Under the pieces are notes generated by a model. That model made no database searches, had not been told where the DNA came from, and worked only from the letters and a program-made list of their open reading frames with translations. Below are positions 1 through 64,000 of a stretch of DNA of 64,000 bases, one piece after another. Numbering within the stretch: position 1 is the first letter of the stretch; each line of letters starts with the position of its first letter. The DNA is from Sedimentisphaera salicampi. Lineage in GTDB: Bacteria; Planctomycetota; Phycisphaerae; Sedimentisphaerales; Sedimentisphaeraceae. The position numbers and the translations under genes were made by a program. The stretch is from the NCBI RefSeq assembly GCF_002117005.1, contig NZ_CP021023.1:2108001-2172000 (forward strand), read 5' to 3'.

Positions 1-161
1 TGTGAGCAGGGTAATAATGCGCTCATTAAAGTTTTTATCTTTAAACTTGGAAATTTCCCACAATTTTGCTTGCCAAGAAAAAAGATTTTAGTAACATCCC
101 ACTACTGTCAAGAAATGCCTTGCTTTTAAACTAAAGTTTTACTATACATGGAGGCAACATT

Positions 162-2189
162 GTGGCTAAAGTAAGCGACATAAAAAACGTTGTACTCCTC
201 GGTCATGGAAGTTCGGGAAAAACTACGCTTGTGGAGGCGGCCCTTCACAAGACCGGTCAGATAAACCGGCACGGAACGATCGAGGAAAAGAATACCGTCT
301 GTGATTACGACGACGAAGAAAAAGAAATTCAGCATTCAATCCAGTCATCAATAGCTCATACCGCCTATAAAGGCAAGCAAATCAATTTTATCGATTCTCC
401 CGGTTATCCGGGTTTCTTAGGCGGAGCCCTTTCCTCACTTTCAGCAGCAGAAACAGCACTCATCGTAGTAAATGCCAGCAACGGCATAGAAGTAAACACC
501 AGAAGAATGTACAAGGCAGCAGATCAGGCAGGCCTTTGCAAGATTATCGTAGTAAACAAGCTCGACCACGATGATGCCGAGTATGCAGAGCTCGTTGAGC
601 AGATTCAGCAGACCTTCGGAACAGAATGCAGATGCGCAAACCTCCCGACATTAGACCATAAATCAGTTATAGACTGCGTGTCTAATGATCAGGGCGAGTC
701 CTTCATCACCGCAGAAGACGCTCACACTCAGCTTGTAGAGAGCATAATCGAATGCGATGATGATCTGATGGAGGCATACCTCGGAGGCGAAGAGATAAGC
801 AAGCAGAAGGTAGAAGAGGTTTTTGTGAAGGCGATGCTTGAAGGCAGCGTTGTTCCTATTGTTTTCACAAGCGCAAAAACCGAAGCGGGCATTGAAGAGC
901 TTCTCGAAGTGATATATGAAAGTGCCCCTTCCCCCGAGCAGGCCAAGCCGGCATTGCTCACCGACGGCGAGAACAAAACAGAGCTCAAGGCGGATCCGGA
1001 AGGCCCGCTTGCAGGTCTCGTTTTCAAGGTTGGTACAGACCCGAAAACTCATATGAAATATTCATTCATCCGCCTTTTCAGCGGGACAATCAAATCCGAC
1101 ACCCAGATGCGCCGCAACGATGAGAAGAAGGTCCTGCGTCCCGGGCATATTCTCAGGCCTCAGGGAGCTGAAACAGACGAAATCGAAAGCGCTTCGGCGG
1201 GTGATATTATATGTCTTGCGAAAATTGATGACCTGAAATACGGTGATCTTATTCATGATGGTAAGGTAAGCGGAAGCTTTGAACTTACAGAGCTCCCGCT
1301 GCCTATGTTTGCTCTCGCATTGGAGCCTGCGTCTAAAGGGGATGAGACAAAAATCGGCGCAGCTCTGGAAAGGCTTTGTGAAGGGGATCCCTGTTTCGCG
1401 GCAGGGCACGACCCCAACACAAAGGAACTTGTAATCAAAGGTTTGGGAGAGATGCATCTGAAAGTTATGCTCTCCAAAATGGAAAAGGTTTACAAGGTCC
1501 ATGTTAATACGAAGCCGCCAAAAATCCCTTACAAAGAAACTATCACAGCTAAAGCGGAAGGCCATTACAGGCACAAGAAACAGTCCGGCGGAGCTGGTCA
1601 GTTCGGCGAGGTCTATCTCAGGGTGGAGCCCGGCGAACGTGATCAGGACCCCTCGCTTTCTTACAGCTGGGATATTTTTGGCGGTTCCATCCCTTCACAA
1701 TTTGAAACGCCTGTAGTTAAAGGCATTGAAGATGTAATGGAAACAGGCGTGATTGCCGGATTCCCGATGCAGGATATAAAGGTGAGCATCTATGACGGCA
1801 AGCACCACCCGGTAGATTCAAAGGAAGTGGCTTTTAGAGCTGCGGGCAAGGGCGCGTTTATCGATGCCGTGCAGAAGGCAAAGCCCTGTCTGCTTGAGCC
1901 CGTTGTGGATATGGAGATTACCGTACCCACCGAATTCATAGGCGATATCACAGGCGATATTTCAGGAAAGAGAGGCCGCGTGCAGGGGCAGGAGATCCTA
2001 TCCGGAGATATGGCTTCTGTGAAGGCGCTCGTGCCGCTTTCGGAAGTAGCAAACTACGACGGCCAGCTAAAGAGTATGACCGGCGGACAAGGCAGCTACT
2101 CAATGGAACTCAGCCACTACGATGTTGTCCCGCCGAATGTGCAGCAGAAGGTGATTGAAAAATACAAGGCCGAAGAGGAAAACGAATAG
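162..2189 (+). CDS. Elongation factor G-like GTPase (EF-G2 type)
   Basis: Translational GTPase of the EF-G family, expected to act on the ribosome in the cytoplasm. The G1 loop GHGSSGKT is at residues 14-21, G3 DSPG at 78-81 and G4 NKLD at 132-135, followed by the usual EF-G domains II to V. The protein has 675 residues, slightly shorter than classical EF-G (about 700). Switch I reads EKEIQHSIQSS instead of the canonical RGITI, which is typical of the EF-G2 or EF-G-like paralogs, so this may not be the main translocase. The start is GTG at 162, chosen because GGAGG sits at 150-154; no ATG in frame fits better. It is a single gene followed by a hairpin terminator. Family assignment is firm; the division of labour with a canonical fusA outside the window is inference. 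Confidence 0.9.
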   Translation: MAKVSDIKNVVLLGHGSSGKTTLVEAALHKTGQINRHGTIEEKNTVCDYDDEEKEIQHSIQSSIAHTAYKGKQINFIDSPGYPGFLGGALSSLSAAETALIVVNASNGIEVNTRRMYKAADQAGLCKIIVVNKLDHDDAEYAELVEQIQQTFGTECRCANLPTLDHKSVIDCVSNDQGESFITAEDAHTQLVESIIECDDDLMEAYLGGEEISKQKVEEVFVKAMLEGSVVPIVFTSAKTEAGIEELLEVIYESAPSPEQAKPALLTDGENKTELKADPEGPLAGLVFKVGTDPKTHMKYSFIRLFSGTIKSDTQMRRNDEKKVLRPGHILRPQGAETDEIESASAGDIICLAKIDDLKYGDLIHDGKVSGSFELTELPLPMFALALEPASKGDETKIGAALERLCEGDPCFAAGHDPNTKELVIKGLGEMHLKVMLSKMEKVYKVHVNTKPPKIPYKETITAKAEGHYRHKKQSGGAGQFGEVYLRVEPGERDQDPSLSYSWDIFGGSIPSQFETPVVKGIEDVMETGVIAGFPMQDIKVSIYDGKHHPVDSKEVAFRAAGKGAFIDAVQKAKPCLLEPVVDMEITVPTEFIGDITGDISGKRGRVQGQEILSGDMASVKALVPLSEVANYDGQLKSMTGGQGSYSMELSHYDVVPPNVQQKVIEKYKAEEENE

Positions 2190-2254
2190 AATTATCACAA
2201 GCCTGCATAACCTGCCGGCAGCTTCGTTTTACCTTCAGCATAATTATGAAAACC

Positions 2255-2290
2255 AACCCGCCTGAGAAACGCTCAAGCGGGTTTTCTTCT
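2255..2290 (+). terminator. Intrinsic terminator after the EF-G-like gene
   Basis: A 12-bp stem (2255-2266 with 2272-2283, one mismatch) with a short loop is followed by a T-rich run. It lies 66 bases after the stop codon of the EF-G-like gene. Confidence 0.75.
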
Positions 2291-2380
2291 TTTATAATCA
2301 CGCACAGGTAGGCAGCAGACGCTGAATAATACTCAGAAATTGCACGGATTTTTTCTGGCCTGTGGTGAGTGACAGAGTAG

Positions 2381-2490
2381 CTCGGTTTAAATATTTCGTA
2401 TCGTGAAGTTGCTGCGTAATACTAAACACAATCAGAGCCGTGCGTGGACTCCGCCTGCGGTGGATTGCTCGTGGCAAAATAATCAGCGGG
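2381..2490 (+). repeat. Dispersed intergenic repeat, family A copy 1
   Basis: This block begins CTCGGTTTAAATAT and runs through GCTGCGTAATACTAAA and AATCAGAGCCGTGCGTGGA into a CCGCC-TGC-GG hairpin word and TGGCAAAAT. Close relatives occur at 35012-35090 (reversed), 55762-55835, 57851-57938 and 60331-60405. The whole 2295-2557 interval has no credible gene; the short open frames there are readings of this repeat. Confidence 0.8.
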
Positions 2491-2557
2491 CTAAACAAAG
2501 CGGACGATCTGGACTCGGTCAGCGGAACTATAAAAAGCAGAACCTAAGAGACAAAGA

Positions 2558-3217
2558 TCACCTTTCAAGCTTCAGCTGATATTTAATATGCAATGCTGTC
2601 TGCCTCGCAAGGATTTCATATCCTTTTTTTGTATAATGCACATCGCCGGGGCCTTTAAACAACTGTTCAGGAAAGAGATTTGTCATAGCATGGAGATCAT
2701 TAACAGGTATATTGTGCTTTCTTACAACTTTCATTGCAGTTTTATTATATTTAATCTCATCACCCTTAAATCGTCCCGCTTCACCCTCAGGGACCACTGT
2801 TGTAGTTGCCCATATAAGCTTTGCCCCAGTCTTCTCGAGCCTGCAAACAAGCCTTTCGAGATTTTCTTCGTATTGCTCAAGCGAATTTGTAATCTTGCCG
2901 CCTATTTTGTCTCTATTACCCTGCTCATTTGATTCAGGATTTCGATAACATAAATCCCACAGTCCCCAGTTGAAATGTATTAAGTCCCATTTTGTATCAC
3001 CCAGCCAGCTTTCAAGCTTTTCGACTCCTCTGGTTGTCGATCCGGCATTACCCTGATTGTGCGTAACACTTGCCGCATCCTCAAGAAGGTCTTTAACGTG
3101 AGGGGTGTAGCCGATGGATATAGAATCACCAATTACTAAGACCTTCGCAAGATTGTCTTCTGCCGCAATGACAAAAGTACAGGCCAATAAAAATGCGATA
3201 AACGTTTGTTTCGTAAT
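2558..3217 (-). CDS. Secreted SGNH/GDSL-type hydrolase
   Basis: Probable esterase or acyl hydrolase of the SGNH superfamily. Block I is seen as VIGDSISIGY with the nucleophilic serine, a glycine block as NQGNAG, an asparagine block near HFNWGLWD, and the catalytic Asp-His block as GDVHYT close to the C terminus. A conventional start is TTG at 3187, but that begins inside the hydrophobic segment. Reading upstream in frame gives a basic residue followed by a full signal peptide starting at an ATT codon at 3217, preceded by AAGGTG, so I place the start there with moderate confidence. It is the last gene of a leftward operon, 24 bases after a glycosidase gene and downstream of a fucosidase, which suggests removal of acetyl or other acyl decorations from a fucose-containing polysaccharide. 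Substrate is inference. Confidence 0.75.
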   Translation of the reverse strand: MTKQTFIAFLLACTFVIAAEDNLAKVLVIGDSISIGYTPHVKDLLEDAASVTHNQGNAGSTTRGVEKLESWLGDTKWDLIHFNWGLWDLCYRNPESNEQGNRDKIGGKITNSLEQYEENLERLVCRLEKTGAKLIWATTTVVPEGEAGRFKGDEIKYNKTAMKVVRKHNIPVNDLHAMTNLFPEQLFKGPGDVHYTKKGYEILARQTALHIKYQLKLER

Positions 3218-3241
3218 ATCACCTTTACTTTCAAAAAGAGG

Positions 3242-4732
3242 TTATTCGAAGGCAATTTCAACTGAGTCAACCATTGGCTTCGATTTGTTTTCCGTAGTAT
3301 CTTCAAGCTCAAATTCAAAACAGAAACCATAGGCTGGAGGAAGGGAACTGATATCCATACTAGCAGTCTCGCGTTCTATCCGCTTTGCAAAACCCTCTAT
3401 ATAGTCATAGCTTTCCTTCACTTCCTGCCAAGCAGTCCAGAGATCAACCTCTCCATCATTATCAGTATCAGCCCCAACTCTCACGGTAACCTTCTCTACC
3501 CAAGGTCCGGAGCTTATATAATCTGTATTCATCTGCGTTACGAGATAGAACTGCCCTTCTGCAAAGCAGATATCCGGGTCAGGATGCCCCTTCCCAATAT
3601 TGCCGCACCACTCAAATTCCTTATAAAGCGAATCAGAAGTAAACCAGCAGACGCTCATACTATGGCCGCCGACAGGGTCAAAATCGCCGAATAGATAATA
3701 CTGCTCACCAATGCTAATCATTGCCCAATCGCCGTAAGCTTCCTGCTCTGGTTTGTGAACGTTGTATTTAGCTACATTGCTTTTCCAGTCCGGATGCTGA
3801 AGCCAGTGGGGATGTTTATATTGAGCAACTTCCCCTGTAGGTTTTGTACGATTATCAACAGCAGGGGCCAATATTTTAAAATCATCAATCCCGTTTTTGC
3901 TCTCAGCGTGGCCTGCCAAAGGTGAATCCCATGAACGTTTGGAGGCATTTATTGGGCTCCAGTTTTCAAAAATCACATGAAATTTCCTTTCTTTATCACG
4001 AAAAAACGTACAATCTGAACCATCAGAAGGGTCAGCGAAAGCGAGCCCCATATCCTTTCCTGGTTCACCATCGGTAAGATTGTTATCAATGTAAAGATGG
4101 GGATCTTGATCGTTTGGGTAGTCGTAGTATATGTAAGCCTTACCATCAAAATATTCTGCTGTTGTAACCCAACGGGAAAAATATTTGGTAACAGGGCCAT
4201 GGTGTACCCAGTTTTTCATATCCCTGCTCTGCCAAGCGTGATACCCGCCAAGGCTCTTTTTAAGACCGCCCGGGGAATTGTAAACATTCGGAAGCGGCGT
4301 AGTTTTTAGCGGAACATCAAAACCATCAAGAGAAGCATTTTCTGCCTTAAATCTATCCTCGCCTTTAATTTTTACATACTCCCCGAACATCCAATAATTA
4401 TCAGGACCAAGACTAAGCATAACAGGAGCATTATGGAAATTATCCGGGCCAACGTTTTTTACAGGTTTCCAGTTTTCCCAAACCGTTGACTGAGATATTG
4501 TGATAGTTTTCGCAGACATCTTTTTATTGAAACGCTTTACTTTGCTTCTATAGTACCCTTTTTCAATGGAAGGGCACACAGTATCGTCTTCAAAATATAC
4601 CGCGCTGAACGCCTTTCGAAAATTCTTCCACTGCTTTTTATTTTCTACAACCCAATTATCCGCTTTAACGGAATTAAAAATTGAGAAAACGAATACTGTA
4701 ATACATAAACTCTTATAAATTGAATACTTCAT
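3242..4732 (-). CDS. Secreted beta-propeller glycosidase (GH43/GH117-like)
   Basis: Exported protein of 496 residues with a signal peptide directly after the chosen start. An in-frame start lies 8 codons upstream at 4756, but the ATG at 4732 has AGGATCT just ahead of it and begins the signal peptide. The body has the repeating blade pattern of five-bladed propeller glycosidases, with segments such as DNYWMFGEY, GKAYIYYDYPND, KFHVIFENWSP, EQYYLFGDFDP and GQFYLVTQMN. Acidic residues in the first strand of each blade are where such enzymes place catalytic groups, but I cannot assign the triad. Position between a GH29 fucosidase and an SGNH hydrolase supports a role in degrading a complex, probably algal, polysaccharide. 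Exact family (GH43, GH117 or an unclassified relative) is uncertain. Confidence 0.65.
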   Translation of the reverse strand: MKYSIYKSLCITVFVFSIFNSVKADNWVVENKKQWKNFRKAFSAVYFEDDTVCPSIEKGYYRSKVKRFNKKMSAKTITISQSTVWENWKPVKNVGPDNFHNAPVMLSLGPDNYWMFGEYVKIKGEDRFKAENASLDGFDVPLKTTPLPNVYNSPGGLKKSLGGYHAWQSRDMKNWVHHGPVTKYFSRWVTTAEYFDGKAYIYYDYPNDQDPHLYIDNNLTDGEPGKDMGLAFADPSDGSDCTFFRDKERKFHVIFENWSPINASKRSWDSPLAGHAESKNGIDDFKILAPAVDNRTKPTGEVAQYKHPHWLQHPDWKSNVAKYNVHKPEQEAYGDWAMISIGEQYYLFGDFDPVGGHSMSVCWFTSDSLYKEFEWCGNIGKGHPDPDICFAEGQFYLVTQMNTDYISSGPWVEKVTVRVGADTDNDGEVDLWTAWQEVKESYDYIEGFAKRIERETASMDISSLPPAYGFCFEFELEDTTENKSKPMVDSVEIAFE

Positions 4733-4784
4733 CTTAGATCCTGCCCTATATCTCACTTAGAAATGTTATCACGCTTTCATCCCC

Positions 4785-5924
4785 TTATGAAGGACTCTTC
4801 TGCTTTGGAAAACCATTCTTCCTGATATATTTACCCACTTTATGCAGCGTATTTACATCCTGCTTGTCAAGAGAGCCGTCCGGTAAAGGTGCAATATTCA
4901 ACAGAAGATTGGCATCATATTCAGCGGCATATTTCAGATTATCCAGTACTGAATTAAAACCTCTGTGATTTCCATCATGCTTTTTGGTATATCCCCAGCC
5001 AGCAATAGCTGTGCATATCTCAAAAGGCTTTCCGGCTGCCTGTTTTTCTTTAACCTTCTTCTTATTATTTAGCCAGTGAATCTCGGGTGAATAATAATCC
5101 TCTTGGCCGTTATATCCCCATTTTGCTGTAATCAAACATTGAGGCTGGATTTTACGGATCAGCTTGTAAGTGTCATCAACTCTAAACTTCTCAATAGGCC
5201 CGCTCATAGGAACGCCGTGGCCGTCAAGCCAAATGCTGGCTATAGGACCATATTGAGTAAGCAGTTCTTCAAGCTGCTGATGCATATATTCTACATAAAT
5301 ATTTAAATCGTGCTCCTTGCCGTATTTGTAATACGGTTCAGGCTCATGATATCTTGGGCGTGCAAAGCTGCCCCAATTATCATTATTAGGAGCATGCGGA
5401 TGACGCCAATCCCTTCCGTGAGTGAAGTAAAGGCAAAGCCCAAGCCCTTTTTTATCACAGGCTTCGGCAAGCTCAGCTACAAGATCTCTTTTTGCAGGTG
5501 ATTTAACGCTGTTGAAATTAGTTGATTTTGTGTCAAACAAACAAAAACTGTCGTGATGACGCGTTGTGATGTTCACATACTTCATCTCAGCACGAAGAGC
5601 TAGATCAGTTATCTCATCAGCATCAAAGTTTTCAGCAGTAAAGCGTTTTATAAGCTTCTCATATTCTTTGACATGTATCTTTTCTTTTAGCTGCACCCAT
5701 TCGCCCCTGCCAAGCAGACTGTATAACCCATAGTGAAGGAACAGGCCAAACTCCGAGTTTCTAAACCAATCCATTGCAGAATTATGAGGTTTGGCAGAGT
5801 AATTTTGAGCAAAATCTTTCAGGTATGAAGGTGCTGAAGTATTGAACTGCCCCCTCGATAACGCTGGCAAACCAATAAGCCCGGCAGCGCCCATTATTTT
5901 AGCAAATTCTCGTCTGTTAATCAT
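4785..5924 (-). CDS. Alpha-L-fucosidase (GH29), Tat-exported
   Basis: Glycoside hydrolase family 29 enzyme that releases L-fucose with retention. The N terminus carries a twin-arginine signal (RREFAKIMG then a hydrophobic stretch), so export by the Tat system is likely. Typical GH29 landmarks are WFRNSEFGLFLHYGLYS near residue 55, the TTRHHDSFCLFD segment, and SIWLDGHG, where the aspartate is the nucleophile by family analogy. At 379 residues it covers the catalytic barrel but lacks the C-terminal beta-sandwich of longer members. It heads a leftward operon with the glycosidase and SGNH hydrolase downstream. An inverted repeat AACAGG-N14-CCTGTT at 5952-5977 lies in the leader and could be a regulator site or hairpin. 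Confidence 0.9.
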   Translation of the reverse strand: MINRREFAKIMGAAGLIGLPALSRGQFNTSAPSYLKDFAQNYSAKPHNSAMDWFRNSEFGLFLHYGLYSLLGRGEWVQLKEKIHVKEYEKLIKRFTAENFDADEITDLALRAEMKYVNITTRHHDSFCLFDTKSTNFNSVKSPAKRDLVAELAEACDKKGLGLCLYFTHGRDWRHPHAPNNDNWGSFARPRYHEPEPYYKYGKEHDLNIYVEYMHQQLEELLTQYGPIASIWLDGHGVPMSGPIEKFRVDDTYKLIRKIQPQCLITAKWGYNGQEDYYSPEIHWLNNKKKVKEKQAAGKPFEICTAIAGWGYTKKHDGNHRGFNSVLDNLKYAAEYDANLLLNIAPLPDGSLDKQDVNTLHKVGKYIRKNGFPKQKSPS

Positions 5925-5951
5925 TAGTCATCTTTCAATTAATTTGTACAA

Positions 5952-5977
5952 AACAGGATTTTACTTTATTGCCTGTT
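5952..5977 (-). promoter_or_regulatory. Inverted repeat in the fucosidase operon leader
   Basis: AACAGG at 5952-5957 and CCTGTT at 5972-5977 form a perfect 6-bp inverted repeat 28 bases ahead of the fucosidase start. It could be an operator half-site pair or a hairpin; the sequence alone does not decide. Confidence 0.3.
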
Positions 5978-6044
5978 ATATGTTATATCCTAAACCAAGG
6001 TGATTTTTGAGCTCAGAAAGATTTTTTGAATTTTTGGCAAATTC

Positions 6045-6384
6045 ATTAACGAAAGATCAGCGTGAATTAGTGCTTTGGCAAACCCCTAAGTGCATCTTAG
6101 AGCTGCTCAGCGGCTGAAAAATATCTCCCCTCCGCTTCCTCCGTGTAAAAAAAATATCTACAACATCAGAGCAGGATTATGTATTGCGGTGGCAGCGTAC
6201 TTGCCGGCAGATAGCCTTCCCTCATTTATGAAAATGTTTTCTCTGATGTAAAAGAGAGTTAAACATCGGAGGAAGCGGAGATAACGGAGAGGATGTGATA
6301 AATTAGACAGGATTAACAAGATTTACAGGATGAGATAAAGATAGTGGCAGAGCTGCAAGTAGCAGAGTAGCGAGTAGCTCGTGG
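6045..6384. repeat. Composite dispersed repeat (families B and C), left part
   Basis: The segment contains a family B piece (wording such as TTAGAGCTGCTCAGCGGCTG) and a family C piece (ACATCAGAGCAGGATTATG to GAGATAAAGATAGTGGC). Bases 6217-6348 are identical over 132 bp to 60493-60624. The repeat is cut at 6384 by the IS3-family element and continues at 9739. No gene is visible in 5925-6384. Confidence 0.85.
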
Positions 6385-6452
6385 TGTCTAGTCCTGAGTA
6401 TAGTTGACAGATATCAGAATAGATGTTAATTAAATTTCAGGAATATTTATGA

Positions 6453-8341
6453 GTGCGCCAAGCAAAGCTAATATGTGCAAGTCGGACAATCCGGCACGGG
6501 TAAAGGCTAACCACCAGCCCGGGACTGAACCGGACGTATTGCGAGGTAACGAGTAATGCGAAGCTTCGGTAAGGGCAGTTTGTCAGCCGTAACGCAAGTG
6601 AAGGTATCGAGCCCCGAAATAATCCTTATTTCACTGGGTCAAGGGTTTCATTTCCTGGAAACCAGTATCGATGCGCACGTTAAAGGTGAGTGCGTAATCG
6701 ACGTGGCGGGGTCTAAGTCCGCAGCGGGCAAACAAACTGTACATATTGGAACTTGGGAGAACCGAAGCGTTCCGAAAGGAAGCCGCCAAATAGCCGAAAA
6801 AGTGATGAGGCGGTATGGCGTTTCGGTAGTCGGACTAACCCATAGTAGAGGTGTAGCAGGGGTAATGCCCTGTGGGGCTATAAGCTTACTCGAAGGGGTT
6901 AGCGGTTTAACGCAGAGAGGTGAATTTTAACAATGCAATACCCTGAGATTGGAAAAACATTTGAGAAGTTGCTTCTCATATCCGCTCGCGCCCGAAGGGA
7001 GCGAGGATTCAAGTTTACGAGCCTTGCTCATCTACTTGATGAAGAATACCTTCGGGATTGCTACCAGAACCTTAACCGGAATAAGGCGGTAGGAATTGAC
7101 AATGTAAGCTGGCAGGAATATGGTATAAATCTGGATGAAAATCTCCGGCGGCTTGTCGATAGGCTCAAACGTAAAAAGTATAAGCCTAAACCGGCAAGGC
7201 GGGTATATATACCCAAGGACGATAAAGAAACCCGTCCACTGGGTATATCTGCGATAGAAAGCAAGATAGTAGAAAGCGGGATTGCCCGCATACTAAACTG
7301 CATATATGAGCAGGATTTTCTGGATTGTTCTTACGGTTTTCGCCCGAACAGGAACTGTCATCAGGCGTTAAAGACACTTAACGACCTGATAACATACCAG
7401 CCGGTAAACCATATTGTCGAAGCCGATATTAAAGGCTTCTTCGATAATGTTGACCACGATAAGCTGCTGGAGTTTATTCGAATAAGGATAAATGACACGG
7501 CATTATTAGGGCTGATTGGTAAGTTTCTCAAAGCCGGTTATGTTGACGATGGTCAACTAATAGTATCGCAAAAGGGTACTCCGCAAGGAAGTATTCTAAG
7601 CCCGATACTGGCGAATATATTCCTGCACTATGTACTGGACGAGTGGTTTGAGGCTACGGTTAAAAGCCATACGACCGGTTACTGTGAGCTTGTGAGATAT
7701 GCGGATGATTTTGTATGCGTAGTTCGCTACGCAGACGATGCCGAACGCATTGAGCAGGCGTTGAAGAATAGGTTCAATAAATACGGATTGGAAATACATC
7801 CTACAAAGAGCCGCCGGATAACATTTGGTCGCTTTGAGAAGGAAAACGCCGTAAAAGAGAGCCGAAAGCCTAACACGTTTGACTTTTTAGGATTTACGCA
7901 TTACTGCGACATCTCACGCCGAGGCAAATTTAAGCTCGGGCGTAAGACAAGCGGAAAGAAATTCTCTGCCAAGTGCAGGGAGATGAATGACTGGCTCAAG
8001 GCGATACGAAACCACGTCAAGACTAAAGACTGGTGGAAAGTTCTTGTTGCCAAACTGCGAGGCCATTATCAGTATTACGGCGTAAGTGAGAACTACGCCG
8101 GTATCAGGAGTTTTTACAAACTCACGATAAGGATGGTACGGAAATGGCTGAACAGGCGTAGCCAAAAGCGAAAGATGAGTTGGGAACGGTTTAGTAATTA
8201 CCTTGAACACTATCCTTTGCCAAAACCCGAAATAGTGCATAGCTTTTACAATCGGCAAGTGTAAAGTGAGTTAAACCGAAGAGCCGGATGTGGGAAATCC
8301 ACAAGTCCGGTTCTGTGAGGGGCATTGACGTTTCCTCACAT
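6453..8341 (+). mobile_element. Group II intron with reverse transcriptase ORF
   Basis: The 5' boundary matches the GUGYG consensus (GTGCGCC at 6453). The first 480 bases are non-coding and hold structured intron RNA domains. The RT/maturase ORF follows, and after it a domain V hairpin is visible: GAGCCGGATGTGGGAAATCC at 8281-8300 with ACAAGTCCGGTTC completing the stem. A domain VI-like stem (GTGAGG with CCTCAC) follows, and the intron probably ends at AT 8341. The 3' end is certain only to a few bases. Orientation is the same as the host IS. Splicing would restore an intact IS3 leader upstream of orfA. Confidence 0.85.
6933..8264 (+). CDS. ltrA: Group II intron reverse transcriptase/maturase
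   Basis: Multifunctional intron-encoded protein of 443 residues that promotes splicing and retrohoming of the surrounding intron. RT motifs are in order: RPLGISAIESKIVESGIARI, SYGFRPNRNCHQAL, EADIKGFFDNVDH, the GTPQGSILSPILANI block, and the catalytic RYADDFVCV. A maturase (X) domain with RGHYQYYGVSENY follows. No HNH endonuclease domain is seen after it, so mobility probably uses an endonuclease-independent route. A second RYADD occurs seven residues after the first (RYADDFVCVVRYADD); the first has the right context for the active site. The start ATG at 6933 has GAGAGGTGA upstream. The reading frame is intact from end to end, so the intron may be active or recently arrived. Confidence 0.92.
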   Translation: MQYPEIGKTFEKLLLISARARRERGFKFTSLAHLLDEEYLRDCYQNLNRNKAVGIDNVSWQEYGINLDENLRRLVDRLKRKKYKPKPARRVYIPKDDKETRPLGISAIESKIVESGIARILNCIYEQDFLDCSYGFRPNRNCHQALKTLNDLITYQPVNHIVEADIKGFFDNVDHDKLLEFIRIRINDTALLGLIGKFLKAGYVDDGQLIVSQKGTPQGSILSPILANIFLHYVLDEWFEATVKSHTTGYCELVRYADDFVCVVRYADDAERIEQALKNRFNKYGLEIHPTKSRRITFGRFEKENAVKESRKPNTFDFLGFTHYCDISRRGKFKLGRKTSGKKFSAKCREMNDWLKAIRNHVKTKDWWKVLVAKLRGHYQYYGVSENYAGIRSFYKLTIRMVRKWLNRRSQKRKMSWERFSNYLEHYPLPKPEIVHSFYNRQV

Positions 8342-8386
8342 TTAATAAATGAAAAAATTAAGTTTATGGATGAAAGGAACTATATT

Positions 8387-8812
8387 ATGTCTACTCGACA
8401 AGACAAAAGACCTACAGGCACTCGTTATAGTGAAGCATTTAAGTTGCAAGTGGTAAATGAGCTTGAATCTGGTAAACTCTCATGTATAAATGAAGCCAAT
8501 ATTCGTTATGGAATAGCAGGAAGCCACACCGTTAAGCGTTGGCTTAAGAAATACGGCCGAAACCATTTAATACCAAAGAGGATACGCGTGGAAAGACCAG
8601 ATGAACATGACCGGTTAAAGCAATTAAAAGCAGAGAACAAAGAGCTGAAAGAAGCTCTCGCAGATGCTTATTTAGAAAAGCTTGTAAGTGATTCTCGATT
8701 TGAAGTTACCTGTGAGCAGTTTGGCTTGGACAGTGAAGAAGTCAAAAAAAAACTAGATACGAAACGGCACACAAGGCTTACAAAAGGGCTTCAGAAAAGG
8801 AAGAAAAAGTAA
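8387..8812 (+). CDS. IS3-family transposase OrfA
   Basis: DNA-binding regulator half of an IS3-type transposase, 141 residues. A helix-turn-helix is visible in TRYSEAFKLQVVNELESGK through AGSHTVKRWLKKYGR, followed by a leucine-zipper-like stretch (RLKQLKAENKELKEAL). The ATG at 8387 is chosen because GAAAGGA lies 8 bases upstream and it is downstream of the intron end; the frame is open further back only because it reads through intron RNA. Near the 3' end a nine-A run at 8744-8752 offers a -1 ribosomal frameshift into the orfB frame, which opens at 8737. OrfA alone normally represses or regulates transposition. Confidence 0.85.
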   Translation: MSTRQDKRPTGTRYSEAFKLQVVNELESGKLSCINEANIRYGIAGSHTVKRWLKKYGRNHLIPKRIRVERPDEHDRLKQLKAENKELKEALADAYLEKLVSDSRFEVTCEQFGLDSEEVKKKLDTKRHTRLTKGLQKRKKK

Positions 8813-9627
8813 CCATAACTGAAATATGCTGCGCATCAGGCATAAGCCGCCAGTATTTTTATAAGACTCGTAAAGTGCGTCAAAAGCAGCTTATTGATGA
8901 GGCTTTTATAATGGATTTGGTAAACCAGGAGCGTTCCTTGCAGCCTCAATTAGGCTGCAGAAAGCTCTTGTCGCTGATATCTGAGGACTTATCAGAAGCG
9001 GGGGTTAGTATAGGTCGAGATCGGTTTTTCGATTTGATGGGCAAGTTTAATAAGCTGATCAAGCCTAAAAGACGCAGCACCTCAACGACTAACAGCCGGC
9101 ACAGGTTTCGGGTCTATAGTAATAAGCTTAAAGATATGAATCTGCAAGGCCCAAATGAGGCAATTGTAAGTGATATAACTTATATACGCACCGATCAGGG
9201 TTTTGTCTATCTTGCTCTTGTAATGGATGCCTTCAGCCGCAAGGTCATAGGTTATGATTGCAGTGATAGTCTTGAGGCCGAGGGTTGTTTAAGAGCCTTG
9301 AACCGAGCATTGAAGCAGATCCCCACCTCAGCAAAGGCGGTTCATCATTCCGATCGAGGCTGCCAGTACTGCTGCAATGCTTATATTGATATGCTCCAAG
9401 AAGCTGGTATTGGTATCAGCATGACAGAAGATAAACATTGTTATGAAAATGCTAAGGCAGAGCGGCTTAACGGAATAATGAAACATGAATATGGTTTGTG
9501 CAATACCTTTGCGAAAAAGGAACATGCCTATGAGGCAGTAAAACAAGCGGTGTTGCTTTATAATACCCGCCGCCCGCATGCAGCATTAGGCTATCGAATA
9601 CCAGAGGCGGTGCACTTGGCAGCGTGA
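8737..9627 (+). CDS. IS3-family transposase OrfB (DDE), made by -1 frameshift
   Basis: Catalytic half of the IS3 transposase with an rve-type DDE fold. The acidic residues are seen in SDITYIRTDQGF, HHSDRGCQY and NAKAERLNGIMKHEYG. The frame opens at 8737, overlaps orfA, and has no good independent start; the GTG at 8875 falls inside conserved sequence. The likely product is therefore an OrfAB fusion starting at 8387, produced by slippage on the A-run at 8744-8752. The fusion junction would read KKKTRYETAHKAYKRASEKE. The frame is intact, so the element may still be competent. Confidence 0.85.
   Translation, partial: RSQKKTRYETAHKAYKRASEKEEKVTITEICCASGISRQYFYKTRKVRQKQLIDEAFIMDLVNQERSLQPQLGCRKLLSLISEDLSEAGVSIGRDRFFDLMGKFNKLIKPKRRSTSTTNSRHRFRVYSNKLKDMNLQGPNEAIVSDITYIRTDQGFVYLALVMDAFSRKVIGYDCSDSLEAEGCLRALNRALKQIPTSAKAVHHSDRGCQYCCNAYIDMLQEAGIGISMTEDKHCYENAKAERLNGIMKHEYGLCNTFAKKEHAYEAVKQAVLLYNTRRPHAALGYRIPEAVHLAA
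8744..8752 (+). other. Slippery A-run for programmed -1 frameshift
   Basis: Nine consecutive A bases near the end of orfA contain an A-AAA-AAA heptamer in the orfA frame. A -1 slip leads directly into the open orfB frame. Known IS3 elements use this type of site. Confidence 0.7.
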
Positions 9628-9680
9628 TATATTCCTCCGTTCCGGTCGCCCTTCGGGCTCCCTCCACTACGGAATATATC
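9626..9680 (+). terminator. Hairpin at the 3' end of the IS3 element
   Basis: GATATATTCC (9626-9635) and GGAATATATC (9671-9680) are perfect inverse complements. Between them lies a second GC-rich stem (GCCCTTCGGGC). The structure overlaps the orfB stop and precedes the right terminal repeat. It may end transcription or protect the element from readthrough; there is no long T-run. Confidence 0.5.
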
Positions 9681-9738
9681 GTTAAATCGTAATAGAAAAG
9701 AGAAAAGAAAAGTGTCAACTTTAAACCAGGACTTGACA

Positions 9739-9905
9739 GGCAAAATCATTAGTGAGAAATTAGTGCCGATTAGCGGCTTAAAATCTTTCTCATATTCAAT
9801 AATCCTGTAGATCCTGTAAATCCTGTCTAAAAAAATAAAACTCCGTCTCTTCCGAATCATTAGCGAAAAATTAGTGTTGATTAGTGGCTGAATATCTAAG
9901 CGTCC
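9739..9905. repeat. Composite dispersed repeat (family B), right part
   Basis: This continues the repeat interrupted at 6384. It holds two family B pieces (9741-9781 and 9857-9893, CATTAGTGAGAAATTAGTG and CATTAGCGAAAAATTAGTG) separated by short-word sequence such as GATCCTGTAAATCCTGTC. From 9905 to 10060 there is only an AT-rich leader ending in a GGAG ribosome site for the next gene. Confidence 0.75.
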
Positions 9906-10060
9906 TTCGTGGTTTAATAAGACTTTTTCAAAAAAATCGGCGGAAATTTTATTTTTTCCTTGAATTCTCCCCTCAAATTCGGTAAGTTCAGTCCGGAAAG
10001 GGCAACTGGCGTTATTTGGGATAAGGTTAAAATTTATTAATTTTTTATCTGGAGATAAAT

Positions 10061-11398
10061 ATGTGTATTCTTAGAGTTTCGGTTATCGCTGCTCTTGCTG
10101 CAGCAGGCATTGCATTCGGTTTCGCCGCAGGCGACGGCACGGCAAACAACCCATACCAGATTTCCACCCCCGACCACCTTGAAGCGGTGAACAACGACCT
10201 CTCCGCCCATTACGTTCTGAAGAATGATATCGACCTTTCGGCCAGAACCTACGACCGGGCTGTTATCGCTCCTGATACTGATTACACCGATTCGGATTTC
10301 AACGGCAGCCTCTTTTCCGGCTCATTTGATGGGGCAGGTTATAAGATTCTGAACCTTACAGTTGACACTTCAAATGTAACAAAAGATTATCCCCGATATC
10401 TCGGCCTTTTGGGAAAAATAGATGGCGGCGAAGTTCGAAATCTCGGAATTGAAAATGCCCAAATAACTGGCGGCGATAATTCAAGATATCTCGGCGGCCT
10501 GTGCGGATATAATCGGGAAGGCACAATCACAAACTGCTATGCGACAAGCGATATTTCAGGCTTTGTTTATCCCGGCGGCCTGTGCGGATATAATGATGAC
10601 GGCATAATAACGAACTGCTATGTAACAGGCTCTGTTTCGGGTGGCGATAATTCTTATTATCCCGGCGGCCTGTGCGGATATACTAGTGGCACAATCACGA
10701 ACTGCTATGCAACAGGCTCTGTTTCGGGAGGTGATAGACTTGGCGGCCTTTGTGGATGGAATTCGAACGGCACGATCGAAAACTGCTATGCCACCGGCTC
10801 TGTTTCAGGCGGCGATGATTCTCATCGTCTCGGCGGCCTGTGCGGATTTAATTCAGGTACAATCGCGAGCTCCTATGCGACCGGCTCTGTTTCAGGAGGC
10901 AGCCATCTCGGCGGGCTGTGCGGATACAATTATGAAGGCACAATCAGGAACTGCTATGCGACCGGCTCTGTTTCAGGAAAAAGAAATCTCGGCGGCCTGT
11001 GCGGAGTGAATTTAGGCACAATTACAAGCTGCTTCTGGGATAAAGAGGCAAGCGGGATTGCCTACAGCTATGGCGGAACGGGGATTACGACAGCCCAGAT
11101 GCAGACTCTGGACACATTTACCAGTGCCGGATGGGATTATGTAAACGAAGATACTAACGGGCAGATGGATCTCTGGTATCAGCATGCGGGCGAATATCCA
11201 AAGCTTTTCTGGCAGGCGATCCCGGGCGACATCAGCTATGACGGATACGTCGGCGAGGCTGATATGATTATTATGGCAGAGCAGTGGCTTCAGGCTCCGC
11301 CGGAACAAACCCGCCTTGAAGCAGATTCCAACTTCGATGAATACGTTGATATTCTCGATTTTGCGATATTTTCAGAAAATTGGCTTTTAGAAAACTAA
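10061..11398 (+). CDS. Secreted GLUG-repeat protein with dockerin-like C terminus
   Basis: Extracellular or surface protein of 445 residues with an N-terminal signal peptide (hydrophobic core ALAAAGIAFGFAAG). Residues of roughly 145-330 contain about seven GLUG-type repeats of some 27-33 residues built on GGLCGYN...GTITNCYATGSVSG, a beta-helix-forming repeat often found in surface adhesins. At the DNA level the repeats are also similar, so unequal recombination could change their number. The last 55 residues (GDISYDGYVGEADMIIMAEQ to the end) form two calcium-loop-like repeats resembling a dockerin. No cohesin is seen in the window. RBS is GGAG at 10051-10054. The biological role is not known; attachment or polysaccharide contact is a guess. 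Confidence 0.8.
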   Translation: MCILRVSVIAALAAAGIAFGFAAGDGTANNPYQISTPDHLEAVNNDLSAHYVLKNDIDLSARTYDRAVIAPDTDYTDSDFNGSLFSGSFDGAGYKILNLTVDTSNVTKDYPRYLGLLGKIDGGEVRNLGIENAQITGGDNSRYLGGLCGYNREGTITNCYATSDISGFVYPGGLCGYNDDGIITNCYVTGSVSGGDNSYYPGGLCGYTSGTITNCYATGSVSGGDRLGGLCGWNSNGTIENCYATGSVSGGDDSHRLGGLCGFNSGTIASSYATGSVSGGSHLGGLCGYNYEGTIRNCYATGSVSGKRNLGGLCGVNLGTITSCFWDKEASGIAYSYGGTGITTAQMQTLDTFTSAGWDYVNEDTNGQMDLWYQHAGEYPKLFWQAIPGDISYDGYVGEADMIIMAEQWLQAPPEQTRLEADSNFDEYVDILDFAIFSENWLLEN

Positions 11399-11424
11399 TT
11401 TTAATATTTATTGAAAGGAATCCA

Positions 11425-11892
11425 ATGTTTTTAGTTAAGGACACCATAGAGCAAAGGGATGAACTGATAAAGTCTCTGGAAGATTTAGACACTGCTGTTG
11501 CTGTTGTGATAGCGGCTGCGCATTTCGAATGGACCCTAAGGCGATGTATTCTCGCTTTGGGAACAAATCCCACAAAGGAAATAAAGGACGAAGAAGGGGC
11601 TTTGTATAAGTGCTGCGGTCTTGATGGGTACAAAGATGCGTGGAAGGAAGAAGTTAAAAATCAAACAGGGGAGAACCTTGCAGAAGTTGTCAGCTCTTGG
11701 GAAGAAGTTCGTAAGGCATTTGAACTTAGAAACAGATTAGTGCACGGCTCAGGCGGGAGCACTGGAAAAGAGTATGGAAGGGATAGAATTGATGTTTTGC
11801 TTAAATCAGCGAGAGAATTGACCGACTACGCTGAAAAGCATGGCAAGAAGATTTACGGGAATAATATTGTAAGAAAAGAAAAACGCGAATAA
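11425..11892 (+). CDS. HEPN-like domain protein
   Basis: Small, mostly helical cytoplasmic protein of 155 residues with the segment FELRNRLVHG, which matches the Rx4H-type signature of HEPN domains (Arg-Asn...His). HEPN proteins are often RNases in toxin-antitoxin or defence systems, though many are inactive helpers. No partner nucleotidyltransferase (MNT) gene is adjacent. An open frame extends back to 11380, overlapping the previous gene, but ATG at 11425 has GAAAGGA at 11413-11419 and is preferred. It sits 26 bases after the GLUG-repeat gene, so co-transcription is possible. The function is not recognisable from sequence beyond the domain. Confidence 0.6.
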   Translation: MFLVKDTIEQRDELIKSLEDLDTAVAVVIAAAHFEWTLRRCILALGTNPTKEIKDEEGALYKCCGLDGYKDAWKEEVKNQTGENLAEVVSSWEEVRKAFELRNRLVHGSGGSTGKEYGRDRIDVLLKSARELTDYAEKHGKKIYGNNIVRKEKRE

Positions 11893-11912
11893 TTCACATA
11901 ACCCAAAATAAT

Positions 11913-12030
11913 CAGCTAAAATTAGCGGCTAATAAATCCCGTCTAAAAAATATCCCCTTAGTGAATCTTAGAGCTGCTTAGTGGCTGAAATATCTCAGCG
12001 GAGATTAGCGGCGAAATCTTAGAACTCTTC
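11913..12030. repeat. Dispersed intergenic repeat, family B copy
   Basis: The wording TTAGCGGCTAATAAATCCCG, then AAAATATCCCCTTAGTG, then TTAGAGCTGCTTAGTGGC recurs with few changes at 49310-49430 and in reverse at 34770-34860. Confidence 0.8.
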
Positions 12031-12078
12031 ATGGCAGCTTTGCCGGAAAATATAGACGCACACATGGCCCTTTAAGGA

Positions 12079-12105
12079 TTGAATTTTTGCATTAATGATT
12101 ATAAT
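12079..12105 (+). promoter_or_regulatory. Candidate promoter of glmS
   Basis: TTGAAT (12079-12084) and a perfect TATAAT (12100-12105) are separated by 15 bases, slightly short. No glmS ribozyme core was recognised between this site and the start codon. Confidence 0.45.
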
Positions 12106-12152
12106 GCTAACTGCGTTATGATTATTTGTTCATTTTTTTTCGGGAAACAGAT

Positions 12153-14000
12153 ATGTGCGGAATAGTAGGATATATAGGCAGTAAGCCTGCCCAGCAGATA
12201 CTTATAGATGGGCTGAAAAGGCTTGAATACCGCGGCTATGATTCAGCAGGCATCGGCCTGCATGGCGGAACAAAAATAAAGATAACCAAGCAGAAAGGCC
12301 GGATTGCAGGTCTCAGCGAGTCTCTCCCCCGAGATAACCCCATCGAAACTGTGGGCATCGGCCACACCCGATGGGCTACTCACGGCGAACCTAACACGGT
12401 AAACTCGCACCCGCATCTCGATTATTCGGGCAAAATATCCGTTGTGCACAACGGGATCATTGAAAATTACGGCGCTTTGAAGAAGTTCCTCATCGAAAAG
12501 GGCTGTGAATTTAAGAGCCAGACCGATACAGAGGTAATAGCGAATCTAATCGGATACTTCTACGAACAGGAAACCGACTGCGAGCAGGACTGCTTCGAGT
12601 GGTCTGTGCAGAAGGCTCTCAATCAGGTTTACGGAACATACGGGCTTGCTGTGATGTGCAGCGATTATCCCGATGTGATTGTTGCAGCGAAGAAGGGCTC
12701 GCCTCTGCTGATTGGTGTGGGCGACGGGGAGAATCTGATTGCCTCGGATGCCTCTGCTATTGTTGAACACACAAAGCAGGTTATATATCTCGAAGATGAT
12801 GAGATGGCGATCGTTGAAAAAGATGACGTTACCATCAAAACCATCCACAACAAACGCATTGAAAGAGAGCTCAAGGAGATTGATTTCTCCATAGAAGAGA
12901 TAGAGCTCGGCGGATACGAGCATTATATGCTCAAGGAAATATTCGAACAGCCAGATGCGCTTTCAACCTGCCTCAAAGGCCGGCTGGATATGAACAACTA
13001 CAAAATTATCCTCGGCGGAATCGAGAATCTCTCCCGCCAGCTCACAACAGCAAAACGCTTCATCCTCACCGGCTGCGGAACTGCCTGGCATGCCTGCCTT
13101 GTGGGCGAGTATCTCATGGAAAGGCTTGCCAGAACGCCTGTTGAAGTGGAGTATGCAAGTGAGCTGAGATACAGAAATCCAATTATCGAGGAGGGAACGG
13201 TAGTGATAGCGGTGAGCCAGTCCGGCGAAACCGCCGATACTCTCGCAGCTATTGAGATGTGCAAGGAGCGCGGGGCCACTGTCCTCGGCGTTGTTAATGT
13301 GGTGGGTTCTACGATCGCCCGCACAACCGATGCCGGAGTTTATCTCAGGGTTGGCCCGGAGATCGGTGTTGCCAGCACGAAGGCCTTCACAGCTCAGGTG
13401 GCAGTGCTTACGATGATGGCAATCGAGCTTGGCAGAAGGCGCCATCTGGACAATGCAAGAACCGAGCAGCTGATTACAGACCTCAACAAAATACCGAACA
13501 TCATCAATGATGTGCTCAAATATTCCGATATGATAAAGGATATCTCCAAAGAATGCGGCGACCGCGAAAACTGGCTCTTCCTCGGCAGGGGATACAACTA
13601 CCCGACAGCCCTTGAAGGGGCTCTGAAGCTCAAGGAGATTAGCTATATCCACGCCGAAGGCCTGCCCGCTGCTGAGATGAAACACGGGCCGATTGCACTT
13701 ATAAACGACGGTATGCCCGCTGTTTTCATCGCCACGCGCTGCTCAAATTACGATAAGATAATCAGCAACATTGAGGAAGTGCGTGCAAGGGGCGGGAAAA
13801 CAATCATTATCGCAAATGAAGGCGATGAGGAAATCGAAAGATACGCAGATTATCTGATTCGGATTCCGAATGTGGATGATGCCCTCGAACCGCTGGTTGC
13901 GGCGATTCCGCTTCAGCTGCTCGCCTACCACTGCGCAGTGCTGCGCGGGCTGGATGTGGATAAGCCCCGCAACCTCGCCAAGAGCGTTACTGTGGAGTAA
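12153..14000 (+). CDS. glmS: Glutamine-fructose-6-phosphate aminotransferase
   Basis: Makes glucosamine-6-phosphate from fructose-6-phosphate and glutamine, the first step toward UDP-GlcNAc for cell envelope and glycans. The start is set at ATG 12153 so that the protein begins MCGIVGYIG; after Met removal the cysteine is the N-terminal nucleophile of the glutaminase domain. An in-frame ATG at 12126 is therefore rejected. The glutaminase domain fills about residues 2-220 (GHTRWATHGEPN, NGIIENY), followed by two SIS sugar-isomerase domains (TGCGTAWHA, SQSGETADT, ASTKAFTAQ, and the C-terminal RGLDVDKPRNLAKSVTVE). Length 615 is standard. A nitrilase-family gene follows 28 bases later. Confidence 0.97.
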   Translation: MCGIVGYIGSKPAQQILIDGLKRLEYRGYDSAGIGLHGGTKIKITKQKGRIAGLSESLPRDNPIETVGIGHTRWATHGEPNTVNSHPHLDYSGKISVVHNGIIENYGALKKFLIEKGCEFKSQTDTEVIANLIGYFYEQETDCEQDCFEWSVQKALNQVYGTYGLAVMCSDYPDVIVAAKKGSPLLIGVGDGENLIASDASAIVEHTKQVIYLEDDEMAIVEKDDVTIKTIHNKRIERELKEIDFSIEEIELGGYEHYMLKEIFEQPDALSTCLKGRLDMNNYKIILGGIENLSRQLTTAKRFILTGCGTAWHACLVGEYLMERLARTPVEVEYASELRYRNPIIEEGTVVIAVSQSGETADTLAAIEMCKERGATVLGVVNVVGSTIARTTDAGVYLRVGPEIGVASTKAFTAQVAVLTMMAIELGRRRHLDNARTEQLITDLNKIPNIINDVLKYSDMIKDISKECGDRENWLFLGRGYNYPTALEGALKLKEISYIHAEGLPAAEMKHGPIALINDGMPAVFIATRCSNYDKIISNIEEVRARGGKTIIIANEGDEEIERYADYLIRIPNVDDALEPLVAAIPLQLLAYHCAVLRGLDVDKPRNLAKSVTVE

Positions 14001-14028
14001 CGCCGGCTGATTGTCGGAGCGATGCTTT

Positions 14029-14832
14029 ATGGCAAAAGTAATTAAAACTGCTGCCTGCCAGTTTCCTGTGTCTGCGGATATTTCCGCTAATCTGGACTGG
14101 ATGATTTCGTTTATTCAGCAGGCGGGAGAGAAGGACTGCGATGTGGTTCACTTCCCTGAATGCTGCCTCAGCGGATACGCATCTGTTGATTTTAAAACTT
14201 GGAAAAATTTCGATTGGGATTTGCTCCATGATTCAGCCGAAAGGGTAGCGCAGGCAGCAAAGGAAAACAATATTTACGTAATCTACGGAACAAGCAGGCA
14301 GAATGAAACCGGCGATAAACCCTACAACAGCCTAATTGTGATTGATAAGGCCGGCAACACGGTGAGCGTGTATGATAAGTGTTTCTGCACGCCCAAGGGG
14401 ATTGCGTTTTACCAGCCCGGCACACAATTCGTTAAATACGAGATTAACGGCATCGTCTGCTCCTCGCTTATATGCTACGACCTCAGATTCCCCGAGGTGT
14501 ACCGAAAGCTCAAGTCGATGGGGGTGGAGTGTATATTCCAGTCTTTTTACAATGCACGCCAGCGAAAGGCCTCTGTACATACCGATATTATGCGTCAGAC
14601 AATGCAGTGCAGGGCAGCCACGAACTACTTCTGGGTGAGTATGACAAATTCCTCCGCACCGATAAGCCCGTATCCTTCCGCCTTTATCCGCCCGGACGGC
14701 AAAATTGCGGCACAGCTCCAATTCGATACGCCCGGGATGATGATAAACAAAATCGACACTTCCCTCGAATTCTACGACGCCTCCGGACCATATCGACAAA
14801 CAGCAATGAACGGCCGCCTAAACAACGCCTGA
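14029..14832 (+). CDS. Carbon-nitrogen hydrolase (nitrilase superfamily)
   Basis: Cytoplasmic amidase-type enzyme of 267 residues. The catalytic Glu-Lys-Cys triad is visible: Glu in VVHFPECCLSGY, Lys in VYDKCFCTPKG, and Cys in SLICYDLRFPEVYR. The start at ATG 14029 (MAKVIKTAACQFPV) aligns with the conserved first strand of the family; an upstream TTG in frame exists at 14011. It probably shares a transcript with glmS, but the substrate cannot be told from sequence. The family includes omega-amidases, N-carbamoyl hydrolases and nitrilases. Confidence 0.85.
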   Translation: MAKVIKTAACQFPVSADISANLDWMISFIQQAGEKDCDVVHFPECCLSGYASVDFKTWKNFDWDLLHDSAERVAQAAKENNIYVIYGTSRQNETGDKPYNSLIVIDKAGNTVSVYDKCFCTPKGIAFYQPGTQFVKYEINGIVCSSLICYDLRFPEVYRKLKSMGVECIFQSFYNARQRKASVHTDIMRQTMQCRAATNYFWVSMTNSSAPISPYPSAFIRPDGKIAAQLQFDTPGMMINKIDTSLEFYDASGPYRQTAMNGRLNNA

Positions 14833-14919
14833 AAGGCTTAGCTTATTGGCTGAGTAATGCCGTATTTTGCAGGTTTTCCTAATTATGATTCGCCGGTTAG
14901 TTGGCTGTACGCTTAGGGC

Positions 14920-16467
14920 TTATTCCCATTCGATTGTGGCGGGGGGTTTGCTGGAGATATCGTAAACCACTCTGTTCACTCCGCGAACCTCGTTTATTAT
15001 CCGGCTTGAGATGATGCTGAGAGTATCGTACGGTATTCGTGAGAAGTCTGCTGTCATAAAGTCTGAGGTGTCCACAGACCGCACAGCGATCACGCTCTCA
15101 TAGCTCCTGTCGTCTCCCATTACTCCCACATTCTTCACCGGCAGAAGAACAGCAAGTGTCTGGCTGCATTGCCTGTACAGTCCGGCGGCCTTTATCTCAT
15201 CGATTAGAATTTCGTCTGCCTGCCTCACGATCCTCAGCTTTTCTTTTGTTATATCGCCGATTATCCGCACTGCAAGCCCCGGGCCGGGGAAGGGATGCCG
15301 CCATACCATATCTTCAGGCAGGCCGAGGTATTCCCCGAGCAGGCGAACCTCATCCTTGAATAGATCCCGCAGCGGCTCAACAAGCCCGAATCCAAGCTCC
15401 TCAGGCAGCCCGCCAACGTTGTGGTGCAGTTTGATATTAGCTGCGAGGTTGCCGTCTTTCGAGCCCGATTCTATCACATCCGGATAGAGCGTCCCCTGGG
15501 CGAGGTATTTTGCGTTTTCGATCTTCTCCGCCTCGGATTTGAACGCCTCAATGAATTCTGCCCCGATAATCTTTCGCTTCTGCTGCGGGTCTGTGATCCC
15601 TTCAAGCCTTCCCAGAAACTGCTCAGACCAGTCCACCACGCGCAGATTAACGTTGAAATGCCCGCAGAATGTTTTTTCAACGCCCTCCCGCTCGTTCTCG
15701 CGGAGAAGGCCGTTATCAACGAATATGCAGTGCAGCCGATCGCCGATAGCCTTGTGCAGAAGCGCCGCCACAACTGAAGAATCCACTCCGCCGCTGAGCC
15801 CGCATATAACGTTTTCATCCTTGAGCTCTGCTTTGAGCTGGGAGATCATCTCCTCTGCGATATCTCCAATCAGCCAGTCGCCATTGCATTCGCAGATCTG
15901 ATAGAGGAAATTCTTGAGCATCTCGCTGCCGTCGGGGGTATGAGTAACCTCCGGATGGAACTGGACGCCGTAGAAAGGCTTCTTCCTGTATTTCACCGCT
16001 GCATAGGGGCAGGTTGGCGTTTGGGCGAGCGTGATGAAATCATCATTGAGCTGATTCACCTGATCGCTGTGGCTCATCCAAACGGTGGTTTTCTCCGGCA
16101 CGCCCGCAAGCAGGCCGGAATCCTCTGATACATGCAGATTCGTCCTGCCGTATTCCCTGCTCTCTGCCGGCCTGATATCCGCGCCGAGAATCTTGCTTGC
16201 TATCTGCATCCCGTAGCAAATCCCCAGCACAGGAACGCCGAGGTCGAAGAGCTTCTCGTCGCAGCTCGGTGCATTTTCATCGTAAACGCTCGCAGGCCCG
16301 CCGGAAAGGATTATTCCCGCAAGGTTTTCCCCTGCAAGTTCTTCTGCCCTCACGCTCGGCGGATAAATCGCCGAGAGCACCTTCTGCTCGCGAACCCGCC
16401 TTGCGATAAGCTGGCCGTACTGACTGCCGAAATCTATTATTGCTATTTTTTCATGAGATTTTTTCAT
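14920..16467 (-). CDS. guaA: GMP synthase (glutamine-hydrolysing)
   Basis: Converts XMP to GMP using glutamine and ATP. The class I amidotransferase domain occupies about residues 1-195, with catalytic Cys84 in GICYGMQ and the His-Glu pair in VQFHPEVTH. The ATP pyrophosphatase domain has the PP-loop [11 protein letters not shown]. The C terminus ends with the expected [11 protein letters not shown]. At 515 residues it is full length. It lies 14 bases downstream of guaB on the same strand, forming a GMP biosynthesis operon. Confidence 0.98.
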
Positions 16468-16481
16468 TAAAGCGCCTCAGA

Positions 16482-17945
16482 TTACAGCGTATCGGTATAG
16501 TTTGGAGATTCTTTAGTAATATGTATATCGTGCGGGTGAGATTCGGCGATCGAAGCCGCTGTTACCTGCAGGAATCTTGAATTAGTGCGGAGCTGTTCGA
16601 TATTCTGCGCGCCGCAATATCCCATTCCGCTTCGCAGTCCGCCGACTAGCTGGTAGATGTATTCGCTCAGATGCCCGCGATAGGGCACTCTGCCCTCCAC
16701 GCCTTCAGGCACGAGCTTGTTTTTGCTTTCTTCAGCCTTCTGGCCGTACCGGTCTGCGGAGCCGAGAACCATCGCCCCCAGCGAGCCCATCCCGCGATAC
16801 TCCTTGAACTGCCTTCCTTTATATATGATAAGCTGTCCCGGGCTTTCAGCGAGGCCAGCAAGTATCGAACCGAGCATAACGCTGCTCGCCCCTGCGGCAA
16901 TCGCCTTTGAAATATCGCCTGAGAGCTTGATGCCGCCGTCTGCGATTACCGGCACATCGGCCTGATCGGCGTATTTAACCGCCTGCATAATCGCAGTAAT
17001 CTGGGGCACTCCCACACCTGATACAACTCTCGTTGTGCATATCGCGCCAGGCCCGATCCCCACCTTCACAGCATCCGCTCCGGCATCAATCAGGGCTTTC
17101 GCTGCTTCGGTTGTACCTACGTTGCCCGCTATTACGTCTATCCCGCAGGATTTCTTCAGCTCTTTTACGGTATTGATCACATTCTTGGAGTGTCCGTGGG
17201 CAGTATCCACTACCAGCACATCCACATCGGCATCAATCAGCGCATTAGCCCTGTCGTAGTCGTGTACGCCGACAGAAGCCCCCACCCTCAGGCGGCCTTT
17301 ATCGTCTTTCGCTGCCATGGGAAACTGTGTTACCCGCTCTATATCACGCATTGTGATAAGGCCGGTGAGCCTGTCTCCGTCAACGAGAAGCAGCTTTTCA
17401 ACCTTATGACGCTGCAGTATCTCTTTGGCCTGTTCAAGGGTTGTATCAGAGGAGCTGGTTACAAGATTGCTGCGCGTCATAATCTGCTCAACCTTCACGT
17501 TGTAGTCTTCGAGGAATTTCATATCCCTGCTGGTTAGTATGCCCACGAGCTTCTTATCCTCCACAATCACCGGAACACCCGAGATGTGATGTTCGTCCAT
17601 CAGCTCCTTTGCCTTGAGCACGCGGTCGCTGGGGGTGAGCGTGATTGGATCGAGGATTACGCCGTTCTCCGAGCGTTTTACCTTTTCAACCTCCCGCTTC
17701 TGCGCTCTTATGCCCAAGTTTTTGTGTATCACCCCGATTCCGCCTTCCTGCGCAAGGGCAATGGCAAGGGCAGATTCTGTTACAGTATCCATTGCCGCAG
17801 AAACTATGGGGATATTTATTTTTATGTTTCTTGTGAGCCTTGTTGAAATCTCCGCCTCGGAAGGAACGATTTCGCTCTGCTGAGGTACGAGCAGAACATC
17901 ATCAAATGTGATCCCCGTGCCGGCAATCTTTTTCTCGTTATTCAT
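16482..17945 (-). CDS. guaB: Inosine-5'-monophosphate dehydrogenase
   Basis: Oxidises IMP to XMP with NAD+, the committed step to GMP. The TIM-barrel is split by a pair of CBS domains (about residues 95-205: [19 protein letters not shown] and [20 protein letters not shown]). The catalytic cysteine loop is [15 protein letters not shown], and the flap region contains [11 protein letters not shown]. Length 487 is typical of bacterial GuaB. It is the first gene of the guaB-guaA operon and has a promoter at 18062-18090 with a leader of about 110 bases. No guanine riboswitch was recognised in the leader. Confidence 0.98.
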
Positions 17946-18061
17946 TTTAGCTCTCCGTTGTATAGAGGTATAGCTTTGCTGTGAAGGTAGTATATACCGG
18001 TAGCCCTCGAGAAATGTCGCAAAGGAAATTTACCGGCAAATACTGCTCAACCCGAAGCCAA

Positions 18062-18090
18062 ATTTTACTATATATATCGCTTTCAGTCAA
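18062..18090 (-). promoter_or_regulatory. Promoter of guaB-guaA
   Basis: Read on the minus strand, TTGACT (18090-18085) and TAAAAT (18067-18062) are 17 bases apart, a near-consensus sigma70-type promoter. Confidence 0.7.
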
Positions 18091-18144
18091 GATGGAGAAC
18101 ACGAGCGACAGCCGAGAAAAATTGCAGCGAGTTTCGGAATCTTC

Positions 18145-18172
18145 TTGATAATTTTGCCCGTTGGAATATTAT
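18145..18172 (+). promoter_or_regulatory. Promoter of tRNA-Ala
   Basis: TTGATA (18145-18150) and TATTAT (18167-18172), spacer 16, place a start site about 6 bases ahead of the mature tRNA. It diverges from the guaB promoter. Confidence 0.65.
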
Positions 18173-18184
18173 ATCCCGCTCCGA

Positions 18185-18257
<73 letters not shown>

Positions 18258-18306
18258 TTCTGCTCCTCATTTAAAAACCAATCCTGCTCCTGTTTTAGTC
18301 TGAGCA

Positions 18307-19473
18307 TCAGTCCGGCAGCTCTGTGCCTTCATTCATAATTGACAGATATTCTGCATAGGAGTATAAACGGTTTCGCTTTCTGCCGGTAAGTTCTTTAACA
18401 ATTCCGAGCTTTTCAAGCTCACGAAGACAAGAGTTCACAGTAGATTGTGCGAGATTAGTTTTCTCCTGAAGCCAATTTGGCGAGGCAATCGGGCGTTCCA
18501 GCATAGCCTTTTGAATTAGGTGAGCGGAGCCGGATATACGTTTGAGCCCGTTAATTTGCTGCGCATCTGCTTCTGAAAGCTGCTTCAGCTTTTGGGCGGT
18601 TCCCACCGCTTGATTCGCAGTATAGATCACCGCATCGGCAAAGAAGCCCAGCCAAGCCTCCCAGTTGCCGGTAAGCCGAACTGTATTGAGCAAATCATAA
18701 TACCGCTGCCTGTGAGTCTTGAAATATAAGCTCAGATACAACATTGGCTTTCTGAGCACTTTTTCCGAACATAGCAGAAGAGTAATTAGAAGACGCCCAA
18801 GACGCCCATTACCGTCGAGGAAAGGGTGTATAGTTTCAAACTGTACGTGTGCAAGCGCCGCTTTAATCAGAACCGGAGTCTTCTCCGGTTTATTTTGAAT
18901 AAACAATTCCAGCTTGCCCATGCAGTCTTGAATACACTCGGGAGGAGGCGGTATGAAAGCCGCATTTCCCGGGCGGCTCCCGCCAATCCAGTTTTGGCTT
19001 TTGCGGAACTCTCCAGGTGTTTGTTCCCTGCCCCTCCCTTCTGAAAGCAGGATGCTGTGAATCTCTTTCAGCAGCCTGTTGCAAAGGGGAATGCCTTCTT
19101 CTAATCTTTTCATACCGTAATTCAGCGCAGCTGCATAGTTGCTCACCTCCTGAACATCATCCAGCGGCACTCCGGGCTGTTTTTCAAATTCAAACAGCAG
19201 AAGATCAGAAAGTGAAGACTGGGTTCCCTCAATCATGGAGGAGAGAACCGCTTCTTTACGAACATACATATAAATAAAGAGCGACGTATCCGGAAGCAGC
19301 ATTGAAACAGTGTCAAGACGCCCAATCGCCAGCATAGCATTATCAAACTTCTCCCTGAGCCCGGAAGAATACTCAATCGGAGGCACTGGCGGAAGCGGCG
19401 CAGGGATAAATGCTTGAGCCTTTTCTCCAACTGTTGATATGTTTATGCAGCGGCCTTGCAGCTTCCTTTTCAT
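18307..19473 (-). CDS. Fic family protein (Fic/DOC with C-terminal winged helix)
   Basis: Predicted AMP-transferase or related nucleotidyl-transferring enzyme of 388 residues. The Fic motif HPFLDGNGRLGR begins at residue 216, with the catalytic His and all the phosphate-binding residues intact. An N-terminal inhibitory helix motif SSMIEG at residues 78-83 matches class II self-inhibited Fic proteins. The C-terminal third looks like a winged helix (TNLAQSTVNSCLRELEKLGI), common in this subgroup, so the protein may bind its own promoter. The promoter at 19531-19559 has an inverted repeat at its start site. The gene is single; its target protein is unknown. Confidence 0.9.
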   Translation of the reverse strand: MKRKLQGRCINISTVGEKAQAFIPAPLPPVPPIEYSSGLREKFDNAMLAIGRLDTVSMLLPDTSLFIYMYVRKEAVLSSMIEGTQSSLSDLLLFEFEKQPGVPLDDVQEVSNYAAALNYGMKRLEEGIPLCNRLLKEIHSILLSEGRGREQTPGEFRKSQNWIGGSRPGNAAFIPPPPECIQDCMGKLELFIQNKPEKTPVLIKAALAHVQFETIHPFLDGNGRLGRLLITLLLCSEKVLRKPMLYLSLYFKTHRQRYYDLLNTVRLTGNWEAWLGFFADAVIYTANQAVGTAQKLKQLSEADAQQINGLKRISGSAHLIQKAMLERPIASPNWLQEKTNLAQSTVNSCLRELEKLGIVKELTGRKRNRLYSYAEYLSIMNEGTELPD

Positions 19474-19508
19474 AATCTTATTTCATTTTTTAAATTAACA
19501 AATTTTTT

Positions 19509-19559
19509 ATTTTGACTTACGCCTTAATTCAAAATAGCAAATTTATTTCAGTTTGTCAA
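19509..19559 (-). promoter_or_regulatory. Fic gene promoter with inverted repeat at the start site
   Basis: On the minus strand TTGACA (19559-19554) and TATTTT (19536-19531) are 17 bases apart. ATTTTGA (19509-19515) and TCAAAAT (19529-19535) form a 7-bp inverted repeat spanning the -10 box and the expected start site, a plausible operator. Confidence 0.55.
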
Positions 19560-19706
19560 GAACCACTTTTATTTGATTGTGAAAACAACTCTCTTTCGCT
19601 TATTTGAGGATGCGCTTCTCTATGGCAAGGCTGGCAGGCAGATTTTCCAAATCCTAATTCACGTTTGTTTCTAAGAACCTGCCATACATTCGCAAGAACG
19701 GCTTGT

Positions 19707-21614
19707 CTAATCGCTGATAATAGGCTTCAGGCTGAGTTTGCTCAATATCTGAATGCACCTTCTTTTTCTGTGGTGTTCCTGCTGGAGTTCTTTCAGATAT
19801 TTCTCCCACTCATTTTCCCTGCCGTTTTGTTTCATAATTTTACGTGCCTTTCGCAGGTATTCGGCGGCTTCGTAGTATGATTTAACTTTAGTTTGATTTA
19901 TATAATCCTCCGCAATCTTCTGCCATATTTCAACTGCTCGCTGCGGAGCGCAATCTTTTGCTGCCTCAGCCACATCATCTGCAAAATGAACCGGTTCTCT
20001 AAAACTCAACTCATTTTGCTTGTCAAACCAGTAAAGAGCTCTCTCTGGGTCTTTTTCGTATATCGCAATATAGACTAATGAACGGATATTAGGGAAAAAT
20101 CTGTAAGTGTTCGTTTCAGCATCAATATTTTCAGGTTTCGCCAGAGGCCAAGACAAGTTTTCCCAAGGCAGATTACCTTTTTCAAGATATTCAAGCAGCA
20201 GCTCCCGAACTTCCGTCCAAGTTTTATTCTTTTTGTTTATCTTTTCGCATGCAGCATAATTGTCTTTGCCAGGTGAGATTATAAAATCCTCAACATCCAT
20301 AATTGCGGCAGATGCCCAGTCCTTTTCGAGCTTGTAGATTTGTTTCAGCTGCTCCCGCAATCTGCCGACAATTCCACTGTATATCTCCTGATTCTGTTTG
20401 ATCCCTTCGCTGATCCATTTTTTTGCTTCATCGTATTTCTTTTGCTCTCTCAGCACTTCTACAAGCCTCGGGTACTTGTTGTTTGTTCGGGCTTCAGCCC
20501 TGCAGATATACAATATTTCATTGTTCCTTCCGGCCTTTTCAAGTGAATAAACCAGCCAGTCAACAAATGTATCTCGGAAATGGTCTTTGCCGTGATTGGG
20601 AGAAACCTTCGAAAAACCTATAACTTTCAAATGAACCAGCAATCTATCTGCAAATCTGCTCCACTGAGATTCAGGACGATTTTTAATGAGAAAAATTCTA
20701 AAATCATCAAAGAATTTATAGCTGTCTTCCAGAACGACATTAAGGGCGTGTTCCATTTTTTCTTCTTCTGTAGCTGAAGACTTCTGAAGTGCGCAAAACA
20801 GGACAGGGGATATTTTTTCAAAATCCAATTCAATGAATTCCTCGCTGTACAAGGTATCCATTTGGTAAATCCCGGCAGATACGATCTGAGCTGCCAATTC
20901 CAATACCTCATCAGCATAGCCTGCCCGAATTAGCCTCTTGAGGTTGCTGTTTATCTCTTGATAGTCGAGAATGTTTTCGTCCGGCTCGCCGTAATAATCA
21001 AACTGCACCTCATCGTAGGCGGTTTCTAAATACTCTTTCAGCCAATATATAAGCTTTTCTGCTTTCTCCTTGGTAAGTTTGTTTCGCTTAATCAGCTCTT
21101 TAGTGATCCCCGGGAATACATCAATCAGTTCATAAATAAGCTCCTTGAGCTCGCCTTTACTCTTCCCATCCAGCAATTCGGATAGTTGTTCAGCCTCATT
21201 TTCCTTCTCGGTATGCCCATAAATAGAGCTGTTAATTTGTGCAATGCTTAAAGTATGCTCGGAATTCTGCTGTTTGATTAAAAGCAAACGGGGGTCATAC
21301 TCTTTTGCCTCAGGGACTTCAATTCCCTTTTCGTGCATTTCAATATATTTAAGCACTGCGGCCACCCCATGCTTGCAGTTTACAGCGTAAGGGCAGGAGC
21401 ATTCCGATTCGAGGTCCCCGTCTTTGTCTATTTTCACGTGAACTGAATAAACAAACGTGCCCCTTACCGTGGCAATCAGACCGCTTTGAAAAGCAGCAAG
21501 CTCGGAAACTTTTGATTTATAGCCTTCCCCCCTTGAAACAATTTTAGTGCCGGCCCATGCAATTAAATCGTTCCAAGTAAGCTCTAAGAATCTGTCCAGT
21601 TTTTTGTCATCCAT
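19707..21614 (-). CDS. SWIM zinc-finger protein
   Basis: A 635-residue cytoplasmic protein with a SWIM zinc finger at residues 72-82 (C-S-C...C-K-H), within the usual context ECSCPYAVNCKHGVAAVLKY. SWIM domains bind DNA or proteins. The rest is a long helical region with TPR-like helix pairs and no catalytic motif I recognise. Related bacterial SWIM proteins are of unknown role, though some sit next to SNF2 helicases; none is seen here. The start ATG at 21614 has GAGAAG about 7 bases upstream. It appears to be a single gene between Fic and the divergently placed phosphatase gene. Confidence 0.8.
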   Translation of the reverse strand: MDDKKLDRFLELTWNDLIAWAGTKIVSRGEGYKSKVSELAAFQSGLIATVRGTFVYSVHVKIDKDGDLESECSCPYAVNCKHGVAAVLKYIEMHEKGIEVPEAKEYDPRLLLIKQQNSEHTLSIAQINSSIYGHTEKENEAEQLSELLDGKSKGELKELIYELIDVFPGITKELIKRNKLTKEKAEKLIYWLKEYLETAYDEVQFDYYGEPDENILDYQEINSNLKRLIRAGYADEVLELAAQIVSAGIYQMDTLYSEEFIELDFEKISPVLFCALQKSSATEEEKMEHALNVVLEDSYKFFDDFRIFLIKNRPESQWSRFADRLLVHLKVIGFSKVSPNHGKDHFRDTFVDWLVYSLEKAGRNNEILYICRAEARTNNKYPRLVEVLREQKKYDEAKKWISEGIKQNQEIYSGIVGRLREQLKQIYKLEKDWASAAIMDVEDFIISPGKDNYAACEKINKKNKTWTEVRELLLEYLEKGNLPWENLSWPLAKPENIDAETNTYRFFPNIRSLVYIAIYEKDPERALYWFDKQNELSFREPVHFADDVAEAAKDCAPQRAVEIWQKIAEDYINQTKVKSYYEAAEYLRKARKIMKQNGRENEWEKYLKELQQEHHRKRRCIQILSKLSLKPIISD

Positions 21615-21836
21615 ATGATACTTCTCAGCTCTTTTTACTATTTGCTGTTTCCCGCGGCAAAGATAGTAAGCTTTAGATTCAATTTTGACAATGAGATTTT
21701 TTTAATATGATAGTAATTAAATCTTGCAAAATGATTTTGGCAAGGACTTATCAGGTGGAATATTTTCAGCGGAAATTATGAGCAGAGTTATTCCGCTGTT
21801 TTATGTGCAGAACGTAAATGCTGTGGAAGGATAGAT

Positions 21837-23366
21837 ATGAAAATTCAAAGACGAAAATTTTTAAAGCAAACCGCCAGCTTAGGTATCCTCTCAACAATAA
21901 GCCTGCTCTCAAAAGCAGCCTATGCAGACTACTTTAATCAAATCGGCTTGGGCGGAAGGGATCTCAATACAGTTTTGAGAATTTTGAACTATGGTTTTGG
22001 AGGCCATTTAGAAGATAATGAGCTGAATCACATACCTCCTGAGCTTAGAAAATTGTATTCGAAAATGTACAACCTGCTTGCGGAAAAAAGAAGCAGCAGT
22101 TATGCAGATTTGTTTTCGGATGCTGAAGTAAGAGCTCTTTGCAGAATTCAGGGCATAAATCACATCGGCGGCCCGATGCTGGGAGATGTAACACCAACAG
22201 GAGTTAAGGTATGGCTGCGCACGCTGCGGCCGGCAGAGGTAAAAATTCGAGTTGAAACGCCTCAGGGTAAAATTGATTTCGGGCCGGTAAATTCAACTGC
22301 TGAATCAGAGCATGCAGCGATTGTGCCGCTGAAAGGTCTCAAGCCCAATACACATTATCCATACAGTGTAATGATTGATGGGAAGAAGGTTTCACTGCCC
22401 TTTGAAACATCTTTCAAAACAGTAAACAACAAAGAAGCAGATTCTAAACGCATTGCATTCGGCACCTGTCCGCACAGGTCGGGATTAGGCAATTCAGACC
22501 TGTTTAAGCTGATAAGCAGCCGCAAACCCTCTGCCATGCTGCTCGGCGGTGATATCGCCGCTCAAGACCGGCGGAATAACGGAGCAATGCATCGAGCGGA
22601 TTATATTCTGCGTGATTTGCAGCCGCCATGGCAGCGTTTTTCTGCCAACATCCCCGTATATGCGACATGGGACGACCACGATTATTTTGATAATGATCTG
22701 GCCGGAATTCCAAAGGGTTTTACAGATAAAGACCGTCGAAACGTTTGTTCAATATTTAGAAATGCATGGAACAACCCCGATTACGGGGCTTCGAGCGGCG
22801 TATTTTTCCGAACACGGATAGAGCCCTGTGATGTAATAATGCTTGATCACAGATACTTCCGCAATCAGGATGATTCAAACAGGTTTCTCGGAGATGACCA
22901 GATGCAATGGCTTAAAAAACAGCTGATAGATTGCAAGGGGCCGTTTGTTATCCTCTCGTGCGGTACGATGTGGAGTGATTATGTTTCCAACGGAAAAGAC
23001 TCATGGGGAACGACAGCTCCTTCCGAAAGAGAAAAGCTCTTCAGTTTCATTGAAGAGAACAAAATCCCCGGCGTAATACTTATCTCAGGCGATCGGCATG
23101 GAGCTCGCGGATTCCGTATTCCGAGACCTTCCGGTTACAGCTTCTATGAATTTGAAGTTGCAGCTCTTGGCGGGAGAAGCGGCCCGCCAGCAAAATCTGA
23201 AAAATGGGATACACAGCTTTTCGGTTATGCCAAGAAATATATGTTTGGAGAGTTCGATTTCAATACAAAAAAGGCTGATCCGGAGGTTACATTCAGACTT
23301 TTCCAAGACAACGGAAAGCAATTATATGCCAAAACGCTGAAGCAAAGCCAGCTCACCCCTCAATGA
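21837..23366 (+). CDS. PhoD-like alkaline phosphatase, Tat-exported
   Basis: Metallophosphoesterase of the PhoD family, 509 residues, likely releasing phosphate from phosphodiesters or monoesters outside the cytoplasm. A twin-arginine signal begins RRKFLKQTASLG. After an N-terminal extension a fibronectin-like PhoD_N region (TPTGVKVWLRTLRPAEVKI) precedes the catalytic domain with AFGTCPHRS, LLGGDIAAQD, ATWDDHDYFDNDLAG, MLDHRYFRN and LISGDRHGARGF, which hold the metal ligands. A cysteine in the FGTC segment is as in PhoD. It is monocistronic. No Pho box was identified. Confidence 0.88.
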   Translation: MKIQRRKFLKQTASLGILSTISLLSKAAYADYFNQIGLGGRDLNTVLRILNYGFGGHLEDNELNHIPPELRKLYSKMYNLLAEKRSSSYADLFSDAEVRALCRIQGINHIGGPMLGDVTPTGVKVWLRTLRPAEVKIRVETPQGKIDFGPVNSTAESEHAAIVPLKGLKPNTHYPYSVMIDGKKVSLPFETSFKTVNNKEADSKRIAFGTCPHRSGLGNSDLFKLISSRKPSAMLLGGDIAAQDRRNNGAMHRADYILRDLQPPWQRFSANIPVYATWDDHDYFDNDLAGIPKGFTDKDRRNVCSIFRNAWNNPDYGASSGVFFRTRIEPCDVIMLDHRYFRNQDDSNRFLGDDQMQWLKKQLIDCKGPFVILSCGTMWSDYVSNGKDSWGTTAPSEREKLFSFIEENKIPGVILISGDRHGARGFRIPRPSGYSFYEFEVAALGGRSGPPAKSEKWDTQLFGYAKKYMFGEFDFNTKKADPEVTFRLFQDNGKQLYAKTLKQSQLTPQ

Positions 23367-23626
23367 GATTTTTTGGGGTATGGCCGATTGCTGATAGCGT
23401 TTCGAGAAAACTTCCCGCTTCACTAAGGCTTTTTGCCTGCACCGACCATAGCTTAAATACACAGAGAGACTGCGGGCATTCTCTTCGTTTGCCGGCCTTA
23501 TCATTTTCCTTCTCAGCAGCTCAAAAACTAACCCCTCCTCAGAGGATGGAAATTACAGATACACCAAAAAGGCGATTCCAAAAATCATTGCGCACATTTT
23601 TTGAGAAGTTAAAGATTTGTTTGCGC

Positions 23627-23654
23627 TTGAAAAACAGCTGTTTTCAGCTAAACT
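23627..23654 (+). promoter_or_regulatory. Promoter of hom with palindromic spacer
   Basis: TTGAAA (23627-23632) and TAAACT (23649-23654) are 16 bases apart. The spacer holds the perfect 14-base palindrome AAAACAGCTGTTTT at 23631-23644, an operator candidate. The rest of 23367-23703 shows no gene. Confidence 0.5.
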
Positions 23655-23703
23655 GTGGTGCTGCATATTTTTGTAAATTATAAGTTAGAACAGGAATCTT
23701 CTG

Positions 23704-25026
23704 ATGAGTGAAAAGAAAATCAGAGTAGGAATCGTGGGTTTCGGAACAGTCGGCTGCGGGGTTGCAAAGATCCTCTTCGACCAGAAAGAAACCATCCAGC
23801 AGAAAACAGGAGCAGATCTCGAGCTAGCGAAGATTGTGGATTTAGACATCACAACCCCCCGCTCAGTAGATGTACCTGAAGAGCTGCTTTCTACAGACAT
23901 AAACGATATTGCCGGCGACGATAGCATCGATATCGCAGTGGTGCTTGTAGGCGGGACTACCGCTGCCAAAGACATCCAGATTAAGATGCTCCAAAGCGGG
24001 AAAAACGTTGTTACGGCGAACAAGGCCCTTCTCGCCAAGCACGGAGCGGAGCTTTTCAGCGTTGCCCGTGAGAATAATGTATGCATCGCATTCGAGGCAA
24101 GCTGCGCAGGCGGGATCCCGATAATCAGCGCGATAAGATCGGGGTTGGCAGCAAACGATATAGAAAGAATCTACGGCATTCTCAACGGCACAAGCAACTA
24201 TATCCTCACCTGCATGGAGCAAAACGGCGATGATTTCCCGGCAGTTCTCGAGAGGGCTCAGGAGCTCGGATACGCCGAGGCAGACCCCACGCTGGACATC
24301 AACGGCGGGGACTGCGGACACAAGCTCGCTATACTTGCGAGCCTTTGCTTCGGCTGCGAATTCGAATTTTCAGACGTTACCTACGAAGGTATTGAGAAGA
24401 TCGCCATCACAGATATCGAATGCGGCAGAGAAATGGGCTACAGCCTCAAGCTCCTGGGTGTTGCAGAGAAGCAGCCCTGCGGGGAATACACCCTTCAGGT
24501 GAGTCCGTCATTTGTGCCTTCAGATGAAATAATAGCTCAGGTGCCCGGGCCCTTCAATGCGGTAAGCCTCTTCGGCAGCTGCGTAGGCCATACGATGTAC
24601 TACGGACGCGGGGCGGGCATGATGCCCACAGCAAGCGCTGTTACTGCGGATATTATCGAAATCGTTTCGGGCAATTCGAAGCATCTTTTTGATAACCTCA
24701 AGCTAAAACCCAGAGAAGAAACTAAGCCGCTCGTTGCTGATATCAAAGACCAGCAGAAACGCTTCTATATCAGGATTCAGGCCAAGGATGAGCCGGGCGT
24801 TCTTGCGAAGATGTCATCTGCCCTGGGCGAGAACGGGATAAGCATCAGAGGAGCCCTCCAGCAGGAGGCCCCTGCTCAGAAAAATTATGTTACGGTGGTA
24901 ATCACTACTCATAAGACATCCCGCAATATGATTGATGATGCTCTGAACAAGATAGATGAAATGAATATAATCGCCGGCGAGCCGGTTTGCATACAGATAG
25001 TTGAAATCCCGGGGGATGAGGGGTGA
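23704..25026 (+). CDS. hom: Homoserine dehydrogenase
   Basis: Reduces aspartate semialdehyde to homoserine in the threonine and methionine branch. The N-terminal NAD(P) site is VGIVGFGTVGCGVAKIL, and the catalytic core contains NKALLAKHG, EASCAGGIPI and LNGTSNYIL with the conserved lysine and glutamate region EADPTLDINGGDCGHKLAIL. A C-terminal ACT domain (residues about 355-440, RIQAKDEPGVLAKMSSALG) suggests feedback inhibition by threonine. Length 440 is usual. Its stop codon overlaps the GTG start of the next gene by 4 bases, showing translational coupling in a hom-apgM-lysC operon. Confidence 0.97.
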   Translation: MSEKKIRVGIVGFGTVGCGVAKILFDQKETIQQKTGADLELAKIVDLDITTPRSVDVPEELLSTDINDIAGDDSIDIAVVLVGGTTAAKDIQIKMLQSGKNVVTANKALLAKHGAELFSVARENNVCIAFEASCAGGIPIISAIRSGLAANDIERIYGILNGTSNYILTCMEQNGDDFPAVLERAQELGYAEADPTLDINGGDCGHKLAILASLCFGCEFEFSDVTYEGIEKIAITDIECGREMGYSLKLLGVAEKQPCGEYTLQVSPSFVPSDEIIAQVPGPFNAVSLFGSCVGHTMYYGRGAGMMPTASAVTADIIEIVSGNSKHLFDNLKLKPREETKPLVADIKDQQKRFYIRIQAKDEPGVLAKMSSALGENGISIRGALQQEAPAQKNYVTVVITTHKTSRNMIDDALNKIDEMNIIAGEPVCIQIVEIPGDEG

Positions 25027-26216
25027 ACTGCAAGCACCTTATAGTAATACCGGATGGAGCAGCAGACCGTCCGATAGAACAGTTCGGCGGGAAAACGGTG
25101 CTTCAGGCCGCTGATATACCGAATATAGACAGGCTTTCACAGAGCGGGATTCAGGGGCTTGTTCAGACAGTCCCGCAGGGGATGTCTCCGGGCAGTGATG
25201 TTGCCCAGATGAGCCTGCTTGGCTACAACCCCCACGAATTTTACACCGGAAGAGCCCCGATTGAGGCGGCCGCTATGGGTATTGACCTCTCGCAGGAAGA
25301 CTTCGTGTTCCGCTGTAATCTGGTTACATATTCAGACGGGAATATGGCAGACCACAGCGCAGGGCACATTTCCACAAACGAGGGCAGGCAGATAATCGAA
25401 GAGCTCCAGAAGCAGCTCGGCTCTGAGAAGGTGCGATTCTATCCGGGCGTTAGCTACAGGCATCTGTGCGTAGTGAGCGGAATGGATTTCGATATAAAAG
25501 CCCTTCCGCCGCACGATAATATCGGCAGGCCGGTGAGAAAGATTCTCCCTTCAGGGAAAAACAGCGCATTTCTAAAAGACCTGATGGAGAAGAGCCGGCT
25601 GGTTATAGAGCAGATGGAAATAAACAAGATCCGCACAGACCTCGGTGAGAACCCTGTGAGCTCGATTTGGCTCTGGGGCGAGGGAAAAAGGGCGAGCATG
25701 GAGAGCTTCAAGGCCAAATACGGCCTTAAAGGCGCCTCGATCACGGCTGTTGACCTTGTGAGGGGGCTCTCGAAGCTGATAGGTTTTGAGATTATCGAAG
25801 TGGAAGGGGCCACAGGCCTTCCAGATACCAACTATGAAGGCAAAGCGGAAGCGGCCGCAGAGGCCCTCGATGAGAATGATATTGTGTTTCTGCACCTTGA
25901 AGGCCCTGATGAGGCAGGCCATTCCGGAGACGCAGAGCTTAAAAGAACCGCTCTGGAGAGGATAGACAGCAGAATTATCGCACCGCTTTCAGAGAAGCTT
26001 GAAGGCTATGATGAGTGGAAGATCCTCGTAATGCCTGACCACCCAACGCCTGTGAGCACAAGAGGGCACACCGCAGAGCCCGTGCCATTTATGATAAGCG
26101 GAACTGTTGAACGCCCTGATGTGCAGGGCAGGCCGTTCAGCGAATCGAATGCGGCCCGTTCAGGCCTCCATATAGAAAGGGGCTATGAACTGATGGAATA
26201 TTTTCTAAAAGTGTAA
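25023..26216 (+). CDS. ApgM-type phosphoglycerate mutase family, probable homoserine kinase
   Basis: Member of the alkaline-phosphatase superfamily branch of cofactor-independent phosphoglycerate mutases (ApgM, archaeal type), 397 residues. Seen are the metal-binding start IVIPDGAADRPI, the serine block MSPGSDVAQMSLLGYNP, and late metal ligands in HLEGPDEAGHSGD and MPDHPTPVSTRGH. Family members encoded beside threonine genes have been proposed to act as homoserine kinase. Its position between hom and lysC, with a 4-base overlap with hom, and the absence of any GHMP-type thrB here, favours that role over glycolysis. Start GTG at 25023. Function is inference from context; a phosphoglycerate mutase activity is the alternative. 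Confidence 0.8.
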   Translation: MNCKHLIVIPDGAADRPIEQFGGKTVLQAADIPNIDRLSQSGIQGLVQTVPQGMSPGSDVAQMSLLGYNPHEFYTGRAPIEAAAMGIDLSQEDFVFRCNLVTYSDGNMADHSAGHISTNEGRQIIEELQKQLGSEKVRFYPGVSYRHLCVVSGMDFDIKALPPHDNIGRPVRKILPSGKNSAFLKDLMEKSRLVIEQMEINKIRTDLGENPVSSIWLWGEGKRASMESFKAKYGLKGASITAVDLVRGLSKLIGFEIIEVEGATGLPDTNYEGKAEAAAEALDENDIVFLHLEGPDEAGHSGDAELKRTALERIDSRIIAPLSEKLEGYDEWKILVMPDHPTPVSTRGHTAEPVPFMISGTVERPDVQGRPFSESNAARSGLHIERGYELMEYFLKV

Positions 26217-26244
26217 GTATTTTTTATTAAATTACGGGGAACAA

Positions 26245-27480
26245 ATGTCAATCATTGTTCAGAAATTCGGCGGCACTTCAGTTGCAAATTCTGAAAAGAT
26301 CAGGAACGCAGCGAAGCGGGCTGTCGCCAAGTACAAGCAGGGGCACAAGGTAGTTGTGGTTGCCTCGGCGAGGGGCAAGCAGACCGATGAGCTTGTAGCT
26401 GATGCGCATGAGCTCAATCCAAACCCTCCCAAGCGTGAGATGGATCAGCTCCTGAGTACCGGCGAACAGCAGACAGTATCCCTGATGGCTATGGCGATTC
26501 AGGGTATGGGGTATAAGGCTCTCAGCTTCACCGGCCATCAGATCCAGATGATTACAGACAGCGTACATAGCAAGGCGAGGATCGAAAGCATCGGCTCTGA
26601 GATTATCCATGAAAAGCTCGATGAAGGCTATATTGTAATAGCGGCGGGCTTTCAGGGAATCGATGAGAAAGGAAACGTAACAACGCTGGGAAGAGGCGGG
26701 TCTGATACCAGTGCAGTGGCGATTGCGGCAGCCCTGAAGGCCAAGCAGTGCGAGATCTACACCGACGTTGACGGGATCTACACAACAGACCCCCGCAAAT
26801 ACTCCAAGGCAGTGAAGATTCATCAGATCAGCTACGATGAAATGCTTGAGCTTGCAAGCCTCGGTGCTGGCGTTATGCACGGAAGGGCTATCGAATTCGG
26901 CAAGAAATACGGCGTGGAAATTCAGGTGAGAAGCAGCACTCTGGATATCGAGGGAACTTTAATTACTCAAGAGGTGCCTCAAATGGAAGGTATATTAGTA
27001 TCAGGTGCAACGGTTCAGTCTGACCTTGCAAAAATTACGATAATAGGAATCCCGCACAGCCCGGGAAATGCGGCGAAGGTGTTCTCTGCCCTTGCAGGAA
27101 CGAAAATAAGCGTGAACGATATCATCCAGACAGAGCTTGATGACAACTCTGCAAACCTCTCGTTCACTATCTCAAAAAACGACTTGGCAGACGCCCTGAA
27201 GACAATAAAAGCAATCAAAGCAGAGATCCAGTACAGAGAGCTGTTTATCAGGGAAGATATTGCGGAGGTAAGCGCTGTAGGTATCGGTATGAGAACTCAT
27301 TACGGCGTTGCAGACCGTATGTTTAAGGCCTTGGCCGAGAACAAGATCAACATTGATTCTATCACTACAAGCGAGATCAGAATAAGCTGCATCGTGGATA
27401 AACAGCAGTCCGATAAGGCTCTCGAGGTTATCTGCGATACGTTCCAGCTTGATAAAGAACCCGAAGAAAGAGATATGTAA
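26245..27480 (+). CDS. lysC: Aspartate kinase
   Basis: Phosphorylates aspartate, the entry step to lysine, threonine and methionine. The kinase domain has VQKFGGTSVANSEKI at the start, the TLGRGGSDTSAVA loop, and EIYTDVDGIYTTDPR. Two ACT domains follow (about residues 260-405), the expected site of feedback control. Length 411 fits the lysine-sensitive alpha type. Inside the gene, ATG 26983 (residue 247) is preceded by GAGGTG at 26971-26976 and could start a separate beta subunit of 165 residues, as known for Bacillus and Corynebacterium lysC. It is the last gene before a strong terminator. Confidence 0.97.
   Translation: MSIIVQKFGGTSVANSEKIRNAAKRAVAKYKQGHKVVVVASARGKQTDELVADAHELNPNPPKREMDQLLSTGEQQTVSLMAMAIQGMGYKALSFTGHQIQMITDSVHSKARIESIGSEIIHEKLDEGYIVIAAGFQGIDEKGNVTTLGRGGSDTSAVAIAAALKAKQCEIYTDVDGIYTTDPRKYSKAVKIHQISYDEMLELASLGAGVMHGRAIEFGKKYGVEIQVRSSTLDIEGTLITQEVPQMEGILVSGATVQSDLAKITIIGIPHSPGNAAKVFSALAGTKISVNDIIQTELDDNSANLSFTISKNDLADALKTIKAIKAEIQYRELFIREDIAEVSAVGIGMRTHYGVADRMFKALAENKINIDSITTSEIRISCIVDKQQSDKALEVICDTFQLDKEPEERDM
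26971..26985 (+). promoter_or_regulatory. Possible internal ribosome site in lysC
   Basis: GAGGTG at 26971-26976 is followed after 6 bases by an in-frame ATG (26983). Translation from here would give a regulatory beta subunit containing only the ACT domains. Confidence 0.45.
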
Positions 27481-27487
27481 TCTGAAT

Positions 27488-27531
27488 GCCCGCCTGAAAA
27501 TGAGACTAAGGCGGGCTTTCTTTTTTTTTTA
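27488..27531 (+). terminator. Intrinsic terminator after lysC
   Basis: GCCCGCCT (27488-27495) pairs perfectly with AGGCGGGC (27509-27516), followed by a run of T bases interrupted once by C. Confidence 0.9.
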
Positions 27532-27557
27532 TTTAACACTAATTTGAATAGATAATA

Positions 27558-29474
27558 ATGCGAAGAAGGCTGCTGAATATCCCGGTAAAACTGCTTACCT
27601 CACACAAATACAGAAAGATCAGCCTGATTGTAATACATCTTATCGTATTCACTCTGGCATATTTCGTGGCTTGCGGGATATTCAACAATATGAAAATCCA
27701 GCGGGACTGGGTTATGGATCTGTTCCTCCCGCCTTTGATAATCATTCTGCCAGTGAAGCTTATAATCTTCGGGCTTTTCCGGCAGTACAGCAGCCTCTGG
27801 AAGTATGTAAACATCTCAGACCTCGTGGGAATATGCACATCTGCCTTTTTCAGCGCAGCAGCAATCATCGGTATATGGCATACGATGATGTACACGATGC
27901 GCGGGCCTGAACAGGCGATTTTCAGGGAAGTGCCCGAGAGCATCTTGATCCTTGATATGGTGCTTACGATTTTTGCCCTCTCCGGCCTGAGGGTCTCTGC
28001 GAGGCTGAATATTGAAGATAATCTCGCCCTGAGCTCAACAGACAGAACAAATCTGCTTATAGCAGGAGCCGGAGATGCAGGGGAGATGCTTTCAAGGGAG
28101 ATAAAAAAATTCTTCCTGAATAAGTACAAGATAGTCGGCTTCGTTGACGACAACCCCGACAAGATAAAGAGCATAATAAACGGCTATGAAGTTTTGGGAA
28201 CTTCAGAAGACATCCCCGATATCTGCGAGGAATACGGTGTTCAGGAGATTGCGATAGCCCTGCCCTCTGCCAAGCACGAACAGAGAAGGCGGATTATCCG
28301 GCTTGCCGAAAAGACCAATGCCGTTTGCAGGATCATACCCACCCTTGCCGAGATAACATCCGGCAGCGTGAAGGTGAGCCAGATGAGGAAGATTGATATC
28401 TCCGATCTGCTCAGCCGAGATGAAATAAAGCTGGATACCCAGCATATTCACAGCTTCATCAACAATAAAACCGTTATGGTAACAGGGGCAGGGGGGTCAA
28501 TAGGCTCAGAGCTTTGCCGGCAGATTGCCGGCTACGGGCCAAAAGAGCTCGTATTGCTGGAACAGGCCGAGAATCCGCTGTTTGAGATTGAAGGCCAGCT
28601 TCAGGGCATCTCCGAGATGATTACTGTCAGCCCTGTAATTGCTGATATATGCGACAGGGCGAGAGTACTGCATATATTCGAGCATTATCGCCCTGATGTG
28701 GTTTTCCACGCCGCTGCACATAAGCATGTACCTCTGATGGAGAGCAACCCGGGCGAGAGCGTGAAGAACAACGTGCTGGGAACGAAAAACGTGGCAGATG
28801 CAGCCGACCAGCACAAAACAGAGCATTTCGTTTTGATAAGCAGCGATAAGGCCGTGAATCCTACAAGCGTTATGGGCTCTACAAAACGCATCGCCGAGAT
28901 GTACACAACGAGCCTGAACGAAAAATCCGATACGAATTTCACTACCGTCCGTTTTGGGAATGTCCTCGGTTCGAGCAGTTCGGTTGTTCCTGTGTTCCAG
29001 AGGCAGATTGACGAGGGCGGGCCGGTTACGGTAACCCATCCGGAGATGACCAGATACTTTATGACAATCCCCGAGGCGTGCCTTCTTGTAATGCAGGCGG
29101 CGGCAATGGGCAAAGGGGGCGAGGTGTTCCTTCTGGATATGGGCGAGCCGGTGAAGATATTAGAGCTTGCCAAGGATATGATAAAGCTCAACGGCTACGA
29201 GCCTCAGATTGATATAAAGATCGAGTTTACAGGCGTTCGCCCTGGGGAGAAGCTCTTCGAAGAGCTCTCTGTGGAAGGGGAAAATATGCTGCCCACAGAT
29301 CACCCGAAGGTGGCGATATGGAAAACAAAACGCATAGATACCGCCAAGCTGGGGCAGGATATCGAAAAGCTCAGAGAGGCCTGCCAAGGCGAGGACGAGA
29401 AGCAGGTGGTTCAAACGATTCGGGAAATTCTGCCCGAATACGCATTTGAGGCCGAAGTGAATAAAGATGGCTAA
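27558..29474 (+). CDS. Membrane nucleotide-sugar 4,6-dehydratase (CapD/WbpM/PglF type)
   Basis: Polysaccharide biosynthesis protein of 638 residues. About four transmembrane helices fill the first 150 residues, followed by a first Rossmann fold (LLIAGAGDAGEMLSREIKKF) and then the catalytic SDR domain with VTGAGGSIGSELCRQI. The active-site segment SDKAVNPTSVMGSTKR carries the Met-x-x-x-Lys arrangement found in this subfamily in place of Tyr-x-x-x-Lys. Typical members convert UDP-GlcNAc to a 4-keto-6-deoxy sugar for glycans or capsules. It overlaps the downstream GT9 gene by 8 bases, so the two probably act in one surface-glycan pathway. Confidence 0.92.
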   Translation: MRRRLLNIPVKLLTSHKYRKISLIVIHLIVFTLAYFVACGIFNNMKIQRDWVMDLFLPPLIIILPVKLIIFGLFRQYSSLWKYVNISDLVGICTSAFFSAAAIIGIWHTMMYTMRGPEQAIFREVPESILILDMVLTIFALSGLRVSARLNIEDNLALSSTDRTNLLIAGAGDAGEMLSREIKKFFLNKYKIVGFVDDNPDKIKSIINGYEVLGTSEDIPDICEEYGVQEIAIALPSAKHEQRRRIIRLAEKTNAVCRIIPTLAEITSGSVKVSQMRKIDISDLLSRDEIKLDTQHIHSFINNKTVMVTGAGGSIGSELCRQIAGYGPKELVLLEQAENPLFEIEGQLQGISEMITVSPVIADICDRARVLHIFEHYRPDVVFHAAAHKHVPLMESNPGESVKNNVLGTKNVADAADQHKTEHFVLISSDKAVNPTSVMGSTKRIAEMYTTSLNEKSDTNFTTVRFGNVLGSSSSVVPVFQRQIDEGGPVTVTHPEMTRYFMTIPEACLLVMQAAAMGKGGEVFLLDMGEPVKILELAKDMIKLNGYEPQIDIKIEFTGVRPGEKLFEELSVEGENMLPTDHPKVAIWKTKRIDTAKLGQDIEKLREACQGEDEKQVVQTIREILPEYAFEAEVNKDG

Positions 29475-30534
29475 GTTCAAAGTTTACGATATCTTCCGCG
29501 CTCTTCATATCGATAAGCAGGCCAAGGCCCTGCAGGACGGCCTTTTAGAAGCCCTTTGCAGCTTCAAATCAAAAATTTACTACAGCAAACTCCATCAAAT
29601 CCCGCTTTCAAATACCAGCCGGCCTTCAAGAGTGCTCATAGCAGCAAACATCAGCGGCATAGGCAACTGCATCGCCGCTACGCCCCTTGCTCAGGCAGTC
29701 CGTATTGCTATGCCGAATGCTGAGATCACGTTTATGGCCTCCAAAGGCGATCTCTTCGACAACTGGCACATACCGGACAGGATAATAAAAGACAAAATCC
29801 CGCCGGCAGAGCTGAGCTTCGACTACACCCTCATCCCCTACTGGGGCGATAAAATACATCCCTCTTGGCTGTATGAGCCCCGATGCGGGCGGGTGCTTGC
29901 ATACAAAAATGCCTTCAATAAATGGTTCCTAAAGCCTGAACGAGAGTATGACCTTGATATAGCGCGAAGGCTCGGATACAAAGGCGGCCTCCTGCCTGAA
30001 TATGTGGGCATTAAGCCAACTGAGCTTGTGCCGCAGGATGAAAAGATAATTACGCTCCTTCCCTGCTCGAATCAGGACGAGCGCTGGGCAGGCAAGAAAT
30101 GGACGAAATTCCCAGAGCTGATAAATCTTATCACTGAACAGCTCCCTGAGCTTACTATATGCATTGCGGGGCTCAAAAGCGATGAGATTGAGGGCAGCTT
30201 TAATCAGGCCAATGTGTTAGACCTTCGCGGCAGGCTGACGCTTGCAGAAACGGCATTCCTGCTGAAAAAGAGCATCATTGCTGCCGGCAACGACAGCGGA
30301 CCCGCTCACATAAGCGATGCCGCCGGCACGCATACAATATGGCTCTTCGGGATGTCCTGCATTGTTAAAAATCACCCGATGAACAAATACCGCATCCTCA
30401 AATCCGCAGAGAAATGCGTCCCCTGCCAATACACCGGAGCATACGAAAACTGCCCCGAGCCGATCTGCATAAACTCTATCTCAGCAGAAAAAGTTTTAGA
30501 AGAGATCAAACGCTTCCTGAATTCCTCTCAGTAG
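29467..30534 (+). CDS. Glycosyltransferase family 9 (heptosyltransferase-like)
   Basis: Transferase of the ADP-heptose:LPS heptosyltransferase family, GT-B fold, 355 residues. Recognisable parts are ISGIGNCIAATPLAQAVRIA near the start, LLPCSNQDERWAGKKWTKFP in the middle, and AGNDSGPAHISDAAGTHTIW, the donor-binding motif. The start overlaps the dehydratase gene by 8 bases, implying coupling. The actual sugar donor is unknown. Its stop is 4 bases from the stop of a convergent gene. Confidence 0.85.
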   Translation: MAKFKVYDIFRALHIDKQAKALQDGLLEALCSFKSKIYYSKLHQIPLSNTSRPSRVLIAANISGIGNCIAATPLAQAVRIAMPNAEITFMASKGDLFDNWHIPDRIIKDKIPPAELSFDYTLIPYWGDKIHPSWLYEPRCGRVLAYKNAFNKWFLKPEREYDLDIARRLGYKGGLLPEYVGIKPTELVPQDEKIITLLPCSNQDERWAGKKWTKFPELINLITEQLPELTICIAGLKSDEIEGSFNQANVLDLRGRLTLAETAFLLKKSIIAAGNDSGPAHISDAAGTHTIWLFGMSCIVKNHPMNKYRILKSAEKCVPCQYTGAYENCPEPICINSISAEKVLEEIKRFLNSSQ

Positions 30535-30538
30535 ATGT

Positions 30539-33154
30539 TCATTCCAGCCAGCTTTGAGCAAATTCCAAGAGGTCTGCGATATTCACCACCCCGTCTCCGC
30601 CTTGCGGGCTTATATCCGCTGAGTACGTTCCAACTGGCAGCTGCCACTGCCCGGCAAGAATGGCGTAATCGAGCAGGTCTATCTGGCCGTCTTCGTTTAT
30701 ATCGGCAGGCTCTGCTGCAGGGACAAATTCAATATAGTTCACCGATACGCTCTTGAAAGAGCCTTCATCAAAGCTGAGCCTTATCCTGCATTCTCCCTGC
30801 TCGCTTATAACTGCTTCGGGGATTATCGTATCCTCCCAGGTGCTCCAGCTTCCTGTATCGGGAAGGATAAGCGGGAATTCTTCCCCGCTGCCCACCTGCA
30901 GGCTTCCGCTGAGCTCATAGGAGGAGCTGCTTCTGATAACAATATCGTAAGTTCCCGAGATTACTTCCGCATCGTATTCGAGCCATTCGCCCGCTTCGGC
31001 GTAAACAGCGAATCCGCCCCCGGTATCGCCTGCGGAGAGTATGTCAACGTCTTCAGAGCGGTATTTTCCGTAGGCATTGCCCGGGCTGTTGTCGTAGTAG
31101 GCCTCATTCTGCCCGCCCACGGCATAGTTCTCTGCCTGAATCGTCCCGGGGATTACTCGAATAATCTTCACATAATCAATCAGCCCTTCGCCCTGAGTAA
31201 TGCTGAGCCGAACGCTGCCTTCTCCGGAGCTGTGAATATCAAAGGGCTCTATAATCGTTTCGCTCCAGTTAGACCAGCCGCCCGTATCCGGCAGAGAAAC
31301 TCCCGCAGGCTCCTGCCCTTCAATCTCGAGAAGAGCCTCCATACCGTAGCTGGAGGTGCTGCTGATTACGGCTTTGTACGTGCCTTCGGTGAGCGTTTTG
31401 CTGTATCTCAGCCATTCGCCTGCCTCAGCATACACGGCGTATCCCTCGCTGTTTGAAAGTATTTCCACGTCGTCTTCTCTGTAATCGCCGTATGCATTGC
31501 CTGCTGTGTTGTCGTAATATCCAACGTTTTGCCCGCCTGCATCGTAGTTTTCTGCCTCTATCATCCCGGGGAGAATCCCCCTTGTTACCACGGCTTTTTC
31601 CGCAGACGCAGCGGTCTGGTTCTGATAAGGCCCCTTATCTCTCGCTCGTACCTTATATGCGTAAAGTTTGTCCGCATCGAGGCCTGTTTCGGTATATTCA
31701 GGGCTGTCCTGCCAGCCGCTGTCATTCCCGCTGCCCTTTGTGCATTCAAAATAATACTCCACTCCGCTGGGATCTTCCGCCTCTGCTGCTTTCATATAGA
31801 CAGAGTTTCCATCTATCGTTTCCGGAGGAACCGCCCACTGAGCGGGGTTTGGGGTTGGCGGCTGCTGGTCGTCGTTTATGTCAAACTCAAAAACCATTAT
31901 CGAATATTGAGGCACGGTTATTTCAAAACGCGTGCCCGAAGTTTTCGGGGCTGTGCCGAGAGTTTCCAATAGATTCCCGCCGGAGCTTTCCCAGAGCGTA
32001 TAGTCAACATCGCCTTCTATAAGCTTTGTTCCCGCCTGAACTTCAAAGCCGTAGTTTTGATATGCATTCGAGGAGTTGTTGATCAGCCATACGGTCATAG
32101 AATTGTCCTCACGGAAGGCGCGGGTAATTAGTTCGCCGAGGTTCAGGGACGTGCCGTCGATATCGTCCATAAATGCAGTTTTAGCTCCGGCTGTGCTGCG
32201 GGTGAGGGCCGTGCCGAGCTTAATGTGGTCGTCGCCGAAAGGATAGCCCCAGTATGTCATTGCGCTGAAGCCCTTGTCGAAGCAGTCGAAAACGATTCTC
32301 ATCGCCTTTTCTGAATCATTCAATAATCCGTCATTGATTCCCCAATGCACTTCGCTGTGCCACTTGGGCTTATCCCCGGCTGTGTCTGCAAAGTCGCCCA
32401 GAGCAGAGGAGTTGTACCATTGATTTGGGTAGTGATGGGTGCCTGCGATATCGTAATAATCTCCCCAGCCCTGCGTTTCCAGCCAGCTCAGCCAATTGTC
32501 AGCACTCGAAACTTTGTATGTCTCGGGAGCAATCAAGAGAGGCATATCAAATCCTCTGCTCACAGAAAGCGCCTCCAGCTCGTCTATAGTCTGCTTGTAT
32601 CTGCTTGTGGTTATATTGCCTTCGTTGAATGTGCGTTCATTATCAATGCCCAGAACGTCTATGTAAAAGCCGTTATCTTCCATCATCTCGAGGTAGTCAG
32701 CGAGCATAATCGCGTATTTCTCGGGAATAATTGGGCCTCCTGCCGAGCTCTTTGTCCATTCGGGGAAGCTGTCGTCGCCTTTGAGCTTCTTGCTTGCAAA
32801 GAGGATTACATCGCTGTTTTCAGATAGAGCATTGCCTATCGCCTCAAGCTGCATTGAATACTCATCCTCAAGGATCACCCCCTCTGAAGGGTGCCCGCGG
32901 TCTGTATCACCATTGCCCCATATCGGAATCCTGAGAACAGAAAACTGATTATCCACAAAAACCTCGCGTGCGTGGCCTGTGTTGATGTAGTTCGCCTTCC
33001 ATTCCCATTTTATATCGTATCCCCACTGGATTACCGCGCTGCCGAGCTGGTCGGCGTTTATAACGGCATCCGAACCTGTAGCCGAATAAGCAGGGCTCAG
33101 AAACAGCGATAACAGCATAACTGCTGCTGTGAATTTCAAGTTTATTGTGCTCAT
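30539..33154 (-). CDS. Secreted clan GH-A glycosidase with CBM6 modules and dockerin-like end
   Basis: Large modular extracellular enzyme of 871 residues. A signal peptide (residues 1-25) precedes a barrel with the GH-A acid/base pair Asn172-Glu173 (GIDNERTFNEG) and a probable nucleophile Glu268 (KWHSEVHWG); the overall look is GH30-like. A beta-sandwich follows to about 420, then a fibronectin-like segment (AYKVRARDKG) to 530, two CBM6-like modules (each opening with GxIxAENY and containing YAEAGEWL) to about 810, and a C-terminal paired calcium-loop unit (ADINEDGQIDLLDYAILAGQ). The family number is uncertain. The binding modules and export signal point to breakdown of an insoluble or sulfated polysaccharide. 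It is monocistronic. Confidence 0.75.
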   Translation of the reverse strand: MSTINLKFTAAVMLLSLFLSPAYSATGSDAVINADQLGSAVIQWGYDIKWEWKANYINTGHAREVFVDNQFSVLRIPIWGNGDTDRGHPSEGVILEDEYSMQLEAIGNALSENSDVILFASKKLKGDDSFPEWTKSSAGGPIIPEKYAIMLADYLEMMEDNGFYIDVLGIDNERTFNEGNITTSRYKQTIDELEALSVSRGFDMPLLIAPETYKVSSADNWLSWLETQGWGDYYDIAGTHHYPNQWYNSSALGDFADTAGDKPKWHSEVHWGINDGLLNDSEKAMRIVFDCFDKGFSAMTYWGYPFGDDHIKLGTALTRSTAGAKTAFMDDIDGTSLNLGELITRAFREDNSMTVWLINNSSNAYQNYGFEVQAGTKLIEGDVDYTLWESSGGNLLETLGTAPKTSGTRFEITVPQYSIMVFEFDINDDQQPPTPNPAQWAVPPETIDGNSVYMKAAEAEDPSGVEYYFECTKGSGNDSGWQDSPEYTETGLDADKLYAYKVRARDKGPYQNQTAASAEKAVVTRGILPGMIEAENYDAGGQNVGYYDNTAGNAYGDYREDDVEILSNSEGYAVYAEAGEWLRYSKTLTEGTYKAVISSTSSYGMEALLEIEGQEPAGVSLPDTGGWSNWSETIIEPFDIHSSGEGSVRLSITQGEGLIDYVKIIRVIPGTIQAENYAVGGQNEAYYDNSPGNAYGKYRSEDVDILSAGDTGGGFAVYAEAGEWLEYDAEVISGTYDIVIRSSSSYELSGSLQVGSGEEFPLILPDTGSWSTWEDTIIPEAVISEQGECRIRLSFDEGSFKSVSVNYIEFVPAAEPADINEDGQIDLLDYAILAGQWQLPVGTYSADISPQGGDGVVNIADLLEFAQSWLE

Positions 33155-33379
33155 AACCTTCCCTTAAAAAATTTTCTCTTTAGTATATATAGCTTGACGA
33201 AACCCTTTTTTTCACTTTTTTAATCAAACGCAGCGCAAAACATCAATTTTTTAGTTGAATGCAGCATTTTAATTTGCTATTATTGAGTCAGTGTTAGAGC
33301 GTAATTTTTTAATTTTCACGCCCCTCGGTTTCTTGTTTGCTTTTGGTTTTTCCTCCGGGCGTAATTCTGGGAGAAAGCT

Positions 33380-34087
33380 ATGAAAAGAGTTGCTTTATTT
33401 TTGTTCACTGCGTTTTTTGCGCCCGCCCTGTGTTATGGAGGTTTATTCCAAGCCCATTTCAACGACGGCATAAACAGCGAATACTGGAGCATAAATCAGA
33501 ATACCGGCATTTACTCAGTTGATGACACTCACGGAGATATAAGGCTTGAAAAAACCGGCACTGCCCAGCCTGGAATGAATTTAGTGGAGATTAAGCTCAA
33601 TCTTTCGAAGGTTTCGCTTATAGGGGATACCATCCCGGGGGATTTTGAGGCGATTATCAATTTCTCTGAAGCCGTTTTGCCGGGGCCGGGTCTTGATCAG
33701 GTGGAGCTGCATACAGCATTTACAAGCGGCCAATACTTCTTTAACGTTCGCGATAACGATTCAGGCACACAAAACGTTCACGTTTGGGACGGCCAAATCA
33801 GAGGCGGATTCCCAACCCCCGCCGCAGCGGGGACTTTGAGAATCGTGAGGCAGGCGGAAGTTATTACTGCCTTCTTCGACGACAGCCTCGTTTATCAGAA
33901 AAGTTTCGTTACCGCAAACCTGAACTCGCTCAGCTTCACTCTTCAGAATAATCTCGGCTCAAACGACCATACAAGCGTGATTTTTGATGATTTCAAGCTG
34001 AGCGGCGAGTATGTTGTTCCAGAGCCGGCAGGGATTTGTCTGTTTTCGGCAGGGCTTGCTGCTCTTCGGCGGCGAAGAAAAGCATAA
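33380..34087 (+). CDS. PEP-CTERM secreted protein
   Basis: Exported protein of 235 residues: signal peptide, a beta-rich body resembling laminin-G or concanavalin-type folds (FQAHFNDGINSEYWSINQN, SVIFDDFKLSG), and a C-terminal sorting tag VPEPAGICLFSAGLAALRRR. The tag marks it for an exosortase that is not in the window. Its tag DNA differs from that of the array at 61-63 kb, so it was not part of that homogenised cluster. Function unknown. Confidence 0.85.
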   Translation: MKRVALFLFTAFFAPALCYGGLFQAHFNDGINSEYWSINQNTGIYSVDDTHGDIRLEKTGTAQPGMNLVEIKLNLSKVSLIGDTIPGDFEAIINFSEAVLPGPGLDQVELHTAFTSGQYFFNVRDNDSGTQNVHVWDGQIRGGFPTPAAAGTLRIVRQAEVITAFFDDSLVYQKSFVTANLNSLSFTLQNNLGSNDHTSVIFDDFKLSGEYVVPEPAGICLFSAGLAALRRRRKA

Positions 34088-34198
34088 TCTCCCCTTTTCC
34101 TGAGCCTTCGGCCTGAGGGGCAGAATGAAGGCTCAAGAATATATCAATTCACCCCCGCCTCGCCGCCGGGCGGGCAGAATTGGTGTTGTCTGAGCGTG

Positions 34199-34450
34199 TT
34201 ATGCCCCTGCTGTAACTATCCAGAGGGCGATGTATGGAACAATGTTGAACACAACGATAAGCAGTTTGTACAAGCCGAGACAAGAGAACATAACCGCGCT
34301 GTACTGCTGCTCATCCATCGGGAAAAACTTGCTGTGGATCTTGTACGCTTCACTGCGCAGAGCGATCACCAGAAGCGCTCCGAATGCAATCAGAAGCACG
34401 TTGATAAGTGAACACCATCCGAGAACATTACGAATTTCAATAAGTGTCAT
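34199..34450 (-). CDS. Small two-helix membrane protein (DUF6868-like)
   Basis: An 83-residue protein starting MTLIEIRNVLGWCSLINVLL, with two predicted transmembrane helices (about 12-34 and 55-80) and a charged loop between. The start ATG at 34450 has a strong GGGAGGT site; a longer frame to 34465 is not preferred. It resembles a small family of unknown function found in marine bacteria. No operon partner is seen. Confidence 0.65.
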   Translation of the reverse strand: MTLIEIRNVLGWCSLINVLLIAFGALLVIALRSEAYKIHSKFFPMDEQQYSAVMFSCLGLYKLLIVVFNIVPYIALWIVTAGA

Positions 34451-34739
34451 TTTTTTACCTCCCAAGGCTAAAATTTATAACAGTTTACAAAACTACACGA
34501 AAGTAAGCTTGCAAGTTATTATTACGAATAAAATGGCAGTCTGTTTTCTCCTCGCCCACGCCTCTGGGCAGTTTTCACCCTAACCCCGATTTCTCAAATA
34601 GCATTCAAAATAGTGAAAAATCATTTTTTTCGTCGATCCTGCTTTGTAATCGGTGTTTTAAATTCGCTATAGTCTCTGATACCTGCTCTGTTGCTATGAA
34701 AAACATTCGCCGCAGAGAATACATACAATCCACAGATTG

Positions 34740-35430
34740 CACAGAGGTTATTAAATATGAGAAGCAGCCGCTAAATTCCGCTGAGATATATAAGCCGCTA
34801 AGCAGCACTAAGGATTTACTAACCGCTAATCAACACTAATTTTTCACTAATGATTTTGCAAAGAGCCACGAGCCACAGGCTACTCTGCCACTGGCCACTC
34901 TGCCATCCGCCGCAGGCGGACTTGCAGCTCTGCCACTCTGTCACTCGCCACTCAGCCAAAAATCTATCCGCTTGTTTTCCGCCTGCGGCGAACAGGCTCT
35001 TCGCCTTCGGCGGACTCCACGCACGGCTCTGATTGTCTTTAGTATTACGCAGCAACTTCACGATACGAGATATTTAAACCGAGCCACGCATGAAGACCCG
35101 CCGCAGGCGGGGCGGAATAAGTGGACAGCAGTACGCAGAGAAAAGATATATTGACCACAGAGGCACACGGAGGTTATTTAAATATAATATATTAACATCC
35201 TCTCCGTTATCTCCGCTTCCTCTCCACCTCCGGCGGACAGGCTCGGTTTAACTCTCTTTTACATCAGAGAAAACATTTTCATAAATGAGAGGGGAAAGCT
35301 CTCTGCCGGAAGGACGCTTCAACGCAATACATAATCCTGCTCTGATTCGATGGATGTGTTTTTACACAGAGGTATCGGAGGAAACGGAGGGGAGATATTT
35401 TTTTGGCAGGATTATTTATGTTCAAAGCAA
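34740..35430. repeat. Composite dispersed repeat, reversed copies of families B, A and C
   Basis: Reading right to left it holds family C (35190-35400), family A (35012-35090) and family B (34770-34865), with several CCGCC-NNN-GGCGG hairpin words. Near 35230 the family C copy carries an extra piece of about 24 bases made of the hairpin word. Short open frames here are repeat readings. The whole gap 34451-35651 shows no gene. Confidence 0.85.
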
Positions 35431-35651
35431 TGAGAAGGCAAAAGGCAAAAGTTCCGCTGAACGAGTCCGCCTCGTCCGCTATGTCGAATCCCGCTGATGA
35501 TTTTGCCACGAGCTACGCATCAATAAATGGGTAACTGTCCCTATTAAAATTCAGCAGGGGTTTGCGGCGCTCCGCACTAGTACGAAAAATCCTATCATTG
35601 CGAAAAAAAAGCCGGCAGGTTATGCCGGCGATTAGTTTGCTTGGATTAGGT

Positions 35652-36488
35652 TTAGAATTTGATTTTGGAGAACGCTGCGGCGAGTGCTTGGGCGGTGGTG
35701 CTTTTCTCGCCTTGCAGAACGATGGGCTTGCCCTGTTCGCCGGAGATTGCAAATTCCGGATCCATCGGTACAGACCCGAGAAACGGCAGGCCGAATTCCT
35801 CAGCCACCTTCTCCCCGCCGCCGGAGAGGAACACATCCACACGGTATCCGCATTTCGGGCATACGTAGCCGGCCATATTCTCCAGAACGCCGAGGACATC
35901 CACTTCCACCTTCCCGCAGAAGGATATACACCTTCGCACATCCATCACAGATACCTGCTGCGGGGTTGTAACGATAATCGCCCCGTCGGGCTTTTCGAGC
36001 GTCTGCACTGCTGATAGCGGCTCATCGCCTGTTCCGGGCGGGCAGTCAACGATGAGATAATCGAGCTTGCCCCAGTGCACCTGATTTACGAACTGATTTA
36101 TCACGTTATGCTTTGCCGGGCCGCGCCAGATTACGGGGGTGGTATCGCTTTCGAGGAGGAATCCTATGCTCATCACCTTCAAGCCTGATGGGCCTGCAGC
36201 GGGGATTATCATCTCGCCCACCTGATGAATGTCTTCTCCTGTAACGTTCATCATCCGCGGTATGCTCGGGCCGTGGAGGTCCACATCGAGCAGCCCCACG
36301 CTGTTGCCCTGGCTGCTGAGCCAAGCAGCGAGATTCGCCGCCACGCTGCTCTTGCCAACGCCGCCTTTCCCGCTCATAACGATTATTTTTTTGCCGATTT
36401 CGCTGCTGCTTTGGCCGGCATCCCCGCCGGCATTTGCTGAAGGGCAGCTCCCGCTCTGGGAACACCCTGAACACTGATTCTCTGCCAT
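35652..36488 (-). CDS. Mrp/NBP35-type iron-sulfur carrier ATPase
   Basis: P-loop ATPase that carries or inserts Fe-S clusters. The deviant Walker A is VMSGKGGVGKSSVAANLA, and the dimer-bridging CxxC is in GYVCPKCGYRVD. The N terminus has an extra cysteine cluster (CSGCSQSGSC) as in NBP35-like members. Length 278 is normal. It is the last gene of a leftward cluster, 48 bases after PhoH. Confidence 0.9.
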   Translation of the reverse strand: MAENQCSGCSQSGSCPSANAGGDAGQSSSEIGKKIIVMSGKGGVGKSSVAANLAAWLSSQGNSVGLLDVDLHGPSIPRMMNVTGEDIHQVGEMIIPAAGPSGLKVMSIGFLLESDTTPVIWRGPAKHNVINQFVNQVHWGKLDYLIVDCPPGTGDEPLSAVQTLEKPDGAIIVTTPQQVSVMDVRRCISFCGKVEVDVLGVLENMAGYVCPKCGYRVDVFLSGGGEKVAEEFGLPFLGSVPMDPEFAISGEQGKPIVLQGEKSTTAQALAAAFSKIKF

Positions 36489-36536
36489 TGTTATTTCCTG
36501 AAAAAAATTTTAATCAAATGTTAGCTGTTAGTCGTG

Positions 36537-37508
36537 TTAAATCATTCCCTCGCGTTTTACCTTCTCCACGAGCTTCTCTTTGCGGCGTTCGTATGCCTTA
36601 ACGATATTCTGCACGAGATTGTGCCTTACGATATCGTTTCTCGAAAGCTCGCAGCAGCCGACGCCGTCAATATCGCTGAGCGTTTCGATTGCATCTGAAA
36701 GCCCGCTCTTATTTCTCGCCTCGAGATCCACCTGAGTGAGGTCGCCTGTAACGATCATCTTTGAATCCCTGCCAAGCCTCGTGAGGAACATCATCATCTG
36801 AGAGGGCGTTGTATTCTGCGCTTCATCGCAGATTATCACGGCTTCATTCAGCGTTCTGCCCCGCATAAAGGCCAGCGGGATTATCTCTATCACATCAAGG
36901 CTCATCAGCTTGCGCATCTGGCCGTATTCCATTAGGTCTTCGAGGCTGTCGAAAAGAGGACGCAGGTACGGATTCACCTTCGCCTCAATATCGCCCGGGA
37001 GGAAGCCGAGCTTCTCGCCCGCCTCAACTGCAGGACGCACCAGCACGATTTTGCGGATCTGCTGCTTTTTGAGCATAGAAACCGCCATCGCAACTGCGAG
37101 ATACGTTTTCCCCGTGCCGGCAGGGCCCGTGCAGAAGGTCAGGTCGTTTTCGATCATCTGCTTCAGGTAGTCTGCCTGCCCGTCTGTAAACGGCTCCACA
37201 ACTGCCTTATGCGAATAAACCTCAATCGAATAGGCTGAGGGGTCGAGATCTGTTTTTGAAACCTGTGTGATTATATTTCGAGCCTCTTCGGGGCTGACTT
37301 CCTTCCGCTTTTTGCCGGTCTTTTCGAGCCGCTCTATCGCTTTTGCTGCCTTTGCGCAATTCTCCGAATCGCCCGAGATCTTAACTTCTTCGCCCCTTGC
37401 ACTCACCCGAACATCAAACGCTTTACGAATCTGCCGAAGATATTCATCGGCCGGGCCGAATACGAGAGAGGCAATGCTTTCGGAGGCAAGCGTTATCTTT
37501 TTTTCCAA
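36537..37508 (-). CDS. PhoH family ATPase
   Basis: PhoH-like protein of 323 residues, thought to act in RNA metabolism. The N-terminal region has a KH-like part (residues 1-70), followed by the P-loop FCTGPAGTGKTYLAVAMAV and the Walker B area VIICDEAQNTTPSQMMMFL, with MIVTGDLTQVDL and the end rich in basic residues. It lies between a DUF547 gene and mrp on the minus strand. The usual partner ybeY is not present next to it. Confidence 0.93.
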   Translation of the reverse strand: MEKKITLASESIASLVFGPADEYLRQIRKAFDVRVSARGEEVKISGDSENCAKAAKAIERLEKTGKKRKEVSPEEARNIITQVSKTDLDPSAYSIEVYSHKAVVEPFTDGQADYLKQMIENDLTFCTGPAGTGKTYLAVAMAVSMLKKQQIRKIVLVRPAVEAGEKLGFLPGDIEAKVNPYLRPLFDSLEDLMEYGQMRKLMSLDVIEIIPLAFMRGRTLNEAVIICDEAQNTTPSQMMMFLTRLGRDSKMIVTGDLTQVDLEARNKSGLSDAIETLSDIDGVGCCELSRNDIVRHNLVQNIVKAYERRKEKLVEKVKREGMI

Positions 37509-37592
37509 TTTAAAACTGAACCTTCCATTTTCCGAAAAGTAAACAAGTGTACAATTCTATACGGAGTTAGCTGTTTTTCAACCAAAATCTTC

Positions 37593-38486
37593 TCAATCAC
37601 TGATCTTTGCGTCATTGAGACGCCAGTCGAAGTAGGAATATTTTACATCGAATTCAGGGTTTTTATAAACAATCCAGTTCGCATCGGGCTTATGCGTGAA
37701 GATGAAATTCAGTACGCCCCTGATAGATTCGTCTCTGGTTTTCAGCCGCGTTCTTGTGAAGTAATGTTCGTGGAAATATTCCGATTTCTCTTTGAAAAGC
37801 CTTGAAACAGCAAGCTCTTTCGCCTTATGGTCAGGGTCAACGAAATCATCTCTCAGCAGGGTTTGCTTCACCTGCTCATCGAGCATTTTCTCCAGCTTCC
37901 AGCCGGTATATGGCTCATTGCGGAGCTTAGGGGAGCTCACTGCGGCCTGAGAAAGGGCGAGAAGCACCTTCGGATCGCCGTAAACATCAACTGCATTTTT
38001 TTCCATATCGCTGAGATTGTATTCATTGCCCATAACAGCATAATACTTATCCGTGAACGGATCATCAATCTGCATTATGCTTTCTGCAGGGTAGAAGATC
38101 ATTTTGATTCTGGAGGCCTCAATGGGATAATGGTCGAAAACCGTTTTGATAACACAGATGTTATAGGCATTAATCCAGAAAGCGGCCTTCTGCTCGTCTT
38201 CCCAAACGAGAAAATCTTCCACCTCGAGCCGCCTCATCCATCTCAAAACATCCAGGATGTCGTTCTTCTGCCTTCTAACCTTCGCATAGTCCACCTCGCC
38301 TTTGCTGTTTACAAACGAGGGCTTGAGAACTTTGCTGAAGGTCTCGTTCGGCCCGGGTTCTGCGGGCTTCTCGGCGAGCTGGTTGAGCGAGTTTGGGTCT
38401 TTGGGCGCATCGGTCTTTTCTGCTGCCTGCAGAAAGCCGGCGAGCAGGACAATTATTGAAAGAATTTTAAAATTCATAAATCTCAT
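37593..38486 (-). CDS. DUF547 domain secreted protein
   Basis: Exported protein of 297 residues with a signal peptide. The DUF547 core is seen as VDYAKVRRQKNDILDVLRWM and EQKAAFWINAYNICVIKTVF, with KAAVSSPKLR-like features later. The domain may be a papain-like fold of unproven activity. It precedes phoH by 84 bases in the same direction; a functional link is not evident. Confidence 0.85.
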   Translation of the reverse strand: MRFMNFKILSIIVLLAGFLQAAEKTDAPKDPNSLNQLAEKPAEPGPNETFSKVLKPSFVNSKGEVDYAKVRRQKNDILDVLRWMRRLEVEDFLVWEDEQKAAFWINAYNICVIKTVFDHYPIEASRIKMIFYPAESIMQIDDPFTDKYYAVMGNEYNLSDMEKNAVDVYGDPKVLLALSQAAVSSPKLRNEPYTGWKLEKMLDEQVKQTLLRDDFVDPDHKAKELAVSRLFKEKSEYFHEHYFTRTRLKTRDESIRGVLNFIFTHKPDANWIVYKNPEFDVKYSYFDWRLNDAKISD

Positions 38487-38557
38487 TATCTCCAGATTTT
38501 AGAAAAACCTGAAATCATTACAACCCGTTTTCGCATTAGCTTTTCATATAGATTGTA

Positions 38558-38992
38558 TTATTCGGTTTTGTCCTTCTTCTTATTCTTCCTATTCTTACGC
38601 CCGCGGGAGGTGAGATTGTTCTCGAATTTCACTTTCATATATTCCCGCAGCTCTTTATCGTTCTTGAAATGCAGCTCGTAGCCGTATTCATCCTGATTGA
38701 ACTCGCAGCTTTCTGAATCGAAATCTCTGCATATCTGCGGCCTGTCCTTATAGTTCAGGCACATACTCGTTTCCGGGCAGAGATACCTGCACGGCGTGCT
38801 GAAGCTCACATACCACTGCCCATCCTCCACAAACACGCTGATGTTTTCGTGGCAGAGATACCATCTTATATCATCGAAATCTTTTTCGGTTTCGGGATTA
38901 TCTATAGGCAGAGCGATATATCGGCAGCAAAGCCCTTCGCAGTTTTTGCAGCTCTCGTCCATATCGTCGGGCATTTGGTTCTTTTTCCCCAT
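38558..38992 (-). CDS. YkgJ-type cysteine-cluster protein
   Basis: Small metal-binding protein of 144 residues with eight conserved cysteines: CKNCEGLCC near the N terminus, then CHE, FSTPCRYLCPETSMC, and QICRDFDSESC. This spacing is that of the YkgJ/Fe-Zn-chelating domain. The C-terminal tail is lysine and arginine rich. It heads the leftward cluster with DUF547, phoH and mrp. Its role is unknown. Confidence 0.8.
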   Translation of the reverse strand: MGKKNQMPDDMDESCKNCEGLCCRYIALPIDNPETEKDFDDIRWYLCHENISVFVEDGQWYVSFSTPCRYLCPETSMCLNYKDRPQICRDFDSESCEFNQDEYGYELHFKNDKELREYMKVKFENNLTSRGRKNRKNKKKDKTE

Positions 38993-39125
38993 CGTTTATT
39001 TCCTTTGAAGCAGGTATAACAAGCTTAGATTTACTTCCAGTTAATAAAAATGCCTTTCGGCAGACTGAAATTATGAACAAATTCCGCTAAAATCAAGTAC
39101 AATCAAAACAGCTTGGATTATTAAC

Positions 39126-39156
39126 TTGAATTTTCTTATTCTAACAATTAGAATAA
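39126..39156 (+). promoter_or_regulatory. Promoter of the secretin operon with a perfect inverted repeat
   Basis: TTGAAT (39126-39131) and TAGAAT (39149-39154) are 17 bases apart. TTATTCTAA-CAA-TTAGAATAA (39136-39156) is a perfect 9-bp inverted repeat covering the spacer and -10 box, an operator candidate. Confidence 0.6.
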
Positions 39157-39219
39157 AGTAGGCTTGAAACGGATTTCAGGCAGTTTTAGTTTTATATTTC
39201 GCTTTGAAGGGTTCATATT

Positions 39220-40752
39220 TTGACTTCGAGGCTCATTTTCATTTTATCCGCAGCGATTTTTATATGCGGCTGCGGAAGCGAGAGTTTCATAACAGACGAT
39301 GCCACTGAGTTTGAATCGAAGGTTTTATTAGAAGAAGCCTCACGCATCGACGCAGATTCGTCTGTTAAAAACCAATTGCCTGAGATTTACGAACAGGAAC
39401 CTGAGATTATCCAGACATCTTCAGGCACTAAGGTGGTTTATTTCACAAAAAACCAGCCCCCGAATGTGCTTGCAGGGCTTCTGAAAAATCAGATGAAATG
39501 TTCGGCAAACCCCTCCAGCTCCACCAACCAGATCATTATAAGCTGTAAAAACAAGGCTCACGCAGAGGAAACAATAAGCTTTCTCAACAGCGTTGATGTT
39601 CCGCCGGTGCAGATAAAGATAAGCTGCCTGCTTATCGAGCATTACGCAGACCTTACGATGGACAGGGAAACCACTGTACACATTGGCGAGCTCTTCGGCA
39701 CCGATATAACTCTAAGCGGAAAACAAGACGGTGGAGACTATATCCCTAACTTCCCCGGCGCTTCTCTCCGCGAGCCGGACAGAGCCGATTTAAGTCTTGA
39801 TCTGGGATTCGAAAACGGGGCAATAGGCGATTCAGATTTTGTGCGAGTGGTAGTGGATATGCTCGAATCGAGGGGGTATCTCAAGGTAATGATGAACCCC
39901 GAGCTTGAGGTGGTTTCAGGCCAGAAGGCCACATTCAAATCCCGCGAGCAGGTGCCTACAATCCGCGTTATAACCGAAAGAAACAGAGAACCGTACAATC
40001 TCACCGAATATATCTGGGTTGAGGACTATCTGGAAGTTGTCCCGCATCTGTATGCAGACGGAACTATAGGCGTTAAAACAAAGGTTCTTATGGGCTCAAA
40101 ATCCACGCCGGAAGGTGTAGTTCAGCAGAGGATTATTTCCAAGAAGGGCATTGATATCGGTGAAAACCGAATCAAACCCGGCCAGAGCCTTATTATTGGC
40201 GGGTTCAAAAAGGCCGAAAAGGTTTCTGTAATCAGAGGCTTCCCCTTCCTCAAAGATATACCTGCCGTGGGGCTTTTATTCTCGAGCAAGGATTTTGAAG
40301 AGCGGGCAAAGGAGATTACTTTTATCATTACTCCTTCCATCTCAAGCCACGGCGAACCTTACGACGAGATGCTCAAAAAGGTCAGAGAGAAGCTCGATGA
40401 CCACGTAACCGATTCGGAAATCACCAGAATCATCGAAAGGATGATGATTGATCCGTTCCAGAATGAGCTCGAGCAGAGGGAGGTAAAATCGCTCAAGGAC
40501 GAAGAAGAGCTCAAGAAGGTTAAGGCGGAGATAAACCTTGCAAGGCGTTCCCGCGAGCTGAGGAAACTGCGAGACCAGCTTAATGAGCTCAAGCAGAGGC
40601 TTGAATTTGAGAAGAGCCAGGCCTCAGAAGCTCAGAAATCCGCCGAAGAATACCAGAAAGAAATCGAAAAGGTTGAAGAAATTACCGAAAAGCTCGAAAA
40701 GACAATCAATCCCGAAAAAAAGAAGAGCTCTAAGCAGGGAGGGAAGAAATGA
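39220..40752 (+). CDS. Lipoprotein secretin-domain protein (first of pair)
   Basis: Outer-membrane-type lipoprotein of 510 residues. A lipobox ends at Cys18. The middle has a ring-forming N-domain-like part (TNQIIISCKNKAHAEETISF) and a C-terminal secretin core with KSTPEGVVQQ, GQSLIIGGFKK, and the lip sequence RGFPFLKDIPAVGLLFSS followed by KEITFIITPSI. From about residue 415 to the end lies a long charged coiled coil, unusual for a secretin. Start TTG at 39220 follows GAAGGG. No other type II or III secretion genes or inner-membrane ATPase are adjacent. The next gene is a paralog whose ATG overlaps this stop. Function is unknown; a pore or scaffold in the outer membrane is inferred. Confidence 0.75.
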   Translation: MTSRLIFILSAAIFICGCGSESFITDDATEFESKVLLEEASRIDADSSVKNQLPEIYEQEPEIIQTSSGTKVVYFTKNQPPNVLAGLLKNQMKCSANPSSSTNQIIISCKNKAHAEETISFLNSVDVPPVQIKISCLLIEHYADLTMDRETTVHIGELFGTDITLSGKQDGGDYIPNFPGASLREPDRADLSLDLGFENGAIGDSDFVRVVVDMLESRGYLKVMMNPELEVVSGQKATFKSREQVPTIRVITERNREPYNLTEYIWVEDYLEVVPHLYADGTIGVKTKVLMGSKSTPEGVVQQRIISKKGIDIGENRIKPGQSLIIGGFKKAEKVSVIRGFPFLKDIPAVGLLFSSKDFEERAKEITFIITPSISSHGEPYDEMLKKVREKLDDHVTDSEITRIIERMMIDPFQNELEQREVKSLKDEEELKKVKAEINLARRSRELRKLRDQLNELKQRLEFEKSQASEAQKSAEEYQKEIEKVEEITEKLEKTINPEKKKSSKQGGKK

Positions 40753-42467
40753 GAATCAATAATTCCGCCCTCAAAATTATCACTGCCGTGTTCTCAGCGC
40801 TGCTTCTATTCGGCTGCGGCGAGGTTCTCGACGAGAAGAAAACCGAGATCGAGGCGAAAAGGCTGCTTGAAGCTGCATCGGAGATCAGGAAAGATTTAGA
40901 GGTTGACCGCCCTGTACCAGATAGGATATCCTCAGAAACCGAGATTCAGAAGACATCTCAGGGCGTGAAGCTGTTTTACTATACAAAAAACCATTCTCCA
41001 AAGTATGTAGAAAATATGCTGAAGAGGGAATTCAAGGTGGGAACTGCCCGTCTGGATTCTGCAAATCAGCTTATTATATCCTGCGGAAACGAAAAGCTCG
41101 CCAACGAAATACTCGATTTTATAAAGATTATCGATATCCCGCCTATTCAGGTGCGCATAAACTGCGTGATTGTGGAGAATTACGCAGACCTTACGATGGA
41201 CAAGGAAACGAGAGTTGAAGTGGAAGAGGTATTCAGCTCTGATGTGGCTATGACGCCTAAAGGCGAAGGTCCCAGCTTCCCGGGCGCATCAATACGAGAA
41301 ACTGAACGCTCCGATATGGGTATGGAACTCGGATACTCCTACTCAGAAGACGGCGAAAAGGTTGAAACGCTCGTTGACCTGCTAGTATCGAGGGGGTATT
41401 TCAAGGTTCTGCTTAATCCGACAGTTGAAACGCTCGTTGGAGAGCCGGCTGAGGTTACATCTTCCGAGCGTGTGCCGATAACTAAGATCGTTACAAAGAA
41501 CAATATTCAGCCGTATCAGGAAACAGAATATATCTGGATAGAAGATAAGCTCAAAGTTACCCCATACGTTTATCAGGACGGGACAATAGGGCTCAAAACC
41601 GATATCTCCATCGGCTCTAAATCCACGCCCGAAGGGGTTGTGCAGAGGCCGGTTATAACAGAGAAAAGGGCCACTTTCGGCGAAAACCGCATACGAATCG
41701 GCGAGAGCCTCATTATCGGCGGCTTCAGGAAGATGGAAAATTCCGCTGTAACAAGGGGTTATCCGTTCCTGAAGGATCTTCCGTTTATAGGGATGTTTTT
41801 CTCCGGCGACGACTACGAACAGCGTGCTAAGGAGATTACCATCATCCTTACGCCGAGCATTTCAGGAAACGGTATGCCGTATGAAGAAACAATGGACTGG
41901 GCGGAAAACAAGCTTGAGAGCCGAGTTAAGGATAAGGATTTATCCGAGATCATAGGCGAAACGTTCACAAGCCCGCTGGGAACTGAAAAGCAGTACACCG
42001 AGAAACTCGAAAAAGATGCTGCAGAGCAGGCAATCAGCAGAATAAAAACTGAGATTGATATAAACGAAACTGAACGTGAGCTCAAGAGGCTCAAAGATCA
42101 GGTTCAGCAGCTCGAAACCAAGCTCAAAGACCAGCAGCTGCAATCTCAGGAGGCCAAAAAGGTTAATGCTGAATACAAAGAGAAGCTCAATCAGCTAAAG
42201 CAGCTCCAAACCAAGCTTCAAAAACACCTTGAAGAGCAGAAGGCAAAGGCAAGAAAAGCCCAGCAGCAGAAAGAAGCGGCTCAAAAGAAGGCCAAACAGC
42301 AGGCACAGAAAAACAAAGAGCAGGCCAAAGCCGAGAAAAAACAGAATGAGGCAAATAAGCAGCAGGCTAAGCCGAAGCAGGAAAACAATAAACCAGAGGA
42401 AAAGAAAAAGCCGGCTAAGGATAAAAACAATAACAGCAAAAAGAACAATTCCAATGAGAAGAAATAA
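40749..42467 (+). CDS. Lipoprotein secretin-domain protein (second of pair)
   Basis: Paralog of the preceding gene, 572 residues, starting at an ATGA overlap. The lipobox is LFGC with Cys23. The shared secretin core contains PPIQVRINCVIVENYADLTM, KSTPEGVVQRPV, GESLIIGGFRKME and RGYPFLKDLPFIGMFFSG. The C-terminal 150 residues are a coiled coil that turns into a lysine, glutamine, asparagine and alanine-rich tail (for example QKEAAQKKAKQQAQKNKEQ), probably disordered. The two genes likely arose by tandem duplication and diverged. Translational coupling suggests the products are made in a fixed ratio, possibly as a hetero-oligomeric ring. Confidence 0.75.
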   Translation: MRINNSALKIITAVFSALLLFGCGEVLDEKKTEIEAKRLLEAASEIRKDLEVDRPVPDRISSETEIQKTSQGVKLFYYTKNHSPKYVENMLKREFKVGTARLDSANQLIISCGNEKLANEILDFIKIIDIPPIQVRINCVIVENYADLTMDKETRVEVEEVFSSDVAMTPKGEGPSFPGASIRETERSDMGMELGYSYSEDGEKVETLVDLLVSRGYFKVLLNPTVETLVGEPAEVTSSERVPITKIVTKNNIQPYQETEYIWIEDKLKVTPYVYQDGTIGLKTDISIGSKSTPEGVVQRPVITEKRATFGENRIRIGESLIIGGFRKMENSAVTRGYPFLKDLPFIGMFFSGDDYEQRAKEITIILTPSISGNGMPYEETMDWAENKLESRVKDKDLSEIIGETFTSPLGTEKQYTEKLEKDAAEQAISRIKTEIDINETERELKRLKDQVQQLETKLKDQQLQSQEAKKVNAEYKEKLNQLKQLQTKLQKHLEEQKAKARKAQQQKEAAQKKAKQQAQKNKEQAKAEKKQNEANKQQAKPKQENNKPEEKKKPAKDKNNNSKKNNSNEKK

Positions 42468-42508
42468 AAACCTGAAACTTTGAGCAAGTTTTCTTATGGA
42501 GCGTTCCA

Positions 42509-44197
42509 ATGGATAAATTACTAAAGCTTGGTCTGTTTTTACTGCCATTGCTTCTTCTTGCCGGCTGCAGAGAGAGCTGGCTTGAAGATTCACACGACCC
42601 GCTTTATTTCACTTCCAGGCCGGAGGTGATGCAGAATCCGAATAAATCCGTACCTCTGGCAGCGATTCTGAAATTTGAAACCAATCACCCTGTTACCTCA
42701 CGCGTGTTTCTCAGCGACGGGGAATGCCAGCGTGAGATAATATTCGAGAACGACCAGACATACAGAAAAAGCCTTCCGATAGTGGAGCTCTGTCCGGACA
42801 GAGATTACACCCTCGTGGTTGAGGCGCAGGATAAAATCGGCCAGAAGATAAACTCGAAAGTGATGAATTATCAAAGCCCGCCCCTGCCCGGAGGGAGCGA
42901 AAAGTTTCCAAGAATAACTAATCAGGTGTTTGATGAGTATGCTGTTGAGCCCGGATTGATTCTTTTCAACCCTCGAAGGAGAATACCAACTAATTCCGAG
43001 ACGCTTCAGGGCAGTGAAAGGGAGGATTTCAACAAGAATTTCGGCCTTCTGACAGCAGTGAACAGCGAAGGCGAGCTGGCTTGGTATTATAAAGCCGATT
43101 CACGCATCAGCGATTTCAGGTTTATAGAAAACGGCCATATTGTCTATATCACTCAGGACAACCGGCTCGTGGAGATAGATCTCTTGGGCAATATCGTAAA
43201 TCAGTGGTATGCAAAGGGAAGGCCTGAAGGCGAGGGCGAAGGCGTAGCTGTGGATACGCTTACATTCCATCACAGCGTTAAACAGCTCGAAAACGGCAAT
43301 TTCCTCATTCTCGGGACAGACCGCCGGCGAATCGAAAACTACTACACAAGCTCAAAAGACCCCGATGCCCCAAGAGAGCCGCAGTGGGTGATGGGGGATG
43401 AGATAATCGAATTCGACCGCTGGGGGAAAGTGCATTGGAGATGGAACGCTTTCGAACATCTGGACACTCATCGTATTGGATATATGACCTTCAGCGGATA
43501 CTGGGAGCGAAGAGGCTGGCCGGATACCTTGGACTGGACGCACGCAAACAGCGCAAGCTTTCTGCAAAATGAAAAGGCTGTGCTGCTGAATCTAAGACAC
43601 CAAAGCGCCGTATTGAAGATAGACAAAACCTCCAAGGACATTGAATGGATAGCAGGGGAACACTCCGGCTGGCCGGAAGAAATGAAAAACAAACTCCTCA
43701 CCCTCAAGGGCTCTGAGAGGTGGTTCTGGCATCAGCACGCTCCCGAATTGACTCCGGAGGGTAATCTGCTTGTGTTTAACAACGATAATTTCCGTGCCCG
43801 GCCATTCGACAAACCCGCCCCGCCGGCAGAGATTAGAAGCTGCGCTCAGGAATACCGAATTGATGAGGAAAATAAAACGATAACAAAAATCTGGTCTTCA
43901 AGGAAGGCCGATGATCAAGTGCTTCCAAGCTTTGCTATGGGAAGCGCTGCCGCGCTGCCTGAAACAGGGAATGTCCTTGCAGGATACGGACTTATGTTCC
44001 GCAAAGAGGACTTGAAAGAGGCCTCTTGGGACACAAGGAGGCAGTATATAGGAACAACGCAGATTCGTGAATATACCCGAAGGCCGGAGACGAGGCTGGT
44101 GCGAAAGATTACTCTTACAGCAAGAGACAGCAGCAGCGGAATCGGATGGAGCCTGTATGGGGCGAGGAATGTTAAGAGCCTTTATAAAGGCAAATAA
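42509..44197 (+). CDS. Arylsulfotransferase-like lipoprotein
   Basis: Lipoprotein (LLLLAGC, Cys20) of 562 residues with an arylsulfate sulfotransferase (ASST)-type propeller. Family features are seen as HHSVKQLENGNFLILGTDRR, DWTHANSASFLQNEKAVLLN, QSAVLKIDKTSKDIEWIAGE and WFWHQHAPELTPEGNLLVFN, including histidines that in ASST enzymes form the active centre. Whether it transfers sulfate is unproven. It is 41 bases behind the second secretin gene and has a GGAG site, so it is the third lipoprotein of one operon. Confidence 0.8.
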   Translation: MDKLLKLGLFLLPLLLLAGCRESWLEDSHDPLYFTSRPEVMQNPNKSVPLAAILKFETNHPVTSRVFLSDGECQREIIFENDQTYRKSLPIVELCPDRDYTLVVEAQDKIGQKINSKVMNYQSPPLPGGSEKFPRITNQVFDEYAVEPGLILFNPRRRIPTNSETLQGSEREDFNKNFGLLTAVNSEGELAWYYKADSRISDFRFIENGHIVYITQDNRLVEIDLLGNIVNQWYAKGRPEGEGEGVAVDTLTFHHSVKQLENGNFLILGTDRRRIENYYTSSKDPDAPREPQWVMGDEIIEFDRWGKVHWRWNAFEHLDTHRIGYMTFSGYWERRGWPDTLDWTHANSASFLQNEKAVLLNLRHQSAVLKIDKTSKDIEWIAGEHSGWPEEMKNKLLTLKGSERWFWHQHAPELTPEGNLLVFNNDNFRARPFDKPAPPAEIRSCAQEYRIDEENKTITKIWSSRKADDQVLPSFAMGSAAALPETGNVLAGYGLMFRKEDLKEASWDTRRQYIGTTQIREYTRRPETRLVRKITLTARDSSSGIGWSLYGARNVKSLYKGK

Positions 44198-44265
44198 CAA
44201 CCCTGAAACTGCTTTAGAAGGCAATCCCCTTGCCACTTGCCGCTCGCCGCTTTATAATCTTGGCT

Positions 44266-45594
44266 ATGGATGAATTGTTCAAAAAGCAGGAAGAAGAAAG
44301 AATCCTCTCCAATGCACCTCTTGCGGTTCGGATGAGGCCTGAGAATTTAGACGAATTTGCAGGTCAGAGCCATTTCGCCGGCGAGGGGAAGCTGCTGCGG
44401 CGTATGCTTGATGCAGGCAGTCTAACGAGTGTTTTATTTTACGGGCCTCCGGGAACCGGCAAGACGAGCCTCGCAAGGGTGATAGCGAATACGATAAACG
44501 CCCATTTCGAATACCTCAACGCCCCTTCTGCCTCCGTTAAAGACGTTCGCAGCATAACAGAGCGGGCAAAAAGCAGGCTCATAAATTCTAAGGCGAAAAC
44601 TATCCTCTTCCTCGATGAAATACACCGTTTCAGCCGCACCCAGCAGGACAGCCTGCTCAGCGAGGTGGAGCATGGAATCATAATCCTAATCGGAGCCACT
44701 ACGGAAAATCCGTTTTTCTCGGTAAACGGCCCGCTCATCAGCCGAAGCACCCTTTTTGAATTCAAGCCCCTCTCAGAAGACGATATCAAAAAGCTTCTGG
44801 AACGTGCGATGAAGGATAATCGCCGCGGACTCGGCGATACGAATCTATCAATCTCGAAAGACGCAATCAATTTTATCGCAGAGATTTGCGATGGAGATGC
44901 CAGACGGAGCCTGAATGCCCTTGAGGTTGCGGTTTTGAGCAAAAAAACCGGCTCCGGCGAGGTATCGTTAGAGGACGTGCGGGAATCCGTGCAGAAAAAG
45001 CAGGTGGCCTACGACCGCAAGGGCGATTCGCATTACGATATCGCAAGCGCCCTGCAGAAGAGCATACGCGGCTCGGATCCGGATGCCGCTGTTTACTGGC
45101 TCGCGAGGATGATTGCCGGCGGCGAGGATGTCCGCTTTATTGCTCGTCGTGCGGCGGTATGTGCGGCTGAGGATATCGGCAATGCAGACCCTTTCGCCAC
45201 AGTGCTGGCGGCCTCGGTTGTGCAGGTGGCGGAGTTTGTGGGGCTGCCTGAGGCTCAGCTTCCGCTTTCACAGCTTGTAACGTATCTGGCCTGCGCCCCC
45301 AAATCCAACGCCTCTGCCAAGGCAGTGTGGGAGGCGGTGGCTGATGTTGAAAACGGCAGGATAGCTGATGTCCCCCAGAACCTCAAGGACACCCACTACA
45401 AGGGCTCTAAATCCCTCGGCCGCGGAATGGACTACAAATACCCCCACGACTACCCTGGGGGAATTGTGCCCCAGAACTACTCGGGCTTAGATCAGAGAAA
45501 ACAATATTACAACCCAGCAGACTCCGGCAGGGAGAAAAAGATTCGCGAAATCCTCGAGAGAAACAGGGCGATCCTCGATTCGAATCACCAATAA
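44266..45594 (+). CDS. rarA: Replication-associated recombination protein A
   Basis: AAA+ ATPase of the RarA/MgsA/WRNIP1 family acting at stalled replication forks. Walker A is GPPGTGKTSLARV, Walker B is ILFLDEIHRFSRTQQD, followed by sensor 1 GATTENPFFSV and the C-terminal tetramerisation region ending in DYPGGIVPQNY. The start is placed at ATG 44266 (MDELFKKQEE); the longer frame to 44230 lacks family similarity. Length 442. Confidence 0.93.
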   Translation: MDELFKKQEEERILSNAPLAVRMRPENLDEFAGQSHFAGEGKLLRRMLDAGSLTSVLFYGPPGTGKTSLARVIANTINAHFEYLNAPSASVKDVRSITERAKSRLINSKAKTILFLDEIHRFSRTQQDSLLSEVEHGIIILIGATTENPFFSVNGPLISRSTLFEFKPLSEDDIKKLLERAMKDNRRGLGDTNLSISKDAINFIAEICDGDARRSLNALEVAVLSKKTGSGEVSLEDVRESVQKKQVAYDRKGDSHYDIASALQKSIRGSDPDAAVYWLARMIAGGEDVRFIARRAAVCAAEDIGNADPFATVLAASVVQVAEFVGLPEAQLPLSQLVTYLACAPKSNASAKAVWEAVADVENGRIADVPQNLKDTHYKGSKSLGRGMDYKYPHDYPGGIVPQNYSGLDQRKQYYNPADSGREKKIREILERNRAILDSNHQ

Positions 45595-45652
45595 ACGACA
45601 GAGCCGACCAGCCCCCGCCGCTTGCAATGTCAAACTTGCCACTCGCCACACG

Positions 45653-46612
45653 CTACTGAAGCAGATACAGCACACCGGCCGTGGAGCCGGCGGCGAGGAT
45701 GCTGGAAACCACAATAATCGCAGCGGCGAGATTCTTATTCGCCCCGAGCTGCTCAGCAATCACAAACGAGCTTACAGCCGTTGGGCAGGCCAGCAGGAGC
45801 ATCGCTATCACCTGCTGTTCATACTGCATATCAAACAGGAAGTATATCGCAGCGAAGCCGGCTGCCGGCCCTACTGCCACCTTTATCAAAGACGCAAGGA
45901 ATGCGGTATTGAAATCCGAAGCCCCCCTCGAGGCCACAATATTCGCACCGATCGAGAGGATCGCAAGCGGGAGGGTCATCTGCCCGATAATCCGGCAGCT
46001 CCGCTCCACAGGCAGAGGTATCGAATCGAACACCTGAGCGTAGGCCAGCCCGCAAAGCACAGAAATGATAATCGGATTCTTGATAAGCCGCTTCACTACC
46101 CTCGCAGGGAAGGCGATGTCAATCTTTGAGGTTGTGGAAACAAGCAGGAATATCGCAATCAGATTGAAGCTCGGAGTGAGCAGCGAGATAGACAAAAGCA
46201 CAAGCTCCTCAATCTCCTCGATCTTGCCAGCTCCCTGATCGGCAAACGTAAAAACAGCGAGCGGCAGGCCGATAAAGAGTATGTTGCCTCTGAACGAGCC
46301 CTGAAGGAAAGCCGCTTTCGATGGCCTGTCCAACTTGAGAACAAGCGACAGCAGAAGCGCTGCGAGAATCGAAACGCCAACCCCTATCATCACCACATAG
46401 TAGAGATTCAGCACGTCCGAAAAGCTCTTTTCCGCAGCGGCAATCTTGTAGAAGAGAAATACCGGTATGCCAACCCAGAACACAAGCTTGTTGAGCCCTT
46501 CTGCGAGGTCGTCGGTGATAAAGTTCCACGCCTTCAGAGCCGCGCCGAGCCCTATCATTATAAATATGGGCGATATGATATTCAGAATATGCTGCAGGGC
46601 TTCTGCGTTCAT
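45653..46612 (-). CDS. AEC family transporter
   Basis: Membrane transporter of the auxin efflux carrier family, 319 residues with about ten transmembrane helices. Helices are obvious at residues 10-30, 40-58, 70-95 and in the C-terminal half (VIAMLLLACPTAVSSFVIAE, AAAIIVVSSILAAG). Substrate is unknown; family members move organic acids or similar small molecules. It follows topA by 23 bases on the same strand and probably shares its transcript. Confidence 0.85.
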   Translation of the reverse strand: MNAEALQHILNIISPIFIMIGLGAALKAWNFITDDLAEGLNKLVFWVGIPVFLFYKIAAAEKSFSDVLNLYYVVMIGVGVSILAALLLSLVLKLDRPSKAAFLQGSFRGNILFIGLPLAVFTFADQGAGKIEEIEELVLLSISLLTPSFNLIAIFLLVSTTSKIDIAFPARVVKRLIKNPIIISVLCGLAYAQVFDSIPLPVERSCRIIGQMTLPLAILSIGANIVASRGASDFNTAFLASLIKVAVGPAAGFAAIYFLFDMQYEQQVIAMLLLACPTAVSSFVIAEQLGANKNLAAAIIVVSSILAAGSTAGVLYLLQ

Positions 46613-46635
46613 AGTAAAGTTCCGTTAATCCGCAG

Positions 46636-49095
46636 CTACTCTGAAGTTTTCTTCTTAGCAGAAGTCTTTTTTGTTGTTTTTTTAGCGGTCTTCTTGGCTG
46701 TTTTCTTCGTTGATTTCTTGGTTGTTTTCTTCGTTGTTTTTTTGGCTGTTTTTTTCTTTGCGGCGGTTTTCTTCCTGCCGAGGATCTCATCAGCCTCTTC
46801 GATTGTATCAGGCGGCCAAACGCCCTCGTTCTGAAGCTCTTTGAGCCTATCAAGCATCTTGATGCTGATTATATTCCGGCACCTTGGAAACTTGTTGCAC
46901 CCGAGGAACGGCCCGCGTTTGCTCTGCCGCACCACAAGCTCGCCGTTCTTGCACTTCTGGCATCTGATCCCCGTCGGCTCCGGCGGCGGGGCGGGCGGAA
47001 GCACGTTGCCTTCCTTATCAATCTTCATAATCGTTTTACATTTCGGGTAGTCCTCGCAGCCGAGGAACTTGCCGTAGCGTCCGGTTTTCACAACCATATC
47101 CTTGCCGCAGTTCGGGCATTTGTGTCCGCTCTTTTCCTCCTTCACAGGCTTGCCCTCAGAGTCGCACGGACAGGCATATTTACACTCCGGATACTTCGAA
47201 CAGCTAAGGAATCTGCCGTTCTTCCCGAAGCGGTATTCGAGCTTCGCCCCGCAATCGGGGCAGTTGTAATCGCTGGGGGTGGTTTCGGCCTTGGCGTGTT
47301 TCATCTGTTCCTTCGCCTGCTCAAGCCGGCTGCTGAAAGGCCCGTAAAACTCCTCCAGCACCCTCACCCAGTCGTTGTTTTTCTCTTCGATTCCGTCGAG
47401 GTTTTCCTCCATCTGACGGGTGAATGCGATGTCCATAATCTCCGGGAAGAAGTCTTCGAGCTTCTCTGTTACCACAATCCCGAGGTCGGTGGCGCGGAGC
47501 TTCTTGTCTATCTGCTCCACGTATTTCCTGTCCTGTATGGTGGAGATGATCGATGCATACGTACTCGGCCGGCCGATGCCTTCCTTCTCCAAAGCCTTCA
47601 CAAGCGAGGCCTCGGTGTATCTTGCAGGCGGCTTTGTGAAGTGCTGCTCGGGCCTTAGATCAGCCGCTGCGAGCTTCTGGCCCTCTCTCATCTCGGGAAG
47701 CTGCTGCTCTGTGGAACGGTTTTGCCAAATCTTCGTGAACCCGTCGAATGCGAGCATCCTTCCGGAAGCCCTGAATTCACACTCGCCAACCTCCGCCTGC
47801 GCGCATACCTTTACAGACGTAATGAACCACTTTGCGGGCGTCATCTGTGAGGCGATAAATCTCCGCCAGATAAGGTCGTAGAGCCTAAACTGCTCGTCGC
47901 TCAAGTGCGGCCTTGCCTGCTGCGGGGTTATTGACGGGTCTGTTGGGCGTATTGCCTCGTGCGCCTCTTGGGCGGCCTTGCTGGAGGCGTAGAAATTCGG
48001 CTTATCGGGCAGATAATCAGCCCCGAGCTGCTCGCTGATATACTTTCGCCCTGCATTGAGCGCCTCGGGCGAGAGGTATGTGCTGTCTGTACGCATGTAG
48101 GTGATCAGGCCGATTGTTCCAAGTCCGCCGAGGTCAACGCCCTCGTACAGGCTCTGGGCTATACGCATCGTGCGTTTTGCACCGAAGCCGCTGCGGTTTG
48201 AAGCGGCCTGCTGAAGCGTGGATGTGATAAACGGAGGCAGGGGGCGTGATTTGGATTCCTTCTTCTCAACGCTGCTGACTGTGAAATCCTGCCCGCTGAG
48301 AGAGTGAAATATCTCTTCGGCCTGCTGCTGGTTTTTCGCTCCGAATTTCTTCCCGCCAACTCGGGCAAGCTCGGCCTTGAAGGCGTTGTGCTGCTCGAAC
48401 CAGTCTGCAAGCTCAGCGCGGCTGGGCTTCTTCTCGCCGGCATTCAGCTGCTCCCAGCTCTCGGCGTATTTATGCTGCCCGTTGCTGGTCTGGTCTAAAT
48501 CTGTGGTGAAAACTGCGGGAATCAGCCAGTATTCCTCCGGATTGAACGCACGGATCTCCTTCTCCCGCTCGGCTACTATCTTCACCGCCACAGACTGAAC
48601 GCGCCCAGCACTCAAGCCCCCGGCAACCTTCTTCCAGAGCAGAGGGCTTATCTGATAGCCCACGATCCTGTCGAGAATTCGCCTTGCCTGCTGGGCATTA
48701 ACTTTCGCCATATCCAGCTTACCCGGATCTGCGAAGGCCTGCCTGATGGAATTTTTCGTTATCGCATTGAAAACAACGCGGTATGTATGTTCATCCGAAA
48801 CGCCCAAAACCTTGGCCAGATGCCATGCAATCGCCTCACCCTCGCGGTCGAGGTCTGTGGCAAGATACACATTATCGCATTTCTTCGCAGCGCTTCTGAG
48901 CTGGCCGACGAGCTTCTTCTTGCCCGGAGTTATATCGTAGGTCGGCTGGAAGCCGTTTTCTATGTCCACATTTATCCCTTTGCTGGGCAGGTCGCGGATG
49001 TGCCCGTTTGAGGCCTTAACCTCAAACTCCGAGCCGAGATATTTATTTATCGTTTTCGCCTTCGCCGGCGACTCAACTATCACAAGATTTTTCAT
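46636..49095 (-). CDS. topA: DNA topoisomerase I
   Basis: Type IA topoisomerase of 819 residues that relaxes negative supercoils. The Toprim domain has VIVESPAKAKTINKYLG and TDLDREGEAIAWHL; the active tyrosine lies in GLITYMRTDSTYLS. Three C-terminal zinc ribbons are seen (CPDCGAKLEYRFGKNGRFL, CPNCGKDMVVKTGRYGKFL, CQKCKNGELVVRQSKRGPFL). The last 45 residues are a Lys/Thr repeat tail, a DNA-binding extension common in high-GC or complex-nucleoid bacteria. It precedes the AEC gene. Confidence 0.97.
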   Translation of the reverse strand: MKNLVIVESPAKAKTINKYLGSEFEVKASNGHIRDLPSKGINVDIENGFQPTYDITPGKKKLVGQLRSAAKKCDNVYLATDLDREGEAIAWHLAKVLGVSDEHTYRVVFNAITKNSIRQAFADPGKLDMAKVNAQQARRILDRIVGYQISPLLWKKVAGGLSAGRVQSVAVKIVAEREKEIRAFNPEEYWLIPAVFTTDLDQTSNGQHKYAESWEQLNAGEKKPSRAELADWFEQHNAFKAELARVGGKKFGAKNQQQAEEIFHSLSGQDFTVSSVEKKESKSRPLPPFITSTLQQAASNRSGFGAKRTMRIAQSLYEGVDLGGLGTIGLITYMRTDSTYLSPEALNAGRKYISEQLGADYLPDKPNFYASSKAAQEAHEAIRPTDPSITPQQARPHLSDEQFRLYDLIWRRFIASQMTPAKWFITSVKVCAQAEVGECEFRASGRMLAFDGFTKIWQNRSTEQQLPEMREGQKLAAADLRPEQHFTKPPARYTEASLVKALEKEGIGRPSTYASIISTIQDRKYVEQIDKKLRATDLGIVVTEKLEDFFPEIMDIAFTRQMEENLDGIEEKNNDWVRVLEEFYGPFSSRLEQAKEQMKHAKAETTPSDYNCPDCGAKLEYRFGKNGRFLSCSKYPECKYACPCDSEGKPVKEEKSGHKCPNCGKDMVVKTGRYGKFLGCEDYPKCKTIMKIDKEGNVLPPAPPPEPTGIRCQKCKNGELVVRQSKRGPFLGCNKFPRCRNIISIKMLDRLKELQNEGVWPPDTIEEADEILGRKKTAAKKKTAKKTTKKTTKKSTKKTAKKTAKKTTKKTSAKKKTSE

Positions 49096-49229
49096 AATAG
49101 AAAGCTAAATGCCCTTCCTTTTTAGGCCTGTAGAGTTTTTTAAGGGCAGAGAAATAAGAACATTCCTGCGGTTTGTCAAGGAAATTCTATAACCTGAGCA
49201 AGCTTGCAAGCTGGGTGTGCGACAATTTT

Positions 49230-49440
49230 TTGTGGCTCGCGGCAAGCTGCGAGCGGCAGAGTGGCAGAGCTGCAAGTCCGCCTGCGGCGGATGGCGAGTG
49301 GCAAAATTATTAGTGAAAAATTAGCGGAGATTAGCGGCTGAAAAATCCCGTCTAAAAAATATCCCCTTAGTGCATCTTAGAGCTGCTTAGCGGCTTATAT
49401 ATCTCAGCGGAGTTTAGCGGCCGCAAAATATCCGCCGGCT
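49230..49440. repeat. Dispersed intergenic repeat, family B with hairpin word
   Basis: The order is GGCAGAGCTGCAAGTCCGCC, a CCGCC-TGC-GGCGG hairpin, TGGCAAAATTATTAGTGA, then the family B wording AAAATATCCCCTTAGTGC. Nothing gene-like is seen in 49096-49534 apart from the ribosome site of the next gene. Confidence 0.8.
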
Positions 49441-49534
49441 TTTTTTTAATTTACACTTTTTCATATTGCATTCCGCCGTTATGGTGTTAGCATACCCGCC
49501 TTCTGTTTAGGAATCAAGAAAGCGAGGCAGAGAT

Positions 49535-50125
49535 ATGACATTTGAATTTGATTTATTCACCCATTTTGTAATGCCGCTGCTGATTTTCCTCTCCCGCGTA
49601 GCGGATGTGGGGCTCGGCACGATACGTCTGATTTTCATAACCAAGGGCATGAAAAGGCTTGCTCCGCTGGTCGGCTTTTTCGAGATGCTGGTATGGGTTT
49701 TGGCGATGGGCGTAGTGATGAAGAATCTGAACAATCCGATTTCGTATATTGCTTATGCCGGCGGATTTGCTGCGGGCAGCTATATCGGCATCCTGCTTGC
49801 CGAGAAGATGGCTCTGGGGAAGGTGATGCTGCGTGTGCTGATTGTGGAAAACTGCCAGTTGCTGCTCGAAGAGCTGCAGCACGAAGGCTACGGATTCACC
49901 GTTTTAGACGGCCGGGGAGCAAAGGGGCCGGTGAAAATCGTATTCTCCGTGATAAAGAAGAAAGACCTCAAAAAGGTTATAGAGTTTATAGACAAACACC
50001 ACCCAAAGGCGTTCTACAGCGTGGGAGATGTGGGCAGCGTGCGCGAGGGGATTTTCCCCACTAAATACCCAACATCATTCTACCGCGCCTCCCTGCCATA
50101 CCGCCTCTTCAGGAAGGGAAAATAA
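49535..50125 (+). CDS. UPF0316/DUF2179 membrane protein
   Basis: Integral membrane protein of 196 residues with three predicted helices in the first 95 residues (LLIFLSRVADVGLGTIRLIF, LVGFFEMLVWVLAMGVVMKN, IAYAGGFAAGSYIGILLAEK) and a soluble C-terminal DUF2179-type domain (GFTVLDGRGAKGPVKIVFSV). The family function is unknown. Start ATG at 49535 has a GAGGCAGAG site. Probably monocistronic. Confidence 0.85.
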   Translation: MTFEFDLFTHFVMPLLIFLSRVADVGLGTIRLIFITKGMKRLAPLVGFFEMLVWVLAMGVVMKNLNNPISYIAYAGGFAAGSYIGILLAEKMALGKVMLRVLIVENCQLLLEELQHEGYGFTVLDGRGAKGPVKIVFSVIKKKDLKKVIEFIDKHHPKAFYSVGDVGSVREGIFPTKYPTSFYRASLPYRLFRKGK

Positions 50126-50255
50126 GCTTAAAAAAAGCTGCTCAGCACAAGCATTTTCCGCCAATTGAAAACCGCTGTTTTGGCTAATCAGAGCGGTTGA
50201 GGGGCGGGTGAGAGATGAGCTTGAAATTTTTTGAGAAAAATTTGTATTTTTTTGT

Positions 50256-50284
50256 TTGGCGCAATCTGAAGTTTGTTGTATATA
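50256..50284 (+). promoter_or_regulatory. Candidate promoter of the ferredoxin gene
   Basis: TTGGCG (50256-50261) and TATATA (50279-50284) are 17 bases apart, about 70 bases before the ferredoxin ATG. Confidence 0.5.
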
Positions 50285-50355
50285 TAGGTTTGTTCACAGA
50301 TTGAATGTGAAAAGAAGAATGAGAATTAACTTAATTTTTTGAAAGGATGTTAATT

Positions 50356-50532
50356 ATGCCAGCAGTTATCGATAAAGAAACCTGCACGGGCTGCGGGGCG
50401 TGCGTGGATGCCTGCCCTGTTGAAGCGATCTCTCTGGACGACAACGGCAAGGCCGAAGTAGATGCGGATGTTTGCATCGACTGCGGTGCGTGCGTTGATG
50501 AGTGCCCGGTAGAGGCAATCTCGATGGAATAA
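50356..50532 (+). CDS. 2[4Fe-4S] ferredoxin
   Basis: Clostridial-type ferredoxin of 58 residues with two cysteine motifs: CTGCGACVDACP at residues 10-21 and CIDCGACVDECP at about 40-51. It carries electrons at low potential in the cytoplasm, which suits an anaerobic or fermentative lifestyle. Start ATG 50356 has GAAAGGA upstream; a frame beginning at 50347 adds only a few residues. A terminator follows directly. Confidence 0.95.
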   Translation: MPAVIDKETCTGCGACVDACPVEAISLDDNGKAEVDADVCIDCGACVDECPVEAISME

Positions 50533-50560
50533 TCCATTCGATGATTAGAAACAGCATTTC

Positions 50561-50596
50561 AAGGGGCAATCTTTACGGGGGTTGTCCCTTTTTTTT
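50561..50596 (+). terminator. Terminator between ferredoxin and ribD
   Basis: AAGGGGCAA (50561-50569) pairs with TTGTCCCTT (50582-50590) with one G-U, followed by a run of T to 50596. The ribD ribosome site GGAG begins at the next base, so termination and ribD expression compete. Confidence 0.75.
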
Positions 50597-50608
50597 GGAG
50601 CGAAAATA

Positions 50609-51721
50609 ATGGCATACCAGCAGTATATGCATTGGGCGATTGAGCTGGCCAAACGCGGTTTCGGGAGTGTGGAGCCCAATCCTCTTGTAGGGTGCGTTAT
50701 AGTTAATCCCGAGGGTGAAGTTGTAGGTGAGGGCTGGCATAAACATTTCGGCAAAGAGCATGCGGAGATAAACGCCCTTCAAGACTGCCGCCTTAAGGGG
50801 CTGAGCCCCTCCGGCTGCTCGGTTTACGTTACCCTTGAGCCCTGCAGTCATTACGGGAAAACCCCGCCCTGCGCAGCGGCGCTGATAGAGGCGGAGGTTG
50901 CCGAGGTGATAGCTGCAATGGAAGACCCGAGCGAGAAGGTTGCCGGCAGGGGGTTCAATATGCTGCGTAAGGCTGGGATCAAGGTTGAAGCGGGGGTTTG
51001 CAGGGAGCAGGCCGAGCTGCTGAACCCGGCCTTCATCAAGCAGAGCAGGCATTCCCGCCCGTGGGTTATCCTCAAATGGGCGCAGAGCATTGATGGATAT
51101 ATGAGCGAAACAAGCCCCGAAGGGCAGGATTTATGGCTCACTTCCGAAGCGAGCAGGGAAAATGTGCACAGGCTGCGGAGGAGCTGCGATTATATCCTCG
51201 CAGGAATCGGAACTGTCCTGGCAGACGATCCGCTGCTTACCGCAAGGCCCTCTCACGGCAGAAGCCCGCACAGGATTATCCTCGATTCAAAGCTTAGAAT
51301 AACCGCTGATATGCGGCTTTCTCAGAGCATAGACGCTGCCCCGCTTACGATTTTTACGCTCTCTGAGGATCAGGAAAAGATTCAAACGCTCACCGACTGC
51401 GGAGTTAATGTTGTCCAGGCGCAGAGGGATGAGAATGGCCGATGCAGCATTCGGGGCGTGCTGGATAAGCTTGCCGCAAAAAATGCCCAGAGGGTGATGG
51501 TGGAGGCGGGGCCGGAGCTGCTCACCGAATTCATCCGCTGCGGGCTTGCAGATGAATTATGGATATACACTGCCCCTAAGATGCTCTGCTCTGCGGGGAA
51601 AGACAGCTTACCTAAAGCAATGGCAGGGCTCCCCGGAAGCGGTCTCTATCACAGCCAATTCACTCCATTCGGCGAAGATATACGGCTCACCGCTCTAACC
51701 CGCCCTGTAAGCGAGATTTGA
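50609..51721 (+). CDS. ribD: Bifunctional riboflavin deaminase/reductase
   Basis: Performs deamination and then reduction of the pyrimidine intermediate of riboflavin synthesis. The deaminase domain has HAEINAL and the zinc ligands in LEPCSHYGKTPPC; the reductase domain starts near residue 150 with RPWVILKWAQSIDGYMSE and contains NVHRLRRSCDYILAGIGTVL. Length 370 is typical. The start is ATG 50609 with GGAG at 50597-50600. Other rib genes and an FMN riboswitch are absent here. Confidence 0.96.
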   Translation: MAYQQYMHWAIELAKRGFGSVEPNPLVGCVIVNPEGEVVGEGWHKHFGKEHAEINALQDCRLKGLSPSGCSVYVTLEPCSHYGKTPPCAAALIEAEVAEVIAAMEDPSEKVAGRGFNMLRKAGIKVEAGVCREQAELLNPAFIKQSRHSRPWVILKWAQSIDGYMSETSPEGQDLWLTSEASRENVHRLRRSCDYILAGIGTVLADDPLLTARPSHGRSPHRIILDSKLRITADMRLSQSIDAAPLTIFTLSEDQEKIQTLTDCGVNVVQAQRDENGRCSIRGVLDKLAAKNAQRVMVEAGPELLTEFIRCGLADELWIYTAPKMLCSAGKDSLPKAMAGLPGSGLYHSQFTPFGEDIRLTALTRPVSEI

Positions 51722-51727
51722 GCCGGC

Positions 51728-53248
51728 TTAAAACGGCCCGACGTTTATCGGATAATCAAGCTTATCGCCCTTGTAGTTTTCCTCGCCGCTGCCGCTGATA
51801 TACATTCCAGCCTCAACGCCCGGAGAATCGGGAGCGAGCTGGAAGCCCAGCGGATTCCAGAGCCCGTTTTCATCTTTAATACTGCCCTTGAATCGGGGCT
51901 TTTCGGTTATCGCTTTGCTGTCTTCAGGGCGGTTTTCAAATTCGCCTGAATACAGATTGTTCAAGAATCTGGTTTTCCTGCTGCCCGCCATAACGAAATC
52001 TGCCTCGCCTTCCACATAGAAAATATTGTTGGCGAAGAGCGTATTTTCAGGGTACGGCCCGCCCCAGTTGTCCATCTCCACAATCGTTCGGTCTATCTCT
52101 TTGGAGCTCTTGCGGGGCACGTAAATCAGATTGTTGTATATTCTGGTGTTCGTAACTGGGCCGGTGATGTGGAAAGTTGGCGAGAAGCCGGCGGCGTGGC
52201 CTTCGGTGCGCAGCCCGTCGTTTATGCTGATATTGTAGCGTACTATTGTGCCCTCGTTGATCCTGCTGGATTTGGCTGCCTTGCCGTTGCAGCAGATAAG
52301 CAGGAAGCCGCCTTCGTTGTCGTGGCTGTAGTTGTACTGGATTATCGTGCCGCGGCAGTTCCAGTCTGAATCGAAGCCTTGGCCGTCCCAGCAGGCCTTG
52401 TGATCGGATACTTCGTTGTACTGAATGACCGTGTTATCCGAAGACCACGGCCAAATGCCCGCGGCCGCATCGCCCTTCTCCAGCATTCTCGGGCAGTCCC
52501 GCATAACGTTTCCTTCGATAAGGGCTCCGTCGCATCCCAGCGGCACAATCCCATCGCCCGGGATGCCCTCAAGCAGATTATCACGAACCACCACATTCAG
52601 GCTCGGATGCCAGTTATTCCGGTTGGTATAGCCGCGGGAGTTTATGCCGTTTCGGACGCAGTCTTTCAAACGGCAGTTTTCGATTACAAGCCCGTTGAAG
52701 CGGGTTTTCTTTTCCTTGCCGTGATTCTGCCAGATGATTGCAGATCCGCCGCCTTTTTTCTTCTTATACTTGCTGCCGTTTACATCATGGATGAACAGGT
52801 CGCTGATTCGGATATCGTTTCCCTCGCCGAAGTCTTTGAGCTCTATCCGGAGCCCCCTTCTGCCCGGTTCAGGCTTGCTGCCGGTGTTGGTTATCTCGAG
52901 CCCTTCCAGCGTAACGTATTCCATATTGAAAAGATGAACGGCTTCGGGAAATCTCCCGCCGGCGGCCAGGAGGGGTTTATCGCCTTCGCCGTAGCTGCCG
53001 ATATATATCTTTTTGCCCTTTTCGCCGCAGCCCTGAGGCTTGAAATGGCCTGTAAACTTCTCGCCAGCCTTGAAAAGCAGCTTATCGCCGGGCTTGAGTT
53101 TTATGGAATTAGCCTTTTCAAGCGTTCTGAAGGCCTGTTCGGGGGTTTTGCCCGTGTTTGAATCATTGCCTTCACTGCTGTTTACATAGTAGTCTGCGGC
53201 AAGGCTTATTGATGCCGCCATAAGCAGGATGAGTGTGTATCGAATCAT
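51728..53248 (-). CDS. Secreted right-handed beta-helix protein
   Basis: Exported protein of 506 residues with a signal peptide ending near AAD. The opening YYVNSSEGNDSNTGKTPEQA and the repeated short strands with Asn and Ile ladders (VVRDNLLEGIPGDGIV, VIQYNEVSDHKACWDGQG, IIQYNYSHDNEGGFL) are typical of parallel beta-helix pectate-lyase-like proteins. It may be a polysaccharide lyase or hydrolase, but no catalytic residues can be assigned. It lies 21 bases downstream of ligA on the same strand. Confidence 0.8.
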   Translation of the reverse strand: MIRYTLILLMAASISLAADYYVNSSEGNDSNTGKTPEQAFRTLEKANSIKLKPGDKLLFKAGEKFTGHFKPQGCGEKGKKIYIGSYGEGDKPLLAAGGRFPEAVHLFNMEYVTLEGLEITNTGSKPEPGRRGLRIELKDFGEGNDIRISDLFIHDVNGSKYKKKKGGGSAIIWQNHGKEKKTRFNGLVIENCRLKDCVRNGINSRGYTNRNNWHPSLNVVVRDNLLEGIPGDGIVPLGCDGALIEGNVMRDCPRMLEKGDAAAGIWPWSSDNTVIQYNEVSDHKACWDGQGFDSDWNCRGTIIQYNYSHDNEGGFLLICCNGKAAKSSRINEGTIVRYNISINDGLRTEGHAAGFSPTFHITGPVTNTRIYNNLIYVPRKSSKEIDRTIVEMDNWGGPYPENTLFANNIFYVEGEADFVMAGSRKTRFLNNLYSGEFENRPEDSKAITEKPRFKGSIKDENGLWNPLGFQLAPDSPGVEAGMYISGSGEENYKGDKLDYPINVGPF

Positions 53249-53269
53249 AAAAACCGCCTTAATCTATTT

Positions 53270-55255
<1,986 letters not shown>

Positions 55256-55329
55256 TTATTCACCTGCGCTATATATTATTCTGCCGACAAACGAAAATAA
55301 TACCCCAGATTGCAGCTTTAAGCAAGCTG

Positions 55330-55570
55330 TCTTCCGCTGGATTCAATCCGCAGATTGCTCAGACAGATAAAATCCACGGATTACACCGATTTCGCGGATT
55401 TTTTGCGGCAAGCGGCGTGTGGCGAGAAGATTTCCCGCTTACCGATCGCTTTTGCCTGCATGGACTATCACGGACTTATACGGACTCCCGCTTATCCCTT
55501 CGATCTGCTGTCCGTGATTCCCTGTGCTTATCCGTGAGTGTCTGTGAGTGTCTGTTTTCCTGCAGCGACA
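55330..55570. repeat. Short-word intergenic repeat array
   Basis: A run of related short words such as AATCCACGGATTACACCG, TTTCGCGGATTTTTTGCGG, ATCACGGACTTATACGGACT and TCCGTGAGTGTCTGTGAGTG. Similar wording occurs at 57485-57570 and 35135-35180. It codes for nothing convincing. Confidence 0.7.
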
Positions 55571-55724
55571 AGATTTCACTTACTACAGCGGCCCGACATC
55601 CGCCGTGGCAGACCCGCTAAGCTCATGCAGCGAAAAGACTTCCCACTTGCCGCTAGCTTATTACGCTGTTCGCTGCCGGCTCAGTTCGTAAATGTTGCGG
55701 CCTGTCTGTGTTGGGCATCTGCTG

Positions 55725-55945
55725 TCCACTTATTCCGTCCGCCGAAGGCGGGCTACATGCGTGGCTCGGTCTTCGTTAGTTTTTCGCAAAGATTTCACGC
55801 AGCGAAGTGTTAATCAGAGCCGTGCGCAGAGTCCGCCGAAGGCGAAGAGCCTGTCCGCCGGAGGCAGAAAACAAGCGAATAGATTTTTGGCCCGTGGCAA
55901 AATCATTAGCAATAAATTAGTGCCGATTAGTGGCCGGAAAAAAGC
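55725..55945. repeat. Dispersed intergenic repeat, families A and B
   Basis: A degenerate family A copy (55762-55835) with CCGCC-GAA-GGCGG hairpin words is followed by TGGCAAAATCATTAGCAATA and the opening of family B to 55945. Confidence 0.75.
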
Positions 55946-56095
55946 TTTGCCACAAAATAATGCTGCAAATAAAACGAAAATACTAATCTTTTTTACTTGA
56001 ACCATAAATCCAGTATGATATATTGTGAATATCGATTATATAAGCAGGCTCCTCGGCGGACAAATAAAGATTGTTGGATTGCAAAAGGAAGCAAA

Positions 56096-56371
56096 ATGAA
56101 AAAACAGATCTCGAGAGTATCAGTGTTTCAGAGCAGCAAGGTGGTAGCGCTTCTATACTTCTTCTTCGGCCTGCCGCCCGCTTTAGCAGGGTTATTCATC
56201 GTGCTGTTTGCTAACCAGACTGAGCAAAAAATCGCAGTAATACCTTTCCTGCTTATGCCCATTATTTTATCTGTCATGGGCTTTGTTTTTCTTTCAATAA
56301 TGATCGCAATTTACAACTTCCTCGCGTCAAAGGTTGGGGGAATTGAATTCGAAACCAGGGAAGTGGTATAA
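56096..56371 (+). CDS. Small two-helix membrane protein
   Basis: A 91-residue protein beginning MKKQISRVSVFQSSKVVALL, with two transmembrane helices (about 18-40 and 48-75). The start at ATG 56096 has AAAGGA upstream; the frame extends back to 55997 only through intergenic sequence. Similar short proteins with an N-terminal RVSVFQ-type motif are widespread, and their function is unknown to me. Confidence 0.65.
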   Translation: MKKQISRVSVFQSSKVVALLYFFFGLPPALAGLFIVLFANQTEQKIAVIPFLLMPIILSVMGFVFLSIMIAIYNFLASKVGGIEFETREVV

Positions 56372-56609
56372 TAGCGACAACGGCAAGCCAAAGAAGGCTG
56401 AAAATTAAAAAGTCAATTTGATAAGTAATTATCTTCATTTCTTTTTGGTTGAATGAAAGCAAGTGTCGGACGGACTACCAGAACTACAAGCCCCACGCAT
56501 AAAAGAGCGTCTTATAATTAAAAAGAGTATTACCAAGCTAATGTAAATATTTAGAAAACTTTATACGTGAATGAAACTATAAAATGGACAGGTTTATTAG
56601 GAGGCCATT

Positions 56610-57374
56610 GTGATTACGTTTAAGTGCCCAACTTGCAGTCATAAATTAAAAGCTAAATATTCAAAGATTGGTCAAACAATTAGTTGCCCCGTATGCGACG
56701 AAAAAATTAAAATACCAATTTTGGATAAATGCCCTAACTGTGGAGAACCTATTGTATTAGAAGGCAAAAAACAAAACGCATTTTTGAGTCAAAATTCAAT
56801 TGCTTTAATTAATGAATTTAACGAAAAAAATTTTAGTATAATGTGTCAAAAATGTGGAACTAATCCATATTATAATACAATTAATAAAATTAGGGATAAA
56901 ATTAAAGAACTTTATGAGGCTGGTAGGACCCTATTAAATCAAGTCCCTATAGTATCAACTCACTCTCCTCAAAATTGGGACTACAATGTATTAGATATAG
57001 TTACTTCACAGACAGTTTCAGGTACTGGTTTTATTTCCGACATAGCTTCTTCATTTACTGATTTCTTTGGGGCAACATCTGGAACGTATAACCAAAAAAT
57101 AAAAGACAGCGAAAAACTCTGCAAACAGATACTCCGCGTAAATGCCGTTAATTTAAACGCCAATGCTATTATTGCTGTAGATATAGATTATTCTTCTGTG
57201 GGAAAAACGACAGGAATGCTAATGGTTTGTATGACAGGTACTGCTGTTCAACTAAAAAATACCAAGGAGGTATTAGAAGAATACAGGGCTAACCAATTAA
57301 CTGAATTAATTTCTTCAATGGAAGAAATAAAAAGATTAGAAAATATACTAAAAAAAGAATCAAGTAGGAAGTAG
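56610..57374 (+). CDS. Zinc-ribbon protein with YbjQ-like domain
   Basis: A 254-residue protein. Residues 1-80 hold three CxxC pairs (CPTCSHKL, CPVCDEKI, CPNCGEP) and a further CQKC, giving two zinc ribbons. The second half resembles the YbjQ/UPF0145 fold: VSGTGFISDIASSFTDFFG, NANAIIAVDIDYSSVG and MVCMTGTAVQL. A C-terminal helix completes it. The gene is clearly richer in A and T than its neighbours, with many AAT, TTA and ATA codons, which suggests horizontal transfer. Start GTG at 56610 with an AGGAGG-type site. Function unknown; YbjQ domains have been linked to heavy-metal binding only by name. Confidence 0.75.
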   Translation: MITFKCPTCSHKLKAKYSKIGQTISCPVCDEKIKIPILDKCPNCGEPIVLEGKKQNAFLSQNSIALINEFNEKNFSIMCQKCGTNPYYNTINKIRDKIKELYEAGRTLLNQVPIVSTHSPQNWDYNVLDIVTSQTVSGTGFISDIASSFTDFFGATSGTYNQKIKDSEKLCKQILRVNAVNLNANAIIAVDIDYSSVGKTTGMLMVCMTGTAVQLKNTKEVLEEYRANQLTELISSMEEIKRLENILKKESSRK

Positions 57375-57479
57375 GGTACTCAATATTTAATAGCAGTCCT
57401 CAACCGCCAAAGTACAATTCGGTACACGGCTGTTCAATAGATATTTAGTAGAAAAAAAAGCGGCCAAGTCTCTTTTCCG

Positions 57480-57938
57480 ATTGCTGCGTTTTTTCAACCA
57501 CCGAGGGAGCGGAGGATCACGGAGGGAGAATGATATAATCCATAGATTACTCGGATTTCGCAGATTTTTTGCGGCAAGCTGCAAGTCCGCCTGTGGCGGA
57601 TGGCAAGTAGCAATATCATTAGTGAAAAATTAGCGGAGATTAGCGGCTGAAAAATTCCCTCTCCGCCGCAGGCAAACTATCTCTCCGCCACAGGCGGACT
57701 GGCTCTGTCAAAAAAAATATCTCCAACATCAGAGCAGGATTATGTATTGCGGTGGCAGCGTACTTGCCGGCATAGAGCCTTCCCTCATTTATGAAAATAT
57801 CCCCTCCAATGTAAATTTGATTTATACCGAGCCTGTCCGCCTGCGGCGGGCCTACATGCGTGGCTCGGTTTAAATATTCGTTTCGTGAAATCGCTGCGTA
57901 ATACTAACGGGAATCAGAGCCGCACGTGGATGCCCGCC
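57480..57938. repeat. Composite dispersed repeat (short words, B, C and A)
   Basis: From left to right: a short-word piece (57485-57570), family B (57611-57660), hairpin words, family C (57707-57830) and family A (57851-57938). The family A part runs into the 3' end of the leftward gene and supplies its last codons and stop. Confidence 0.85.
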
Positions 57939-58605
57939 TCTTCCGCACCCATTCGAGGAATTGGGCGTTTTCCCTGCTGCCTGCGGTGAAGATCGCAATC
58001 CGAAGCTCGTATGCCCTGCCGGCGTAGTTCTCCCAGCCCGGCTTCATCCCGAGCTTATCGGCAATATACTCACGAAACTCCTTCATCGTGAAATCCCCGA
58101 TATCCCCGCGAGTTTTCTCTCTCCCGCCATGGCCGGAAGTTTTTTCTTCCGAAGGCGAAGAACAAAGAGCCCCTCCGGAAGGCTCTTTTGTTCGAGACGC
58201 CGCCTTTTCTTTTTTATTTCTTTTACTTTTTAAATTATGGTGGACAATTTGTCTATGATCCTCGCCAATCTGTCTATGCTGCACGCCAGATTGTCTATGT
58301 TCAAAGCCGCTCTGACTATAGCCAATCTGTCTATGTGCCAATTTGTCTATCTGTAATTTTTCTTGAAAATCAGTGGTTTCAATTACCCGGTTCCTGCCGG
58401 CTTCTCTTATCTCAATCAACCCCCCGCAAGACAGATCAGAGACAATCCTTGAGATAGAACGCTCCGAGACGCCGCAGATTCGGGCGAGCTGGGCGTTGGA
58501 CATTCTGCAGCCCTTCGGCAGCCTTCCAGCGGCGAGCACTATCTTCTCAGCACTGCCAACGGGCAGATTCAGGATATCCGATTCGATTTTGATGTAGCTG
58601 ATCAT
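57904..58605 (-). CDS. Winged-helix replication-initiator-like protein with internal iterons
   Basis: A 233-residue protein. The N-terminal 90 residues form a winged helix (MSNAQLARICGVSERSISRI, then GGLIEIREAGRNRVIET), like phage replisome organisers of the lambda O type. Residues about 92-125 are an oligopeptide repeat (HRQIG-type units of 7 residues) encoded by 21-bp direct DNA repeats; after it comes a basic, disordered linker and a C-terminal helical domain (FTMKEFREYIADKLGMKPGW). The start ATG at 58605 follows GAGGAGAAGG. The last dozen codons lie in a family A dispersed repeat, so the original C terminus may be altered. No helicase loader or other phage genes are nearby. The initiator role is inference from architecture. 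Confidence 0.6.
   Translation of the reverse strand: MISYIKIESDILNLPVGSAEKIVLAAGRLPKGCRMSNAQLARICGVSERSISRIVSDLSCGGLIEIREAGRNRVIETTDFQEKLQIDKLAHRQIGYSQSGFEHRQSGVQHRQIGEDHRQIVHHNLKSKRNKKEKAASRTKEPSGGALCSSPSEEKTSGHGGREKTRGDIGDFTMKEFREYIADKLGMKPGWENYAGRAYELRIAIFTAGSRENAQFLEWVRKRRASTCGSDSR
58206..58351 (-). repeat. Iteron-like direct repeats with adjacent AT-rich tract
   Basis: Six copies of a 13-base word, best form CAATCTGTCTATG on the plus strand, start at 58245, 58266, 58287, 58308, 58323 and 58339. The first four are spaced exactly 21 bases, two helical turns. A pyrimidine-rich AT tract (58206-58240) adjoins them. The last copy is read in a different frame from the others, so conservation is at DNA level. 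This resembles an origin inside an initiator gene. Confidence 0.6.
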
Positions 58606-58811
58606 TTCCTTCTCCTCTTTAACGTATTTCCGATTTCTCAAAGGTTTATGACAGATTGAACGGGAGGCCTAAAAACAAAATTTTTTCAATCTGCCATAGC
58701 TTCTTATTAAAAACGGCCTCTCACCCTTGGCTGAATGTTAATATTTTGCGCGGAGATTACCTGCAGGAAGGGGCGCTGTGCGCTGCGCAAACCGCTGCTA
58801 ATAAAGGAGTA

Positions 58812-58889
58812 ATGATTTTTTTGAATTTTGCTGTTTTCCCCCGCTCACGCCGGCAGACACTGACAAACACTGGGGAAATAAACCCGTGA
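58812..58889 (+). CDS. Possible short peptide of 25 residues
   Basis: An ATG at 58812 with a strong AAAGGAG site 3 bases earlier opens a 25-codon frame ending at TGA 58889, beginning MIFLNFAVFPRSRRQ. It precedes a set of hairpins. It could be a leader peptide or chance; no similarity is recognised. Confidence 0.25.
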   Translation: MIFLNFAVFPRSRRQTLTNTGEINP

Positions 58890-59016
58890 GGGCCTAATAA
58901 AAAGCCAGCGCTCACCTCATCGAGAGGCGTCGCACCAAATCATCCCGCTTGATATTTCTGATTATCGAGCGGGCGGGGAGTACCTAATACAAGCCCCTGA
59001 ACTTTTTTCATTCAGG
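58890..59016 (+). ncRNA. Candidate structured RNA or regulatory leader
   Basis: Three hairpins in about 100 bases: CCTC/GAGG (58915-58927), an 11-bp stem 58944-58954 with 58963-58973 (one G-U pair that is better on the plus strand), and CCTGAA/TTCAGG (58996-59016). No known RNA family was recognised. It could also be an end structure of the TPR gene or the leader of the initiator-like gene. Confidence 0.3.
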
Positions 59017-59030
59017 CCGGCTAAGGGCGT

Positions 59031-59798
59031 TCAGCTCTTTCCCGCTTCATATTCTTTAAGCCATTTCTTGGCTTTGGGGTGGAGCCTCCAAGAAGGTTTG
59101 AGAATCTCTGCACAACACTGAGCCTCAGACTCTTCGCCTGCTGCATAAGAAACAGGAGAATCGCTTGGCAGTCTCTTTCTGTCTATGAGGTATTTCAGCA
59201 CGTGGGGATTATAGTATTCGGCCTGCTCAAGAGACTTCTCGGCCTCAGCCTTGCCGCTTGTGATATAATCATACAGCACTCTTGACCACAAAAATAACGC
59301 CGATACGTCGTCATCGTATTTATCCAGCAGTTTGCCGGCATCCGCGTAGCGTTTTGTGTTAAAATAACAGCTGATCAATAAATACCGAATGCCTTGATTA
59401 TCATTAGGATTAAGTTTGAGCATTTCTTCATAAAGTTGAATAGCTGTGCTATGCCCTTTTTTGCCGAGCATTAAGTAAGACTCTGCCAGATCGGCCATAG
59501 CCCTCATAAAGGGACGGGTTTCAATAATCCCCCAGAAATTGCCGACTGCCTCTTCGAAAAAATCTTCGCCAAGGCCTCTTATCCCCGCTGCAACAGCCTT
59601 TTGCGCCGATGCGATATGCTCTTCGGCCGTCTCGGATTCAAGATCGGAAAGCATTAGGATTGCATCAACACAGTCCAGATCAATGCTGAGTGCCTTATGG
59701 CAGAGTTTTGCCGCCTTCTCTCCATCTTCGCAAACGCATTCCATTGCCTCATAAACAATGTCTTGAGCATAGCGAGCTTGTTCGTCATTGATATTCAT
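59031..59798 (-). CDS. TPR-repeat protein (ST7-like)
   Basis: A helical repeat protein of 255 residues. Tandem TPR-like pairs include EKAAKLCHKALSIDLDCVDA, FMRAMADLAESYLMLGKKGH, and AIQLYEEMLKLNPNDNQGIR followed by YLLISCYFNTKRYADAGKLL. The segment ETRPFMRAMADLAESY with LNPNDNQGIRYLL resembles bacterial ST7-like proteins. It is likely a protein-protein interaction module in the cytoplasm; no partner is evident. Confidence 0.75.
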   Translation of the reverse strand: MNINDEQARYAQDIVYEAMECVCEDGEKAAKLCHKALSIDLDCVDAILMLSDLESETAEEHIASAQKAVAAGIRGLGEDFFEEAVGNFWGIIETRPFMRAMADLAESYLMLGKKGHSTAIQLYEEMLKLNPNDNQGIRYLLISCYFNTKRYADAGKLLDKYDDDVSALFLWSRVLYDYITSGKAEAEKSLEQAEYYNPHVLKYLIDRKRLPSDSPVSYAAGEESEAQCCAEILKPSWRLHPKAKKWLKEYEAGKS

Positions 59799-60057
59799 TT
59801 TACAGTTCCTGCAATTAACGTTAATTAAGCTTATTATACATTTATTTGGAAGCTTTTAAAACTCTATATAACAACACATCGGTGATGCGGCTTAAGCTTC
59901 CGCCCGGTTTTCTGCATACTGCGCACTTCAAGGCGTTTTCGGCGGCAAGAGGTGAACGATATAAGCTTAAAATCAAGCAATGCTGAAGGCAGTAAAAACG
60001 ACCCTGAGAGGGCTGAAAACGGCGTTTTTAAGGGCTTGAGAGGGGATGAAGAGGAAC

Positions 60058-60131
60058 TACGCCCGGCAGGATTCGAACCTGCGACCTTTGGATTAGGAAT
60101 CCAACGCTCTATCCAACTGAGCTACGAGCGC
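60058..60131 (-). tRNA. tRNA-Arg (CCT)
   Basis: A 74-base cloverleaf on the minus strand with acceptor stem GCGCTCG/CGGGCGT (two wobble pairs), discriminator A, anticodon stem TTGGA/TCCAA around TTCCTAA (anticodon CCT), and T-loop GGTTCGAATCC. CCA is not encoded. tRNA genes are frequent integration sites; no matching att repeat was found in the window. Confidence 0.95.
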
Positions 60132-60147
60132 TTAAGCAGAAAGGGAA

Positions 60148-60175
60148 ATTGTATTAAACAATCGTTAAAATTCAA
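60148..60175 (-). promoter_or_regulatory. Promoter of tRNA-Arg
   Basis: On the minus strand TTGAAT (60175-60170) and TACAAT (60153-60148) are 16 bases apart, ending 17 bases before the tRNA. Confidence 0.65.
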
Positions 60176-60284
60176 TTGTGATGTTTAAAAAATCTTTTCG
60201 CAGCGGGGAAAGATGTGTGCGGCAATTTTTTTGGGCAGAATGCAAATCACCATTCTGCGAAAAAACTTATGCCTACTCACTGCC

Positions 60285-60800
60285 TTTTGTCCACTTATTT
60301 TCCGCGCCTGCGGCGGGTCTTTAAGCGTAGCTCGGTTTAAATATCTCGTTTTGTGAAATCGCTGCGTAATACTAATGACAATCAGAGCCGCACGTGGAGT
60401 CCGCCGAAGGCTGACTATTTCCGTGTAAAAATCAATTTAAACATTGGAGAAGAGTTTGGTATTGTGGTGAAACGTTCTGCCGGCAGAGAGCTTTCCCTCA
60501 TTTATGAAAATGTTTTCTCTGATGTAAAAGAGAGTTAAACATCGGAGGAAGCGGAGATAACGGAGAGGATGTGATAAATTAGACAGGATTAACAAGATTT
60601 ACAGGATGAGATAAAGATAGTGGCCTGTGGCAAGTGGCAGAGCTGCAAGTGGCAGAGCTGCAAGTCCGCCTGCGGCGGATTGCGAGCGGCAAAATCATTT
60701 AGTGAAAAATTAGTGCAGATTAGTGGTTAGTAAATCCTTAGTGCTGCTTAGTGGCTTATAAATCTCAGCGGGGATTAGCGGCTGAAAAATATCTCCCCTC
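60285..60800. repeat. Composite dispersed repeat (A, C and B)
   Basis: Family A (60331-60405), family C (60420-60640, with 60493-60624 identical to 6217-6348), a hairpin word at 60665, then family B (60689-60800). Like the other loci, it fills intergenic space and codes for nothing convincing. Confidence 0.85.
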
Positions 60801-60931
60801 CGTTTCCTTCAAAAATTTAAAAAATCAGCAAAAATACTGAATTTTAATTTGAATTCTGCGTTCAAATTTGGTATGTTAAGAAACATAAGTTTTTATAAAG
60901 TTTAGTGGAATTAAAGTTGGCAGGTGTGAAA

Positions 60932-61606
60932 ATGAAAAATTTATTGCCTCTGGCGGCGCTGGTTGTTATGGCTTCTGCAAGCTTGGCGGCGTACAATCCT
61001 GTGTTTACAATTAATGCCGAGGCCTCAGAAACGGCATTAGGCTATCAGGAAGGCCAGTCTTACAGCTTCAGCTTTGTTGCTGACGGCTCAAGAACCGAGC
61101 AGGCGGACGATGTATTCAGCCAATCTCAAAACTTCTGGAATGCAGAGCTCACAGGACAAGCCCCTGTGTTTCTGGATATTTACGGCTCAGGCGTTTCAGG
61201 TGAATATCAGACGCCGGATTCGACAGATTCTGATCCAAAAGATAAATTGGGCATTTATCATATAGATGATTTCTACAATAACACCACAGAATTCTACCTT
61301 TCTGCAATGGCAGATTCCAGCAATCTAAACATCACTGCGCCAAACGGTGATTATTTGAAACTTGTCAAATTTGTTGATTATGATGACAGCTTCGGCTTTG
61401 ACTTTTCCAGCCAGACCTACTTAACCCCCGAAGCGTATTTCTCGGATTATTTAGGGGAGTATGATATCAGCGGCTCTTTCGAAGTTGCAAATGAAAACTC
61501 GAACTATGCAAATTTTACTCCAACTTCGGTTACCATCACCCCCGAGCCGGCGACGATGGCTCTTCTCGGCCTCGGCGGCCTCTTCATCCGCCGCAGAAGA
61601 ACTTAA
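60932..61606 (+). CDS. PEP-CTERM protein, array member 1
   Basis: Exported protein of 224 residues starting MKNLLPLAALVVMASASLAA, with a body of unknown fold and a C-terminal sorting tag TPEPATMALLGLGGLFIRRR. ATG 60932 is preferred over an upstream frame start at 60905 because GCAGGTG precedes it and the signal peptide starts there. The body shares a general plan with the next gene (repeated GSGVSG and FSDYLGEYD-type segments), so the two are paralogs. The tag is expected to be cleaved by an exosortase. The last 88 bp through the stop are identical to those of member 2. Confidence 0.88.
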   Translation: MKNLLPLAALVVMASASLAAYNPVFTINAEASETALGYQEGQSYSFSFVADGSRTEQADDVFSQSQNFWNAELTGQAPVFLDIYGSGVSGEYQTPDSTDSDPKDKLGIYHIDDFYNNTTEFYLSAMADSSNLNITAPNGDYLKLVKFVDYDDSFGFDFSSQTYLTPEAYFSDYLGEYDISGSFEVANENSNYANFTPTSVTITPEPATMALLGLGGLFIRRRRT

Positions 61607-61680
61607 AACTTAGAACTTACAACTTAGGACTTAGGACTTAATACTTACAACTTGTAACTTAGAACTTATTTTTTACAAGG
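61604..61680 (+). repeat. AACTT short-word array 1
   Basis: Tandem degenerate words of 7-10 bases such as AACTTAGAACTTACAACTTA and GGACTTAATACTTACAACTT between two PEP-CTERM genes. The same words recur at 62335-62412 and 63321-63362. Confidence 0.8.
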
Positions 61681-61689
61681 AGAACAAAA

Positions 61690-62337
61690 ATGAAAAATTT
61701 ATTGCCTCTGGCGGCGGTTGTAATTGCAATTTCAGCGTGTTCTGTTTCGGCCGCTTACGATCCTGTGATCACTGTAACGGGCACAGCTCTAAGCAATAAT
61801 AATAGGGGATACACTCCCGGGCAGGAGTACGATTTCACTTTTGTTCTCAACGGCTCGCGTTCAGAAGAACAGAACTATGATATGTACAATACATATCAGA
61901 ATATGTGGCAAACCGATCTGCCTGAATCCGAAGCAGTAGTTGAAGATATCTATGGCTCAGGAGTATCGGGGGACTACCAAAGGCCGCAAGACCCATGGGA
62001 ATGGATTACTGTCAATTCAAACGGCCTGCATATTAAATCAGATGTAGAAGCAGGAAGTATGAACCTGTTTACACCCGAGGATGATGAAATATTCCAAATA
62101 GTATTAACTGAGATTGTTCTTCCCGAAGAATCCTTTGATTACACCACGACTTCCTACAAAACCCCCTGGCAATACTTTTCCGATTACCTTGGCGAATATG
62201 AGGTATTGGATGGTGGAGGGCTGACTGTCAACTACTCGACTGTTTTAGATGTGGATTCGGTTACCATCACCCCCGAGCCGGCGACGATGGCTCTTCTCGG
62301 CCTCGGCGGCCTCTTCATCCGCCGCAGAAGAACTTAA
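61690..62337 (+). CDS. PEP-CTERM protein, array member 2
   Basis: Secreted protein of 215 residues, paralog of member 1, with the same first 30 bp of DNA and the same 3' 88 bp but a diverged middle. Shared features include GYTPGQEYDFTFVLNGSRSE, IYGSGVSGDYQ and WQYFSDYLGEYEV. RBS AAGGAG lies just upstream. Function unknown. Confidence 0.88.
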   Translation: MKNLLPLAAVVIAISACSVSAAYDPVITVTGTALSNNNRGYTPGQEYDFTFVLNGSRSEEQNYDMYNTYQNMWQTDLPESEAVVEDIYGSGVSGDYQRPQDPWEWITVNSNGLHIKSDVEAGSMNLFTPEDDEIFQIVLTEIVLPEESFDYTTTSYKTPWQYFSDYLGEYEVLDGGGLTVNYSTVLDVDSVTITPEPATMALLGLGGLFIRRRRT

Positions 62338-62412
62338 AACTTAAAACTTAGGACTTAATACTTACAACTTGTAACTTAGAACATAAAACATACAACTTAA
62401 TACTTTTTTACT
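62335..62412 (+). repeat. AACTT short-word array 2
   Basis: Words such as AACTTAAAACTTAGGACTTA and TACTTACAACTTGTAACTTA, then AACATAAAACATACAACTTA, precede the AGGAG site of the next gene. Confidence 0.8.
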
Positions 62413-62423
62413 AGGAGAACAAA

Positions 62424-63323
62424 ATGATGTGTTATTTAAGGAATTTGATGTGTTTGTCTGTGCTAATCGCTTTGCTTCTTGCAGCCCCCGCATTCAGCGC
62501 ATACACGTTTGAAGGCGGAAATGCAATTTCTCATGAAGTAGGCGGGGAGGAAATTTCAGTTTCTGACTGGTCAGAAGTTTCCTCTGGCGATGAATTGTAT
62601 ATTGGCCATGACGCATGGGGCAAACTAACCGGCGACGGCGGCTCTGGAACGGTTTATAATACTTATGTAGGCTATAACGGCGAGGGTGAAATGGTTCTTG
62701 CTGGAAGCAGTACAGATTTTACAAACGATAACGATTTTGCCGTGGGTGCGTTTGACAGCGGAGAGTTATCTGTCTCAAACGGAGCCTCTCTCTTGGTTAG
62801 AGCTGGCTTGCAGGTAGGATTAGAGTCTCAGGGAATTATGACCGTTGACGGCGGAGACGTGAATGGTGGAGGAGGAATTATTATGAATAATTCTGATTCT
62901 GCCGATGCGGACGGCAGCAGCCTTACAATCACAGGCGGCGGTACTGTAGATGCATATTCGCTTTCTCATTATAACAATTCCTCCTCTATGACCATTGAAG
63001 ACGGGACAGCCGATTTTGTTGATGGTTATGGTATAGTTGTTTATGGAGGGACATTTACAATTAACGTAGGCCTTTCCGGAAGTTTAAAACTTGGCCAGTT
63101 TTATCATAACGATATGGAGAGCTTTCTGGGGTTTATTGATGCACAGAATGACTCAACCATAAACCTCAATCTCTGGGACGGCTCGGATTATGTGGATTAT
63201 TCTGCGCTCACTGAAGACGTGGATTATCAGGTAAATGGCGGTGAGCTTACAATCGTCCCCGAGCCGGCGACGATGGCTCTTCTAGGCCTCGGCGGCCTCT
63301 TCGTCCGCCGCAGAAGAACATAA
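62424..63323 (+). CDS. PEP-CTERM protein, array member 3
   Basis: Secreted protein of 299 residues with a signal peptide, a beta-solenoid-like body (repeated units such as GELSVSNGASLLVRAGLQVG, GIMTVDGGDVNGGGG and SLTITGGGTVDA, like autotransporter or pseudo-adhesin repeats) and the tag VPEPATMALLGLGGLFVRRR. The middle is unrelated to members 1 and 2, but the tag DNA is nearly the same. This shows an end shared by different bodies. Confidence 0.88.
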   Translation: MMCYLRNLMCLSVLIALLLAAPAFSAYTFEGGNAISHEVGGEEISVSDWSEVSSGDELYIGHDAWGKLTGDGGSGTVYNTYVGYNGEGEMVLAGSSTDFTNDNDFAVGAFDSGELSVSNGASLLVRAGLQVGLESQGIMTVDGGDVNGGGGIIMNNSDSADADGSSLTITGGGTVDAYSLSHYNNSSSMTIEDGTADFVDGYGIVVYGGTFTINVGLSGSLKLGQFYHNDMESFLGFIDAQNDSTINLNLWDGSDYVDYSALTEDVDYQVNGGELTIVPEPATMALLGLGGLFVRRRRT

Positions 63324-63362
63324 AGCTTAGGACTTAATACTTACAACTTAATACTTTTTACT
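63321..63362 (+). repeat. AACTT short-word array 3
   Basis: Short array with GCTTAGGACTTAATACTTAC and AACTTAATACTTTTTACTAG, ending in the AGGAG site of the next gene. Confidence 0.75.
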
Positions 63363-63374
63363 AGGAGAACAAAA

Positions 63375-64000
63375 ATGAAAAATTTGTATTTGTATTTGGC
63401 GGCGCTGGCCCTTATAGCGTCGGCAGGCCTTGGGGCGTACAGCGAAAATTTCGGCAGCGGGGATAATCAGTTTACGCTGAGCTTTGTTGATATCTCGGGT
63501 GATGCGAGCAGCGCCAACGGGACAAGTATCAGGAGCGGGGGCGGGAAAACGTTTGTTGACCCGGGCTACAACTACCGTATGGGCACCTATGAAATAACCA
63601 ACGACCAGTGGACAAAGTTCAAAGCTGAGTACGGAGACGTAACCGGCAATTATTTGAGTGCTTATAACGAAAGCCCATATTATACCGGTTCCAGCGTTCC
63701 CACTAACAATGTAAGCTGGTATGAGGCGGCTCAGTTCGTGAACTATCTGAACACAAGCAAGGGGCATCAGGCGGCCTATAAGTTTACCGGCACGCAGGGT
63801 GAAAGCGACTACACTCTCGGCACTTGGTCAGCCGGCAAGGCTTGGGAAGGCGAAAACCTCTATCGCCATAAGGATGCCCAATTCTTCCTGCCCACAGAGG
63901 ATGAATGGGTGAAGGCGGCATACTGGAACGGAGAGAGCATCCAGACATACGCCACGACAGACGACTCTGTGCCGCAAGCCGGAGAGGATTCTAACTACGG
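63375..64000 (+). CDS. SUMF1/FGE-domain protein, array member 4 (partial)
   Basis: The 3' part lies beyond the window; 208 codons are visible. A signal peptide (MKNLYLYLAALALIASAGLG) is followed by a formylglycine-generating-enzyme-like domain: RMGTYEITNDQWTKFKAEYG, NNVSWYEAAQFVNYLN, and FLPTEDEWVKAAYWNG. Such domains in secreted proteins usually bind ligands rather than modify sulfatases. The start has the same AGGAGAACAAAAATG context as the other members, so a PEP-CTERM tag at the missing end is expected but not seen. Confidence 0.85.
   Translation, partial: MKNLYLYLAALALIASAGLGAYSENFGSGDNQFTLSFVDISGDASSANGTSIRSGGGKTFVDPGYNYRMGTYEITNDQWTKFKAEYGDVTGNYLSAYNESPYYTGSSVPTNNVSWYEAAQFVNYLNTSKGHQAAYKFTGTQGESDYTLGTWSAGKAWEGENLYRHKDAQFFLPTEDEWVKAAYWNGESIQTYATTDDSVPQAGEDSNY

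Follow-up and report, generated by a model that had tools for sequence, protein, structure and literature searches.

Secretins, a superfamily characterised by rings of 12-15-fold symmetry in the outer membrane, are usually understood as components of large machines. The lipoprotein secretins of type IVb pili (BfpB, TcpC and R64 PilN) are encoded in pilus operons, and the N0 domain of secretins is used for GspC docking. Arylsulfate sulfotransferases (ASST) act on small aryl sulfates and phenols, a reaction for which no secretin is needed. The role of pilotins in secretin delivery is covered in passages of PMC10329019, and the Sedimentisphaerales are described, in part of PMC11131199, as rich in polysaccharide-degrading enzymes. 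Here we analyze a window of 64,000 nucleotides from the complete 3.19 Mb genome of a member of this order, Sedimentisphaera salicampi, in which two secretin genes precede an ASST gene. The titles and abstract openings of the literature searched, subscription papers being outside its scope, held no description of this secretin family, and the term 'orphan secretin' was not found there in the bacterial sense.

The three genes lie on the plus strand. SecA (39220-40752, 510 residues, TTG start) and SecB (40749-42467, 572 residues) are lipoprotein secretins that match PF00263 with 86-88 bits (gathering cut-off 27.5) and are 43% identical over their length, and the stop codon of SecA and the start codon of SecB share a 4-base ATGA overlap. 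The third gene (42509-44197, 562 residues) encodes a predicted lipoprotein of the arylsulfotransferase family (PF05935, 216.5 bits against a cut-off of 24.2, E 7e-64). By direct reading, the lipoboxes end in FICGC in SecA, LLFGC in SecB and LLAGC in ASST. On the opposite strand, the 5' flank of the secretins carries genes for a CxxCxxCC protein, a DUF547 protein, PhoH and an Mrp-type ATPase, while rarA/MgsA and a Mem_trans transporter gene follow ASST; a Pfam survey of the genes flanking the pair in the window returned no secretion, pilus or phage genes. The description given in the earlier note, two paralogous and translationally coupled secretins followed by an arylsulfotransferase-like lipoprotein, with no pilus, type II or phage secretion genes adjoining, is thus borne out. 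Further upstream, positions 33380-34087 encode a PEP-CTERM-like protein of 235 residues that falls just below the PF07589 cut-off.

The same note had called the three genes an operon. A promoter-like site (TTGAAT-17-TAGAAT, 39126-39154, plus strand, a consensus match only) precedes SecA, with an 8-bp leader hairpin between the two (39162-39181, plus strand). Both features recur in the sister genome G063, where identical hexamers occupy the matching place (L057 7110-7138) and the hairpin lies at L057 7145-7164. Promoter-like sites exceed the shuffled expectation in the window and sister regions (10 vs 5.3 and 16 vs 7.2, respectively), and terminator-like sites show no excess over chance in either (5 vs 7.0 and 9 vs 7.2). 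The sister genome retains the gene order SecA-SecB-ASST-rarA; it also carries, between SecB and ASST, a hairpin of 14 bp whose 3' arm is U-rich (L057 10452-10488; -18 kcal/mol, z -6.0, equalled in 0 of 200 shuffles), whereas no comparable hairpin is found between these genes in the window itself (z -0.2). The end of the unit is marked by the promoter-like site of rarA (TTGCCA-17-TATAAT, 11 of 12 matches, 44230-44258, plus strand). The word operon has to be qualified, because rarA has its own promoter-like site and because, in the sister genome, the hairpin lies between SecB and ASST.

Each secretin consists of one N-domain, a secretin domain (residues 215-374 in SecA and 212-371 in SecB) and a helical tail, that of SecB being longer than that of SecA, lysine-rich and coiled. 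Past the secretin core, the longest run free of proline and glycine spans 85 residues in SecA and 130 in SecB, and the 3.5-residue hydrophobic periodicity of the tails was equalled in only 2 (SecA) and 3 (SecB) of 500 shuffles. Using AlphaFold, helices were predicted at SecB residues 417-464 and 469-539, with pLDDT values of about 58-81 per block; the underlying alignment held two sequences only and was too shallow, leaving the model outside the tail unusable (mean pLDDT 42.9). A heptad test on the tails of the family was passed by 40 of 70 at a threshold of at most 25 in 500 shuffles. Heptad periodicity and predicted helices together support the earlier reading that both proteins end in long coiled-coil-like tails. 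In an alignment of 50 family members, 66 columns are conserved at 94% or more, nearly all within SecB residues 107-372; conservation is concentrated in the N-domain and the secretin domain, and the tails vary in length and sequence. The lipid cysteine is kept in 45 of the 50. A Pfam scan of 20 members detected PF00263 in all of them and PF03958 (Secretin_N) in four.

A search with SecA at E<=1e-30 gave matches in 102 of 148 genomes of the order, including 45 of the 66 of high quality. Across 294 genomes of the phylum (E<=1e-15), 16 matched: seven from the order, with best scores of 343-1108 bits, and nine others with at most 70.5 bits. In the search of 298 genomes of the class, the best match outside the order reached 75.9 bits. 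As far as sampled, the family thus appears to be restricted to one order, and its absence from 46 of the 148 genomes indicates that it is dispensable. Within genus g11 both states occur: G099, G302, G304 and G308 carry the family, and G122, G169 and G198 do not.

We examined 55 secretin loci, a non-random set picked by hand mainly from the best matches of the class and order searches. In 38 of them rimO divergently adjoins the secretin gene, usually with pgsA next (both assigned by Pfam), and the other side often carries nth and a CAAX-protease gene or rpsB-tsf-pyrH-frr. Of the other 17 loci, several are truncated at a contig end or represent second copies; the window genus, G056, G093 and G289 show a different neighbourhood. 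The recurring neighbours at these loci are housekeeping genes; neither a secretion machine nor transport genes recur. A small conserved protein of 137-175 residues, apparently cytoplasmic, is encoded 3' of the single-copy secretin in family f4 (L066, L084, L085, L088, L091 and L092). It was considered as a pilotin or partner and set aside, given that the six copies inspected have no signal peptide and that it was not found beside tandem pairs; the one copy scanned had no Pfam match. Second secretin copies beside MacB_PCD permeases and a TolC-type OEP gene (L074 and L087) were likewise discarded as a sign of linkage: the genes are convergent, the arrangement was seen in two genomes of one genus, and an OEP is already present.

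The secretin is single at 40 of the 55 loci and tandem at 15. In a tree of 52 sequences and 317 columns, from which frames with a stop codon had been dropped before alignment, the tandem copies cluster by lineage: the window genus, G018, G056, seven f3 genomes, and G105/G289/G182. A tree constrained to unite all downstream copies, as expected from one duplication, was rejected (delta lnL 312, p-AU 3.9e-5), implying that tandem copies arose several times or that gene conversion homogenizes the pairs. A single duplication within family f1 was rejected by the AU test (0.018) and not by the SH test (0.365). From the tree we would therefore speak of several tandem duplications, with no exact number, and keep gene conversion as the alternative. 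The lipid cysteine is absent from the downstream copy and retained in the upstream one in G105, G182 and G334, while G289 has the residue in both copies. This loss in three downstream copies suggests mixed rings; it is no proof of a lipidated partner, since the single-copy members G268 and G194 have also lost the cysteine.

The earlier note had gone further and proposed a hetero-oligomeric pore dedicated to sulfate-related or polysaccharide chemistry. ASST itself looks intact, and its H345, R363 and H410 align with the active-site positions of E. coli AssT; structure 4p04, which we take to be the His436 mutant of AssT, carries an asparagine where ASST has H410, and the residues are likewise presumed to be catalytic. 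As a dedicated system, the trio would use the secretin pair as outer-membrane exit for a sulfated product of the lipoprotein ASST. The genes are indeed adjacent and share a strand in the two genomes of the genus, and ASST-family genes, which the PF05935 model detects in 34 of the 148 genomes of the order, are somewhat commoner where the secretins occur (29 of 102 genomes vs 5 of 46 among the matches listed; Fisher p 0.02, with no correction for kinship or genome size). However, among 298 class genomes a full-length relative of ASST is confined to two, each belonging to the window genus (11 more have partial, weaker matches), and these are also the only two among five genomes of the family, against 102 of 148 order genomes for the secretins. 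Of the two closest ASST genes outside the genus, that of G334 has no secretin on its 10-kb contig, and that of G357 is separated from the secretin by about 7 kb containing rimO, pgsA and further genes, most of them on the opposite strand. Adding the hairpin that separates SecB from ASST in the sister genome and the small substrates of these enzymes, which require no secretin, we consider such a dedicated system very unlikely. Conserved synteny of the three genes stops at the genus, and the trio was rejected as a conserved system. The synteny comparison suggested earlier thus gave a split result, the trio being scattered in relatives and the secretin pair recurring at 15 of 55 loci. A dedication to sulfate or polysaccharide chemistry is not supported, given secretins spread across the order and an adjacent ASST confined to one genus. 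A mixed ring stays reasonable in view of the coupled pair and the recurrent pairing, with a little further support from the three unanchored downstream copies. Judged from sequence, ASST is best read as a periplasmic sulfotransferase that works independently and has come to lie beside the secretins in this genus.

The genome holds five other secretins (L077 to L081). Those of L077, L078 and L080 cluster with T2SS or T4P genes (T2SSE, T2SSF, T2SSG and PilM), and since each such platform found has an adjoining secretin, no local platform is left without one. The L081 secretin (1188 residues, 9060-12626) lies beside an ORF of 2938 residues (146-8962; G000:C1 about 1051146-1063626 for the region), of which a tested part of 1989 residues has a beta-helix match; no machine genes were identified beside it. 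At L079 (8728-13394; G000:C1 about 2793728-2798394) a different, short secretin of 407 residues is directly followed by genes for an HlyD-type adaptor, an ABC ATPase and a MacB-type permease; the run looks like a MacAB-type exporter in which a secretin takes the place expected for TolC. Among 16 loci examined, four (G000, G063, G055 and G074, from three genera; also L147, L148 and L149) have a secretin immediately 5' of HlyD, the G055 contig ending after the ABC gene, and no adjoining secretin was found for the other 12 HlyD relatives. In the part of the tripartite-system review PMC8277102 that was consulted, the one passage matching 'secretin' is unrelated.

Drawing on the observed domains, lipoboxes, occurrence, rimO linkage, copy history and absent local machine, we favour, with fair though not strong confidence, the reading that SecA and SecB belong, as a tandem pair, to a family of order-specific, self-anchoring orphan secretins and form a gated outer-membrane channel. 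Ring formation, outer-membrane location, the periplasmic position of the tails, replacement of a pilotin by the lipid anchor and hetero-oligomerization are what we infer from these observations. Each protein has a single N-domain, which would lie in the periplasm, a secretin domain of the standard barrel/gate type and a C-terminal tail of 130-200 residues. The N-terminal lipid anchor would bring each secretin to the outer membrane unaided, so that a separate pilotin would be dispensable for delivery. Alone or together, SecA and SecB would most likely assemble into a large gated channel; the coiled-coil-like tails should sit in the periplasm, where they may encircle or lengthen the channel entrance and connect it with the cell wall or with a partner in the inner membrane whose gene lies elsewhere. 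The two copies would probably make mixed rings or a regulated pair, a mixed ring being reasonable because SecA and SecB are coupled without a local machine and pairing recurs at 15 of 55 loci, and secretin copy number seems to have shifted repeatedly in evolution. In its most specific form, the proposal has two diverging subunits that are translated together, of which one carries a lipid anchor and the other at times does not, building a mixed outer-membrane ring with a periplasmic coiled-coil crown; this would have arisen through several independent tandem duplications within one order and would work with no pilus or type II machine. In this form the proposal is tentative and we regard it as rather doubtful.

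The pair might instead serve as an alternative outer-membrane secretin for a T2SS or type IV pilus platform encoded elsewhere. The genome does encode such platforms, two distinct types of T2SS secretin occur in E. coli according to passages of PMC10329019, and among the matches listed, with genome lists compiled by hand, GspD is present in 82 of 102 genomes having the family vs 20 of 46 lacking it (p 1.6e-5, without correction for kinship or genome size), as might also be expected if the pair served a type II system. We nevertheless hold this to be unlikely, since every platform found here already adjoins its own secretin, 20 genomes have the family with no GspD match at E<=1e-60, family f2 shows the reverse (GspD present, window family absent), and the single N-domain means that an N0 domain is not evident. 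Less likely still is a structural tether or spacer between outer membrane and cell wall, in which a lipidated ring would fix the outer membrane, basic coiled tails would bind or span peptidoglycan and conduction would be secondary: the long tails, the charge- and lysine-rich tail of SecB and a housekeeping neighbourhood in which transport genes do not recur agree with it, but it is the pore domain that is conserved (66 columns) and the tails that vary, and 46 of the 148 order genomes do without the family. By analogy with the secretin that precedes HlyD, ABC and MacB genes in this genome and three others (in G055 as far as the ABC gene), SecA and SecB could be the outer-membrane part of a MacAB-type exporter encoded elsewhere. 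This is highly improbable: no HlyD or MacB gene adjoins the window pair, and the window family shows no particular closeness to that secretin, which the family profile scores at 115-139 bits vs 217-226 for the T2SS and T4P secretins. The latter scores are inflated because these two served as outgroups within the profile, and the small tree does not resolve the branching. The channel reading corrects a tempting, unsupported link between the secretin pair and sulfate chemistry. A secretin that anchors itself, has a coiled tail and no machine, and is both widespread and repeatedly duplicated within one order of polysaccharide-degrading planctomycetes raises the question of whether a secretin can work alone or as a two-subunit ring.

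Compared with known systems, ASST shares PF05935 and the aligned active-site residues with E. coli AssT, the PAPS-independent arylsulfate sulfotransferase (3elq, 4p04), and differs from it in its lipobox, in a single-sequence match of only 2e-9 and in being confined to one genus of its family. The secretins share PF00263, with conserved gate and barrel motifs, and one NolW/Secretin_N-like domain with those of T2SS, T4P, Tad and T3SS and with phage pIV, and the family profile matches solved GspD, PilQ, RcpA, InvG and pIV chains. Nonetheless, SecA and SecB fall far below the curated NCBIfam cut-offs for GspD (TIGR02517, 52 and 83 bits vs 351), PilQ (63-72 vs 284), SctC (TIGR02516, 55-58 vs 238) and MshL, and PilN (TIGR02520) gives no match at E<=0.01. 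They also differ from GspD, PilQ, RcpA, SctC and pIV in their coiled C-terminal tail, built-in lipid anchor and tandem pairing, and in having no adjacent machine genes: GspE/F/G genes are absent beside them and do not recur at relatives' loci, and no pilus genes, as expected of PilQ or RcpA, lie beside the window pair. With BfpB, TcpC and R64 PilN they have in common an N-terminal lipid anchor on the secretin itself; unlike these, they have no pilin, ATPase or platform gene nearby. Lipoprotein-mediated delivery to the outer membrane also recalls the secretin-pilotin pairs GspD-GspS and RcpA-TadD, whereas here each secretin would be its own lipoprotein, and a paralogue without the anchor may, in three genomes, be delivered by its lipidated partner copy.

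Follow-up and report, generated by a model that had tools for sequence, protein, structure and literature searches.

The closest described system is the replication origin of phage lambda, which lies within the gene of its own initiator, O, and comprises four 19-bp iterons and a 49-bp AT-rich, strand-asymmetric region (PMC4488673), each iteron being an inverted repeat (PMC7466680). In the lambda sequence (J02459, O at 38686-39585), the iterons inside O occur at 39034, 39054, 39078 and 39101 (span 39034-39118) and change codon phase, with a purine-rich AT tract (AAAAGAAAAAAGAAAAG) at the place corresponding to that described below, and then a 10-bp hairpin. The window analysed here, i.e. the whole stretch of 64,000 nucleotides, contains a gene whose parts follow the lambda order, from the DNA-binding domain through repeats, AT purine tract and hairpin to the C-terminal part. 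We conclude, with a probability of about 0.82, that this gene encodes an O-type replication initiator and that, as in lambda, the origin lies within the coding sequence. Six dyad-type sites with the half-site TAGACA, located in the linker-encoding segment, would serve as targets of the N-terminal winged helix, and the array, once bound, would melt the adjoining purine-rich AT tract; the hairpin and the C-terminal domain might then help to load host helicase or replisome, and the protein may repress itself through an inverted repeat that shares the site core and precedes the start codon.

The gene (57904-58605, minus strand) encodes 233 amino acids from an ATG start with GGAGAAGGAA upstream of it. 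Its product begins with a winged-helix DNA-binding domain (codons 1-80, 58366-58605; HTH_Crp_2 E=1.4e-5, below the Pfam cut-off), as the first-pass annotation had also read it, and ends in a C-terminal domain (GDIGDFTMKEF..WVRKRR, 57922-58107), the presumed replisome contact, with dN/dS of 0.28-0.35 between species. The predicted structure is of poor quality (pLDDT 44.5), and at that low confidence it gives the order strand-helix-helix-helix-strand-strand for the winged helix and a helical C-terminal domain. A PDB profile search with the protein returned mainly generic winged-helix regulators, SlyA and CRP among them, at E 0.03 and above. The winged helix and adjoining linker match PHROG families 678, 345, 270 and 2880, which hold O-like and other replication initiation proteins, the matches to 'replication initiation O-like' having E=2.3e-7 (phrog_678) and E=2.7e-7 (phrog_2880).

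The sites lie on the coding (minus) strand in the linker-encoding segment and are dyad-type 15-mers, composed of a 6-bp half-site, a 3-bp spacer and a second 6-bp half-site, with TAGACA as the left half in five of six. Counted from the start-codon side, these are TAGACA-AAT-TGGCAC (58335-58349), TAGACA-GAT-TGGCTA (58319-58333), TAGTCA-GAG-CGGCTT (58304-58318; degenerate here, TAGACA in genomic copy C4), TAGACA-ATC-TGGCGT (58283-58297), TAGACA-GAT-TGGCGA (58262-58276) and TAGACA-AAT-TGTCCA (58241-58255), the last of which adjoins the AT tract. Start-to-start spacing in this direction is 16-15-21-21-21 bp (21, 21, 21, 15, 16 by rising coordinate), and five of the sites share one codon phase that the site nearest the start codon departs from. 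Two claims of the first-pass annotation, namely 21-bp spacing among four copies and a sixth copy 16 bases off in another frame, thus agree with the computed steps and phases. It had also described a 13-base word occurring six times; six sites do exist, but CATAGACARATTG is exact in just three, with one mismatch in one, two in another, and the copy at 58304 degenerate. A five-copy chain of one 10-mer, with one mismatch allowed, was reached in 0/200 synonymous-codon shuffles and 0/100 Markov sequences; the lag-21 identity score alone is a weaker test for this gene, since 10/200 synonymous shuffles reach the observed value.

Beside the array lies the presumed unwinding element (58204-58239, minus strand), an AT tract that had been noticed in the first reading and is purine-rich on the coding strand. 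AT content is 78% and purine content 80% in 58200-58239, compared to 73% and 69% in the lambda tract, so the strand asymmetry is present in both. A hairpin, GAACAAAAGAGCC..GGCTCTTTGTTC, occupies 58160-58193 (minus strand). In the congeneric species, one of its pairs changes from A-T to T-A, a two-sided compensatory change that alters K to I and L to H and counts as a single covariation event. The 91-bp block of tract and hairpin is 99-100% identical across the four genomic copies and absent elsewhere in the genome. Upstream of the start codon, the inverted repeat TATGGCAGATTGAA / TTCAATCTGTCATA (58647-58660 / 58685-58698, spanning 58647-58698) shares the site core; GRCAGATTG occurs 7 times in 64 kb versus 1.3 expected, two occurrences being in the arms of the inverted repeat and two in sites. 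GGCAGATTG, the arm nearest the 5' end, is present in 5/5 cassette copies, and from its sequence the inverted repeat is a possible operator for self-repression of the initiator. While the extent originally given for the feature (58206-58351) does contain the array, the feature reaches further, to the hairpin on one side and this inverted repeat on the other. The conserved leader upstream of the initiator (58605-58752) also contains GAGGCC..GGCCTC interleaved with TATGGCAGATTGAA..TTCAATCTGTCATA, and may be an RNA pseudoknot or an operator.

The likeness to lambda extends to repeats that do not all stand in one reading frame, whereas number and spacing differ, with four iterons at 20-24-23 in lambda and six sites at 16-15-21-21-21 here. 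The word is unrelated to that of lambda, the copies are solo and chromosomal, and no P-like partner was found beside the gene: among the window ORFs near it, no primase-helicase, P-like helicase loader or other replication gene was seen, although a P-like loader gene alongside marks the lambda O family. Homology of the window protein to lambda O was not detected (hhalign probability 0.35%, E 0.17), nor did it match the lambda O family models PF04492 and TIGR01610; one distant homolog (G029) scores 28.1 bits against the PF04492 cut-off of 28.7. By its PHROG matches only, the protein is placed in a broad O-like initiator group. The best statement is that the window system probably works like lambda O, albeit not as a lambda O family member by sequence; it does have the repeated words inside an initiator gene, conserved as DNA, of an O-type in-gene iteron origin.

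In this genus, the cassette occurs as solo chromosomal copies, four in this genome (the window copy, W, and C2, C3 and C4) and one, intact, in the congener (G001). Type A sites (TAGACA) are found in W and C4 and type B sites (GTGTCA) in C2, C3 and G001, the linker peptide of type B being unlike that of type A; genome-wide, stray copies of the window word outside W and C4 are isolated, imperfect matches. In all five cassettes, the six sites stand at identical distances from the AT tract (-110, -94, -79, -58, -37 and -16). Persistence of the repeats among homologs had been proposed as a check, and its outcome is that spacing holds in five cassettes of two species with the word changed in concert. 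Between W and C2, the winged helix has diverged (dS 0.72), as have the sites (dN 0.80), and the tract plus hairpin and the C-terminal part are almost identical (dS 0.02 and 0.12). Because divergence is confined to those two parts, winged helix and sites differ jointly as one cassette, with the remainder homogenised; as there are two word types only within the genus, this co-change counts as one event. C4 has lost the winged-helix codons and keeps sites, tract and hairpin, its deletion appearing from the sequence to run between two GAAAAATT words, and C3 has lost the normal C-terminus.

Selection was evaluated between C2 and G001, which come from two species and have the same site type. dS reached 0.79 for the winged helix and 0.90 for the C-terminal part, but just 0.31 across the sites and 0.13 across tract and hairpin; in counts, 8.5 synonymous changes fell in 44.9 synonymous sites of the sites and tract/hairpin region, compared to 54.5 in 108.2 in the flanking parts. 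The corresponding dN/dS values of 0.14 (winged helix) and 0.28 (C-terminal part) indicate that the protein, too, is under purifying selection. That DNA rather than peptide is conserved, as the first-pass annotation had proposed, is borne out by the synonymous constraint limited to sites, tract and hairpin and by frame-breaking spacings of 22-23 bp in remote homologs, which are not multiples of three. The converse case, in which peptide repeats are kept and the DNA words scrambled synonymously, does not occur among the homologs compared.

Profile homologs were found in 31/161 genomes of the order and in 8/392 genomes sampled across the phylum. The words of distant homologs are unrelated to that of the window and recur every 21-23 bp, a spacing that in many cases is out of frame; rows of this survey in which the automatic frame choice took a neighbouring gene, in several loci, were left out. 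Linker words include CTACTTTGAC (G021, 21 bp), TTACTTTAGC (G070, 21-22 bp), CTACTGGGG (G025, 22 bp), ACCGACCTAT (G011, 22-24 bp), TAGGCAAAAA (L091, 22-23-22-23) and CGACAAAGCT (L078, 23-22-23), and no significant word chain was obtained for G088, G095, G069 and G029 in a shuffle test of the chain. As for the window protein, the PHROG matches of homologs are to 'replication initiation, O-like'. The G021 and G033 homologs occupy stretches of 4.28 and 4.29 kb flanked by identical 54-bp repeats, which are the 3' part of tRNA-Arg (tcg). A tyrosine integrase and an excisionase-like protein are encoded in these elements too. In G025, G095, G070 and G009, the initiator is directly followed by a gene with a CHC2 primase-like start, which in G025 matches primase and DnaB-like helicase models, and in G025 and G095 an integrase overlaps a tRNA. 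These neighbours of homologs (integrase, excisionase, primase-helicase and tRNA att repeats) point to a mobile-element initiator. The first reading of origin and initiator in one gene is thereby made more probable by homolog spacing, synonymous constraint and the mobile-element neighbourhood of homologs. Another comparison is with small tRNA-targeted integrative elements or satellites, which resemble the present system in that homologs sit in the 4.3-kb elements of G021/G033 and in primase-helicase elements, and from which it differs in that the cassette stands alone in the genus of the window. No relatives of the window protein were found by tblastn in IMG/VR viral contigs, phages or plasmids; the family members found here are from Planctomycetota genomes. 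A different subfamily has a ParB-like gene immediately ahead of the initiator homolog (L037:1350-2693), and this ParB-like gene recurs at the homolog loci L081 and L093.

At the window copy itself, no integrase was seen among the neighbouring ORFs, and the gene is not enclosed by an integrase and direct-repeat att sites of the kind that delimit an integrative element. tRNA-Arg at 60058-60131 was considered as an att repeat and rejected, as a second copy of the tRNA 3' end was not found in the window. The neighbouring TPR gene was likewise rejected as an element part; it was not found in the congener, hence no empty-site comparison is available there. Flanking repeats were discarded as element ends because they are dispersed genome-wide, with 52 matches to a 147-bp piece. 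The segment 57420-57870, like many other places, is a mosaic of dispersed intergenic repeats, with CCGCCTGCGGCGG palindromes and a repeat of ~100 bp. Elsewhere in the window, a group II intron-type reverse transcriptase is directly followed by two ORFs resembling an IS3-type transposase pair (6933-9627), and three tandem secreted proteins (60905-63323) share a PEP-CTERM-like sorting signal at their ends, ITPEPATMALLGLGGLFIRRRRT or a sequence close to it.

These surroundings bear on whether the cassette is what remains of a dead integrative element, still built like an origin but now functionless. This is the most serious alternative, although we consider it doubtful: partner genes that relatives have in intact elements are missing at the window, and two of the four genome copies are broken (C4 without winged helix, C3 without normal C-terminus), but the window ORF is intact with dN/dS of 0.34-0.44 in both domains versus G001 and C2, and the congener also has a solo intact copy. 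The suggestion of an unknown or decayed mobile element in the first-pass annotation therefore fits the broken copies and not the window copy, where dN/dS is below 1. A transcription regulator that controls itself via operator sites within its gene and takes no part in replication would account for the winged-helix domain, for the upstream inverted repeat with the site core and for a solo gene with no replication partners found nearby; it is nonetheless improbable, leaving unexplained why AT tract and hairpin are conserved next to the array, why PHROG initiator families match, and why homologs lie beside primase-helicase and integrase.

It is hardly credible that selection acted on the protein, for a linker of repeated HRQIG heptads, and left the DNA repeats as a by-product. 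Five of six sites do share a frame and the lag-21 score is within reach of synonymous shuffles, but one site is in another frame, the word chain is never reproduced, the synonymous constraint and the unlike type B peptide do not fit, and homologs with frame-breaking 22-23 bp spacing refute this reading. The solo cassettes might also act as decoy origins: by titrating the initiator of related elements that enter the cell, they would provide immunity or incompatibility. Retention of sites, tract and hairpin by C4 without the winged helix would suit such a role, as would the reported arrest of lambda by ectopic lambda origins (PMC4488673); however, that arrest used a multicopy plasmid (PMC4488673), whereas copies here are few, and no incoming element with a close relative occurs in the viral contigs, phages and plasmids searched, making titration a quite unlikely function. 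A somewhat broader conjecture, to which we give little more credence, is that the chromosome has retained minimal solo initiator-origin cassettes, that these have spread in it, and that they provide the host with origin decoys or an extra control of replication, their specificity switching by joint swap of winged helix and sites.

The preferred O-type initiator reading concerns a known kind of system, whose copies here stand alone in the chromosome of a bacterium, two sets of them having changed word and DNA-binding domain together. One genome thus holds two natural initiator versions, the half-site changing from TAGACA to GTGTCA with spacing unchanged and identical tract and hairpin adjoining, which amounts to a ready-made swap experiment on the joint specificity change of an O-type initiator and its gene-locked origin. 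On this reading, in-gene origins also reach a Planctomycetota family of small integrative elements.

The same genome contains another family of in-gene-repeat initiators, unrelated to the first (L055:8461-9327, minus strand; L056:6768-7577, minus strand; L057:7219-7722), built of 57-bp units with CCGGTCTATTTTTTAGACC, of which one has an intact primase-helicase and two are broken. At L057, two different repeat arrays stand side by side, as if recombined, and near the broken initiator and primase there is a CRISPR-like array with a 66-bp period (GTTGTGGCTTGCTCACAGATTCGGATCAGTTACAAT) and a Cas2-like gene (L057:10131-12750).
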